Positions 1 through 64,000 of a stretch of DNA of 64,000 bases are shown here, in pieces. The first letter of the stretch is position 1. Every line of letters begins with the position of its first letter. This stretch comes from Climacium dendroides. Lineage: Eukaryota > Streptophyta > Bryopsida > Hypnales > Climaciaceae. The notes below the pieces were generated by a model that made no database searches, was not told the origin of the DNA, and saw nothing but the letters and a program-made list of their open reading frames with translations. The stretch covers positions 27,545,538 through 27,609,537 of the forward strand of contig OX467091.1 in NCBI GenBank assembly GCA_950106755.1, given 5' to 3'. Position numbers and translations under genes: made by a program.

Positions 1-299
1 AAATGGGAAGAGAGACGTCGCATCACCTGTTGCTCCGTGGAGGTTTCCATCGTACTTTTTCTCCTCTCAGATGTTGCCTGCGCCCCGGAGTCTTTGACTA
101 TGGCGTACACATCTTCCACTCCTTGCTGACCTTCAGTAGTTTCAGGGATCGCAACTTCACCTACCTGCTCCTCCTCAGCGTTAGCTACAACGTCGTGAAC
201 GACATCGTCTTCAACAGCCCGCTTGTCGGAGTTAACGTCAACAAGAACATCGTCTTTGACATCGCTTTGGTCAGCTATGGGGACTGTTCCTATGGAATT
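1..299 (-). CDS. acidic CACTA-internal exon (partial)
   Basis: On the minus strand a frame stays open from 299 off the left edge. A pyrimidine-poor but plausible acceptor (CTTAG) lies just upstream at 300-304, with a stop in the same frame close behind it, which is why I start at 299. The peptide is rich in Asp, Glu and Val (for example VKDDVLVDVNSDKRAVEDDV) and looks disordered. No domain is recognised. I assign it to the CACTA element only by position. It could also be a chance open frame; codon statistics would decide. Confidence 0.35.
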
Positions 300-1149
300 C
301 TAAGTGATGAGCAAAACCCTAAGTGAAACCCTCTGATTAATCTGTTTTTCTATGACCAGACTGGGCAGCAATGCTCTTTGGATCTCTTTGTAACTTACTC
401 TAATGTTGGGCCTGCTATACTATGTTGGGTGGTTTGACTCCTGAGGATGTAAGTTTGCAATATTGTGCTAAGCCTGTTTGCAGGTGCTACTCTGCCTAGG
501 GTTTGAATGATTAGGGTCTTTGACCGTTCCTAAAAAGACGGCTATGAGTTCAGCGCCACTCAGAATTAACTAAAACAGTGCCTAAAATGTGTAAGAAATT
601 GTCGATGGATGAGCAAAGTGCTAATGGGAGCTATCTACACCAACTCAGAAAATTAGGGTTTAGTCAACTTAGGGTTTCGCTAAATCTCTCAAAAAACACA
701 GAAATCGATGCAGCGCCTCACAAAATCAGAATGAGAACTCAAAATTCTACACAAATGGTTATCTCTCAGCCCTCCAGAGCCTCACAAACCGATTTTAGTA
801 AAAGTCGGTCTCTCAGTCTCACCGGTGTGTGTAGTAGCCTTGGTATGTATAGTAGTAGCCTTGATATGACCGCATCACAGCAAGAATTGGAAGCGAAAAT
901 ACCTAAAACACTTGCATGACGCGCGTCCAATATTGGAGCTGGCAGCCCCGTTGCATGACTCCCGTCACTCCGCGTTGCTTGTCCCGACTCCCGCCACGAC
1001 GCCACGCCTCCAACTCCCGTCACCACGCCAGTCACCCCGTCACTCCGTCACTCCCCTATACTGATCAGGTGTTTTCCCTATAGGGCAGCACCCCCCTTGC
1101 CCTCTCAGTGACAGCAGTACACCTGCCCACAGTGAAAGACGCACCAGTG

Positions 1150-1380
1150 GCTGACGTGGCCGATTCGTGTTTTTTTGGACGTCATCTGAAATGTCCTTTA
1201 TTTTTTTTGACATAGTAAAAAACACGTCCTTTCAAAGTGACATCCCTATATTTCCTGACATCTATTATGACGTTTTAGATGACATCACAAAAAATTGTCC
1301 CTGATCTGCGCGTTCGTCCAAAAACGTAGTGACGTCAAAAATATCGGTGATGTCACAACGTAACGCAGTAAAAAACATGG
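1150..1380. repeat. subterminal TGACGTC-like repeats of the CACTA end
   Basis: The stretch repeats GACGTCA, TGACATC, GATGTCA and close variants in both orientations inside the 1393 terminus. CACTA elements carry such clustered words as binding sites for their own DNA-binding protein. That role is known for the family and inferred here. Confidence 0.5.
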
Positions 1381-1393
1381 GTTTCTTATAGTG

Positions 1394-2100
1394 AGTGTGA
1401 GCGTTATGTGCCTTTAAATCATTGGAACGGCAATCCGGGTAGAGAAATAGAAGTCCATACGAGTCCAGAACCAGGGAGGTTCTGTACAGAGATAAGCAAC
1501 CGCCAGAGGAAAGATCTCCTACTATTCTAGAAGATCTACCAACCTCTGCATTAGTACGTTAACCTTCCCTTGACATTCTACCCCCTTGAATCCGGAAGTT
1601 TGGATTTGTCGTTGTAGTAGAGGAGTGTGAGAGTTCCTTTGTGTGACTTGTCTCTGGATCAGCCAATCCGAAAACTGTGAAAGAATACTCCTCCCTTTTT
1701 ATAATACAACTATGTCGTTTGGATGCGTTGTTAACTAGATTTAGAGTATAGAGGGTTTAGGTAAACAAGTGGTGAGTCCCCACCCCTTTTTAGATCAAGG
1801 GCGGACCCTTTGAGGGTAAAACAGAGGCAATAAAAACCATTAACGGAAGGAGACGGAACCAAGTTCCGTGTGGATCGTGGTGTGGGTTCCGGATCCGGAT
1901 TGGAATCCGGAAAGTATTAAGTTTCCGGAACGTAAGGAGAAAGTGATGAGAAGGATGAATGACTTGAGGGTTTAAGCGAGAAGTAGTAACGATCCGTAAA
2001 TCTCTAAATCAAACGATACCATACTAGAGTTCTCTAGAACGATAATTCGTGTCATCTTGCAACAAGTTGTCGTTGTAAGGATACTTACGGCTAACTGCAC
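1394..2100. other. non-coding, possible old LTR remnant
   Basis: I find no gene here. The stretch is rich in TCCGG/CCGGA words (for example around 1880-1930) like those filling the gypsy LTRs at 20.5 and 32.4 kb, so it may be an old fragment of a related LTR. I could not find its ends. Confidence 0.25.
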
Positions 2101-4560
2101 TTACGACACTTGTGCATATGGCAAGCACTAGTCCTTTGTCCAGTCATGTCTTTTGAATTTCTGTGTAGCCAAACGATGCTCAAATCTCATTGTCATTGTG
2201 AACTTCATACTTCCCAATCCAGTTTCATTTGTATTTTAAGCAAATTAATTTCTAGACACCTAGTGATGATGAATTCAGGAAGCAATGGCCTAACTGATGT
2301 CCACTATACACTCGGGTCAGATCTGTTAAAAAATAATTAATAATATAAGTAAACATGGCATGTAATGAAATTTTTAGAAATTACAACTTGGCTTATTTGA
2401 ATAGCATAGAAATATAAGATAGGAGGCTTGAAATATAAGCGGGCATTAACCCTGGAGCGTCTAGACTCTTCTCCAGAATTGATAATTTGGAGAAAATCAT
2501 TATAAAGTGTTATTTGAAAAAATATTTTAGATGTAATATACAAAGGAAAGTTATAGATTTTGAATTTTAGAATCCATCTTTATGGTTAGATTCACCAATG
2601 CTATCACCAATATTTTTCTATAAATTTGGAAAGGAAAATTTTAAAATTCCTTTAAAATTTGATTACAAGCAAAATATTATCATTTTTTGAGCAAAACTTT
2701 TTGGAATGGATTCAAAATGAGGTTCTCTTGACATGGTGATTTTTTGAAATTTTTGTGTTCTTTACATCTATGACCTCATTTTTGCTAACCTAGTTTTGAA
2801 CTAGAGTCAATGTAGTTTGACCACTTAACACACTTCAGCATTTGTAATTTAAAAAAAAATTGTATTCTAGTACCACCAAATCCAACCATTAGATAAGACA
2901 AGAACTTGATAAAGTATCACCAAAAATTAGGATGACTTTTGTCCAAGCAAGAACGAGACATAAACAAGAACTTCAATCTATTCGTTGTCCAAAAAATGGA
3001 CGTCGGAGCGCTCCAAAGTTAAGAATTGTCCATATAGGTGGTTGTGAATGGATATGAAGTGGTTTTTAAATGGACCTTTGTAGTCCTTGAATGAATGGAA
3101 AGAAAAAATCATTGTTAATGACAAGAGCCAATCATACTCTTTTGCTTTCCCATTTATCTTCAGAAGTTGCAAGTGAACAATTCATGGAAACCCTAGGGAC
3201 ATAAATAGGGACTTATACCACATCTCATTTGAAAATTCATACCTAATTCAAAAATGATCCAAAAAATATGAAACAACTTGGGTTAGATGCCAGTTCTTCT
3301 TTTCTTTCAAGGAAAATTTACTGAAAAATATTTTGGAAAGTTCACCTGCCCAAAAATCAGTTTCGGTCCTTAGATGCTTGGTTTATGGACCAACTACCTT
3401 AAATGAAAATAATTTGAATCTTAAAAAAATATGATGAAAAATGAAATAATAAATAATATACATACCATATCTTTTGTGACATACCATACCATACACATAC
3501 CATATCTATATGGTAGGGCAAGCCACTGATAAAGCAATAAGAACTTGCATTACTACTGTAAGCCCTCGAGAACTACATTCAAGTTTGATTTTAGCCTGAT
3601 TTGAAAGCAAGGAAGAACCTGCTCCAGGAGTGATGCAAGATTTTGTAGAGTTTATACTGCAATGTGTTAAAGCAGGAGGACCATCTCCTAAAGTTCATGA
3701 AATATTCCTCATAACTTGAAACAGAATTCTGAAAATTCTAAATCTAGTTAATGGAAAGGAATTCCATGCGAAAAGAAATGATTTTGTATAGGGTCTAACA
3801 AAACCTGACTTCAAACATACTAGTGTGCCCTATGCCGTTGTCACAGTCAAAACAAAAGTAAAAGTAATTTTCTAATTTTTTAGAGCCAAAAACAAAAAAA
3901 AATGCATAACTTTCTCACCATGAGTTGGAATGTCATGAAACAAAGCCCGTGCATCCCTCCTTGCTGAGAGCTTTCCGACAATACCAAGATTGTGACTAAA
4001 ATATTAAAAAAAAGTAATTTTTTAATTTTCTTGAACCAAAAATAACTCAAAAATGCATAACTTTCACACCATACATTTGAACGCCACAAAACCAAGCCGG
4101 TGCACCCCTCCTTGCTGAGGGCTTTTCAACGGTACGAAGTACGCGACTGAGGGATGCATGGTCTGAGAGAAATCTCAACATGACAACAAACAAAACAAAA
4201 CAAACATCCTGATTTAATGTATAGATGGTACATGAAAACTAAAAGATACTTTTGATAATAAGAAAGGAAAAGTTTGTGACAAGAGTAAACTTAGATGGTT
4301 GCAATTCATCTCTTAGTCTATGCTTGGCTATGGCCCAATTTTCTCTATACTTCTAATTAATTTTATTTTTTGGTTTTAAGGATGAAATCACTAGATTGTG
4401 GACGAAAATAGAGTTATGGATATGTGATATTTTCTATCCGATATGTTGATGGATGTTGAAATTTGGAGAACCACTATAACATTATATCGCCACTTCATTA
4501 AAAATGAAAAAAAAAACAAAAAAAAAACATCAACGCTGCTTCCGACTCCAGTGTCATGTG
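2101..4560. other. AT-rich intergenic DNA without a supported gene
   Basis: Only short open frames without codon pattern or domain are present. A small cluster of ACCATATC/TACCATAC words sits near 3460-3520, and a 140 bp direct duplication lies at 3860-4150. Otherwise I see nothing. Confidence 0.6.
3860..4150. repeat. direct duplication of about 140 bp
   Basis: Two diverged copies lie head to tail (about 3877-3995 and 4030-4150). Both contain ATGCATAACTTTC, a GTGCATCCCTCCTTGCTGAG-like core and GGCTTT/GAGCTTT, with many substitutions and small gaps. This is a local tandem duplication of non-coding sequence. Confidence 0.7.
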
Positions 4561-4591
4561 CGACCATTCGTGCAAAAGCGTCTACTTTGGG

Positions 4592-4602
4592 TTTTAGGGT
4601 TT
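4592..4602 (+). promoter_or_regulatory. telo-box in the RPL9 leader/promoter
   Basis: TTTTAGGGTTT lies about 130 bp before the RPL9 start codon. Telo-boxes (AAACCCTAA in either orientation) are typical of plant ribosomal-protein promoters and first leaders. A second copy of the same word sits early in intron 1 near 5135. A pyrimidine-rich stretch at 4648-4660 could be the transcription start region, but I see no clear TATA box. Confidence 0.6.
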
Positions 4603-4729
4603 CGGGGTTCCTCGAGTTCTCCCAGTACCTAGTCCCCTTCTACAGACGGGTGCTTTCTCTTTCGAGCATAGCTGCGGCTGCCTCCTCCATCGCCGTCCGC
4701 ACGCTTGCTCGCTCGTCCGTCCGGCAGCC

Positions 4730-6157
4730 ATGAAGACCATCTTGGCGACGAAGACCATGGACCTACCCGAAGGCGTGAAGGTGGAAATCAAGGCCAAGCA
4801 GATTAGGGTTACTGGCCCCCGGGGCGTGCTCACTCGGAACTTCAAGCACCTCAACCTCGACTTCCAGCTGCAAGAGGAAGGCCGCAAGCTGCAGGTCGAT
4901 GCCTGGTTCGGCACCCGCAAGACGATGGCCGCCATTCGCACCGCCATCAGCCACGTGAACAACCTCATCACCGGCGTCACCAAGGGTTATCGGTACAAGA
5001 TGAGGTTCGTGTACGCGCATTTCCCCATCAACGCCAGCATTGGCTCCGACAAGAACAACATCGAGATCAGGAACTTCTTGGGCGAGAAGAAGGTACGTCA
5101 CTTTCGTTTCGCTTTCGCTCGGGGTCTGTTTGTGGTTTTAGGGTTTCGGGTTTCGACGGACGGGCTGATGTTGCGGGGACGGAGCAGGTCACCGTGTGAT
5201 TTATGCTCCTGTTTTTGCCGACGAAAGGCGAACGGCAATGCCCTCGGAGTCCCGACGTGCCGGGCGTTCCAGAACCCTGCTTGATCAATTGGGAGTGCGA
5301 TTAGGGTTAGGTCTTGGTGCCTTCGGCGTGGGATTAGTGTTTTGCGTGGTTTGGCACTGCGTTGCTGTGGGAGGTAGAGAATTTTGTCTCATGTGATGTC
5401 CAGTTTCCGATTGGTTCTTTTGCTCGCTGGATTTCAATTTCCTGTTGTAATCACTGGAATTTCCACCGGCGGAGGATAGGGAGACGGTGTAGGTGCGTCG
5501 TTTTATTTCAACTGTACGGAGCTGGGTTACCCCATGGGTGGATCACCCCTACCTTTGGTCTTTTTCGAAGGCTCTGGTGTTAGGCCCGGTCGTGGACTGG
5601 TCTCAATGACTATCTGTGACCTGTCAAGCGAGGAGTTCGCAGCCCTGCCTTCGCTTGGTCCGGGGATTGGTGTCATGGTGTGTGTAGTTCCTCGTCCTTG
5701 ATCCGGAAGGAGTCTGAATGTGTTTGGCCTGGATTGTGCAGGTGCGCAGAGTGGAGATGTTGCCGGGTGTGACCGTGACCCGGTCGGAGAAGGTCAAGGA
5801 CGAGCTGGTTTTGGATGGAAACGACATCGAGCTCGTATCTAGATCTTGCGCCCTCATCAACCAGGTATGTGGATCCGTGGTGTTATCCTGATTCGGGTTT
5901 GGTTGGGCGTGAATGATGTGGTTGGTGTTGCGTGTTGCGTGTTGCGTCGAGAGGTGAGGGTGAGGAGAGCGCGATTTCTGCAGTTGTGGTGATATGAGCT
6001 AGAGTGATGCACTTTTTGAATATGATGTGAATGGCATTTAGGTGTTTGATACTGGTAGTGTTTGTTTTTCCAGAAATGCCATGTGAAGAAGAAAGACATC
6101 AGGAAGTTTTTGGATGGCATTTACGTGAGTGACAAGGGAACCATTGATACCGAGTAA
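4730..6157 (+). CDS. RPL9: 60S ribosomal protein L9 (uL6), three exons
   Basis: Exons: 4730-5092, 5742-5864 and 6074-6157; both introns are GT-AG and phase 0. Together they encode 189 residues, the usual length for plant RPL9. The protein is a structural component of the cytosolic large ribosomal subunit (uL6 family). Recognisable stretches are [34 protein letters not shown] and [11 protein letters not shown] in exon 1, [19 protein letters not shown] in exon 2, and [19 protein letters not shown] in exon 3. The start is the first ATG after a GC-rich leader and matches the family start MKTIL. Base composition is clearly more GC-rich than the surrounding intergenic DNA. Nothing is missing; this looks like a live host gene and is the best taxonomic anchor of the window. 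Confidence 0.97.
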
Positions 6158-7365
6158 TATGGCTCCACTTATGCGTGCAACTCTTATTCTCTATAAAAGT
6201 GGAGACCGGTTTGGCGAATGATGTCGTGTTCGAGAGTCTGGGGACTTGGGTGTCGCCACTGGTTGTATTTGCAGCTGTTGTTGACCTTCTGGAGTGTAAT
6301 CGGTAGAGTCCATTTGAAGCTGAATCAATAAGTTGGAATGCCCATTTTCGGTATTGGAGCATTGGGTATTAGAGCCCCTTTTTGTTGAGCCTTGGGACGT
6401 TTCTTATGCTATCGGAAAACTTAGGTCTTGTCTCGTGAGTTTTTCTTTTCTTTACTGGTTGCTAGCCAGTTACGGGTTAAGGGCTCTTTTTAGTCTCTTA
6501 CATTGACATAGCTCGTTTAGGTTGACTAAAGTATGTCTTTCAATTCATCGACGGCTTTGTGGTGAGGTTTCTAATCCATTGGAACATGAATTTGAGGTGT
6601 AAATCTTTGGATGATACCGAAACATTGTATGGTTTTTGCTTCTATCTCTAAATTTTTTAGGGATGTTCGGTTGAATCTCTTCTACGGTTTTTACTTCTAT
6701 CTCTGAATTTATTAGGGATAGTCGTTAGGCCGTCCAGCAGGGCTCGAGGAGAGCGCTAACTTAGAAAACTAGAGATAAGACGGAACTTGAATGGAATCTG
6801 ATCAAAATTGTACTGAAATTTACTAGTGGGGGGATGGGGGATAACCGAGACAGGCTTGCTTTTCCGGGCTTTCAGCAATTCCATATTAATTATTTGTAAA
6901 CTTTTGGTCCGCTTCTTGAACTTTTGCAGTCCCGTATCGTTTTTGAGCTGTCGAGAGCTCACACAACTAGAGCAGTTCAATATCACTTCTGAAAATTTCC
7001 TCATTCCTACTGCTCAGTGAATCAAAGCATCTCATTTTCCACGTTTGATATACTCTTCATCCCCAGTAACTGTGCGATTCTAAACGGTTAAATGACTCAA
7101 ATTTTTAATTTTTATATATATGTATTCTAGATAGGACAACAATACATATAGTTGAAATACAAGTATATGTATTTCAAATAAGACAACAATACATATAATT
7201 GAAATATAAGGTCATGAATGTGGCCACTTAATTACCTCTGTAGCATGTCACCCAGCTTTGGAAGTGCTTGATAGTTGTACCAAGAAGTCACCAACTTCTT
7301 GACCTTTTGTTTGAGAGACATATACTTCTATTTGGGTTGGAATATTTGAATAATTTAATAATATT
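6158..7365. other. RPL9 3' region and AT-rich intergenic DNA
   Basis: I see no further gene. Two small tandem duplications are visible: a roughly 40 bp repeat (CTTCTATCTCT..TTAGGGAT) at 6629-6725, and a roughly 60 bp repeat (GACAACAATACATATA) at 7130-7205. The polyadenylation site of RPL9 should lie in the first few hundred bases but is not obvious. Confidence 0.6.
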
Positions 7366-7600
7366 GGGGCCTTCCTTTGGAATTGGAAGTTGAAGTTGAG
7401 GTGTTTGAAGTTGCGATCGAGCATGCCCTAGGGGTCAATACCCCTAATTTGCTTGGCTTGATTTTCACCTTCATCCCCTTGGATAAATTTGTGGTCTTTG
7501 TCGGAAAGATGGTCTTTATGATGGCTACTGGACTATTGAGAAAGCAAACATGCAGAGGACAATGGAGGAGGCAATACAACAAATGCAAGAAAGCAAAGAG
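7366..7600 (-). pseudogene. decayed inverted fragment of RPL9 (leader plus start of exon 1)
   Basis: On the minus strand this stretch aligns with the functional RPL9 gene from its leader (about 4648) into exon 1 (about 4883). Shared words include TTGCCTCCTCCAT in the leader, AAGACCATCTT at the start of the coding part, GTGAAAATCAAG-like sequence, and CACCTCAACTTC. The start codon is destroyed by an insertion, and most differences are C-to-T or G-to-A. It stops before the end of exon 1, so whether it is a retrocopy or a genomic fragment cannot be told. It lies 1.2 kb downstream of the parent gene in opposite orientation and has no coding capacity. Confidence 0.85.
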
Positions 7601-9250
7601 AATTCCCTTCATTGATTGCCATTACTCTTGAGCCCCTACATAGATAAGGTCTCACAATTGTGGATTAGTCTTTTAAAATCCCAGTATGTGTTAGGGGTCT
7701 TTAAAGGTCAAAGTTGGAGCTTCAATCCATCTATGTTAGAGGGAGCTACATGTGCTTCCTAGATTAGTTTGTAAAATAAGCATCCAAATTGTCCCTTTAT
7801 TAAGGTGCAATTAAAAATGACAAATGAATATATTAATTTTTAAACAACTTTTTATTTATTCAAATTTGAAACAATCTTTGGTATGATCATCAAATCAAAT
7901 TACCCATGTTATACAAAATTTGGTCTTCATATAATTAAAAAAGGGATTTTGATAGTTTAGTATATGAGAAAAGGCTTTACTGTGATTAATAATTTATTGA
8001 TGTTTATTGAGGAAAAAAAATAGTTTTCTATTCTAGTATATAATGTATATTGGAAAATATGTCATTTAAAATGTTATTACATTACATTAGTAATTTGAAT
8101 TTGTTAGCAAAACCATACATAGAAATGAAAAACACTTATTTGAAATTTAAATTTGAAATTTAAAAAAAAAATAGAAATTAGAAAAAAAAAACTATAATTC
8201 TATTGAATAGAATTTTTATATATACAATTGACAATTGCAACAATTTAAATTAAATTTTCTAGAGTTTGTTAAATAGATCAAGGGGCACAATTAAAAAGCT
8301 TCATTTTCTTTATTGAAGTTAAATAAAATTTTCATATAATGAAAGACTTAATAGGCTTTGATGAAGGTGAATGGCAACTTTTTTGTTGGAAGGACTTCTA
8401 GGAGAAAAAGACTAGCACTATTGCTATACTCAAATATTTTCTTACTTTAAATTGTACATTTGCATTTAAATTTTAAGATAATTTTTAATAAATTTTTCAA
8501 TATTGTGAATGTACAATCTTAGCACTACATCAAATTGCATAGTAGTTGGATTGCGACAATGTTGATATAGTATTGAAGGAGTAAGGAGTTTACTTTCTTG
8601 ATGTTGTCTTCAAATCTTAATGCATTCCTGATGTCTTCAAGACTTTTTTTCCAAATTTAATTTTGCAAAATTACACATACAAATTATAAAAAATCAAAGT
8701 GTCATACAAAATCTCATTCTTGAGGAGTACAACATGTAATCAACAATTCTTGGTAGTTTTTGTTCTTTGGTATTATGTTTCCATTAACCTAAACCCTAAA
8801 CCGCCCAAGGGGACAGATTCAACATAATATTCATTAAAATGAGAGTTTTCCAGTGAAATGGGAGTTGAGGAAGAGACTTTCAACCATGAATTTAATATAC
8901 TTGTAGACCAATAAATACCAGGAAAGCATTGCAATGACACAAAAAGCGCATACGGAAGGTACAAATTCCAAAATCGAAGGTCAAAATTGTGACTTCTTCA
9001 TAATTTATAGGAAGTCATCAAATATACATGTATTGGATGTATGCACTATAAACATAGAGTAATCCATGTACTAAACTACTACTTCCATTGTGGACTACAC
9101 TTGTATAAGATACATATGATGTAAAACGTAGGGTTCAGGAAGCACTACGACTGAGCACTAGGACTTTTGTGAAATTGGCAATTGCGTCCACAAGATGAAG
9201 GCTTCGTAACCAGAAGGCTATGAACCTGCCTTTATCAACAGCAGAGACAA
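7601..9250. other. very AT-rich intergenic DNA
   Basis: No gene or clear element is seen. The sequence has long A/T runs (for example 8150-8240). A single AAACCCTAAACC word lies near 8790. Confidence 0.6.
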
Positions 9251-9254
9251 ACGT

Positions 9255-9590
9255 AGGGATTGTCAAAGCCCGAATATTGTAGAATCGAATACCACCTGTT
9301 CCCCCACCAAATATTCTCAGAATTGCACTGGAGAAAGTGTAATGTAAAAGATTATTTGGTGAGGGAACAGTTGTTATTCAACTCTACAACTTCCGAGCTT
9401 CAACAACGTATTGTCTATAGTGACTATGAGGTCCAGGATTGTCAAAGCTTGGAAATTGTAGAATCGAATACCAACTGTTCCCCAGCAAATATTCTCAAAC
9501 ATTGCACCGGAGAAAGTGCAATGCAAAAGATTATTTATTGAGGGAACAGTTGTTATTCGACTCTACAACTTTCGAGCTCCGACAACCCCT
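9255..9590. mobile_element. tandem pair of foldback (MITE-like) elements
   Basis: Two copies of about 155 bp (9255-9407 and 9433-9590) lie in direct orientation. Each is an imperfect hairpin: the left end (ATTGTCAAAGCCCGA...GAATCGAATACC...TGTTCCC) is the inverted complement, over about 44 bp, of the right end (GGGAACAG...TTATTC...CTCTACAAC...GAGCT..GACAA). A third end fragment (AGGGATTGTCGAGCC) sits at 9677-9691. No coding capacity. The structure suggests a MITE or foldback element inserted twice or duplicated in place. Confidence 0.7.
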
Positions 9591-9907
9591 ACATTAGTCT
9601 CTGCTATTGATAAAATCGGGCTCAAGACCTTACTAAGGTTTAGGGTTTATTATTTCTCTACTCTCTACGCAAACTTAGGGATTGTCGAGCCTATATGTAC
9701 ATAATTAGAACCTCTTCTATATACAATTGTACATGAGGTACAAGTTGCACTCCTGAGAAGCATTTTCTAGTTTGTTTCCCATGTGGAATGCTACTTAATT
9801 ATCCTACATATACAAAGATATCTACAATATGGAAATAACACTACTATTGAACAATCTTCAGGATTAGAGGTCCACCCCAGGTCAATGAGTTCATTCAATT
9901 TCTTCAT
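9591..9907. other. non-coding stretch between foldback pair and gene complex
   Basis: It holds the foldback end fragment at 9677-9691 and otherwise nothing I can support. Confidence 0.5.
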
Positions 9908-10540
9908 TCAGCTACAAGATGCACTCTTCATCTTTTCCCGAGCCCTTCGAATTTCTAGTCCCTGATTGTATCCCCCTTTGTTAATATGTCCAAAGTCTCG
10001 AATGTATTGCCCCCTTTGCGCTTGCAACGACCTTCTTTTCCATGTGTCCCAACTTGAAGTTGAGACATCAGTACAGAATGATCCACTGCGCTTTGGTTTC
10101 TTCAATCTCCCCTGTTCAGACGGAATGTGTGGCCGTGGAATGGATGGTCCAACAGTAGGGATCAGAAGAGTTTCCAAAAGCAGATGAATTGGGGCCTTGG
10201 ACTTCTCTTGTGCTATGGAGGTTGGATAATTGACGTCCCCGTAAATCTTCCTTTGAGTCCCCTTGTCCGAGGCAATTGGTGACATTGATGACGCCCGGAG
10301 ATCTTTGGAGCGCAGAGGAGCCGACGAGCATGAAATTGACAAGCGCAGTTTCTTCTCCAGTGGATTGTCCACCACTCCCTCATTAATTGGTTTCCTTGAG
10401 AAGTCCATAGTGGAATTGACGGTCGGAGCTAAGCAGAGGAAGTTCCTAGTACTGAGTATAACATACTGTCTATAATTGAGGATGGAGTCCGCAGATGCCT
10501 GACAGGGGAGTCCTTCCGTTGTAGGGTACTCCGATGTGTT
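9908..10540 (-). pseudogene. terminal exon of the FCP1-like/ParB complex, function unknown
   Basis: An acceptor (GTTGTAG) at about 10541-10547 opens a frame of about 210 codons. The product is hydrophilic and rich in Ser, Pro and Arg, with no domain I recognise. It follows the FCP1-like exon on the same strand, separated by a short stretch holding two copies of the palindrome found in the neighbouring introns (10671 and 10741). I therefore take it as a downstream exon of the same transcript or a co-transported gene. The upstream exons carry stop codons, so the whole is probably not functional. Confidence 0.4.
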
Positions 10541-10783
10541 GTCCATCTACAACAAACGTACTTCGAATTAGAATAACAATTGAGGGAATTTCGAAATTGG
10601 ACATCATTTTGGGGTCTCCGTAGTCAAGATTGATAGGAGAGTCTACAACCATGATTGCCCACAAAGTTGCAAATCAACGCGACTCGAGCTGAAATGTACA
10701 AGACTCCAAAAGTACTGAACGAGGCTTCAAAACACTACACATCAACTCTACTCGCGTTGAATCGCATACCTCCAGTGGGTCAG

Positions 10784-11608
10784 CTATCTAGTGCCACTAG
10801 GCGACTCCCGAACCACCTTCATAAGCTCGTCGTACTCTCGACGATTCCTTTCTTCGCACAACATTTTTTGCCCGATTTTCCACTTCTTCGCTTTTTGGAA
10901 CGCTTTGAGTCCCATGTCTTGACTTCGGTGCAACTGTTGAAACCAAGGAAGTAGAACCCCGATTAGAAACGTGTCTTTATCTCCATTGCCCTTGTTACTC
11001 CAGGACTCTGAGACTACAACATTTTTCAGTTTGTTCATGATGTGCTTCCAGCGGCTGTCGTCGACTATGACTATATTGTCAGGAGTGAAGTTGGTTTGGG
11101 AGTCGGCGAAAAGCACGTCCAGGTTCTTGAGGAACAATGCTTTATCGGTTTTCGGTTCTTTATAGGGGATCCATGTGCCGGTTCCATCCCAGCGCTTCAA
11201 CGTTTTGCATGCGTCCTGCCCAAGAATTTGGAAGGGCAACTCTCCATCCCGCAACAGATAAGCGCAGATCTCATCAGTGGTAGACTTCTTCATGGAACTC
11301 CACACTGAGACGAATGCTATCCTGCCTAACTCCTTCAAGAACGAGGAGCAATTGGGCCTGACGTAGATAGCCTTGGGTCCTACAATGGCCCCGACTGTGG
11401 CCGAGTGTGGCTCCGACTTCTAGTTGTACGCATTCCCTGACCCCTTGGACTTCCAATCTTCTGTAACACATAGAATGCCATTGAGGTCCAGAATGACGTT
11501 CAACCACTTCCCTGCCATCCCGGACCTTAATGACCTATGGACTCCCTCCGAGGATCCCTTATCTGAGCCTTGCAAATTGGACCCCTGGTAACAAACGGCA
11601 GCAATCAT
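10784..11608 (-). pseudogene. FCP1/NIF-like (HAD) phosphatase domain gene, broken
   Basis: The frame reads WLNVILDLNGILC, then FVSVWSSM, and NIVIVDDSRWKHIMNKL near its end. These match the order of HAD motifs in FCP1/NIF-type C-terminal-domain phosphatases: DxDGT-like, S/T-containing motif, and the DD pair. The nucleophile motif is D-L-N-G, with Asn where most active enzymes have Asp; plant proteins with this variant exist, so activity is uncertain. One in-frame TAG at about 11418-11420 splits the domain between the first motif and the rest. The flanking introns carry the palindrome described at 10671-16288. Whether this is the 3' part of the ParB-like gene upstream or its own gene cannot be decided from sequence alone. 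Confidence 0.6.
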
Positions 11609-11710
11609 GTTCAGTCATGCTAAATGACACGAATTCTAGAAGGCAGCATTGCTCAAAATGAAGGCAGAAGAGTAATGAGTCCATCAGAACAAGAGGGTGC
11701 ATTTTACCTT

Positions 11711-11896
11711 CCTCCGCGTAGAACCTGAAGGTTCATCTTGGTTTTCCACTGCCAATAGTGTAGGACTATGAGGTACTAATTGCTCATTGATTGGTTGTGC
11801 CTCATCTACGTTCAGGTGTGATGAAGGCATTGGTGGAAGAGAATGTGCGACAACATACTACCCTTTCTCAGGCAAGCAATCGACATTCAGGAGGCC
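11711..11896 (-). pseudogene. candidate small exon of the gene complex
   Basis: It is bounded by an acceptor (ATCGCAG) at its right end and a donor (AGGAAG|GTAAAA) at its left end. The frame gives a Pro/Ser-rich peptide with one in-frame TAG. It lies between the disordered C-terminal region at 12.1-12.7 kb and the FCP1-like domain. No domain is recognised. Confidence 0.35.
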
Positions 11897-12109
11897 TGCG
11901 ATTCAAGAATCACGAAAAATAGTCTTTGTGAGAAATCCATATGTTACAATTTCATGAAATGAGTTTTCATTTACAAAACTAGTCCTACATTTTCTGTGCC
12001 ACCTGAATTGCTTCTAGTCGGCATGCTATATCTATAATTAAATCTCTAGCCCAAAGACTACAATACAATTCAACGCGAGTTGCGCTGAGACTACATACAG
12101 GACACTGAA

Positions 12110-15100
12110 TGGTCATTGGGCACAACCTGCAGGTGGTTCCTTGATGGGTTGGTTAGAACTTGCTTGGATCGGCCCAGAATCATCCACTGGCAGGTTGTGC
12201 CCAATGTCAATGTCCTCCATTGCGGTGTCTCCTTCCCCGGCGTCGACACCACTCCGTTCAATGGCCTTTGGAGCTTCTTCTACCGGCGGGAGTGGGATCG
12301 GGACAGGATCCGCACCAGGAAGAGGTGGATATGCATTGTCCGAGTGCATCGGGTTGGAGGCATTGCTGATGTTGGAGCTGGAGGGTTAGCCTTGCAACAT
12401 CAGCGGTGGCGACTACGTCACGGGCTGTAGCTCAGTAAGAGGCTGGATTCCGACCCTCGACATCAACAACTGTATGATCTCCTTGTTCCTCCGGGACTCC
12501 TACTTCATCAAGTCCGTATTGCGCTGGTGCATCTCCATATTCAACAGCCGCTCGTTTGCATTGTCGGCTCTCATTTGAGTCAACACTAGCTCCGTCTGCT
12601 TCTGTGAATTCTCCGTCTGCTTTTGCAGAGCCGCTAGAGACTCTGCTGTCGACTTCTGAATTTCGGCTAGCTGCTGGACGACACTAGTGATGAGATCTGC
12701 CTTCCTCTTCTTCTGTAGCCGTCCAGAAGGAGTGGGTGTCCGCGGCGTCTACGATAAGGGCGGAAGCATGGATGAAGCAAACGACCCCGGCACGTCGGTG
12801 TGTCGTCTCGTTGGTATGCGCATCTCTTCAATGCCTACATTATGATCATCCATCTCCATAATGTCGTCTTCCTCCTCATCAGTGGAAATGTCTTCTAAAT
12901 CATCGTAGACTAGAGCCACCATCTTTCTGGCTGGAGACTTCTGATTTGATCTCAATTTCCGCTTGGAGGAGGAACTGGGACCTTCACCACTCTTGATGGG
13001 GTACCCAGTGTCGAGAAAATTTGCCTTACCCAACGTGTAGGCCTTCGAACAGATTTTCTCCCAGTCAGGGGATTCCACCGCAAATCCAACAACGTACACG
13101 TCTACAGATGACATCTACAAGGGAGAGAGGAAGAGGGTTAGAATAAAATTGTAGACAGTGACAATTCAACACGACTCGCGCTGAATCGACTAGTGCATGA
13201 CACCATGAAATTGAGGAGGAAGGAAACAACACTAGAATCCGATTGCAAATCAGCGCTAGTCGCGCTAATCGGCAGTTAAGGGACATACCACTACAGCGCA
13301 TGTAAGTTTGCCTCCCGCAAAACAGAAGAAGATGCAACCCCCTGGAGCGCAGAAACTCTTCACGAGCCACAAATAGAACTCCATGCGCAACTCCAAGCTG
13401 TGGAGTCAGTATTCGAGCTCGCTGTAGGCACGTGCCTTCACGTACCAATTGGAGTCCGGGCATTTGTACTCCTGTGGAATACCTACTCCAATTGCGTCGC
13501 TGGGATGCTGAAGAAACACCAGAAACACCTTCGGCGGCTTATTCGACGCCGAAATATCTCCGAGGCGGTCATTCTTTTCCGCATTGTACGTGGAGTAGTC
13601 CAATAAGAAGGAAGCGAGAATCTCGTCCGACTCCACAAAGTGCAGGACCTGTGCCTGTTCCTTCTCATCACCACAAATAAAGAGCCAGGAAGGAACATTC
13701 TGAAGTACCGGGTCCTACATCTTGCGGAGTGACAACATTACTTCCTTAAAGTAAGGGCTGTCCACAATGGAGCTCCCCTTGTTCTCGACTCCGGGTAATG
13801 TCCTGAAGTCGATCACGCCCAACGTCATTCTCTTCGACGTGTCTAGATCCCATGCTCTCGTTGGCCACTCCATGAAACTATTAGTGCTTTCAACGTATGG
13901 GCGGTAATAACCCTTGGTCGTAGGCTTCTTGAATTTATTCTTGTGATGAAGAAATACGTTGAAAAATTCAAACGCTTGTAAGGAGAGCTCGGCACAAGTC
14001 TTATTCTTTTGGCTGACAGATTTTGCTCTCCCGAAGTAGGCCTCTCCAGATCGGTCAAGGAGCACGTCCATCGTAGCTCTGGAAAACATTCACGATGTCT
14101 TGAATGCTTTCCAATTGTCCTTGATGATTTTGTTCTTGGCATTCATAAGTCCAAGCTCAGGATCAATTTGGTGAAGCTCTTTCTTCACCAAGTGCTTGCA
14201 CTTCCGCCTCTCCGACCACTCCCTGGCGGTATAGCAGCTCTGCAGTACAGATGACACGGCCTTCACCGTCACCTTCGGATAAGGCAAGGTGCGTTTTTCG
14301 CCCGTCTGGTTCAACATATACTTGGCGAGTGTTGCCAATTTGTCGTAGCTCAGGTTTCCCAGATGCTTGAAGAATTCTTGGTTGAGAAGGTAGTTATCTA
14401 GGTTCCATCCTTTCCTTGCATTGAACTTTCTCCGCGTGTCTGGGTTCATGAGTTCTTCGAATGCGGCCGCAGTGATAACCTCGCTCGAGAGCTTGTACAC
14501 TTCCTCTGGGGCCTTGATTAGCTTGAGCTCGTTTGTGAATTTTAGCTTCTCCTCCTTGGACTTTGTCTTTGCGATTCGGAGGTTCTTGTTCACGTCAATC
14601 ATCGAGAATCGCAGGAAGATGGCTTTCTCGAAGTCCTAAGGATCGAGCACAACACTTTCATTAGATAAGGTGGTTTAATAATATTTGAATTGGCATTGCT
14701 AGTTGACTTGTGCGAAACATGACACATCAGCGCGAACCGCGCTGAAATGCATACAAACCTGGAAGAACTCTATGTTTCTTCTTGCTTCAACCGTGCATCT
14801 TGTAGCCATGCTGGTCCCCACGGACGCTGCATGTGTAGGATTTCTTGTCTTCTCCATAGCCTCCCACACTGACCTCACTCCGAGGATATTCGTTGCCCAT
14901 AACGGTTGCACAACCTGGAAGTGGTTCGTCCTATTGTAGAACGCAGAGATGAGCCTGAGCTTTTCTACGTCATTTGACCAGACCACGAAGCACTTCCATT
15001 TCTGGAAGTATTCCCTCTCCGTGTGGTCCACCTTCTTGGTGTCATCCATCATCCACTTACTGGCAGCGACGCTGTGTTGCCCATTGATGATGTAGAATTG

Positions 15101-16211
15101 CCTTTTTCAATCTCTGCCCACTCCTTCGATTTTTCATTGTATCCAACCGACATGACACAGAGCGTTTGTCTCGTGTTCTTGTCGGGCATATTTAGTAGCC
15201 AGTTCACTAAATCCTCAACGATTCGGTCCTCCTTTGAGCGGATGTTGAATGTTGCCGGAGGTGGGACTAGTTGAGAGATGTCAATCTCTTTCTTGTCATT
15301 AGTCTTGAAGATGTAGGCGTCCTCACAAGTGGTCCAGAACTTCTTGTACACCTTGCTTACTTCTTCATAGTCTAGCTTTCTTTCCGTTGCTCGAGAATGG
15401 GGGGCATGTGCCATCTCGTCGACGTAACTTGCCTCCGCAACTTCAGATACCTCTGAGGACCTTGCTAGAGGTGCCTGCACGGACGGGGAGGCCTTACTTT
15501 TCTTCCCTTTCTTATTTTCCAGGGTTTTCTCTACCGGCTTTCTCGAATTTCTGGTTCCCCGAGCGCCTCTGGATTCCTGCGTGCTGTTGAGTCTGGAGCC
15601 CTGACTCACACCCTATTTGGAGGTGTCCATTGAGACGGATCTTGGCCGGCTCAACTCGGTCTGCATTGCCAACTTCCCCTTGAGTTGATCGAAGTCCTTG
15701 AACAAGGCGCGAATCTTACTGCAGAGCTTCTTGTAGTTCAGGGGCGTGCCATCTAAATTCTGCCATTCATTGTTATCGATTTTTTCTCCAACTCCTTTAT
15801 TTCGTCCCAGAACGACGTGGGTTCTAGGCTTGCGAGGAGGGGTGTCATTACATACGGAATGAGGATGGAGTTTAGGCAGATTGTAAAGTGGTACTGGTCT
15901 TTAGAGGCAACGTCGGGAAACGTTGTCACGCACTTCACTCTGACCATGGGGAGGGTGTCCGTTTTTAGATCTTTTATCATCTCCTTGTAGAAGAGGTTTA
16001 AAAACACCTGCGCGTTCCTGAACTTGTATGCGAAGTAGAAGTTGTTTCTGAAGGGGATCATGTAGAATCTCCACGCTTCTACCCTCTTCGGATGCTTGAA
16101 CTCCCAATACTCGCCCTCGATGAGGGATCCATCTGTCTCATTGGGGTCTTCAGGGTATTGAATATCACATCTATCGAAGTACATTTCTAGTGATTCCCTG
16201 TGTTGATCCAT
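12110..16211 (-). pseudogene. decayed ParB-like plus methyltransferase-like gene
   Basis: Order on the minus strand: an N-terminal region starting MDQHRESLEMYF (16211); a ParB-like region with FNIRSKEDRIVEDL and FYIINGQHSVAASKW, the second matching the ParB G-x-H/R-R-x-x-A core (15.05-15.35 kb); a helical middle (14.1-14.6 kb); a methyltransferase-like part with GVIDFRTLPG, where motif IV is expected, and CIFFCFAGGKLTCAVV, which resembles the FxGxG AdoMet motif (13.3-14.0 kb); then an acidic and a coiled, Gln-rich tail. Defects: single-base frameshifts near 15105 and in an A-run near 15779, and in-frame stops at about 15612, 14090, 13715 and 13406. Introns between 14758 and 13114 use GT-AG sites. 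The family call rests on motif order and on likeness to the intact gene at 44.5-52.3 kb. Confidence 0.6.
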
Positions 16212-17475
16212 TCTGCGAGGAGAATAATTATATGTCAGGTGGCCTGTTATGAATGCACATATCGGATCAGCGCAAGTCGCGCTGATTTGCGTATGGTTTG
16301 TGGATTGCTCTTTTCGGACTTGTGTTATTGCTTTTCTATTGTAGATGTTGAGGTATTCTCTACTTATGAAGGTGAGGTTAGTTTTTATTGGGTTTTGGTT
16401 CTCTATTCCGATGACCTTAGTTATTCTACTTTCTTATCTTTTATAGTAAGACTTAACGATTCAGCACGGGTTGCGCTGATGTGTATAGTTGTTATATATT
16501 TGCGTAGTGGAATTCATATATTGGGGTTCGTTTTATTTACTCTGAGGTAGTCTGTTTTTCTAAGGGGGAGACGTTGCAGATCAGCGCGTCTCGCGCTGAT
16601 CAACGGCGCAGGGTTTTTGAATACTATGGAATTCTGTTACTACGATTGAGATCAGGTCGCTCTGATTCGCATGTTGGGGGATATTTCCGTAGCGGAATTC
16701 CTGGATTTTAGTTCAATTATATGGTCTTAGTCAGTTTATGTTTTGAGGGGGACATTACAGATTAGCGCGACTCACATTGATATGCAGTTTTTTGTTTTAG
16801 GTGACGCACTCCAGTTAATCACTGTGATCCTCGAACTACTTATCTTGTAGGCTACCTAGCTATGTCAAATTTTGTTTTTCTGGCTTCTATGATAGTATAT
16901 TGTCAAATTAGCACGGCTCGCGTTGATTTGCATTTTGTCATAGTTTAGGGTTTTCTGAGCATGCTTGCTTCTGCATCGCGATTGTGATTTTTTTGTTCTA
17001 CGGGTATTTGGTTGGTCATTTTATAGACGTGTAGGTCTTAAATCTCTATTGAGGTGATAAATGGTTTTTTTTCTCATGTTCCTACCACTGCACTAGTTGG
17101 CTGCTAGTGTTAGTCCTGACGTTTCAACGTGGGGCGCGCTGATCCCCATGGTTGGTTCATTTTTTGTAGAGAATGTGAATTTAATTTGTCATTGTCTACT
17201 CTGAGGTTGTCTATATTGTGATGGAAGGGCATGGCAGATCAACGCGGCTCGCGTTGATCTGTAGTTTGTTATTTCAGATGGTTGTCTTCATGTTGCGGTT
17301 CTGACTTATAGGCTATTCATCTTGCAGGCTACCTTGCTATTGCAGTTGTAGTGGTTGCAGTTTTCTTGAGAATATCTTGTCAGATCAACACGGCACGCGT
17401 TGATTTGCCCTTTGTAGAATTTTAGGGTTTGGGTGGTTCAAGGGATTTGCAAGGGAGTCATTGTTTAGAATTTTT
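16212..17475. repeat. array of nine palindromes upstream of the ParB-like gene
   Basis: The same palindrome recurs at 16459, 16579, 16650 (short), 16760, 16905, 17122, 17235 and 17381, plus 16265 at the border, 70-220 bp apart. The best copies are perfect: GATCAGCGCG/CGCGCTGATC around TCT at 16579-16601, and CAGATCAACGCG/CGCGTTGATCTG around GCT at 17235-17261. The DNA between them is itself repeated: TGGAATTC, TACTCTGAGGT.GTCT and GGGGGAGA lead into several copies, and CAGGCTACCT..CTAT leads into the 16905 and 17381 copies. This indicates a higher-order duplication of roughly 480 bp. The array lies just 5' of the first ATG (16211, minus strand), where a promoter or subterminal binding array would be. 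Confidence 0.85.
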
Positions 17476-18470
17476 TTAGGGTTCAGCTTTCGCAGCTCTA
17501 ATGGAATTGGAATTGTTTTAAAATCCTGAATTCTATTGCTAACTTTGAAGAATGAAACACATTACTTCAGCGAAGCAAACGTGAAAAAAAGTTGATCAAC
17601 ATCTAGTCAATCAAAAAAACATAAGAAAGAGCAGCTTTGACATTAGATAGTATTGTAAATCACAAACACATTACATTGAAATCAGAATTAGGAAACAACC
17701 CTCGCATGAATAAGTTTACTATAAGCCTAAGCACTGCTCTATCCCTAAACCCTAAGCAAAACACTGCTTGCAAAAGGACATTCAAGTCGAAATCACAAAA
17801 TACCTTACGTATAGACAAATACACGAGAAGTAAAACGAATTCACTTAACCGTAAGCAATACAATCACAAGAATCCACGCACAAATAAATCCATTGTCAGA
17901 CCACGCACAGACAAATGTTCGGAAGCCAAAATGCACACACCCCAATTTTAAAATTAGGGTTCGGTTGTAGAAATTCACTTGTAGAAGAAAAGAGATTGGA
18001 TTCATTTGTAGAAGAAAGGAGATCCTAAATCGCAACCTAGCGTCTTGGAAGGGGTGTTGGATCAGGCCTCCAAGTTTAGGGTTAAAGGTACAATCTCTAG
18101 CAGCTCCCGTGAACCCCGCCGCTTCCAAACAATTCTGTGCAACACACATTTTTTTATTGCTTGAACATTTGCACAGCTTGCACCCTTCCGTGCAGTAGAA
18201 GGAACCTTCAATCTCCAGTTACTCCTCATGAATCGAACTCGAATTTCAACCTTGCAAATTGTTTCAATTGCTTATGAGCGTGATTATTTCAATTGCTTAT
18301 GAGCCTGGTTAGCAAACTGAAGCTCTTCCTACTCTATTTAGACATACAAACCAAATGCACTAGAGGAAGCCAAGTTTGGTTTGTGAAGCTCATTAACAAA
18401 ATGCACTTAACGCATCCCAAAGTGACTCACCTTCTAATTGCGCAGGATTTAGGAAACTTCACGTCGTCCT
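17476..18470. other. non-coding DNA
   Basis: No supported gene. It includes short A-rich stretches, two AACCCTAAG-type words near 17750, and a repeated TTGTAGAAGAAA(G) word near 17970-18020. Confidence 0.5.
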
Positions 18471-18690
18471 CCTTCGTAGATCGCTGCAACAGCTGGTCAT
18501 CCTCCTCCATTCCTTGCAAATCACGACAAGCAACTGCAATAGTTGGTCGTCCTCCTGTGGTCCTCGAAAATCACCCAAGCAACTACAACAGCTGGTCGTC
18601 TTCCTCTAGTCCTCACAAATGACGACAAGCAACTGCAATAGCTGGTTGTCCTCCTCTGGTCCACGCGCAAATCACGACAAGCAAGGACTG
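18470..18690. repeat. tandem repeat, about 50 bp unit, four copies
   Basis: The unit contains AGCAACTGCAATAGYTGGT, CGTCCTCCTCTGGTCC and CAAATCACGACA, repeated with starts near 18492, 18543, 18591 and 18641. Open frames across it are a by-product of the repeat. Confidence 0.8.
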
Positions 18691-19014
18691 GATATTCGCG
18701 CATAGAATGCTCCGTGCAAATCAAGGCAAGCAAGGTCGTTCAACTTACAAACAACAAAAAGGGTAGTTCGTAGAAGCATCCACAGCAGAAAAAAAAACCT
18801 CGCCCTCTATACGGCAAGAAAGCCCTCTCGGAGCATGAATGAAGTCGCTTGAAGCACGGTGAAAAAAATGTCGCTCTAAACGCGTACACTACTGAAATTC
18901 AAAGCTCCGGGAAAACAGGAGTCACTCAGAAGACGGAGAAGAAGCGGGAGAACAGGGGAAGAAGCGAGAAGAAGCCCAAATAGGGTTTTCAGGGCGCGAA
19001 GTAGGAATGACATT

Positions 19015-19320
19015 CTTATTTGTTCCGATACCTGACTGGTTCATATCCGCCTGACTAGTTTGGTATCCGGCTACTTTGATACCTGGTTGGTTCATATCTA
19101 CCCGGCTACTATGATATCTGGCTGCTTTGATACCCAAATAGTCTGATATCTGCCTCAGTCTGATACCCGGCTAGTCTTATATCCATCTAATTTGATATCC
19201 AGTTAGGGTGATATCTGTCTCAGATTTCTCGCATTATACGATACCCAGATTCCTTAGAATGTAAGATACCCGACTGGTGTGATATTGCAGTTCCGATATA
19301 TACCCACTCAAGAAAAAGGC
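19015..19320. repeat. degenerate short tandem repeat (GATAYCNGGCT-like)
   Basis: About fifteen variants of GATACCCGGCTAGT / GATATCTG follow each other at 15-25 bp spacing. No coding potential. Confidence 0.7.
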
Positions 19321-20023
19321 ACATCATTGAATATATCTCTACAAGAAATTTAAACTAAAAAGCTTTATTTCAACCTCAAATGTATGAAAGTGACTCGATT
19401 ACTACAAAAATGTGTTGGAAAAACTTGACCTCACTTGATTGCATGGATCAAAGATTATAACATTTGAAGTAAGAAAAGAAAAACTATTTTTTCAATCCTT
19501 CAAACCTTGGTCCATCTTGGAGTAAAAATTTTTCTCTTAATGAATTTCATTATCTCCACATTTGTGAATTATAAATCTTGTAAGTTACACTTATGAAGAA
19601 TTTAAGAAGCAAGTATCGAATCTAGCTTACTGTAAACCTCTTTGCAATGCAAGTTGTGTAGGTAAATAGGCAATACATTAGTTATATTCAAGAAATTATT
19701 TAATTGAAATCCAAATAGAGGAAAGTTAGAGACAAATATTTGGTAAATCATGTAAAATTTTTAAAGTCTTTCACTTCATCAATTGCAAGATAATAGGGTT
19801 TGACGTGAGAATTTTTTTTTTAAAATTGCCCTAACATAGCTAATAAAATTTGACTCCCCTTAGTATGTGATTTAAAAACTTTATTTTACTATACTTTTTG
19901 AAATTTTATGCCAAATTCCATTAGTTACATATACACCATAATTCATTAGTTACATACATGCCAAATTTCAAAAGTCAATGAGGATTTCAACCAAAAAATG
20001 TCCCAATGATGTCCAATGAAATT
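19321..20023. other. AT-rich DNA without supported features
   Basis: Nothing beyond AT-rich sequence is visible. A repeated ATTAGTTACATA word occurs near 19920-19950. Confidence 0.5.
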
Positions 20024-20501
20024 CCTAAACTCTTAAAATTGACTGTACTTTGTGGTACCAACATCATGAAATTCAATCAAGGCCAATTTAAATGGGCTCA
20101 AAAAATTTGTTTACAAGTCCTAAATTTTTTTTGGAAATGGATTTAGTCAATGCATGTGTGAAAAAAATAAATTGGTGATCCACATGTTTTTGTAAACCTA
20201 AACTCTTGAAATTGACTGTACTTTGTGGTACCCACATCATGAAATTCAATCAAGGCCAATTTAGATGGGCTCAAAAAATTTGTCCACAAGTTCTAAATAT
20301 TTTTTGGATGTGGGTTTGGTCAATGCATGTGTGAAAAAAAAAATTAGTGACCCACATGTTTTTGTAAACCTAAACTGTTAAAATTGAACGTATTTTTTGG
20401 TACCAATGTCATGAAATTCAATCAAGGCTAATTCAAATGGGCCCACAAAATTTGTCCACAAGTTCTAAATTTTTTTTGCTTGTGGGTTTGGTCAATGCAT
20501 G
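20024..20501. repeat. three tandem copies of a roughly 170 bp unit, cut by the LTR
   Basis: Copies begin CCTAAACTCTTAAAATTGAC at about 20024, 20201 and 20368. They share GGTACCAACATCATGAAATT, GGGCTCAAAAAATTTGT and GTCAATGCATGTG. The third copy stops at GCATG, exactly where the gypsy LTR begins (20502), whereas the first two continue TGAAAAAAA. The LTR therefore inserted into a pre-existing tandem array. Confidence 0.85.
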
Positions 20502-23500
20502 TGTCGCAGCACAGGGTAAGTGAAATTCCCTATTATGCTCACAAAAACCTCTTTAAAGTATAATAAAATGACTCTAAAGATCAAACCCAAGAGACTCTGT
20601 GAAGTGTTTCGTGTTACTAGATGATTTGAGGAAAGTTTCTCAATTCCATCACTCTCCTTTATCCCCTTTCACCCTTTTTCCCAAATACCGGATAATTTCC
20701 TCTAGACGGATCCGGTCCAGAATAACACTGACCCGAATCAAACTCGATTGACAACCCACAAGAACCAAACCGGAACTCACACTTCCAACTAGATCTCGTA
20801 CTACTTTAATCCGAGGACTTCCTTTCCTCAGTTTCTATTCCGGTTTTGCTTAGCCCCTGTTGGCACTTCAGAGGGATCTGCCGCTTATTTTCAGAGAGGT
20901 AGGCACTCCTCTCTTTCCGGTCTTTATAGTGACGGAAAATTCACTTAGCTAATCTATCCTCCTATTCTAACAGGATCCGGTTTGATCTTTCACAGCAAAC
21001 TAGAAGTAATCCCAGTCTGTCGATCACGCAAAAATCCCCCGTACGACCCTCACTTACTACAACGACCTTACTATCTTTTGTAATCTGTGCGAAACTAAGG
21101 TGGCTACAAGTGCGTCTGCCCGTACTAGTACAATCTAGCGCTCTTCCGTTTACTTCTTCAGATGGTGAGACCTCTCAAGTGTTCGAAGGCTAACCCAGAC
21201 ATTCCCTCTTGTAGCTCTAGCACAGTTTGAGAATCCTTACTCTTACTGTCTAGCCTAGCATTGGCTATCTCACCCGGAATTATAAATTCTAAACCTACTG
21301 AGGTGTCTTGACTCACTCCCAACACTTACAACCTGTTCATTTGCATCTACAATCACAAGAAGACAACAAGGGGAGAAGATCCTCTCACACTTTGCTCATA
21401 TATACTCAATCTCTCCCTCCCTTATCTAGCCAATCTTTGGAAAGACAAAGAAAACAATAGACAATACACAAGAGACAACATATACAAAAAGGAAAAACTT
21501 CCAAATCTCAGTCTGGAGACTTGAATTATATACAGAATTTTACAAAAAGGTCTCCCCGGAAATCCGGCACTGATCCGGTTGAGATTTTTGGATTTGAACT
21601 TTTCCTAACTTTCCGGAATAAGGTCCGGTCTAACAAAATTTCCTACTTTCTAATTTCTAGCTACCTATCCCTCCTGAGGGGGTCCACTACTATCTAGAGT
21701 AGCTATGGGGGAGAGCTCACTTAAATTTCTACTCTTATCTTCTCCTTTCGGAATTTGTTCCGGTTCTACAAGAGAAGTCACTTTTGTCATTGTCCATGGG
21801 GTTTCTGAAGTGGAAGTCCTTCTGGCCTCCTTCTCCTTCGATATTGGAGTTTCGAACTTCCCTTCCAATATCTCTACATCATCGAACTCATCCGGGATCG
21901 AAATCCCGGATAAAGAGACTAACCCACTCTAGAATTTCTGGACGGTATCCTCTAATCCCTTTGCATCCTTCCGGAATTCCTTCATTGCCTCTTCTAACTC
22001 CCCGACAAAGTTAGTCAAGATGCGAGCGATGCGGGTGCCTGAAGGTTTCTGATCCTTATGTACCCCCTTATCAAACAATTTGGTCTTTGCCATTACCTCA
22101 CCGGATGCCCCTACTATTGCCATCATCCGGTTGATTGCAGTCCTGGTCTCCTCCTGCAGAGACATTGTGGCCTTCACTTGGTCGCAACTAACATCCAAGT
22201 CCTTCTGGTAGCTTTGGATCTCTCCTTGCAACTGAACCACCTGCTTATCTGTCTCCCGTTGGTTGATATTTTGCTTCAGCAATCTATCCTCCAACTCCTT
22301 TCCTTCGTTCGGATTGCTGATGCAGTTTGCCACGGCTTCTGGTAGAAAGCTAGTTGGAGTGCTTTCCACCAAATCTGCCACCTCGCGAAGCGTCGTAGTC
22401 TTCACCTCCCAATCCGCTTTCACTACACTGAGAATCCGGATTAGGTCGTTGTATGGACCCGTCAGGTCCATCAACTGGGACGATGGAACGGGTCTCGGCT
22501 TGACCACTTCCACCAGCTCCTACTTCTTTGGGATGACCGGCTCCACTAGTTCCGGTTCCTTATCCTTCCGAAGCCCTGAAGGAGACCCCCTTAGACTGGA
22601 CGTCCTCTTCCTCCTTCGGTTGAGAGGAATGTCCTCTTCCTCTTCTTCCTCTTCTGCTCAATTCCTCTTCTTAGGATTCTCACCTTTCTCCTCCGGTTCC
22701 GGACTATCCGGTTTCGTCTTGGATTCTTCATCCGATCCACCGCACGTCCGGAGAGCCATTTGAGCCTTCCACTCCTTGTTCTCCTTTGACGTCAGGAGGC
22801 TCTGATTCTTGTATAGGTGAAAAAGGTAGGGGCCTATCGGAGTAGCTCGACTCTTTTCTACATTTGAAACCAAGACATTCACCAATGTCTGAATGAATGC
22901 CGCCCAATCCATTCGCTTCTCTTCGCTCAGGGCTCCAAAGATCGCGTTTCCGAGCGTGGAGGTCACCTGGGTGGATTTTTCCGGATATAAGATCGGAACC
23001 AGGAATTCCAGCAGTCGTCTGTACCACACATTGACGCAGTCCTCGATGGCATACCCGTCCTTGGGGTTAGCCGTTCCCCGGAACTTCCCGCGCACGAAGT
23101 CTCCCTTTCGGCTGGCCTATTCCACGCCGCCTTCCTCCAAGTCGTAAACTTTCCTCCAAATCTCTCGTGTCCACATAGGCGGAGCAGGTCGGATAGTGTT
23201 GTCAAATTGGTTAGGGGCTCCTTCAATGAGCTCCCTCACTATTGCCTCGCTCCAAAACCCCCAGGGTTTCCCCAGGAACCCTGCGCATCCCATGGTGGAG
23301 AGATCTTCCATCAATTCTACTCTCTCCCATTCACTACTGGGCTCTAAAGGAGCCACCTTCCTCACTCTGATTTCTATCCTTTGAGTGCTCGCGTGTACCT
23401 GATTTTGTTCGCGCTTAAATTGCGGCATTTGTCTCTCTTTTAGATCGCTACCTCTCTTCTCTCCTAGCCGCACGCCCCGTTTCCTCACACACTCCTTAGT

Positions 23501-24017
23501 CTCAACCGAGTCGCTCAAAGCACAAGTCTTGCGGTGCTCTCTCTCTCAATTTCAGCCATGCTCGCGCACCCAATTCCTCTCTAATGCTTGCGCTCGTGTA
23601 AAGAAAACAAGTGCGCTCACTCACAACTCTCAGACCTTGCACAATTCACACACAAACACACTCAATTTGCAGACACAAACTCAAAGCACTGAGAGTGCGC
23701 CAAGTACGTTGGTGCTCTCAGGTGCAAATGACAATTAAACCCTAAAACAGTCTCTTTTATACCCCGAAAACCTAATCATTATTTTTTCCAATTTTCCGGA
23801 CACGAATCCTGGATCCGTTCCTCTGGTAATAGGGCTAGACCGGATTCATCTCCGATATCCGCTCCACTCCATAATCCGGTTCATTCAGGGCTTATGTTTC
23901 TAATCTTTCTAATTCTTGGCTTTTCCTTTCCCTTCCGTGCTAATCCAGATCTACTTAATCCGGATTCTGTGTTACAAAACACGATAAGGAGAAAAATCAA
24001 AAAGTTAGGTTGCGACA
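20502..24017 (-). repeat. 3.5 kb LTR (3' LTR of the gypsy element) containing an ORF
   Basis: It starts TGTCGCAGCACAGG at 20502 and ends TGCGACA at 24017, so both ends are TG...CA with a 7 bp inverted end. A polypurine tract abuts it at 24021. It is unusually long for an LTR and holds a minus-strand reading frame at 21665-23518. A related LTR at 32357-36638 shows the same layout, which supports treating the whole 3.5 kb as one LTR rather than as an element with short LTRs. I could not see a second copy of it in the window on the gag side. Confidence 0.7.
21665..23518 (-). pseudogene. LTR-internal ORF (plant transposon-type protein), four in-frame stops
   Basis: One frame runs through the whole interval and is broken only by stops near 23117 (TAG), 22658 (TGA), 22514-22540 (TAG) and 21929 (TAG); no frameshift is needed. 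Features: an N-terminal helix with GFLGKPWGFWSEAIVRELI; a core with RRLLEFLVPILYP, LGNAIFGALSEEKRMDW and PIGPYLFHLY, which resembles the putative plant transposon/retrotransposon accessory proteins seen in many plant genomes; a Glu-rich linker; a coiled coil near 22.0-22.4 kb. The homologous frame in the solo LTR at 33794-35930 shows that the protein belongs to this LTR family. Its role is unknown. Likely start codons are an ATG near 23429 or further upstream. Confidence 0.65.
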
Positions 24018-24020
24018 TTA

Positions 24021-24030
24021 CCCCTTCCTC
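24021..24030 (-). other. polypurine tract of the gypsy element
   Basis: GAGGAAGGGG on the minus strand lies three bases before the LTR start. This is the expected position of the plus-strand DNA primer in LTR retrotransposons. Confidence 0.7.
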
Positions 24031-24053
24031 ATTTGTGAGCGTCCCCGCAAGCA

Positions 24054-25367
24054 TCAAGTAGAGAAGTCTTGGGAAGAAGTAGCATCCATGTACTTCTTCA
24101 CCCTTGATCCATTCACACGAGTATCAAGCCAATATCCTTGAAGATTTTCTAGTTGCAGAGATCCATTCAGAAAGACTTCATTGACTCTATAAGGTCCCAT
24201 CCATCGGGTGTGTAATTTACCAGGAAAATCTTTATGTTTATTGTCATAAAGCAGTACCAGCTTTCCCTTCTTGATTCCATGGTCAATCGGAATCTTCTGG
24301 TCATGCATCATCTTCCGCTTCGCTTGTACCTCCCTTGTTCGGTCTAGGGCTAGTTTCCGGATCTCCTCTAGTTCTTCAATTGCAATCAGTCTTGGATGAA
24401 TATCCAGTTTTGACCTTCCATGTCGTGCTGCCATGACTCGGAATGTTTCCACTTCTATCTCAATTCTGTGGATTGCCTCTTGTCCAAAAACTAAAAAATA
24501 TGGCGTTTGTCCGGTGGTTGTTTTCTCCGTGGTGTTGTATGCATGGACTGCCGATGGTAGTTTCCAATCCCAATCTGTCTTGTACGCGGAAACCATTTTG
24601 TTCAGAATCTTACCAATAATTCCGTTCGCTCGCTCGGTTAATCCGTTCGCTTTTGGATTATAAGGAGTGGTCTTCCGGTGCTTGATAAAATACTTTGTCG
24701 TAAGGTCGATGATGACATCATTCAGAAAATGGGTTCCCCGGTCGCTAACCAATTCGAGTGGATGGCCAAACCTCATAAGAATATCCTCAAAAAGAAAGTT
24801 AGCGGAAGTTTCATCATTTCTTCGTGTGGCCCGAGCCTCTACCCATTTGGTTGCATAGTCCATGGCCAATATAATGTACCTCTTTCGTCTTGCACTAACC
24901 AGAAAGATGGGTCCAATAAAATCGATCCCCCATTTCTCAAAAGGAACTAACGGAATGATAGGAGTTAGCGGCCAGTGATTTCGGAAAGATGGAGCTCCGG
25001 TCCGCTGACATTGATCATAGCTCTTAACAAAATTTCGGACATCTTTATGTAAGCGTGGCCACTAGTATCCAGCTGTACGAATTCGGTTAACTGTACTTAC
25101 CAAAGCAAAGTGTCCTCTTGAATTTCCAACATGTAGCGCCTGAATGACTTTCTTCCGTTCTGCATCCTCTAAACATCTCCTCAAAACGTCATCTACCCCT
25201 AACTTGAAAAGTACCCCTCTTATAAGTGTATAGGGTGCAACCTTTCTTTGAAAAATCTCTTTTTCCTCTCGGGTCATAGGTTCAGGATATCTAGATTCTC
25301 TCAAGTAGTCTATGATATCTTGATATTCAGAAACAGTCCCGTTATTGAGTTGAAAGACATTTGACAA
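24054..25367 (-). pseudogene. gypsy integrase region
   Basis: The upstream part carries an HHCC-like zinc-binding segment (ALHVGNSRGHF and YDQCQRTG), in which the first Cys is a Tyr. The catalytic core has GIDFIGP, VSDRGTHFLN and NGLTERANG, giving the D, D and E residues of integrase in the right order. The C-terminal part (FPGKLHTRWMGPYRVNEVF) matches the usual GPY-type end of gypsy integrases. A single in-frame TAG at 25062-25064 separates the zinc segment from the core. Integration of the element's DNA is the family function; this copy cannot make a full polyprotein. Confidence 0.9.
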
Positions 25368-25428
25368 CAGAGCCTTCGATTCATCCGTTGAAACTAGGGT
25401 ATCTGCCCAAAAAAACTCATCCGGAAAC

Positions 25429-27180
25429 TCAACGGATAGATCCGCTACGGATTCTTTTCCTCTTTGCCAATGCTTCTTGTTCCGTTGTGGTGTAATTCCG
25501 TTCTACTGGATTCATCTGTTGATTGGCGGAGTAAATGGGTCTCTCACGTCCTTCTGGATCTGGCTGCCATAAGATTGCACCGAGACACCATTCGGATGCA
25601 TCAATGGTTACGTGAAATTCCTTTTCCCAATTTGGAACAGAAAGTATAGGTACTTTGAAAAGTTGAGTCTTCAGGTCTTCAAACACCAACTGTCGCCTTC
25701 CGGTCCAACTAAATTCCGTGTCCGTCTTGAGCAACTCAGTAAGGGGAATGGCTTTCTTGGCGTATCCGCCGATAAACCATCGATAGTATCCTACACAACC
25801 AAGAAATCCGCGAACCTCCCTTACGTTGGTTGGAGGTAACAAAGACAAGATCACTCTTACTTTGTCTATGTCTACCTGCAATCCGGCTTGGCTTACAATA
25901 TGTCCAAGCAAGATACCTGAATTCATTCCAAAGAAGCATTTCCGTAGATGGAGTTTTAAATTGGTATCTCGACATTTCTGAAATGTCTTTCGTAAACAAT
26001 TCAGATTACTTATCCGGTTACTAAAAATCGCGAAGTCATCAATGATGACTTCAAGGAAATGTCTCAAGAAGTCCTTGAAAATATCCATCATCAATCTCTG
26101 AAAGGTCCCTGATGCATTGCATAATCCGAATGGCATCCGTGTGAAAGCATACGTGCCCCATTCTGTTGTGAAAGTGGTTTTCAGCTGATCACACCATCGG
26201 ATGAAAACCTGATTATACCTAGAGAATCCATCCAAGAAACTATAACATTCATGACCGGAAACATGGTCTAGAATAACATTTGTGAATGGAAGAGGAAAAT
26301 AGTCCTTCTTGGTGGCGGCGTTTAGTTTCTGGAAGTCTTGACAAACTCGGATTTTCACCTTTCCATCTGCTCCTATCTTCTTTGGTACTACCACAATAGG
26401 AGATACCCATTCGGAATTGATAACAGGATAGATAAATCCTGCTTCCAACAATCGATCGATCTCCTCTTTGACCATCAATGAATATCTGGGGTTGAGCCGA
26501 TATTGTCGTTGGCGGACAGGGCTAAATCCTTCCGTCAAGTCTATATGGTGTTCTCCCAAGTGAGATGGAATTCCAGTAAAGTCAGATGGTCTCCATGCGA
26601 ATACATCCAAATACTCCTTCAAAAGTTCGGCGTATTCGGATTTTTCTGATTCTCCTAAAAGCTTACTCAAGAAGAAGCTTTTATCCGATTTGACTTCCAC
26701 CTTCTGATAATCTGTGGGTGAAACCACAGATTTGATTTTCTCCGAATGGGTTTCCTCTGTTTCAACGAATAACTCGCTCCATCCTACCTTACCAGCTTCA
26801 GTCCGATTTGGTGGGAGGTTTCCTTCCCTGATCTGGCGATCTACCCATTCCGTTGTGAGTGGAACATTTGACTCTCCTAAAGATCTATCATCTGGAACTA
26901 CAGAACGTGTTGTTGGTGGAGTAAGTTCTTGGACTGCATTGGGGAATCTAAAATTCTCTTCAGATTCTTGCTCAAATGCGTCTATGAAATAACTTGGAGA
27001 GGAATCGGATTTTTCCGGATCTGTCCAATCCGAAGTATATCTATTTGATTCACTTGTTTCTCCCAAGTGTTTCTCCGTTGCCCAAGGAATTCGGACTACA
27101 GGTTTCCCTACTATGACCTCCTTGGCTCCCCAATCTACAAGTACTCTAGCAGTGTATAGCCAAGGTCTCCCCAATAACAT
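25429..27180 (-). pseudogene. gypsy reverse transcriptase and RNase H
   Basis: Conserved reverse transcriptase parts are visible: VVVPKKIGADGKVKIRVCQD, CYSFLDGFSRYNQV (first catalytic Asp), FTRMPFGLCNASGTFQRLM, and VIIDDFAIFS, the catalytic x-x-DD box. RNase H begins with FHVTIDASEWCLGAILWQ and reaches TTTEQEALA, after which a frameshift near 25450 ends the frame. The N-terminal 180 residues are a protease-to-RT linker starting MLLGRPWLY. Length and order are normal for a Ty3/gypsy pol. Confidence 0.92.
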
Positions 27181-27198
27181 TGGAAAAGGCCTTCCCTT

Positions 27199-27954
27199 CT
27201 ATATCCGAATAATAATGTAATTCAATAGATAATCTTTTCCTCCAATCCGGGTCGGAACTTGAGAAAGTCTTCCAACCGAATGTACTCTGGATTGATCCGC
27301 CATCCGTAAGACTTGCTCCGTTGCTTCAAAGGTCGTAAATCCTAAGTCGAATGCCGTTTCTTCCAACATCAGGTTCACTCCCGATCCTCCATCGATCGGA
27401 ACACTAGGAATTGAACATCCATCAATTTCTACAGTGATTTCAGGAGCTCCGGAATCTTCCGGTCGAGTAAAGTTAACAACTACTGCAGGTAACTTCACTC
27501 TCCTTCTGCGTTTTCTAGTCCATGCTTCTTGAATCAACTTCTGATAATTGACATTATCATGAAGGAGTTCTCCAATCGTGACATTGGCCATCCGATCCTT
27601 GATGTCCTGGACAATGTCATATTCATGTCCTCGTATATCTGGTTTGATAACCACAGGAGTGTCGTCAAAAGTAACTAATTTCCGGGCTGGTGGAACATTC
27701 GTCTTGGAAATCTCCTCCCTTACATCAATACTGGTGTCCCTAGGGGTCCGTTGGACCGCAACCCCTTCCTCAAAGTGGTCCTCCTCTTCTTCTGGTTCCT
27801 TCAATGCAGGAGGTAAATCAGAGTCATCACTAGACTCTGATTTCCTTCTGTATTTCTTCCTTCCTTTCCGATTCCTGGTTGGCCGCTCCAGTTGTGCTTT
27901 GGTGGAACTGCGAGTAGTTACCCGGTTTACTTCCTTCTCTCCTGGCAACTCCAC
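27199..27954 (-). pseudogene. gypsy protease region
   Basis: It contains IPSVPIDGGSGVNLM, the retropepsin active-site loop, with Asp followed by Gly-Gly rather than the more common Thr-Gly. The region before it is basic and acidic by turns and looks like a gag-pol linker. An in-frame TAG at 27199-27201 separates it from RT in the same frame. A frameshift near 27970 separates it from the gag zinc knuckles. Confidence 0.8.
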
Positions 27955-27979
27955 CTCGCACTGTCATTTCTCCGGTTTC

Positions 27980-28573
27980 TTAATCCCGTTTGAATGACCG
28001 TAATTGAGTGCTGTCTGCTCTCTGGACTTGTTTGTAAACTGGCCTAACTCGTACAGGGTGTGGACATTTACCTTCCGAGTGTCCATACTCCTGACAATTT
28101 TGGCATGGGAGGACACGAGGTGCTCCTGATGCTTGTCCCTGATTAAGGCATGCATTTGCATAATGACCCGGTTCTCCGCAACCATAACAAATCACAACTT
28201 GCCTACCTAGATAACTTGGAGTTTGGATAGGTTGATGCATCATCAGCCCTTGGCTTGGTCTAGATAAGAAATTCTGGTTCAACGGGTTGGACCGCATCGG
28301 AACCGCAATTCCCTTTCTTCTCCCGTATGTCAACTGCACTTGGTACACTTCTTCATCCTCATCTCCCACAGTGTAGTAGGTTCCCTCTTCCTCCGGGTAT
28401 ACATAATGTACTGCTTTGTGAGTGGCTCGCTGACATTCACTAGGATAGTGGCCCGGTTCTCTACATCTTCCGCACCACACATTCGCTTTGCAAGTAGGGA
28501 CGATTCGTCTCGGCTTCCGATTTTCCGCGAGATTTACTTTGATGGCCTCTAAAAACTGCTGGATACTTTTCAT
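27980..28573 (-). pseudogene. C-terminal gag with three CCHC zinc knuckles
   Basis: Three CX2CX4HX4C knuckles are visible: CGRCREPGHYPSEC, CYGCGEPGHYANAC and CQNCQEYGHSEGKC. These bind the element RNA during particle assembly. Most plant gypsy gags have one or two, so three is on the high side. The capsid-like N-terminal part is missing because the sequence changes to an unrelated GC-rich array at 28575. Confidence 0.85.
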
Positions 28574-28574
28574 C

Positions 28575-28970
28575 CAGGGTTGTCGTGGACATGCGTCCGC
28601 GGCGAAATTGCGTCCAAAATCAGACGTCCTGACGTCCGCACTTCCGGACCCTGCGGACGCAAACGGACGGTCCTCGATCGCCGTCCTGCGGGCGGGCGGA
28701 CGGATTGGCGAACGGGCCGGTCAGACTGCCGGACGGGCGGGTGGGCGGACGGGCGGGCGGATTGGCGGACGGGCCGGTCAGACTACCGGACGGGCGGGCA
28801 GACAAACGGCCGTTTATATTGGCGGACGGGTAGACAGTCGAGCGGACGGATGGGCGGTCGGGCGGACGGATGGGCGGTCGGGCGGACGGAGTGGCGGACG
28901 GGCGGACAAGCGGTCGGCGAACGGACAGATTGGCGGACAGGCGAACGCACGAACGGTTCAAGGGCTAAGG
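28575..28970. repeat. GC-rich array of GGACGGGCGG-type units
   Basis: From about 28660 to 28930 the sequence is built from GGCGGACGG, GGACGGGCGG and GGACGGGCCGGTCAGACT. It is far more GC-rich than its surroundings. It starts at CAGGGTTGTCG (28575), the kind of word hAT elements begin with, at the point where the gypsy gag is cut. Long open frames on both strands are a by-product. Related arrays are at 37345-37490 and 41821-42090. Confidence 0.8.
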
Positions 28971-29352
28971 GTTTTTAGGGAGTCTAGAAGTGACCGACTG
29001 AGTGAGTGAGGGTTTGTAACTTAGCATTTTGCAATTTTGCATGGTTTTCAGTTTGTTTTAGGGTTCTTCTTATATATTTGTGAGTTTGGCGCTTCAGAAA
29101 TTTTTACATGCTACACACTTGAAATTGAGAACAAAAAATAACACAATGAAGATTTCTTCAATATCACTTGGGACAAAATCCCCCCAAAATGATAGTTTCA
29201 TCAAATTTTTCAAGATAATTTGGCAACCTTGTACAACTAAGAAATGCTCCGAGAACTAATAAATCTTAGCTATTCATCTCTCTAAATCATAAGCATTTGA
29301 GCACCAAGTTCTGTAAATGTTCTTTATTCAAATCTTTTTTAAATTTGAATGC
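28971..29352. other. non-coding 3' part of the hAT element
   Basis: Between the GC-rich array and the transposase frame I see only AT-rich sequence with one TAAGGGTTTTTAGGG word at the array border. Confidence 0.5.
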
Positions 29353-32300
29353 CTAGGGGTGGTAACCACTATCTCCTATCACCTCTGCCCCGCTACTGTA
29401 CTCTCTTGATTGGAATCCATCATCTTCATCACTCATGGTGTTCTCTTCATCGTCTGATGAAAGTGTTTGATTTCCCCCTCTTTTCTCTTGTACTGTTGAA
29501 GATACACGAGCTTTCTTAGGCTTGCCCATCATTTGCTCGTTCTTTGCTTTCATCAAGGTTTTCCCTATACGTTCACGGAGGCGATCAACCGCTTTTCCTT
29601 TTCTCAACGGAAGTTCTGGAATAGACGGACGCTTATCAAGGGGGGGGGGGTCCTGCATTTACTTTCCTCGTTGGAGAGATAGCAAACGGTTCCATTACTC
29701 GTTTGTTCTTTGCTTTAGAGGGTTCTTCCATCATCATTGCCATCCCTGCCTTTCTCCCTTCTTCAGTGAATGCCTCTATAGCATTTGAAGATTCCAGTGT
29801 CGGGTCCGCTAGCCTTGTTGAAGATGCTGGTAGGCGGTTTCCTTGCTTCTTTAACATTGAGGCCAACGTCTCATCTTCCTCGTCATCAGTGAATGAAGAA
29901 ATCTGCAATCTCCGATTTTCGGTACGTTCTATTTCTTTCGAAATGATGGAAGCTCGTGTCGGGCGTTGAGAACTTCCTGAACCCACCAAAGTAGTGCTTA
30001 CACTATTAAATAGTGAGCGTGCACCTATTGGAGGAATGCTATGCGGTGGACATACAAAACTTGTCATGTTTTACTTTGTGCCTTGGCCATTGTGAAGCAA
30101 ATTCGGACTTCCACATTCTATCCAACGCGAACATACATTGTCTTGTGTTCCACTCGCTTCATGGTTTAGGCTACTTGGTTTCCCGTTGCTTTTGCTTGCC
30201 AATCCTTCTAGAAACTCCACGCTTATCTTATCCACATTCATTTGCTCGCAGTCCTCAACGTTGTCATTCTTTTCTAGTTGGGCCACCACTATGGATGGAG
30301 ACCTACCGCTTCCAATCACTTCATCTATTTTGGAAGTTCCAGCATTGGATGCTATGGTTCCATTAGAAGCCAAGACTTGGACATTTGCGTCCTCTTCATT
30401 TAGATTGAGGACCTTGTCGCTACTTAGAAATCGGTCTCCATCTACAAACCTTGCTATGGAAGGTATGTCTTCGTCGTTTCCACAATCATTATCGTCCATT
30501 GGAAAGTCGTACTCGTCTCGGTCATTGTTGCCCATGTCATCATCATCCATAATTACTCTTCCAAACGGTTCACCTCCAAAATTGTATGTGTTGCCATCAA
30601 AATCTTCTTCTTCATTGAATATTGGGTCATACCAATTTGCTTCTTATCCATGTGCTTCATTCCCGTCCACACGAACACCTTCTTCTTCATCTTCGCTGCT
30701 CTCATCATCTTCGTTTGGTCCCTCCGATTCTTCTGAATCTACATTTTCAAGGTACCACTTCTTCTCATCCCTCTCCTTGGATGCGGCCAACACTCTTGAA
30801 TTAGTGTACACATACACCAAATCCGCAGCTCTCTTTGTTCTCAACTTATTCCGAGATTTGTTGTGAATAAAAGAATAGCTACTCCAATTTCGTTCACATA
30901 AAGATGAAGATACTGGTTGGCCCAATATTCTCCTTGCAATTGGAGCAATGAGCTTCCCACATGCGCCTTCAAAATCCCACCAAGCGTGTGCCGATAATTA
31001 TTGTTCACATGGATCGAACATGTTGTGGAAGGGAGGCTCCCTATGTCGAAACGCCATGAATTCTTTGACGACATCCGTGTAGTCCGTAGGTTTACATATT
31101 CGCATGAGAACATGCTTGCATGCCTCGGTGGCCTTTGAATCGTCGGCTAGTTCTTTATCGTGCAAAAGATAGGGATTCAAAAGAGCTCTTGCATATTGGA
31201 GATCGGTCTCTACCATTTCCCATCTAGCGTTGAACGCCTCCTTCAATGGTTTGGCAAGTTCGGGGCTCAATAGAAAAGGCGGATTTTCTAATCCCCCCAC
31301 ATGCGATCGTATCTTCCCCATAATATGCAAAACTTTCCCTAAACATGGCGTCTTTGCATCTAAATCACGAAGGCCATACACAACAACGTCCATCAATTGC
31401 ACAAAATTCGTGCAACACCTCCAGAAATGCTCATTGTTTATTATCTTCTTTGTACACCGAGACTTTGTACGGTTCTTCTTTTTCTTGTCGTCCAACGTCC
31501 TCACATATTGTTCCCAATGCGGATCTGTCACACTCTGTTGAAGTGCTCCCTTCACTTTCAACAAGCGTTCAAGCGCAATGAAATTTGAAGCAAATCTTGT
31601 TTCGCCTGGCATCAATAAGTTGTACTCTTTTTCGTATGAACGAAATATTGCAAGCGGCATGTGCCGCTTTCTAAAAAACGTAAGAACGATACGAGCTTTG
31701 GCCACGACATCCGCCACCCATGCTTCCTTCCCCCAATCTTTTAGCAACAAATTCAAGGCGTGCACCACACAACCTTAAAAAGAAATGTGAGGATATTTAT
31801 CTTTTATAATTCTACATGCTCGAGGGTTTACAGGAGCATTGTCCGTTGTTATTTGCACCACATTATGCGGACCCACCTCCTGTATGAATTTGTCCAAAAT
31901 AGAGGCCAAGTACTCTGCGTTTTTTACGAACCCACTTGTGTCCACCGATCCCAAAAATTGCTCCCCTGTAGAAGATACAAGCATGCAATTCACCAATGGC
32001 CGATTTATAACCGAACTCCATCCATCAATAGACAAGGTTGCTCCAAACTTTTTGATACTATCCTCGGTCCTCTTCTGCAACTTTAGCTTGACATCTTCTT
32101 TCGCTTCTTCTAGTAATTTGGTTCGTAGAGCGTTGTACGATGGTGGGCTATATGGCTTACCAAACTCAGCTGTTTTCTTTATTGCTTCTTTGAAGGCCTC
32201 ACTTCAAGCTACCGCAAATGGTATGTTGGCTGAATAGAAGAAATTGGCCCACAACGCATTCAAATTGCGTCTATCAGCTTGTTCAAACCCATCTACTAGC

Positions 32301-32356
32301 CGACTTTGTCTTTGGGGCCGATTGATGGAAGAGGGTGGAGTTGGACATTATTCACT

Positions 32357-35300
32357 TGTCCTAGCACAGGAAAGCAAAAATCCTTCTCTAAGGCTCAATA
32401 TTTCTTAAAAGAGGCCCTAAAGTGACTCGAGTATCGTTCCCACGAAGATCGAATTTCCTAGGTTCACAATTACCGGAAAATGGTAGAGTGATGGTCACGA
32501 AACACACAAACACAAAACCCCAAGCAAAACAATAGACCGAAACTTCTACTTGGCCTCCTTGTTTCCTTGGACAAACATGACCAGATCCCTCCGGTCCAAC
32601 AATTACTACACTTTAGACCGGATCTTCCCGATCTAACAACACTGACCGGTTTGATTCCGGTCTAACACTCACTGGTTTATCACACAGACTCTCTAATTGG
32701 TTAGTTTACTACCCCACAGCTTTACACTACCTTGTAACTCTCCCCAACACTTCTATTCACATACCTTTGATAATTACATGTATTTACATTTTTTAGACCG
32801 GAACCGGAACCCGCGTTTCCACAGATTTAACCTTAACCTCTAGTATTCACATCCGGTCTAGATCTCTAATTGTAACCATGTGGATTTTAACCTCTCGACA
32901 AGGGATCTGCTTAATTGGGCTTCAGGAAGGAAGCTTAACTCCTACCCTTCCATTTTAAAGTGTTAGAAGTTTCACTATGTGATCAAACTTTCAAAAATAA
33001 ACTTTCAAATCCTACAAATGAGAAAACAGACCGTCCTCACAACTGGAAAGGAAACACAGTCGTGTCCAGCAGGTCACGCAAGCTGGTCTAATCCCTCCTA
33101 ACCAATGCTACAACAACAGCCTACTGAGTTAGTCCTAAATCCGGTCTGAACTAGTGGGGACAATAAGGAGAAACGAGCGCTGTGGAGGAGTGCTAACCCT
33201 TACTCTTTCCGGAGAGTGGTCCTCAATCCGTACTCCCTTCCGAGTCCACTCTTAGTCCACACTAGAGATCCCTTCTGCCTCCATCCACACACACTAATTC
33301 AATACTGGACCAGATAAACTCAGCATCCGGGTACACCTTATATCCACTTACACTCACTTTCCAGCTTGGACTTCCAAAACACGGACAAGTGTTAAGTACA
33401 CACAACTATGATTTGTTTCAATCACGCCAAGAGCGAATGCCCAAGTACTCATGAATATAAGAAGGTAAGATAAAGATGCACACCGGGACCAAAGAAGTCC
33501 CGGATTTAAATACTAAACTACTCCCTCAAAATCCTAACCTAAAAGTAACGCTCCAGCCAATCAGGGCCTAACACGTTTCATTCCCTTACTATTTTCTAGC
33601 CCTATTGACTTTCACTCAAACTCCCACTACTTTCGCTAAAAGTGGATCTCAGATCCTATAATTATGGACCCGGTCACTTTCCAACTGCTAGTGGCCGTGT
33701 CACTCAAAAAGTAAACTTCCTAATTATGTACAACTATCCCAAAACTTTAGATTTTCACCACCCTATCCTCAGAAATTTACCCTACGTAACTTCCTAAGTT
33801 TTTAACTTCTTCATGGCCGGCTTCTTTCCGGTTCCGATCTTCTGTCCCTGGCGTACCATACCTCGAGCGGCAAGCTTCTTCTTCTTAGATGCTGTAGCCT
33901 TCGTTGCCCGAGTTTCTGCTAGTGCTTGATCCGGGTCAGAATACGGCTCCGAGTCTTCCTCAGTACCGAATTCTTCATCCTCGTCTTCTTCTTCTTCCTC
34001 CTCGTCATCGTCCTCTAGAATCGTCCTCTTCTTATGTGTCATAATTGGAGGCTTCTTCTTCTGCGTGGTTGGTGTCGGCGGAACATTGGCCCTAGTACTT
34101 TGAGGAGTGGTTTCCTCAATCGGTCTGCCCTTCCCGGATCCTTGCCCCTGTGATCCGGTCTTCCTTTCTTCCATTGACCTAGTTTCGCTTCCGAAAGCTA
34201 AGTTGAGTAGGGTGGAAGGAAATACCTTTTGTGTCTTTGCAGGAGGAGGCGGAGAGACTGGAGATAATTCATTGAGGTCGATAAACTTGGTGCTCAGCCC
34301 TGGTTTGGGCACGTTCTTCTTCTCGGACGGTTCCGGTCCAGACCTCGTCTTCTCTTCAGCTGCGGCCTTCACCTCTTCCGGTAGTTCCCTCGCCTTGCTT
34401 GTTGTCTCCACTTCTTCGGTCTTCTCTTCCTCAACAGCTTCTATTGCTCGCGCTGCATTAAGAACAACATCCGTTACTTCTCCTAGTAGGGAAGTCATTT
34501 CTCCTTTAGGCTTTGACCGGATGGAAGAGCTTGGCACATCCTCCATCTTGTCCTTCGCCTTTACTTCTTCTTTGGTGACCGGAAGGGGTGCTGGTGTGAG
34601 TTCTGGTTCCATTTCCGGTCCCTACTCCTGCTCTCGTCGTCCTTCTACCTCCTTCATCACCTCGCGCAGTGGCTCCACTATTGCCTCCATCTTGCGGTGG
34701 TAGGACACTAACGCCATCATCAGGTTGGTTGGAATTTGCTTTCCGGTCTCCATCACCTTCTCATCAAACAACATTGCTTTGTTGATAACTTCGCCCGGAT
34801 TGCCGATAAACTCCCGGATTGCCTAGAGGTTCTTTACAGCTGTCTTGGAGAATTTCCTCTACTGGTCCATTTCTTCTCTCTTCTCCTCCAACTCCCTCGT
34901 TAGCTGGTCCACCTTACTCGCGGCTTCGCTCAGCTCTTTCTTCACCGCTTCCTTCATCTTCTAGTCCAGTTTGGCAACGAGCTGCTGCGGCTGACTGATC
35001 TTTAGCAGCTGACATAGTTCTTGAATGGTCTCTTGGCTCTTCCCGTACTGGACCCGGAACTCACTGAGTTCCCTCACAATTCGACCGAGGGGATCCTGGT
35101 TCCAGACCGGATCGACTCCCTTACTACCTTCTCCTATCTCTGAGTCTTTCTCTTTCCAGTCTTGCCTCCTCCACTAAGACTTAGCTTCCTCGACCGGTAT
35201 AGTGTCTGCCTCTGAATCTCCCTCTTCTTGCCCGGCTTCCTCATCCGGGTCTTCTATATCGAATTCTGACATGGCTTTGGCCGTATCGTATGAATCTATC

Positions 35301-36638
35301 TCTCTATTTGTAAGCCAGCCATGTGCTTAATACAAGTGGTAGAGAAAAGGGGTTATAGGGGAAGGCTTAGACTTCCCTATACCTCCTACCAATCTCTTGA
35401 TCTGATCTCTCATCACTACGCCCCAATCTACTTTCCGGTCACCCGATAGTGCACCGAAAATAGTGTTCGCTAGGGTGACCGTAATCCTGTTTGGTTGCTC
35501 TGGACTAAGGATGGCTGCTAGGTACTTCATTAAACGTTTCTCCCTACCATTTATGCGCTCTGCCACAGGGAAACCATCCTTCTTCATTGGGGGATTCTGG
35601 AACTTACCCACGTAGAAGCGATCCGTCCGGGAAGCTGGTCCCTTGTCCGTCTTCTTGAAATCGTACGTCTCCCTCCACAGCGTTGGAGTCCAGTCTTCAG
35701 GCCGGCTTCTCGACGTCCCCCTTCCACTTCCTTAGCGGCGCTCCGATTACCTCCCTCACGATCTCCTCATCTTTCAAATTCCATGGCCGGGCTAGAAATC
35801 CCTCACACTCCATCTGCCGGAGGTCTTCTTCTAGCTCCGCTTTCTCTCGTGGATCCGCTGGTACCATCGGCTTTACCATGCGCAAGGATACAGCTACCTC
35901 TTCTCTCACCATCGTGGGTTGTTCTCTCAAACCCTCTCAGTGACCGGAATCACTATTTGAGGTCTTACAATCACTCGCACTTTAGTCTCCTATTCCGCTC
36001 AAGGACCCTCCTCAAAAGTCGCCTCACTAGTGCACTCTTAACTCCACACTCATACGTGAACTTCTAAGTGAACTCTCCTCTCAAGACTCGTCTGTCCTTA
36101 ATCCGATCCGTAAACTGAGCCCGTAACTTCTTCTCTTTGGCTGACATATAAGTACACCTCGAATGCTCCTCACCAATCTCTTCTCAAGGTAGTTTCCCCG
36201 CAAAAGGAGGTCTGAGCCACCTGCCCCTCCTATTTCTAGGGCTGCATTCACCCGGGCCATTACAGGTGACCGTTTTCCTCAAAATAGACCCGCTATCAAA
36301 TATGGTGTAGAACTAGGTAGGCACCCGTTACACCCGGATTGCCTATCTTCCGTTTCCGGTCTCTGGTCTTCTATTTTATTCCGATTTCCGATTTCTAATG
36401 AAAATCACTCTAACCTACTCCTGACCTATCTATGCCGTTTCCGGACTTTCGGTTTTCGGTTTCCGGTTACTTCTGTTAACACTATTATCTATTCTAAAGT
36501 AACCCTATTTCGGTATCCGGTCCCTAACTACTTACGGTCTACTTTTCTAAAGAAAAACAAAAAAAATAGGGAGTAAAAAGAACTCTATTCCCCTTATTTC
36601 CCTTCTAAACCTAAAGACTGGATTTCCGTGCTCCCACA
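32357..36638 (-). mobile_element. solo LTR (4.28 kb) of the gypsy LTR family, with TCACT target duplication
   Basis: It starts TGTCCTAGCACAGG at 32357 and ends GTGCTCCCACA at 36638. TCACT flanks both ends (32352-32356 and 36639-36643). Outside it, the hAT reading frame continues without a break across the duplication, which proves the junctions. The start resembles that of the LTR at 20502 (TGTCGCAGCACAGGG), and both contain homologous minus-strand ORFs. No pol genes and no internal short repeats at the ends are seen, so a solo LTR left by recombination is the simplest reading. A non-autonomous element is possible. Confidence 0.85.
33794..35930 (-). pseudogene. LTR-internal ORF, second copy
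   Basis: It aligns with the ORF of the 20.5 kb LTR: GFLARPWNLKDEEIVREVI matches GFLGKPWGFWSEAIVRELI, and ITVTLANTIFGALSGDRKVDW and PITPFLYHLY match the core there. One frameshift lies between 35697 and 35660. Downstream the frame is constant to 33794 but carries at least five stops, mostly TAG (near 35180, 34965, 34875, 34825 and 34624). The C-terminal part is rich in Pro, Glu and Lys, with a long Glu/Asp run near 33980-34010. The core belongs with plant transposon-type accessory proteins; function unknown. Confidence 0.65.
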
Positions 36639-37024
36639 TCACTTGATGTTTCCACACTTTGATGTACCCTTGAAGACGCACGATGAATTTCAGACGGCGC
36701 TGCACACGAGTCCTCTTGTGTTGAACGTGAAAAATCCCTTCCATTTGAGGCATTGCTTGCAACCCTCCCTATGTTTTCACCATCTACATTGTCAAGGGCC
36801 GATCTTCATGGAAATAACCCATTACAACCGGCAAAAAGAGTTCGAATTGACGAAGTCAATTTTGGACATATGCTTACCCCCCTATCGCGAACACCGTCTT
36901 TGCCTTCATATCCAAGGTGGCTCAACATGCAACACTTCCGATTTGCAAACACCAAGTCACATGCCTTGCACTGCACTTTACCGCTTGATGGAACAACATA
37001 CCAACCGGAAAAATCCTTACTCAT

Positions 37025-37340
37025 TGTGCAAAGCTTCGTTCAAGTTCACGTTCAAGTCTTAGTTCAAGTTCCAATCTTGTCTTCAGTTCCAAATGTTTAG
37101 GTTCAAATCATCATGTCACATGTATCAAATATAGTCTGTAAGCAAAGCCTTGGAAACCAAAGCCTCCCTGTCCACTGAACTATGCATTACCAAGCAAGGG
37201 ACACAAACATTGCAGCTCCTAGCCCTTGGAAATCTTAGTATTCAGTTTCTCAGAAGTGCTTATAAATGCCTTCTTCCTTGCTCTTATACTCCTAACTTGT
37301 TGAATATTCTATGCCTTAGAAGTAACCATTGCCAACGGTC
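37025..37340. other. non-coding 5' side of the hAT gene
   Basis: No gene is visible. This should hold the hAT promoter and right end, but I could not identify a terminal inverted repeat. Confidence 0.4.
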
Positions 37341-37344
37341 ATAA

Positions 37345-37490
37345 AACCCGGCGGACGGGGTGGGCGGACGGGGCGGACGGGGTGGGCGGACGGGGCGGAC
37401 GGGCAGCTGGACGGGTCGGACGGACGGTCGGGTGGGTCGGACGGACGGTCGGACAAGTCAGACGGGCGGTCGGGCGGACAGGGCGGTTTT
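37345..37490. repeat. GC-rich array (GGCGGACGGGG units)
   Basis: Units GGCGGACGGGGTGGGC, GGACGGTCGGGTGGGTC and similar repeat for about 145 bp, ending GGCGGTTTTAGCCTTTTAGGG. It resembles the arrays at 28.6 and 41.8 kb. Its left edge is inverted relative to the right edge of the 41.8 kb array (GGCGGACGGGGCGG on opposite strands), so the two may be the ends of one element. Confidence 0.75.
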
Positions 37491-37936
37491 AGCCTTTTAG
37501 GGTGGTCAATTTTACTTAGTTACTTCTTTACTTCGAACTTTTGGGCTCTTGGTTCAGTTGGTTGCATTCCATCCTAGGGATAACTAGATTACGAAAGTAG
37601 TAGAAAACAAGTGTTAAGTACTACAACAAAATACTCAATCAAAGACACAATTCACTAAAAATTGGACATAACATGTACATTTCAATAAAACTTAGTCCAA
37701 GAAAATGATTTTTATGATAAAAATATTATATATATATATATATATTCAAAAAAACAAATAATTACTTGCAACATGTTTTTCTTCACTACATGTATATGCA
37801 ATACAAAAAAGTCATGATGGACATGGTGGGCCACGTACAATACTACTAGTCATAAAAAAAAATGAAGCCCACACTACATAATTATATCCTGAGTGCCATT
37901 AAAATACGACTACATAGGAAATTAAACATTTTACAA
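37491..37936. other. AT-rich DNA with a TA microsatellite
   Basis: A (TA)n run of about 20 bp lies at 37724-37745. No gene is visible. Confidence 0.6.
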
Positions 37937-40900
37937 TTACTTCAACACACTATTATCTTCTTCGACATCACGAGATGTCCCCTTCCTCGCCATGAGTCTT
38001 CTACTTGTTCGACGAGGCACCGGTTGCAGACTATTTCCTTGGCTGCTATCTCCGCGGCAAGCTTGTACCTGCATGTCAACCCTCTCAAATTGTCGTTTGG
38101 TTTCCGGAGAGTGGTCATCCTCCTCTTCAATCTTCCATTTATTCTTCTTCTTCAGAGACAACTCCATTTCGTGGGCCCTCAAAGCCCTCACAGCACAATC
38201 TATGTTATCCATCAACTGTTTTATCAATTCATCCTCGCTTTTCATCATCCAAGCTTGTTCGCCTCCCTCTCCTAAATACTTCCTTCACTTGGTTATAATG
38301 TCCTTCATGTTCATGTCAAATGCCCTTGCAACGTCTTCCATCTTATGCTTTCTAGATGATTTACCGTTTAGGTCCACTACAGAACGAACTCTTGCTACTT
38401 CTTCCAACTTCGACAAAATGAGGGCCCGCCCTATCAAATCCGTATTGTATCCCTCACATTACTTTATGACCTTTGGATCACGCTCAACCTCTACTAAGAG
38501 GTCATTTGGACCCTCTCTCCTCCATTCTTTCTCGGGAATTCGAAAGAACTTTTGGTGTTGTGTGCTCCAATGTCCGCCCATGCTGCGACAGAACAACTCT
38601 CGAGCCTCGCTGTTCTTAATCTCAAAGGCATGCAACTCAACCTCCACGTCAGACGTCATCCAAAAGAATTTATCTTTGGTGGGAAATGGGCCATCGCATA
38701 GCTCATATATTTGTGATCGAGCATCCCACTTCATTGGTTTCCCCCAATGCAAATAGTTTTGAAATTTGTATGGCTCTTGGTCAAGTGGAAGGTTCCATCG
38801 ATTGTATTCGTGCCCCATAGGCATACGGTACAAAATCCCTAGCATTTCATACAACCTTGGACTCAAAGGAATACGGCACTCGAGACAACGGCGTTGAAAT
38901 TCCGCCGATCTTTGAATGCAAAACACATGGAATGTATGGCGACACTGTCCCAATGCTATAGCTCCTTCGGGCCCAAAACAACCTTGGCAAAGAAAACAAT
39001 GACCCTCCAAGATGGGAGTATTTGGAAAACTTCCCGGCACAAGCTCCTTCTCATGTTGTTGGAAGTGAGCTGACAACGTGCCATAAGGGACCCATCCTTC
39101 CTCTGCTTCCAAAGTCCAATCAATGTTCTCCGTATCATAGGTCTTTCCGTGGTTTAGCCGCTCATACATCCTATCCATGTTCCTCCAAACCGTAAGTTTT
39201 AAATCAGGGTCCTTTCTTTCCTCCTCCAACTTCTCCACAAAACGCTCATAAGAACTCTTGACATTCTCGTATGCTGTGTCCGATTGCAATGCATACCTCA
39301 AGAGCCCGTTCATGAGTCCGGATGATACAGAGGAATGATCTTGTAGTTGCCACACCTACACCATCCACCGTAAATCCGCATTTTCCATTGGAAGGATTTC
39401 ACTTAGTACCCCTACTTCCATCATTCGTTTCATTGTTGATTCGGCCTCATTCTTTCCTCGAACTGCCAAGTCCAATTGATGCCTTAACTCTTCAACTTCC
39501 AGATTTTGTGACTACATGAAAGCATCTTCAAATGAGGGGAAAACTATGGATTTAGGATTCGGAATGCGTTGTCGGAGTTCTACGGTCCCATCCTCAGCTT
39601 TGCCCTCGTCAAGAGGAAGAGATAGTTGATCGCTCTCTTGTGTTGGTTCACTTGCCTCTAATAGCCATGTTCCGCTAGGCGATTGTTGACCTACCTCCTC
39701 GTTCTGTAATGTCTACAATGTTTTGTGATGCTCTTCTAACATCTCTTTGCATGTCTTCAACTCCAACACCAACTTCTCATTCATAGCCTTGAGATTCTCA
39801 TTCGTTCGCTTCAAAGTCTTGTTATCTTTCTTGACACTCTCATAATCATCACCCAAGGGCTTCAAGTTTGGGGTCGGCCTCCAATACAACGTGTTGTATT
39901 TGCTCTCCAATATCTCATACTTTGCCTTGAGGTCATCATGATCTTCTTTGGAGTAACACACCTCCTTCAACTCCAAATTCTGCTGTTCCAAAATTTTTTT
40001 ATGCTTAAGGTCTTCCAACTTCTCGTCTTATAGTTTGTCCACAAACTCGACAAACTTTCTGAAAGCCAAAGCACCATGAAGAACGGATGGTGTCATTTTC
40101 ATAAACGTATCAGTTATTTGCGCAAGAGCAGGCGTCAATACAGCCACAACTCTAGCTGTACATGATAGAGAATACGCCGTTCTAAATATCTCGCCAAATC
40201 CTGATGTTGAATTGCCTGAAGTGGAGCTGCGTCCTTCATTTGTAGTGCCACCTTCATTAGGATTTCCTCCTACATGCTCAGGGCCACCTTCGTTTATAGT
40301 GCTCCCTTCATTTCCGCCATTTGTTACTTCTCTCTGAATTTCAAATTGATTCCATCGAAGGGAACACTGCAACAAGTTCTCCATCTCTTCTAGTGGAGGC
40401 ATCTTTTGTAGAGTCTTGAGATCCTCTGGGCTCAACAAAGCTAGCAACAGATGATCTTGGATAATCGGGGTCTCTTCGTCGTTGTTCACAGCAGCCTCAT
40501 CCCGAGAGTCCATCCTTACATCTGTCGGTTGAGTTGGATGCTCTTCATTTTGGTTTGGTGAAGTCCGAATTGCATTTTCAAGTCTAGACAGTAGGCTTGG
40601 TTTTTTCCTTGATTTAGGAGACGGAGGGACATAGAACATGATGTCTTGTGCTGTGTCTGCTAAAAACCGGTCAATACAAGCGTGAGCCTCTTTCACGTCT
40701 TGAAGGTCTTTTCTATCTTCAATGTCTTTTATAGGATCCTCTTCTTGGTGCTTTTGTGACATTGATGTAGATCCATGTTCTGTTGGCCGAGGGAGCTTCA
40801 TTGCAACGTTGCTTTTTGGCACCCCTTCTAACACGTTTTGTGTAGGGTTCAAATCCGTCGGTGGAGTCAAAAACACCTCTCCCTCCACACCGTCCACAAG

Positions 40901-41542
40901 ACAAGTGCTTCCTTTTGTGGGGTCCCCCATACAAGCCGGTTCTACCGCCATTTTCTTTCCATTCAGCACTTCCGTACGACGCACTTGGATTTCAAGAGGG
41001 ATCTGAATTGATTCCACAACGTCCTCTAATGCTTTCTTTTTTTCACTTGCTTTAGGAAGTTGCGCCTTTGGAACAAACATATCAGGGATATGTTTCTGAC
41101 GTCTACCAATCGCAAGTGGCAATGTCGCTACCGTAGGATACGTACTCCAATCCACCTGACGACCCAGTATGAGTTCAGCGTAAACCATGCCTGCCAAGCT
41201 ATAGTTAATTTTGCCCTTCCTCATAGCCTTTTCCGGAAATAAGGCCTTCCACACCTCCATCGAACGGTGCACAAAATGATCATTGAGGCAATTCAATGGT
41301 TTAAAACAATATTCACGGGTGTGAAGAGGGTAACACTCTCGAGGCCACAACTTCCCAATGTGATACATTTTCACGTATTTGCGGCACAATTTAGAGGTCC
41401 AATACTCCACATCCTCTTACTCCCAACCCGTCTCAGCCTTGATGTTGACGTCATCCAAAATGTCAAACCGTAGCTCATGACCAACGCCCTTCGGCTTTGA
41501 CTTCTTCTTGCCTTCAGTTGCAGCACTACTTGCCCCCGCCAT
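37937..41542 (-). pseudogene. unrecognised element gene with a RING-type zinc finger
   Basis: A single minus-strand frame runs 3.6 kb from ATG (41542) to TAA (37937) without any frameshift, but with in-frame stops at 41417 (TAA), 40028 (TAA), 39713 (TAG), 39512 (TAG), 39356 (TAG), 38459 (TAA) and 38285 (TGA). Visible parts: an N-terminal region with MEVWKALFPEK and LILGRQVDWSTY, similar in style to plant transposon accessory proteins; a low-complexity Gly/Asn/Glu stretch; a coiled coil (39.7-40.0 kb); and a RING-like finger with CFLCQGCFG, CRHTFHVFC and CLECRIPL (38.9-39.0 kb). The spacing C-x2-C ... C-x-H-x3-H-x2-C ... C-x2-C fits RING. GC-rich arrays flank it on both sides. Role unknown. 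Confidence 0.55.
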
Positions 41543-41820
41543 GACTGCTTGAGTGTCGAGTACTCACTTGCAATTTTAGAATGGAAATTTCCAATATATA
41601 ATCCCCGTTCTCTCAAAATATATAATGTGCTTCACTGTCTCCAAACGTATGTAAGTAACCAAGGACCAAAATCCAATGTAGTATGATCAAAATATGACCC
41701 CCACTCTTCACCACATAGGAGCAACTAGCGCGTGAAGCAATAGTAGCACATCCGACATGGCAGTGATTCCCAAATGGAAGAGTGAAAGTGAGGAAATGTG
41801 TGTTGGCCATCCACCAATAT

Positions 41821-42090
41821 ACCCGTCCGCTCCCGGACCTAAAAGAGGCCCGGGATCGGACCTGTCCCAAACCACGTGGACATGGCTCGAGCCGGCGGAC
41901 GGGCGGACGGAGCTGCCCCGTTCGCCGCCGAAGCAGCCGGCCGGCCCGGGCGTCGAAGTCCGCCCGGCGGACGAGCGGACGAAGTTGCCCCATCCGCCGC
42001 CGAAGCGGACGGCCGTCCCGGTCGTCCAGGTCCGCTCGACGGACGACCCGACTGCATCCGACCGCCCCGTCCGCCTAGCCCGTCGCCTAG
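41821..42090. repeat. GC-rich array with a 72 bp tandem duplication
   Basis: Two adjacent units of about 72 bp begin CGGCGGACGGGCGGACGGAG and CGGCGGACGAGCGGACGAAG and share GCCGCCGAAGC. The right edge reads GACCGCCCCGTCCGCCTAG, the inverse of the 37345 array edge. Several overlapping open frames on both strands are artefacts of composition. Confidence 0.75.
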
Positions 42091-42960
42091 TATTTCGAGG
42101 TGTCCAAATTTTTTCCAATTTGGCATGAGACCTAGGATTCTTTATGTCCGCCTTTACTTACTGTCAGATTTTTTGGGTCAATTAAAGTTTCAGCATCCTA
42201 TGCTTTTGTCATTAATCCAGAAAATCAGAAATAGACAAGTTATAATCAGATTTTAAATAATCATTTAGAGTTCTTTGAAGTTTACAATGAGACCCTAAAC
42301 CCTAGAACCCTAGAACCCTCAACTCTTAGTCTCCTACATTTCAGATTACGCCATTGTTTTGAGCAAATTGTAAATTTGTAATATTCATTTGAAATTGTAT
42401 GCATACAAATTTTAACTAGACATAAAGGATATTATTTTTTTATTTATTTTTTCATCATGTGGGATATTTCAAAGGGAAAGAAAAAAACAAGAACATGATC
42501 AATATTAGTGATGAAGTGAAACGTTATAATTTACAATTGATCGAATTGAGATGGTGCTATAATCACAACAATTACTTGAAGGGGTTTGGTTTTGGTTTTG
42601 AACCTCATGGACAATTTCCATTGACTTCAAGGTGTTTTGTACATATGGACTTATGGAGAAGCCAAAAATGTATATAACTTATGCATGTCACACACTTCAA
42701 CGCCATGTTTGTACTGTATTTTGTAATGCCTTTTTTTGATTAGGATTGTTTTAAAAGTAAGGGTATACAAAGAGTGTAAGACTTCACAACATTTCTGGAA
42801 TTAGTAGAATTGTAAAACCCTGTCGTAATGAGAAAAGCATTATAATCTTCTAATCCATAAAAGATATGTTTTTGTGTGTGCTTTTTTTCTTTTTTTTGCA
42901 ACGTGAAGCAATAAAACGTTTTTAGTTTCTATTTGTATAAGTTCTTCTTTTATCTAAGGC
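42091..42960. other. AT-rich DNA with a telomere-like word cluster
   Basis: ACCCTAAACCCTAGAACCCTAGAACCC lies at about 42291-42318, a short interstitial telomere-like stretch. No supported gene. Confidence 0.5.
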
Positions 42961-43077
42961 TGGGTTTATACTGTGCCTAAGGCCGGATGGAAGTCCGGCC
43001 GGATTTGCCTTCGATCCGTTCTTCAATCCGGCCCCAGTTTTTTCCATCCGGCCATACTTAATCTAAACCCCTTGGAC
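42961..43077. mobile_element. small foldback (MITE-like) element
   Basis: The left arm GGGTTTATACTG...GGCCGGATGG is imperfectly inverted at the right (CCATCCGGCC...TCTAAACCCC). An inner GTCCGGCCGGA palindrome adds to the fold. No coding capacity. Target duplications are not clear. Confidence 0.45.
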
Positions 43078-44542
43078 CGGATTCTAGGGCCGGATTTTCA
43101 ATTCATGTGCTCTTCAATTTTCTCAAGGCTCAATTAAAAAACGTCAATAAAAATATGCATGTTTATCTTTTATTTCTTTTTTAATTAAAAACAAAGATTT
43201 TTTTATTTTTTTCATTTTTCATTTTGTTTCTATATATTTTATTTTTAAAATACAAAAAGAAAGTTTATTTATTTATTACTTAAAAATAAAAAATAAAATT
43301 TAATATTTTCGTTTTTCTCTTATATAGAATATGCATTTGTAATCAACATGTTTAATGCTAAAACATAGGTACTTTATTGTAGTCACTTAGATGATTTTCC
43401 TTTAAAATTAAATAAAGTAAATCCATAAGGGAGTTGCTCTAAGAACGCTCGTGCTCTAAGAGTAGGGTTGCCAGCGTGCGAGCGTGCGAGCGTGAGCATA
43501 TGAGCGTGTGAGCAGGAACAAATAAACATGAATTACCTATGACCATGGATTCATAAAATGATTGAATCACCTATGACCGTGGTTCTTTAGAGGGTCGTGG
43601 CTGTATATTTTTTGGTATTTGTTGTAACCCTAATAATGGTGTAGGTTTAGGTTTATGGTGTAGGTTTAGGGATATATAAAGATTTGTTTGCTATCTATGT
43701 AGTGATGGTAATCAGTCTTCTGCAAGCTTTATTTCTGGTTAAACCACAATTTATGTCACTGAAGCTTTGGTGTACTTGTATTGTATTTCACACTGTCTTT
43801 TTCAACAAAAATCATTTCTGTGCAATTGTTTTTTCGTTGAGGCTTCTATATTTTTTAATGGAAGTGTTGGAGTAGTTGCCATTTATTTTAAATCTATATT
43901 TTTCTTTAAAAGTTTTGGTATAGTTTCTATTTTGGTAGACACCCTAGTATATAAGCTGTAGGGAGTCTGGATAGTTGTAATGTTCTTTGACATCTTTTTT
44001 TGGAAGCCCACATTTATAGTTTCAATTTTAATATGACATCCTATTCTTGATCATTCAAAATCTACAGTACTTGTGTTTTTTTGACACCTTATATTTTGGA
44101 GAATAAGTCGTGTGCAATTGCAATTTTTTTTAAATACACTACAAAAACTTTCGATTACTTGTAATGTTATTGGACACCCTATATGGCTACAAAATGTTTA
44201 AATTAATCACATTCATGTAGTTGGAATGTTTTTTTAAACCCAATATTCTGTAGTTTTGAAATCTTTTCAAACCATGGTCATTGTGAATGTTTATTTCTCT
44301 TATAGGCTGTGTCTCTTTCATTGAGACACTTGAAATGATGAACTACTATGTATTCCCTTGTATTGTCATTCAAAAGTGTCAAATGTAAGACACTAAGGTT
44401 AGAATTAATTTGAATGCACGACTGCATATTGTAGAGCAAAAACGGTGATATACACACATATAACCATACAACACACAAATCCAATCATAATCAAAATCAA
44501 CACATATTGTTTAGACTCATAAGATACGTCAATCTTATGAGT
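43078..44542. other. AT-rich DNA without a supported gene
   Basis: A short GCGTGCGA/GCGTGTGA repeat lies at 43470-43515, and a GGTGTAGGTTTAGG repeat at 43638-43672. No gene is seen. The end of this stretch is the 3' flank of the ParB/methyltransferase-like gene. Confidence 0.5.
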
Positions 44543-47500
44543 CTAAGTGACAGTCGATTCTACTGCAGAATCCCTGTCACTAGAAGAATCCGAAGTTTCT
44601 TCACCCTCTGAGGCCGATCCATCTATAAATTGCAAGACATTTAGCGCGTACAAAGGCTTTCGGCGTTTGGGTTCTGCAGTCCCAAACTCTGCAAATGCTG
44701 ATGCTAACTGCGATGCATAAACTGGTAAGTCAAATGACTTCTTAGGACTAAGGAGAAGCCTTCGCCTTCTCTTAATTGCATCATCTGCCATCAATCTCAG
44801 ACTGCTGCACATGAAAATGATTCACAATTAGATCATGACATCTTACATGTACTTAAGAAACATTAGAATTTGAGGACTAAAGAAAACTTACTTACTAGGT
44901 CTATCACGACGAGGGAACTTCCGAGGTACAATTGTCATTGAATCTAGATCTTGTGACACTTGAACGTCAGCAACTTCGCTCATTCCAATTGGGGCAACAG
45001 GACTTATAGGAGTAATAGTCCTCTTCATAGGTTCAAGGAGATATTTGAAAATGTTCTCGTCTTTCTCCAACGCTAGAATATGGCGCCCTGTTCTACAACA
45101 GGCCTTGATGGAGGCACCTGTGAAAACCAAAAGAAATTTCATTCAATAAGTGTTTAGGGTTGGTGTTGCATTTGAAGACTATATACAAACTTCATTTGAA
45201 TTTCATACTTACCCGTTGACGCTGTGCAATCAAGAACAATGTCTCCCTCGTCAATGGTACCGTCAATGAGAAATGCCAATAGTCGAGCATCCTTTTCTCG
45301 AGCCCCACGCCACGGTTTTCCATTGATTTTATTCACCGATAGGGAATCTACTGTCGTATAGTTCATAAGCACGTCATCTTGTTTAAGGTCCACTTTGGCT
45401 TGCTCCATTGCCTTTGATCGCTTGAAGCAGAACTTTGATTTCCCTCTAGGACCAAGGTCTTTCACGAGAATGGTGATACCAAACTTCAAGGTCTACTAGT
45501 ACAAAATCACAACTCACATTAAAAAAATGAATTAAAACTCAACCACGATAATGTTCCAAAAACTGTAAGGGATTTGGAAAATATTACCGTGCTCTTTTTG
45601 TCCACGACCGATATTAGATGCACTCGATTCATACATACCCACTCCTTCTTCACAACTATTTTTCGAAATTCTGTACATAATCCCGCAATGGTGCTCTTTG
45701 CATCCACACTCCACGAATGGAAAACCACAATTGCACCATGGTCTTGCAAATGCTTCTCTGCAAATGCAAATGCCTGGAATATCATATTGTAATGGGGGTC
45801 TGAGTTCCACGCCGGTATAATATCTGCTGTCAATGAACACCCCGGCACCGGCAAATTCTCTTGGCAGTCAAAGACCATCAAGTCAAATCCGGGAAATTTG
45901 TTTACCTTCCCATCGTATTCCCTGTCTTTCTCTACCACCACCTACAATAGGAAATTTGGTACCAATTAGTAGTTTCTAAGATGGAATTCTCATTCTGGAC
46001 TTCTAAATGATCTCGTAAAGAACAAAAACAAGAAATCCTTACCTTTTGTAGGAAATCAATAACCTCAGTGTAGCAATTCGGCCCAGGTTTTAGTTCATTT
46101 TTCATGATGTCTTCGATGGAGACATTCAGGATTAACTCCTCCAACGTTACCTCTTCGTCATCTGAAATGTGAACCAGTTGAGTCCCTTGGGTGACCATAT
46201 CTTCATTGAAGTCTGGTAGGACTGCCTTCCTCTTCATTCCGCTTTGACTTCTTCCTACCATCTCAGAGCTCTGGTCCACCGTTGATGATGTAGGAATAAC
46301 GGGTCCACCTTCGTCTTTCTTCATCCCTTTTGCCTTAGCCTTTTCTTCCTTCTCTTTTTCCTTCTCCTTTTCCTTCTCTGCCAACTTTGCCAAACGCTCT
46401 AACTCCTTCTTCTGTTTGTTCTCCAATGCAACTTTAAGCTTTGCTGCCTTCTTCCTGTCACTAGACTCCCTCTTCGAAATGGCCCTCCGTTTCTGGACAT
46501 CGGTCATCCCTACGAACTCATCCACTTCCAAATCAATGGCACCAATACCCTCCAATGAGTTCTGGAGTTGTGATTCCGATGGATGTGTGTACGAAATTGG
46601 GCAGTTAAGGTACCATCCACCACCACCAAGATGGGCCGTTGTATACGTCCTCAGTTGCATGGAAGTGTACATGCAACTCGGGGAAGTACGGTCTAAAAAA
46701 TTCGATAGGAATGTAGGAAAGTCTTTCTTCTCAATTGCACCTTTGCCCAGCAACTCAAACTTGAAGTATCTGTAGTTCCATTGTACAATGCAAAAAAGAA
46801 AAATCAAAACACATCACAATATTGTTTAAACAGATTGCAAGATTTCATTTATACTAAGAAATGCTTCAAATACACTTCATTAATTTATTTGCAATTTAAA
46901 AAACAAACCTTCATCAACAAACAAGACCAAAGGGAGCAAGAACTCTGTCCACAAACTTTGAATCATGTCATACAATTTTTCAACTCACACTATAAACCTC
47001 TTCAATTGTGCCCATAGTCCCCTTCGTTTTATAAGTATTCTTGCACGTCTACATTTTGGACATACAATGAGATATTCTTCACTTCATTGTATGAAGTACA
47101 AAATAAATACAATGAACACTTAAGATTACTTAACACTTACCGAAAAAGAACTCTTTGCACCGCTTGCTTGGACCCTTCATAAGCCTCAAAGTTGTCATTC
47201 TTCTTGAAATAATTTGCTCCTCTCAAGTGTGGTAAGAACCCTTGATCCCAAATCTTCTTTCTCCAACCTTCTAGGTAGTCCACCAAGGTATCTGGTTGCT
47301 CTGGTACGTCCATGTTCACAGCGATATTGTCACCCTTCACAATACTGTCGAATTCCTTTACGGCTGCATCTTCAATCTAAGAGACAAAGGTCTTGTAAGC
47401 TATGTCCAAAATATACAATGCAATGCAATTACTCCATGCACCTACACTTCAATTTTGTAATAAGTAAAAAGTTCAAAGATTACAATACATGTATAAAACT

Positions 47501-50500
47501 GTATACACTTCTTTCAACGTTCCAATATTGAGCATGTTCTTAAAAAATAGGAAAATTGTTTTATCCTACCGTATGTATAAGCAGGGCAAAATGTTATTAT
47601 TTTTTTCCTAAAGTCCTAGTCACTACTGCATGCACTTGTAAAGGAAACAAGCTCTCACCCCAGCATACCAAACACATCTGTTTAAAAATGGTGCAAGTAA
47701 TATCTCAGACACTGGCCTCGGCGGAAAACGCCTAGCATCACGTGATGGCCTAGATGAATTCCACCACTTCAAGAACTTTGTTTTATGTGCTGGTGTAGTG
47801 TTGCAAGTTGCAACCATTTGTAGCTTCTCCAGAGTCATCTCTGGAACCTCATTAGTACTCCAATGCCTTTCCACCTACAATTTGCAAATTTTTTGTTAGC
47901 CTCAAATGTCATTTTCAACAATAGGAGTCAAATTGTAGTTGCATATGCATAAGACACAAACCTCTTGTAGGAACTCTGGCTTGAGAGCTGGATTGGCCAC
48001 TGTAACAAGTTTCATCATCTTTATATTCAATTTCCCTATCTTCTCCCGTGCTCCAGCTCTCATTGCATGTGCCACCCCTTTTGGCATGTTCTCTTCCTTA
48101 GGAGTGACTTCATGGTACTTCCGTACTGCTCCATCTGTAGCTTGAGCTATCTCTTGCTGCAAAAATTACATGATAAATTAAATTACAAACAGCTTGAAAG
48201 CTCAAATCCAACCACATGACAACAAAACATGCATCCAGTAATTCATAATTCTTGAAGACGTCTCTTACCCGGAAAAGAAAACAAGTGAAGACCTGCACAG
48301 GCATAGTATACCAAGTCCTCTTCATCTTCACTACATCACATAATTTGAGTTCAGATGGCCTCAACATTTCCTTGAACTTGTCAATGGGAAGAAGTCCATA
48401 CTTTTGGACTCTGTATAATGTGTGGACAAGATTAGTCTTCACATATGAATCCTCCGTCGACCTACAATTCATTTGATAAAATGGGTTAATTAAAGACTTG
48501 AAATACAAACATAAAAAAAACATATGCAAATAAAGATAATAGACAATGCCATATTAAAAAGGAAAAAAAAGACTTACTTGTTTATGTCATGCATTACATG
48601 CATGACCAACTCCGTCTTCCCCTTTGTATTTAGGACAATGGAATCCACAGCACAGTGCCAATCTGCGTCACCAAAGTGACGCCTCTTGATGTGGGTCATC
48701 CAAGAAATTAGCCGATGGTTTCCATCGCAAACGTAGAACTTCAAGTTCTTCATAAACCTAAGCTCGAGCACGGACTCTAAGTGCGAGGTAAAAATGGCAT
48801 TTTTCTCTTTCCAAATAGGACCCCAAGCCTCCATCTTCTCTTCCATGAACTCCAAACTCTCCCCTCCCTCATTTGTTGTTGTCACATAAAACACTGCGGC
48901 TCCATCTCTATAGCCATTCACAAATTCATGCTCTAGTAACAATAGGTCACTTGCAAGAGTGGGCCTTACCATAGGCATGGCTACCATTCTACACAATGGT
49001 ATTTGCAACCAAAACAGGTGGTCCGGCTTCATCCGCAAAGCTGCAATAGACTTCACAACATCTACCTTGTGATATTGCTGAAGGTCATCCTCCAAAAGGT
49101 CTTTAGATTCATCTTCTACAACGTCCTTCCTTGCATCACCTACCCCGTACTCATGTTCACCTTCATCTTCATCTTCAGTTTCTTGTTCAATGTCTGGTTG
49201 CTCTGAAGCTTCGATTGCCTGAGTCTCGGGAATGGTTTCCTCTACCCAAAGGTTAGCTGTACCGTCTTGCATCTGAAAGTTCAAATATGAAAATGAAAGA
49301 ATTAGAAAGGATTCCAACGGAAACAATGACCAACAGAATACTATGAAGTCATTGTCAATTTCAAACTACATTGGTAACTAATATGTCTACAATGAAGACC
49401 ATCACAAACGAGCTTTGTGCAAAATTAATAATTGAAAATGATTCTAAAGTAACAATTTCAAAAACACACCAAAATAACCAAATAAATTAATAAACCAATA
49501 CAAGATACAACGGAGAAGTTTGTTACATGTCAATTTGAGACTGAACAAAGATCAATGAACACAACATCTTCACTATGTGTAATTGTGCTCCATGTACAAT
49601 CAAAAGTTTCATGAATTATAGGTGCATTGTCAGTAATAGAACTCTGTCTATTAGTGTTGTTTTTCCTCTGAACTCTCTAGAGAGTGCTCTGCTGTCCTAT
49701 GACTAAATGCATCCTTATTTTAAGGATTCGTCCAAATCTAGTGTAAAACAACACTAACATAGAATAATGCACAATCCTTGGATCACTCACATGATTGAGG
49801 GCACGTTTCTTATACACATCTGCCAAATAATGTGCACTTATTGAGATTTGGAAAAACTTACCATTTCTTCTTCTCTTCGTTCTTCTTCTTCCGAACTGCT
49901 GGAGACTTCCGTGGCCGTTGGTGATGGTGTCGAAATGTGAGAAGGTCCAGCCCCTGATAGCAACGGGGGATTTGGAGGACGGTCTCTTCCTGTCGATGTA
50001 CTCCTCTGATGTCCTCCCTGCACATCCAATCAGACGACATAAAACGTCACTAATTTTATATCACTATATTCTTTCCCAAATGACAATCACAAGATTTAAT
50101 AAAACTAAAGAGAAAGTCATGAACACTAACATTACTTTTTCTTTGTTGAATAGTACCAACTTATCAAACCATATACATTATTGAATGTACAAATTCACTT
50201 CATCTACAACTGAACCTACTAGAAAAGAGCCCAAATGTACTTAAATTTTAGAAATTACTATAATACCACACATTCAGAAAGAGTAAAAAATTTTATTGTC
50301 AAACGGAGGGGTCTATAGCTAACATGATTTTTTACAGTCACATCTGACGGTCCATGATGAAGAAAGTCCTACATCCCCCGTCATGGGATTATAGTTGCCG
50401 TAGTTTCTGTCGTCAACATTCTTAAGGACATAATGCGAATAAACAACAACTTCTGTTTGGCCTTTTCAATTGAAGTAACCATAAACAAAAAGGCACTCTT

Positions 50501-52274
50501 ACATATTAAATGCAAATTATAAAAAAAATTAAAAGACTCGTCACATATCGAAAATGAAGGTCAAGGTAAATTCCTGAAACTTTAAGAAGACTTCAAAACT
50601 ACAATCAAACGCTGCACAATTAATACAAACGAGTCAAAGTTAAAATTAAAACCGAAATATTAAAACCCAAACATTAGAAGTTCGGGGGTCCAGGTAGCAA
50701 CGGCAAATAGACCATCGGATCCGATAGTACATTCCCTATGGTCACCACGACCCACATATTTCAAGAATTCGGAACCTTATAAACCCACGCCAACTATGGC
50801 ATATGACAGTGGAGGATTTCGACCCAAACACCTTCAGCGTCGTTGGTTACGTCTCACAGCGTAGCAAAGCTGCAAAGGTAACCTCTGGCTTCCCTGCCAC
50901 GTATCAAATCCCACTTTGGTCTTCCGGCTTTCGCCACCTATGCGTTCTACCTTCACAGCAAGTCAGCAACTTGGAGCCTTCAAAAGTCGACTAGTGTAGA
51001 AACTTAGAAAAACTAGAACCTTTCTGAGAGAATCCAAGAATTATAGCAAAAGAAGGGGGTCCCGTTACCACCAAGAAGGAGACCGTCGGATCCGATTGTC
51101 CGTTCACTGGACTGTCGTGGACCCCCCAAAATGAGGTGGCTTCAGAATTCAATACTCTGTCTTTCCACTGGACATACGTAGTTCAGCTGAAATTTGAAAT
51201 TGTTCCACATTCTCAAAAAAACTCGCACACCTCGGACCTGAAGGTTGTTGAAGATCTCATTCAAGATCAGTTCACACTTCTTACTGCTTTCGGGAATCGG
51301 GATTCATTGAAGCATAGTCCGGGTTCAATAATACACATTAGTTTCACTCCCCGTTTGTGCATACTCCTGAAACCACAATGAATTTCAAGAAAGAAGTAGT
51401 CCACATAGGTAAAAAAATTGAAGTAGATTCGGCATTGCATTGCCCGTAACTGAAGCAGTCAGGATTTTGCCCTCAGTCGAGCTCATGCATTCCCGCACAA
51501 GCGATCCAACTCACTCACCCATTGACTCAATAAATCCACAAGCGAGACTGAAAGAGATTCGTAAAGTTGAACTAAGGGTATTATGATTGGGATTGAAATG
51601 TACACCGCACCTAAGATATTCACACCGCAGCCAACAACTCAAAAGCTGAAGAGATTCAATCTTCACAGAAAACGCGCATGTGCACCGAAAACTCAACACG
51701 CCTATACATACGCACCACCAATATAGAACCGGTGCCAACCACGCGAGACGCTCATTACAACGAACGACCAGGAGAAGACTCAAACTACCCATCACCGAGT
51801 TGGTGGACATAAGCAAACCTCAATATGTATATGAATTCAAGTTACGTGAACTGCCTTAGTCTTCGACACATCTCTTGGAGTTCGGACCGTGCATCCTCAC
51901 ATTCAGCGGTTACGTCGACTACGATCTTTTCGCAGTAGTATAAATGAAAACTTCAAACAGTAATAAGTATCTTTGATCGGTACAGCAACAACAAGAAGAT
52001 AAGAAGGACAACTGCGGTGATGACCGCACTCAAATTTGGGGGTCCAGGAGCGACTAGTAGAGGAAGCGTCGGATCCGACTGTCTTCCCCGAAGACGCTAG
52101 AGGACCCCAACATTTCAGTGGGGAATCGGAATGCACAAGGAGATGCACCGTCAATTACTGTTCTAGAAACAGAAAAAAATGCAAAGCTGAACTTACCGTA
52201 TGTACAGACGCCTGCTCTTGCGATGTAGGAGAGTTGGAGTCCAATCTCGCACGAGAACGAGTGTGCCTCATCAT
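44543..52274 (-). CDS. ParB-like and DNA-methyltransferase-like protein, 12 exons, intact
   Basis: Exons, high to low: 52274-52197, 50017-49862, 49272-48578, 48461-48269, 48156-47962, 47874-47659, 47376-47141, 46769-46043, 45941-45588, 45492-45213, 45117-44892, 44804-44543. All introns are GT-AG, phases agree, and the exons sum to 3618 bases: 1205 residues with no stop. Residues 1-150 are disordered and acidic. About 150-300 is ParB-like, with FYVCDGNHRLISW near 258-270. A helical middle is followed by a Lys/Glu coiled coil. From 833 the protein resembles beta-class N6/N4 methyltransferases: FDLMVFDCQENLP (motif IV position), HGAIVVFHS, then KPWRGAREKDARLLAFLI, GDIVLDCTASTGASIKAC (AdoMet motif, from 1033) and GRHILALEKD. 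The usual (D/N/S)PP(Y/F/W) is D-C-Q-E here, so catalysis is uncertain. Exon 1 is the least certain part. Confidence 0.75.
50684..50755. repeat. 72 bp foldback repeat, copy 1, in intron 1
   Basis: It begins GGGGGTCC, has the perfect 12 bp palindrome ATCGGATCCGAT at its centre (50714-50725), and ends in GACCCAC. It aligns without gaps to the copies at 51055 and 52038. Confidence 0.7.
51055..51127. repeat. 72 bp foldback repeat, copy 2, in intron 1
   Basis: It begins GGGGGTCC, is centred on TCGGATCCGA (51086-51095), and ends GGACCCCCC, so outer and inner palindromes are both present. Confidence 0.7.
52038..52108. repeat. 72 bp foldback repeat, copy 3, in intron 1
   Basis: It begins GGGGGTCC, is centred on the perfect palindrome GTCGGATCCGAC (52068-52079), has a nested GTCTTC/GAAGAC pair, and ends GGACCCC. 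It lies 90 bp inside the first donor site of the ParB/methyltransferase-like gene. Confidence 0.7.
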
Positions 52275-52406
52275 GGAGCCAAGCTGTATGGTTTCCTGAA
52301 ATTCCCGCAACAGAGCTGCAGCCGTCTCTTTCTCAGGTGCAAAAAGAATTCTTAAAAAACAAAAGACTGAGTGTCCATAGAGAGGGCCGCACAAGGGAAG
52401 GGTGCT

Positions 52407-52436
52407 GTGACGGTGACAGTGACGGTGACACGGTGG
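52407..52436. promoter_or_regulatory. GTGACG/GTGACA tandem upstream of the ParB/methyltransferase-like gene
   Basis: Four to five copies of GTGAC(G/A) follow each other about 130 bp upstream of the predicted start codon. They contain TGACG-type cores that plant bZIP factors bind. Position makes a promoter role possible; there is no direct evidence. Confidence 0.3.
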
Positions 52437-54019
52437 ATGATCTTTGATTGGTAACGAAAATATATTAATTTTTTACACGCTGCAATATTAATTCAAGGAC
52501 TAACCTTCATGCATCATGGTGGACACTCATTTTCTTGCTCAAAAGAAATTGACACAAGAACGATGAGGTTTCGATGTGCACACTTGCAAAATTTGAGAGA
52601 GCTTGCATCTACTCTCCACTACATTGTTTACTATGAATGCAGAAGCATTCCAAAACTTACTGTGAACGCGTGAACTGAATTTTTACCAATCACCTAGTTC
52701 TGCGTTTTCATCAACAGTTTTCTTTTTCAAGATCCTCTGTTCTAAAGTTGTAGATTCTCGGCTGTAATTGAAGAAATCTGCAGAAGCATCCCAAAACTGA
52801 CGGTGGTAAGGTAGAAATTAATTAATGTAGGAAATTATCTCAACGCCGTTTAGTTAATTCTCAGTGATTGTGGTTCATCGAATCTAAATTCGGTTCGGAG
52901 CGCTGTGAGTTTGAATTGGAGCGCTGTGCAAGAGAATCCCGGGACAGAATGAGCACTCCAAGTCGGCCATTTGTGGTAAGTAGAACTAGCCATGCGAGAT
53001 GAACGGAAAGCCGGATTACGGTGCCAAATTGCGCGCTTTTTTTTTTTACAGCCTGCCTACCCTGGAATCGGCTTACCCGAAGATAGGGTCTAGCGGCTGG
53101 TAAAGTACCGCACGTCTTGCGGTGTCAAGTGCGTCCTCGGCGGCCTTTGAAAATCTGGAGGAGCGGTTTTTGAACACCTGGCCAAGTTGGAAGACCATTG
53201 ACGTTCCACAAGCTTACATAACATGCGCCGGAAGGCATTCACAAGCTGCCTCACGTATAGTCAGAGCAATTTATTCTACATACACTGTACTATGCAAGTT
53301 ACGTCAACAAGTCAACAAGCTGATTGAGCAATTCCGAAGCCTTATGCATGCATGCCAACCAATGAGTTCATAGTTACATACAATAGAAGGCGAGCCACTT
53401 GCGTGCAAAAGTCAGTAACTAATGGGCAATTGATCATCGACCGATCTGCGTGGCCGAGATCGATATATATTTCACATTAACAAGCTTCCATGCCAATTCA
53501 ACGTTGATAATTAGAATGAAAAATGGTACAACCGGAGTCTCTTATACTTTAAATAATGTCTACTTAATTTCCAATCATTCTCTCATGAAAATGTCATCTG
53601 CGGAATCTACTCTAGACACCCCTGGGCCAGTACTTTATAAAAAAGACAACACTGAAGGAATACTGTTAACAAGAGTCTCCCAGAAATGGAGGACCCACAT
53701 CTCGTTCATGTAAGCTACAAATGAGACTCCATTCAAGTCCACAAAATCATGCACCCCATGAGGACAGACATGCAAAATAGAGAACTCAGGCCATTGCAAC
53801 AGGTTCAGCACCAACGCACATTCCTGTAGTGTTTAACCCAGTCTCGGTCTTTTCCCTTCTTCCTTATGAAGGAGATAAAGAACATGAATTTTTCTATATC
53901 GTGATATTATGTTAACAGAATTTCTGGATTCAATGTGCTATTGTGAGGTTTTAGGTCTTTGTGACATCATCTGGAAATGGGAAAAGGCTGGTCCAAATCT
54001 ATCACGTAGTGGGAGAAAA
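52437..54019. other. intergenic DNA without a supported gene
   Basis: A weak plus-strand open frame at 53122-53373 shows no domain. I find no element ends here before the CACTA terminus at 54020. Confidence 0.4.
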
Positions 54020-54189
54020 CACTAGTAGAAAATCAGTGACCAAATCAACAAATAGTCAACAATTTTCTGTTAACTTGGGTACTGTATTGTCCATTTTCAC
54101 AAATTTTTGTTGATTTTGCCCAAATTAACAAAATGGTCATATTATTTTTGTTGATTTGGATAGTGCAACTAAAATCAACAAAATTTTGT

Positions 54190-54335
54190 TAAATCTTTTT
54201 GGAATCTTTTGGAATCTTTTGAAATCTTTTGGAAATCTTTTAGAATCTTTTAGAATCTTTTGGGATCTTTTGGAATAATTTAGAATCTTTTAGAATCTCC
54301 TGAAATCTCTTGGAATCTCTTGGAATCTTTAATTG
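54190..54335. repeat. 10-11 bp tandem repeat (GGAATCTTTT)
   Basis: About thirteen copies of GGAATCTTTT and close variants (GAAATCTTTT, AGAATCTTTT) lie inside the non-autonomous CACTA element. Confidence 0.85.
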
Positions 54336-54378
54336 TACAATGTAGATTTTTTTAAAAACTAAACATTAACAATTCGGT

Positions 54379-54751
54379 ATTTCTTAAAGTCAGCATACTT
54401 CAGGGCCGGTTTTGACTTAATAAATGACCTTTTTTCAAGAAACTCTGAACTAATAAAAGTTGGAAAATCAAGCCAAATTTCACCTCCAACAATCCGTTTG
54501 AGATTTAGATCCTCCAAACAAAAGTTATGGACAAAAATCAGAGAGGGGTGAAAATGAATCATTTCTTTTACATTTTTAAAACGCCTCTCTGATTTTTGTC
54601 CATAACTTTTGATTGGAGGATCAAAATCTCAAACGGATTGTTGGAGGTGAAAGTTGGCTGGATTTTCCAACTTTTATTAGTTCAAAGTTTCTTGAAAAAA
54701 GGTCATTTACTAAGTCAAAACCAGCCCTGAAGTACGCTGACTTTAAAAACA
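54379..54751. repeat. long inverted repeat, 168 bp arms
   Basis: The left arm (54379-54546) and right arm (54584-54751) are inverted copies with about ten percent mismatch, for example TTAAAGTCAGC..ACTTCAGGGC against its complement, around a 37 bp loop. A transcript would fold into a long hairpin and could feed small-RNA production; that is inference. Confidence 0.88.
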
Positions 54752-55039
54752 ATGGGAAAAAAATGAAAAACTAAACAAATAAGATTTTATATACACTTTA
54801 AACATGTATATGTATAAGTGGTGCATTGGTTTGAGTCTTGGGCCTCAACCATGAGGTTCAAGGTTCAAACCTTGATGGCAACGTTTGCCACATGAATTGC
54901 CAACGTGGCATTCAAGTAGCTTGTGTGGCATGCCACGTGGATAGTTGGGGGGTGCCTATGTGGCATTGCCATGTGTCACTTTTATTCATTTTTTTTCAAA
55001 AAAAAATAATTTAAAAAAATAATGTGACCAAATTAACAA

Positions 55040-55200
55040 AAAAATTAACACTTTTTTGTTCTAAAACAACACTTTTTTGTTAGAAATTCAACACTTTTTT
55101 GTTCTTAAACAACACTTTTTTGTTCAAAAATCAATACTTTTCTGTTCAAAAGTGCCCAAATCAACACGTCCAAATTAACAAAAAAAATCAACACTTTTCT
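55040..55200. repeat. subterminal repeats of the non-autonomous CACTA element
   Basis: AACACTTTTTTGTT and near copies occur about six times close to the right terminus, as expected for binding sites of a CACTA-encoded protein. Confidence 0.7.
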
Positions 55201-55242
55201 GTTGATTTTTGTTAATTTGGTCACTGTATTTTTCTACTAGTG

Positions 55243-58200
55243 AAAAGGGTCTTCGATAACAAATCGAATAAATGGATGCACCAAAAAATTGTTACACAAG
55301 GAGACATAAAATGAAGATATCGTGAATGAAATAAGCAAACAACACGACAAGGTTACAACAATGCATGATTGAAAGCTTCACGGGACATCCCATGAAATAA
55401 AGCACTGAAAATACACATGTTGGAGGAGGGGATTGAAAGTACCTTGTCTGACACTCGTTGCACATAGGTCAATGAAACAATTCCAGTGCTTACAAATTGC
55501 GCAGTTGCCACCTGCACAAACAGACATCATTAATAGATGGTAACTGGTGACAGGAGACAAAATATAAATGAGAAAATTCTGCACGAACCACGCAAATTTG
55601 TAGTCCCAAATTATCAAAGCCTGTTAACAATTTCGGAATACCATAACCGGACTGAGGGTGGCTGGTTATACATACCACTTTCTCTGTGTTACATCGACCA
55701 GCAAAACCAATGCCAGACTTCCGCTGATGGCCCAACCGAAACACTTCACCTCCCGAAGCCACTGTACGCGTTACATTCTGGTTCCCAACCAGGCCACATT
55801 TTGTGAATAATCAGACAAGGGATCCAATCTCTCCTCGCAAACCTTAACCACCCGACGGAACTAATTAAGGCACCATTCACGAACACGCATAAGATCATAG
55901 GTGTTCCAAGGATAGTAAACGTTGCGCAATCACCACCAAGAAAACGAATCGAGTGAAATATGAATCAAACCAACCAGTAGACGTGAACAAAGATGAGAAT
56001 CATGGCTAAAGCTACTAAAAATTTCTAACGAGATTGTACCTCTTTAGAGCAACAAATCCAAATGAAATCCACACAAGCTGAAGGCAAAGAAGCCACCAAA
56101 TGAACATCCAAACTCTCGGCATTGAACCTGAATATAATTGAACCCGTAGAAAGCATTCTTGCCTAGTTGCAATTGAGTCTGATAATCTTTCCCCTGCACA
56201 TATCATTCCAATGTAACGTCACCATGAAGCTCAAGTAAGAAAACATGTACTAATGCTCATAGTTCAGACTACATCCTGTACAAAAAATAAGTCGAATTCT
56301 CACGCAACACAACACCCAACAAGTCAAGGACATGAAACCAGGTCACGAGCATAATTAGGTCTGCAATGTCTGATAGTTGAGATTTAAGGGTTCAGTGCAA
56401 TACCGAGTAGTACGATAAAAAGGTGGATTGGTCCAAGAGACTTCAGTGAAAGGTTTCTGCCAATGCTTGATTTGTGAGATATAATTTCAATAAAATCTTG
56501 CTCACACTTCAATAACAGCATTTTATAGCGAATGATTATTGTATGAGCAAGTTGAGCCCGCAGTGGGATCTTGTTGCTAGAGACCATATATCTCTTCTGT
56601 AGCTGGGGTGTGCCATGACGTTGGCGTAATTCATGCCCTCTTGAACTCCTCTTCATTAAACAATTCTTCCCTGTATTTGTTATTCGGCAAGACTGAGCTT
56701 TCCCATCGGTTCCCATTTTCTGATCTAGAGCTCTTGCTCACTGTTTCTGGCAGCTCGCCCAATTGCCGCAGAGTTCAGCACTGAAACTCGGGATGACTAT
56801 TACGGCAACTTAGATCTAGAAATTGCAACTTCTGCACTGGAGTTGTTGCCGAGATTTTCTCAGGTTTCCTTGATTCTGTGGGACGTCGAGTTTCTTGACA
56901 TACTAGTCCATGAGTGCTAATTCACTCGTATTCTACTATCTCTTTGCACAGAACATGTGGACCACTCTTCCGTAAATCACTACAGTACTGTTCATTGCAA
57001 GCACAAAAAGGATAATATTTGTTCGATGACCGTCTCAAAACTCCTTTGATGAAACCATGGCATCGCTCACTAGTTTCAGTTCAGTTGGTTGTTGGAGACT
57101 TGTTATAATGGTAATCTTCAACTTACTCTACATACCGTGAAAGCAACAAAAGCCATTTTAGAAGTGTCCGGCACACGAAATGGCTTGCTGACGTGAAATC
57201 ATTTAAGAAGTTAAACAGCGTTATGGGAAAAACTTGGACTGTGGGTTTGGTAATTGACTACCCTTGAACCGGCCCACTACAGATGTACCGGTATGGACAA
57301 CAACTAGCAGGGTTCCAGAAAGTACTAAACTATCAACCCCCTCACCTTGCCACGTGTGAATGAAGCTAGACATTCTGTGAGTGTTGAAGAGACGCGATCA
57401 ATCGAAAAAATAATGAGGAATTGATGATTTAGCACAACCCTTAATGGATATTTTGTTAAAATGGCATTATTCTGCAAACTTGGCACTTTCAGGTTTAAAA
57501 CATGTGTTCTAAAATGTACACCAGTCCTAGATCAGTTTAGACCATGTGTTCTAAATGTACACCATTTGTAGAAAAAGAGTAGAAAAATGGCGTTAAAATG
57601 GCATCATTTTAATGAAATATCTGTTCTCCACATGAAGAAAAGAATGACCAAGTCCTAAGACATTGCAGAAGAACAGGAGTCCTAATGCAAAAGTACTTTA
57701 AGAACTTAGACTTCAAGGATGGATGATTGATGAACGCTCCTAATCAAAAAAAAAAGTTCCAGTTTAAGTCGACGACAATCACGGTAGTTCGTGGCTTCTT
57801 CCGGTGAATGAACTCTGAAGCTGCAGAATTGAAAGATGTCTTCTAATGCCCAAATGAGATCAACGTGAGAATGACTACTAGTTTGTACTATCTTCTAAGA
57901 ATTCAAAACAAGCGCTGAAGAATCTTTAAACTGAAAACATAGTCGCACTCATTGAAACTCAAAATGCAAGGGAAAGCAATATCTCTACAATTGCACGGAA
58001 TACTGAAAGAATTGAAATAAGAAAGGAGGGAGAGCTATGCGCTTTGACAAGGAGACTTAAGGTTGGGTGGTGCAATTGATATTGCGAACCCCGCCCTTTT
58101 TTTTATACTATGTTTTCACCTGATTTTTGAATTTTCATCCAACCACTGAATGTGAAGTAATTTTGCTGCATTGTGATATTAATTGATAACGTCCACGCTG

Positions 58201-58585
58201 AAATTGTCCATTTGAAAATGCCACCTCATACTAGAGAAATATCAAAAATAACCATTAGTGAACTTTCCTAAACCATATTCTGAAATCTTTATTTACACAC
58301 AATTTGAAACTAATTGACATAGCCACTTGTTTGCGTTTAATATTATTCTAATTGAAGCAGCTCAAAAGGTAGGTGCTTCATTTTTCTATTGCGTAGGTGA
58401 TGTGGACACATAATTATGATGCCGAACATAGCCTCTAAGATGCTATGAATGTATTATAGGAAGGCGGTGCACAAGAAGTGCTTTAAAATGGCTACCTAAA
58501 AATTTGGATTCAATAATAGTAACTAAGAAAGGAGGGTCGTCCATCCCTACACCTCCTAATTTGAGGTGGAATTCAAATTCCATGT
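55243..58585. other. intergenic stretch with weak minus-strand open frames
   Basis: Minus-strand open frames at 56384-56716 (110 codons, starting MGTDGKAQSCRITNTGKN), 56015-56206 and 55490-55762 could be exons of one gene, since some edges sit near AG or GT sites. I recognise no domain and cannot join them with confidence. Nothing else is visible except AT-rich DNA. Confidence 0.3.
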
Positions 58586-59083
58586 ATGTCATTATACCGT
58601 AGAAAAAGAAGTGGTTCAGCACTGACCTATAAGGATTACACTCTTACATCTTGTGTAGTTTTTGCATATGGTTTGTATATCATGGCTTCCATTCGTGTAG
58701 ATGGATATGAAGTTCCACTTATTTTTCCGGTTAATGAAGGAGGACGAGCAAAAGTATTGAGCCATCTCTTACATGTCCGTTTCAAGTTTGTAGAATCTTC
58801 CATTTATGTTGAAGAAGAGAGGATGTCACTGTCAGGACAAGTGCAAGAGTCAATTCCTATGGTGAAGTCTGAAGAAGAAAGTGGTCATTGTTGGTATCTG
58901 TCGAAGGGGAACTATAGAGCTTACGGTCTTCCTTTGTGTTTGGTATCTTCATCATCAGAAATCCCAAGTCGGCATTCAGATACTTCTACTGTCAATATGC
59001 CGTATGTTAATTATGTATTATCTCCTAGTTCGACTCGAGAAGTGTCTAGAGCTGCTCCACATGTTTTGTTCTTCGTGCAGTGA
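58586..59083 (+). CDS. candidate first exon of the zinc-finger/MULE-like gene
   Basis: An open frame of 165 codons lies 70 bp before the main frame on the same strand, in a different phase. It reads VDGYEVPLIFPVNEGGRAK and KSEEESGHCWYLSKGNYRA, looks like real protein, and has no recognised domain. It ends at a stop right after a possible acceptor (CGTGCAG). How it joins the exon at 59152 is unclear. Confidence 0.4.
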   Translation: MSLYRRKRSGSALTYKDYTLTSCVVFAYGLYIMASIRVDGYEVPLIFPVNEGGRAKVLSHLLHVRFKFVESSIYVEEERMSLSGQVQESIPMVKSEEESGHCWYLSKGNYRAYGLPLCLVSSSSEIPSRHSDTSTVNMPYVNYVLSPSSTREVSRAAPHVLFFVQ

Positions 59084-59151
59084 AACTAGAGAAAGAAGAT
59101 TTTGTCATCGAGTTGTCTAGCGATTCATCAGGAGAATCTCTTCAGTTATAA

Positions 59152-62045
59152 GTGTTAGAGCCATTGCTTCCTAATAAGGCTGCTCTAAATGAAAATGGAA
59201 GTCCATTTTCGGTGCAGAACACCCTATCCAGTAGTCCAAGGCATTCTTCTGTGTCACGTCCCCCGTTGCATCCAAGTGCAATCAGTCGATTGAGTATAAT
59301 AGAATGCCTGAAGAGATTGGCATCTATGCATCGTTCAAGGAACGAGTTATCCACAATGGACCTCAACAGTATGAAGCATCACCGCGTGCAATTTCTTCCA
59401 GCCGTATTCAATGGGAATGTCATTTTCGAATTGCCTCCTTGTCGACTGTCGTCCTCTTCAGCAGCAGCGAAGAACTTGGAAGGAATGGATAAGCGATACG
59501 ATGGACATCCTTGGTGCAAATTGGTGACTACAAACATTCAGAACTCTGACAATCTGAAGTTCCGTAAGTCATATTGTGCAGGTCATCTTGCTTGTGAGAA
59601 TCCAGATTGTGATTATGTGAAGAGGACTTCTAAACGCAATGAGACAGAGTGGAGTGGCTATACAACATTTCCTTTTGAAGTAGGAAACAATACTTCAAAA
59701 GATTGTACGCTTGTTTGCAAAGTGTGCAAGATTTCACCATCATGCCTAAGTGTGTGTGATGCTCGGATTTACTATTGCTACAGTGCTAATCCACATATGA
59801 GTAGAGCTGCAATTCACTTTGGAGACCACACTCACCCTGTTGCAAAAGGAATGTACAGGGATTCTGCAAAAGAAATTTGTGGACTTCTAGTAGATGAAGT
59901 GGTTAAGACACCAAAGGCCACTAACTCAGCAATTGCTTTGTCTGCAAGCAAAGAGTTTTTGACAAACTATTTATTTCATGATGGTCAAGGGGAAAAGAAA
60001 ATGTTGAAGGGAGAAGAGTTGGAGGAAGTGATGGATCGCTTTGAATTCTTAAGCAGTCCGAATGTTAGAAATGTCATATCATCATTTCGCTCAAGCAATG
60101 GAGGAGGTGTAATTGATAACATCATGACCATGAAGAAGGAATCAAAGTTTGAATTCATTCACGACAGTGTATTTCCAGGACAGGGAAAGGAGAAAGTTTA
60201 CATTTTCAAGATGCTTACTGAGGGTCCTAGAAGTGGAGTGGATTTGGTGAAGCGCATGCAACCTGGAGGGAATTTGGAAAATGTTTGGATGATGTTTAAC
60301 CATGTGAAGCGTGTGAAGGAGTGGACAACAATGGCATGTCATGTTTATGATGCACAATACAAGAAGGTAATGACCATTGCAGTCTGTGATATGCAATCTG
60401 AAGATACTGAAATTCAAGTGCAATTTTGGAGGTGTTTGAATGCCGTCATGTCACGAAATGGAGTACATCACCCAAACTTCAAGGGGTTCATGGCAGATAG
60501 CGCTATGGCAAATTGGAATGCTGTTCGTATAGTCTATGGAAATGGTTCAGCTAGTGACAGAATGGAGAATCGTGAGCTAACATGCTTACTGCATTGGAGC
60601 ACTTTATTTCAGAAGCATACTCAAAAATACATCAAGGAGGAATTCCAAAATCAGCACACAAAACTTTGCAAACAATACAAAGATTCCAAGACAATGGAAG
60701 AAGCAGAGACACGATATCTAGCAATTAAATCATGGTGGTTATCATCTGGAGCAGCAACTGAAGATGCGCTTCATTACTTAGATCACTGGTTAGCATTTTG
60801 GCATTTTCGATATCGGCAATGGGGGGGATTCATGCAAATGGTGAGTATAACATTTCTGTATCATGTACATTAGAGTAGTTATAGAAGACTACCCCAAGGA
60901 AATGGTCTTCGTTTTAGTAATAAAATAGGATACGTAAATGATCTAAAATAAAGGGAGGTGAATAGAATTAAAAGAAATGGTATTAATTGTTAATATTTTT
61001 CTTGGTGTTTTAGTAGTTAAGCGCATAGAGAAATCGTTTATGAAAAATAGCATGAAGGATTTTGTCGTCTTCAAAATTCTACCCTAAACTAAATTAAATT
61101 ACTGGATGTAATAGTCCTTTTTTTTATTGCGGAAGATTGTAATGTATGGAATTGACTGCAATTTTTTTTCTCTACTTGTGATGCAATGCAGGATTTGAAT
61201 TTGGAAGAGATGGCGGATATGCCTTCCTGCAATTTGTCGGAGACAATTCACAATAAGTGGCTCCAAATGTCTGGCAATCGAGGAAACAATCTATTTGATG
61301 CTACATGCGATGACAGCATCCGTGCGTGGATGCAAATGACTAACTATCGAGCTTATTTAAAAGGGCATGCATCTGGATGTGGCCCATCGAAGGGTGAGTT
61401 GAAGTTGAGAGCTGCTAGACGAAGTGGAGACCCTAAGAAGATGGCAGAGGCATTGAATACCTTACCTGGATGTGAAGGTTTTGGAATTCGTGTACCACAC
61501 TTGGAGGAAGAGGAAATCTTTGGAAGCACAAAGAGGAAGTTGGACGTACCTATTGGTGATGCAGGGGATTCACATCGACCGGACAAGGTTAATTTTTCGC
61601 AACCTCATATTCGTACAAGGTCAACTGTGGTTGGGGTAGAGTCTTTTGGTGACAAAGGAAAAGAACAAGGGACAAATGACTTCAATCATGTTACAGTTGC
61701 ATTTGAAAGTGACTGTGATACATCTAAGTGGCACATTGCAAGGATCAGCTACAAATCAAATGCAAGATGTTATGCTCAACAGCGGGGGTCAAATATGAAA
61801 TGCACTGCAAAAATCTCGAAGGGATGGAAGGGAACACCAGCTCCAACTTATCGCGGAAGAAAGGAAGATTACGGAAGCAAGAGAGAGGTGATAAGTGACT
61901 TCTGGTTTTGTCCAGATGACATTGAATATTGTGTGAAAGGTACAAAGCGGAAGTGGGTCATTGACTGGCCAAGTTTGCCAGACATTTGGCCTGTTTTAAG
62001 TGGGACCAATTTAAGTCGGGAAGAGACTTTGCTCCTGCAACATGC
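59152..62045 (+). pseudogene. WRKY-GCM1-like zinc finger / MULE transposase-like gene, cut by a CACTA element
   Basis: Exons about 59152-60840 and 61192-62045 join in phase 0 across a GT-AG intron. The first part has a zinc-finger-like module: SYCAGHLACENPDCDYV, later CKVCKISPSC, and IHFGDHTHPV, the C2HxH pattern of WRKY-GCM1-type fingers. It is followed by a transposase-like core: MTIAVCDMQSED, KGFMADSAMANWNAV and ELTCLLHWSTLFQKH, recalling the Asp motifs and C..H of MULE transposases. Exon 2 continues HNKWLQMSGNRG and GHASGCGPSKGELKL. The frame runs into a CACTA terminus at 62046, so the 3' end is displaced or lost. The upstream edge is uncertain. It may be an immobile transposase-derived host gene or an element gene; no inverted ends were found. 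Confidence 0.6.
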
Positions 62046-62059
62046 CACTATAAGAAAAC

Positions 62060-62800
62060 GGTGTCCGCCTGGACATCCAGCCAAAAACGACGTATATCCG
62101 CATAGACACGATACTTTGCACGAGACGTCAGGGTGTCAGGTCGAGAAAGTGGAGATTTTGCGATGATGTCTATGTTAGCATTGCTAGATTGCAGTCACAA
62201 CATACTGATGTTACAAAAAACGTCCATGCAATGTAAGGCATCTAGGTGGACATCAGATGTTTCCCAGGATGTCCAGAATAACATGTTTAGCCACGTCATC
62301 ATCTTTGGTCAAAAATACCTCACAAGTTTAGATAGAATTTTGGTGCGGTCAGAGGTAAAGTGACTGCCCAAGGCTAAAAAGAGGACAACGGGCAGGTTGT
62401 GACTCCTAAAAGCTTATGTGGCATTTGATGTGGCGAGATGAGGTGGTTATTGTGTGACGTGGACCGACGAGGTGGCAAGATGACGTGGCTGCTGTGTAAC
62501 GTGGCATGATGACGTGGATATTGTATGACGTGAACAAGGATGATGACGTGGCATGCCATGTCAGCATCCATGACGAGTCCATGTTCCGACCTCGGATGTC
62601 TCTGTGGACATCACACCTGACGTTTTGACGTCCACATTGACATTACTTCTAGCGTTAACATTTTGTACTTCCTGCGACTGTAACTTCAAAGCACATGCTA
62701 TCGACGGTGCGTTTCATTACGTCTGACTGGACGTGTGGGCGTTGTAGAAGCAACTATAGGCGTCCACTTTGATGTCAAATATGACTCCAGATGCATGACA
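62060..62800. repeat. subterminal GACGTC/GGACATCC repeats
   Basis: Words such as GGACATCC, GATGTCC, TGACGTGG and GACGTC recur every 10-40 bp in both orientations inside the terminus. A TGTG(T/A)(A/C)GTGG-type repeat dominates 62400-62560. These are candidate binding sites of the element's own protein. Confidence 0.6.
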
Positions 62801-63117
62801 TTATTTTATGAAAAAGGGTGAATTTGTACATGATGCACTTCCTTCCTATGTGTTTACTTAGGTCAGGGGCATTTCTGGGCTCTTCAAGTCATACAACTTG
62901 TGCACGTTCTTCAAACTTCATTAGGATAAGATTGCAACCTACTCTTATGATGTCACGTGCAGCACCGAAGTAGACAGATTCTGTCAAAAAATGCATGTTC
63001 AAGATGCATCAGGAATACTTGGAAGACATGAACATGTTGATGTCCACGTATTTCGCAGACGTCCTATGTGACGTCTAAATGCTATCACAGCATACACATG
63101 TCAATGATGTGAACACC

Positions 63118-63747
63118 CTATGCTTCTTCCTCAGATGCGATGTCATCGCTAACTATGGCAACATACTCGCCACCATGGTCTATGGGTTGGCGCACCGGGT
63201 CCACGACTTGTTCCACTGGTTGTAGTCCATCGAAGTCCCTATCATTCACTAACTGCACCATGTTCGGGGTTGTCGTTAGAGGGTGCAATGAGCCACGTCT
63301 ACTCCTCACCTCAGTTCGGCAAACTACTTTCCAACCAGGCCGATGTGGATCATCGGAGAAGAATACCTGTTGGCAATGCAAAGGAAAGGCAAATGAATCT
63401 GCATGGACCGTTCCATCCAAATGGTTGAAGTTTGCCAACGTGAAGCCATACTTATCCTGTTGCACGCTAGGAGCTCGACTACCTTGTGTGCCCCTCACCC
63501 AATCACACAACAACACTGTGACGCAGTGATTTCGATAATCCAATACCAAAATCTCTTCAATGTACCCCACATACTCCTGCGTGGATTCCAATGGCCGGCC
63601 ATTTTGCAAACCCCAACGAAGCTGGCGTGTGAAACTCGCTACCACTCCAGAGTCACGGGTAACAAGCCCACGTTCAGAGCTTCGGACACGGAGGTGCATG
63701 CCATGACAATACATTTGACGATGGGATGTTGCCTTCCGCTCAGGAAG
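63118..63747 (-). CDS. CACTA protein C-terminal exon, DUF4216-like domain
   Basis: The exon starts after an acceptor (GCGTAG) and reads YCHGMHLRV, TRDSGVVASFTRQL, EYVGYIEEILVLDYRN, VTVLLCDWVRG and CQQVFFSDDPHRPGWKVV. This series (GYIEEIL, LxCDW, QVFF.DDP, W.VV) is the pattern of DUF4216, the domain found at the end of plant CACTA TNP2-like polyproteins. The end EEEA at 63118 precedes an in-frame stop. It belongs to the CACTA element whose terminus lies 1.07 kb further left. Confidence 0.8.
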   Translation of the reverse strand, partial: LPERKATSHRQMYCHGMHLRVRSSERGLVTRDSGVVASFTRQLRWGLQNGRPLESTQEYVGYIEEILVLDYRNHCVTVLLCDWVRGTQGSRAPSVQQDKYGFTLANFNHLDGTVHADSFAFPLHCQQVFFSDDPHRPGWKVVCRTEVRSRRGSLHPLTTTPNMVQLVNDRDFDGLQPVEQVVDPVRQPIDHGGEYVAIVSDDIASEEEA

Positions 63748-63823
63748 CTACGCATAATGTCTGATGTCTTCATCCACTGGACGTCCAGAATGATCAGCCT
63801 CCGTCACCGTTGACGTCAGTCAC

Positions 63824-63952
63824 TGCGTGAAGGATGGAAACTCACTTAGTTCAATTGGATAACGGACAGCTCTTCCTAGATTTGAGCGCCGCCATGCAAC
63901 ACGAAAAGCTTCCCGCTCCTCCCATCTTTGGGACTTTGCTGTAGTGTAGTCC
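63824..63952 (-). CDS. candidate upstream exon of the CACTA protein
   Basis: It is bounded by an acceptor (GATGTAG) at 63953 and a donor (GCA|GTGACT). It reads WEEREAFRVAWRRSNLGRA and VRYPIELSEFPSF. The peptide looks genuine but holds no motif I can name. It precedes the DUF4216-like exon on the same strand. Confidence 0.4.
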
Positions 63953-64000
63953 CTACATCACACTCAGCAATAATGAAATTAGGACAACGGATTGAAGATT

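Follow-up and report, generated by a model that had tools for sequence, protein, structure and literature searches.

A two-gene, 17-kb DNA transposon of the moss Climacium dendroides carries a ParB- and methyltransferase-like gene as its accessory gene

A stretch of 64,000 nucleotides from the genome of the moss Climacium dendroides (the window) contains, on its minus strand from 52274 to 44543, a gene that combines a ParB-like domain with a DNA-methyltransferase-like domain. The gene raises two questions: whether it belongs to the plant or to a mobile element, and what its product does. A sequence-only reading had taken it for an intact nuclear gene, surviving among dead transposons, and had suggested selection. 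The features of the locus are listed in Table 1.

Table 1. Features of the ParB-methyltransferase-like gene and of the surrounding element (positions in the window)
Feature	Position	Strand	Remark
Right target-site duplication	43453..43463		partner abuts the left end at G000:C40:27621633, outside the window
Right terminal inverted repeat	43464..43513	+	AGGGTTGCCAGCGTGCGAGC...; sharp end common to copies with different flanks
Exon 12 and stop codon	44543..44804	-	mapped in other copies
Exon 11	44892..45117	-	methyltransferase-like domain ends here, GRHILALEKD
Exon 10	45213..45492	-	KPWRGAREKD at the HPTQKP position; LDCTASTG at the DPFxGxGT position, across exons 10/11
Exon 9	45588..45941	-	methyltransferase-like domain begins here
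D-C-Q-E replacing catalytic DPPY (motif IV)	45858..45869	-	D-[CY]-Q-E in 14/14 other loci
Exon 8	46043..46769	-	contains charged KEKEKEK linker
Exon 7	47141..47376	-	mapped in other copies
Exon 6	47659..47874	-	highest conservation of all exons, 86% to the subfamily-B copy
Exon 5	47962..48156	-	mapped in other copies
Exon 4	48269..48461	-	mapped in other copies
Exon 3	48578..49272	-	acidic N-terminal stretch and ParB-fold domain; 154 relatives
ParB/sulfiredoxin-fold domain, residues 136-309	48580..49101	-	predicted, modelled alone
DGNHR, GxxR-type nucleotide-binding motif (Box II) of the ParB fold	48712..48726	-	conserved in relatives
Exon 2	49862..50017	-	unmatched in the subfamily-B copy
Exon 1	52197..52274	-	start codon 52274; present in three A copies, unmatched in the B copy
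Transposase-like gene of the same element	58565..62045	+	broken: loses frame near 59.1 kb; the nested insertion cuts it at 62045
Nested insertion, 12,837 bp	62046..64000 (start part in window)		CACTATAAGAAAA ends; host element continues from window-equivalent 74883 to its end at 76096

The gene consists of 12 exons joined by GT-AG introns and comprises 1205 codons and a stop; its exons have a GC content of 0.452 and its introns of 0.363. Three further genomic copies of the same subfamily (subfamily A) have exons 1-12 collinear and free of internal stops. In the one copy examined of a diverged subfamily (subfamily B), exons 3-12 can be mapped, again free of stops, with exon identities of 44-86%. 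This conservation in both subfamilies shows that the splice model is not due to chance, and a fortuitous chain of exons was rejected; the twelve-exon, stop-free model of the sequence-only reading is upheld. No match to exons 1 and 2 (78 amino acids) was found in the subfamily-B copy, which leaves the N-terminus of the protein less certain. Relatives were retrieved with exon-sized queries, whereas the full-length protein gave none: 7989 candidates were scored with zero at E <=10, the charge of the linker having probably swamped the search.

The gene is part of a transposon. Exons of the gene gave 192 matches in the genome, and among the matches listed the window's own subfamily accounts for 19 loci (the window counted), with 87-100% identity, and the second subfamily for another 19, with an exon 3 identity of 63-67%. 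The right end of the element was found at 26 places (at least 89 bases, at least 89% identity), with the terminal bases reached in 24. Two copies on C39 are 99.95% identical across 17,033 bp and have sharp ends, with differing flanks and duplications; over 7.4 kb the window copy shares 97.6% identity with a mobile copy. Target duplications of 9-11 bp, the length that characterizes Mutator-like elements, flank 10 of the 10 insertions with both ends seen. These are the window copy, three read by eye (C39a, C39b, C3:41.1), four found by script (C1:1.1, C1:29.6, C41:22.2, C38:15.9) and two read by eye with one mismatch in the left repeat (C41:21.1, C3:3.0). An 11th candidate, C37:15.3, showed no left end within the stretch fetched and stands outside the 10, and the subfamily-B copy examined contributes neither a right end nor a target duplication to these counts. 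The element has imperfect terminal inverted repeats and 9-11-bp target duplications, and is dispersed and recently mobile. Left truncation of the window's element was considered and dismissed when the element was found to resume past the 12.8-kb insertion.

The two genes of the element lie on opposite strands. In copy C39a the transposase-like protein has 1182 amino acids and is encoded on the strand opposite the ParB-methyltransferase-like gene. The B copy has the same gene layout and encodes a counterpart with 71% identity to the C39a protein, with dS saturated; the transposase-like gene of the B copy examined (n=1) has two in-frame stops. The protein matched no Pfam family, and MULE (PF10551) gave no match at E <=10. 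SWIM was found at E 0.099 in one Pfam search and was not seen in another, and a CxC...CxH pattern was noted by eye near the C-terminus. Sola1 transposons make a short target duplication, and, as far as target duplications tell, the transposase is not of the Sola1 type of Ectocarpus.

The many copies, the mobile near-identical copies and the window's own target duplication rule out a single-copy host gene. Within a two-gene, 17-kb DNA transposon of a land plant, this gene is the second, accessory one. It was rightly called intact; it does not stand among dead transposons, being itself part of one.

Modelling predicts a ParB nucleotide-binding fold for the N-terminal domain, in which a DGNHR motif is conserved. 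When the model of residues 136-309 was compared with known structures, the top 30 rows were ParB, Noc, KorB, PadC, Srx, SbnI, SerK and two uncharacterised entries, after which Z drops from 5.2 to 2.2; Foldseek returned nothing at E <=0.001 (best 0.053). A first model, built on alignment A1, was discarded as poor (pLDDT 51.4), its structural search having given no meaningful matches. DGNHR is near-invariant across the 76-member and 98-member alignments. [DN]GNHR is present in 107 of the 123 relatives, 3 of the 123 having no coverage of the motif region, and the motif segment at 16 exon-3 loci of the moss's own genome reads GNHR in 14 and GNHQ in one, with no motif found in one. The window's ParB exon alone had zero Pfam matches. 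Six of the 76 homologues touched DUF1015 (best 0.002) and two DndB (0.032); these scores are no evidence by themselves, because the unrelated KMP11 scored equally well (6 members, 0.0047). PF02195, the Pfam ParB model, is absent among the families matched at E <=1 by the 76 members. It was structure prediction, with its ParB/Srx fold, that supported the ParB-like domain claimed earlier for this part of the protein.

The C-terminal domain is, by its profile matches, homologous to the beta-class N6/N4 DNA methyltransferases. PF01555 matched the window gene at E 6e-5 (23.5 bits, under the gathering cut-off of 26.7), and the phage (PHROG) methyltransferase families gave a match at 1.6e-7; of five aligned members, two matched such families, the best at 1.3e-9. 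The solved methylase DpnA matches the subfamily-B copy (E 5e-4). The order of methyltransferase features that had been read from the letters is supported. A search with the window's own methyltransferase piece put proteins named Cake6 to Cake10 at the top, with CcrM at 0.78 only, and a longer piece gave CcrM at 0.062; the family profile A3 retrieved zero solved structures at E <=1. A scan of the complete genome with PF01555 yielded 0 matches at E <=0.001, which indicates that exon-split domains are invisible to that test.

The active site of this domain appears to have been rewritten. The catalytic motif IV, [DNS]PP[YFW], is absent, and D-[CY]-Q-E stands in its place in 12 subfamily-A loci (10 with C, 2 with Y) and 2 subfamily-B loci (both with C), as well as in the relative P0001. 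The FxGxG of motif I is likewise missing: the rows showing the region have DCT[AV][SA]T, with the final G retained in the window. Among the 12 A loci, 4 show variation in the PWRGAREKD stretch; GRHILALEKD is retained, and so is the D that opens motif IV. As judged from the aligned loci, PP[YFW] and most of FxGxG have been lost and their replacements conserved. The absence of the DPPY motif had escaped the sequence-only reading.

Our main reading, at a probability of about 0.6, is that the accessory gene of this two-gene transposon encodes a ParB-type and methyltransferase-derived protein for the element's own DNA. The protein probably helps the element recognise or protect that DNA, being the product of a spreading element's second gene and having a rewritten methyltransferase active site. 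It would load onto the element's own DNA, with the ParB-type part as clamp or switch and a methyltransferase-derived surface for DNA recognition. Once loaded, it might oppose host silencing or assist the transposase, by analogy with VANC for VANDAL in Arabidopsis. A reader, clamp or altered enzyme is more likely than a canonical 4mC/6mA methylase. A fuller version is put forward tentatively: the ParB clamp and the methyltransferase fold may form a self-recognition device, unrelated to VANC, whose rebuilt site (D-C/Y-Q-E with DCTAST- and PWRGAREKD-like stretches, shared by both subfamilies) would make neither 4mC nor 6mA and would read, block or differently modify DNA against silencing.

The retention of GRHILALEKD and of the first D of motif IV would also suit an active self-marking methylase, which would place 4mC or 6mA on its own element despite the altered motif IV and so evade silencing or guide the transposase. 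The authors of the Ectocarpus study suggest, in passages of PMC12477816, that proteins of this kind bind the transposon that encodes them and modify it. In the moss this is unlikely, as PP[YFW] is missing in 14/14 loci and T-[AV]-[SA]-T-G-like residues are present instead of FxGxG. It is similarly improbable that the protein serves the transposase as a structural partner, in the manner of mudrB in maize MuDR, and is needed for integration or end binding and not in epigenetics. The two-gene layout is compatible with such a partner, mudrB is apparently required for integration (a section of PMC6446971) and ParB folds work as DNA clamps (a section of PMC12704722), but homology to methyltransferases does not predict a role of this kind.

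The substitutions in the gene bear on the remaining explanations. Between the window and C39a the cargo has a dN/dS of 0.38. The methyltransferase exons have 3 synonymous and 15 non-synonymous changes and the ParB exon 11 and 8 (Fisher p 0.017, for a comparison picked after the counts were seen); constraint on the methyltransferase part may be weak, or this part may be changing fast. Against subfamily B, dN is 0.295 for the window's cargo and 0.20 for the C39a transposase, both with dS saturated, and the two subfamilies are about 45% identical in the methyltransferase-like domain. These values argue that purifying selection is real and, most simply, acts on the element family. The selection noted earlier is thereby retained, though not as host selection on a single host gene, the gene being carried in many copies by a dispersed mobile element. 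The many non-synonymous changes in the methyltransferase exons of young copies could also point to a passenger, a functionless captured fragment of prokaryote or host origin as in Pack-MULEs, and parts of PMC6446971 and PMC13317346 describe capture by Mutator-like elements. The two-gene layout has, however, persisted in a subfamily whose synonymous sites are saturated and whose cargo dN is 0.30, and the ParB alignment found no viral or prokaryote relative, which makes a passenger quite doubtful. A domesticated gene under host selection, as first supposed, is hardly credible: its 1205-codon frame is intact in a copy whose transposase is broken, but that copy matches a mobile one at 97.6% identity, bears a target duplication of its own and is one of many, and its dN/dS against C39a is explicable by selection on both copies' ancestors.

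No relatives were found in viral contigs with the window's methyltransferase piece or the ParB alignment, or in prokaryote genome contigs with the ParB alignment. A giant-virus or prokaryote donor was set aside on these results, which are weak evidence because the scans depend on short conserved peptides. Searches of the open-licence PMC literature turned up nothing relevant on ParB in Physcomitrella, Marchantia or land-plant contexts.

ParB–methyltransferase accessory genes seem to be recurrent in giant transposons, having been published from brown, red and green algae and now being found in a land plant. If unlike transposases repeatedly carry them, they would seem to be a portable module for self-recognition or anti-silencing. 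Whether element copies bear unusual base modification and whether the protein relieves silencing can be tested in this genome, which has both young, near-identical copies and a diverged subfamily. 'Reader/clamp' and 'methylase' models are told apart by the catalytic motif, whose loss is conserved.

Fungal KDZ transposons are large DNA transposons with a TET/JBP DNA-modification enzyme as their second gene. The moss element is also a large DNA transposon, with a second gene related to a DNA-modification enzyme, but the enzyme differs, and the KDZ models in Pfam gave no match at E <=10. Likened by description, it resembles VANDAL as a transposon with an extra gene of proposed anti-silencing role; VANC is not known to have ParB or methyltransferase domains. 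VANDAL of Arabidopsis is Mutator-like, and its extra gene VANC shields the element from silencing (portions of PMC10398659, PMC5735166 and PMC6446971). ParB-N6/N4-methyltransferase fusions are listed for phages in a portion of PMC12704722, in agreement with the phage-like layout suggested earlier. The moss gene has the domain combination of these phage and bacterial fusions but differs in its introns, its 1205 amino acids, its long middle region and its altered catalytic motif.

The algal elements provide the comparison with a transposon of like layout. Passages of PMC12477816, which also mention the KDZ accessory genes, describe Sola1-1_Ec32 of Ectocarpus (21.5 kb), with an accessory gene for ParB and DNA-methyltransferase domains, and cite green and red algal counterparts (Iyer 2011; Petroll 2025). 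By description the moss element has the same accessory layout: a protein of about 1100-1200 amino acids with a ParB-like and an N4/N6 methyltransferase-like domain, in a giant DNA transposon whose transposase is encoded on the other strand. Production of 4mC or 6mA is predicted for the Ectocarpus domain, whereas the moss protein has no PP[YFW] in motif IV. Unlike Sola1-1_Ec32, the moss element resides in a land plant, makes 9-11-bp target duplications and has a transposase that matched no Pfam family and, to judge by those duplications, is not of the Sola1 type.

The gene that joins a ParB-like domain to a methyltransferase-like domain is a gene of a DNA transposon of about 17 kb, a reading to which we assign a probability of about 0.97. 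The sequence-only reading was right that the gene is real, and the observation was a good one, but it misread the context, since the gene belongs to a transposon. A search of the whole source genome (412.6 Mb) with the exons gave 192 matches. Among the matches listed, exon 3 is present at 90% or more in at least 16 loci, the window included, exon 8 alone at 87% or more in at least three further loci, and exon 3 of a 63-67% subfamily (B) in at least 19. Three copies fetched with their flanks are 99.3-99.95% identical across 17.0 kb and end abruptly. The ends, CAACGACGCTAGCATGCGAGC... and ...GCTAGCAACCCTG, form an imperfect inverted repeat (82% across 50 columns). All ten insertions with both ends seen carry duplications of 9-11 bp at differing flanks, four scored by script and the rest by eye from the flank sequence; for an eleventh candidate, C37:15.3, the left end was not found within the stretch fetched. 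Right-end DNA (at least 89 bases at 89% identity or more) occurs in 26 places and reaches the terminal bases in 24; another 21 matches are shorter or weaker, 47 in total. Two subfamily-B gene copies on contig C37 (27989756 and 28009320) lie some 19 kb from each other, oppositely oriented, and have identical match scores, which suggests an inverted duplication.

On the strand opposite the ParB-methyltransferase gene, the element copy C39a encodes a 1182-residue protein, two exons being joined. By eye, its CxxH and C-terminal CxC...CxH finger are reminiscent of Mutator/KDZ-type DDE transposases; a Pfam scan of the protein gave SWIM alone (E 0.099). One subfamily-B copy, out of at least 19 loci, was examined; it has both genes, with the arrangement and left end of the window's own subfamily (A), and no right end for it was seen within the stretch covered. 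The transposase of this copy shares 71% identity with the C39a protein and has two in-frame stops, whereas the copy's ParB-methyltransferase exons have none.

The window copy is bounded by an 11-bp duplication; part of its middle is missing, and it has acquired small insertions. In its transposase gene the reading frame is disrupted near 59.1 kb, and a 12,837-bp insertion interrupts the gene at 62045. This insertion has CACTATAAGAAAA inverted ends, as in CACTA/EnSpm elements, with roughly 3 bp of the surrounding element repeated at its junctions. Unlike the transposase, the ParB-methyltransferase gene is intact. This intactness had been read as a sign of selection; the frame is indeed intact, but the youth of the copy, which over 7.4 kb is 97.6% identical to a mobile one, explains it.

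Features of the window
Feature	Position	Strand	Basis
uL6 (L9) ribosomal protein fragment	4730-5101		PDB matches
NLI-interacting-factor (FCP1-like) phosphatase ORF	10787-11419	minus	PF03031, E 2.7e-12
Second ParB/DndB-like gene	14093-16433	minus	INGQHSVAASK core, by eye
Gypsy-type retrotransposon pol-like ORF	24057-28720	minus	by eye, translations
hAT-like transposase ORF	31001-32203	minus	by eye, translations
RING-H2-like finger ORF	38462-39355	minus	PF12678, 1.6e-4, under cut-off
Element copy	43464 to window-equivalent 76096		duplicated ends
ParB-methyltransferase gene	52274-44543	minus	12 exons
Nested insertion	62046 to window-equivalent 74882		inverted ends

The gene model has 1205 codons without a stop, consistent phase and 11 GT-AG introns of 87-2179 bp (pooled GC 0.363, against 0.452 in exons); alternative splice sites at the last intron shift the protein length by one residue. 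The splice model is sound, because three further copies contain all twelve exons in the same order and the diverged copy contains exons 3-12, which bears out the twelve phase-consistent exons first described. Support is poorest for the first 78 residues, since exons 1-2 have no counterpart in the subfamily-B copy examined and intron 1 of the window holds extra DNA. Compared with C39a, the intron 1 region (50833-52836) has 73, 560 and 377 additional bp; the 560-bp piece has an 11-bp overlap at its flanks, suggestive of a small nested insertion.

A ParB fold in the protein is almost certain. The METHYLTRANSFERASE part of the window protein matches PF01555 at E 6e-5 (23.5 bits; cut-off 26.7), the CcrM model of NCBIfam at 0.0014, well short of that model's cut-off, and phage methyltransferases at 1.6e-7; in phage methyltransferase families two of five aligned members match (best E 1.3e-9). 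The subfamily-B piece matches the solved DpnA at 5e-4, with GPREKD, LDCTVATG and LEKD opposite HPTQKS, LDPFMGSG and IESE. Together these matches make homology of the C-terminal part to methyltransferases very probable. The catalytic motif IV of such enzymes is of the DPPY class. At its position 12 of 14 loci, from both subfamilies, have D-C-Q-E and two have D-Y-Q-E; motif I reads DCT[AV][SA]T, and the nearby PWRGAREKD stretch varies in 4 of 12 subfamily-A loci. Among relatives, P0001 keeps DCQEN, while P0002 and P0003 keep PW[RH]GAREKD with DCTAS. Because of the replaced motifs IV (14/14 loci) and I, a canonical amino-methyltransferase mechanism is unlikely; methyl transfer is probably non-canonical or absent.

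Between the window and the subfamily-B copy, dN is 0.295 for the whole protein, 0.253 for ParB, 0.222 for the middle and 0.450 for the methyltransferase part, with synonymous sites saturated; the transposase (C39a against B) gives 0.199. The protein has thus been kept through long evolution of the element. Pointing the other way, between the window and C39a the methyltransferase exons differ at 3 synonymous and 15 non-synonymous sites (ratio 1.4) and ParB at 11 and 8 (ratio 0.18; Fisher p 0.017, the test having been chosen after the counts were seen). The methyltransferase part appears to change faster, and both relaxed constraint and an arms race would fit.

Elsewhere in the window, the uL6 fragment has a group of seven PDB matches, each at 1e-54 or better, followed by a gap to 6e-41; several of the matched entries are flowering-plant ribosomes, so that the host is probably a land plant. 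A Pfam scan of the second ParB-like gene gave no ParB/DndB-type match. Its dispersed family (151 genome matches, many at 85-92%) is separate from that of the transposon gene. Four of its copies on contig C3 (15063614, 15092645, 15121676 and 15150707) are spaced by exactly 29,031 bp, a tandem array or an assembly effect. The phosphatase ORF lies downstream of the window's second ParB-like gene on the same strand, and the two may belong to one element.

PMC12704722 lists phage fusions of ParB with N6/N4 methyltransferases and names sulfiredoxin as the commonest eukaryotic representative of the ParB fold; PMC6446971 describes additional genes in Mutator-like elements, vanC among them. No land-plant report of this gene was found among the open-licence papers searched, which does not show absence. 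A self-targeting role, in anti-silencing or transposition, is somewhat favoured for the protein. The gene is best compared with a transposon accessory gene already known from algae, of which it would be a land-plant variant with a conserved, non-canonical active site.
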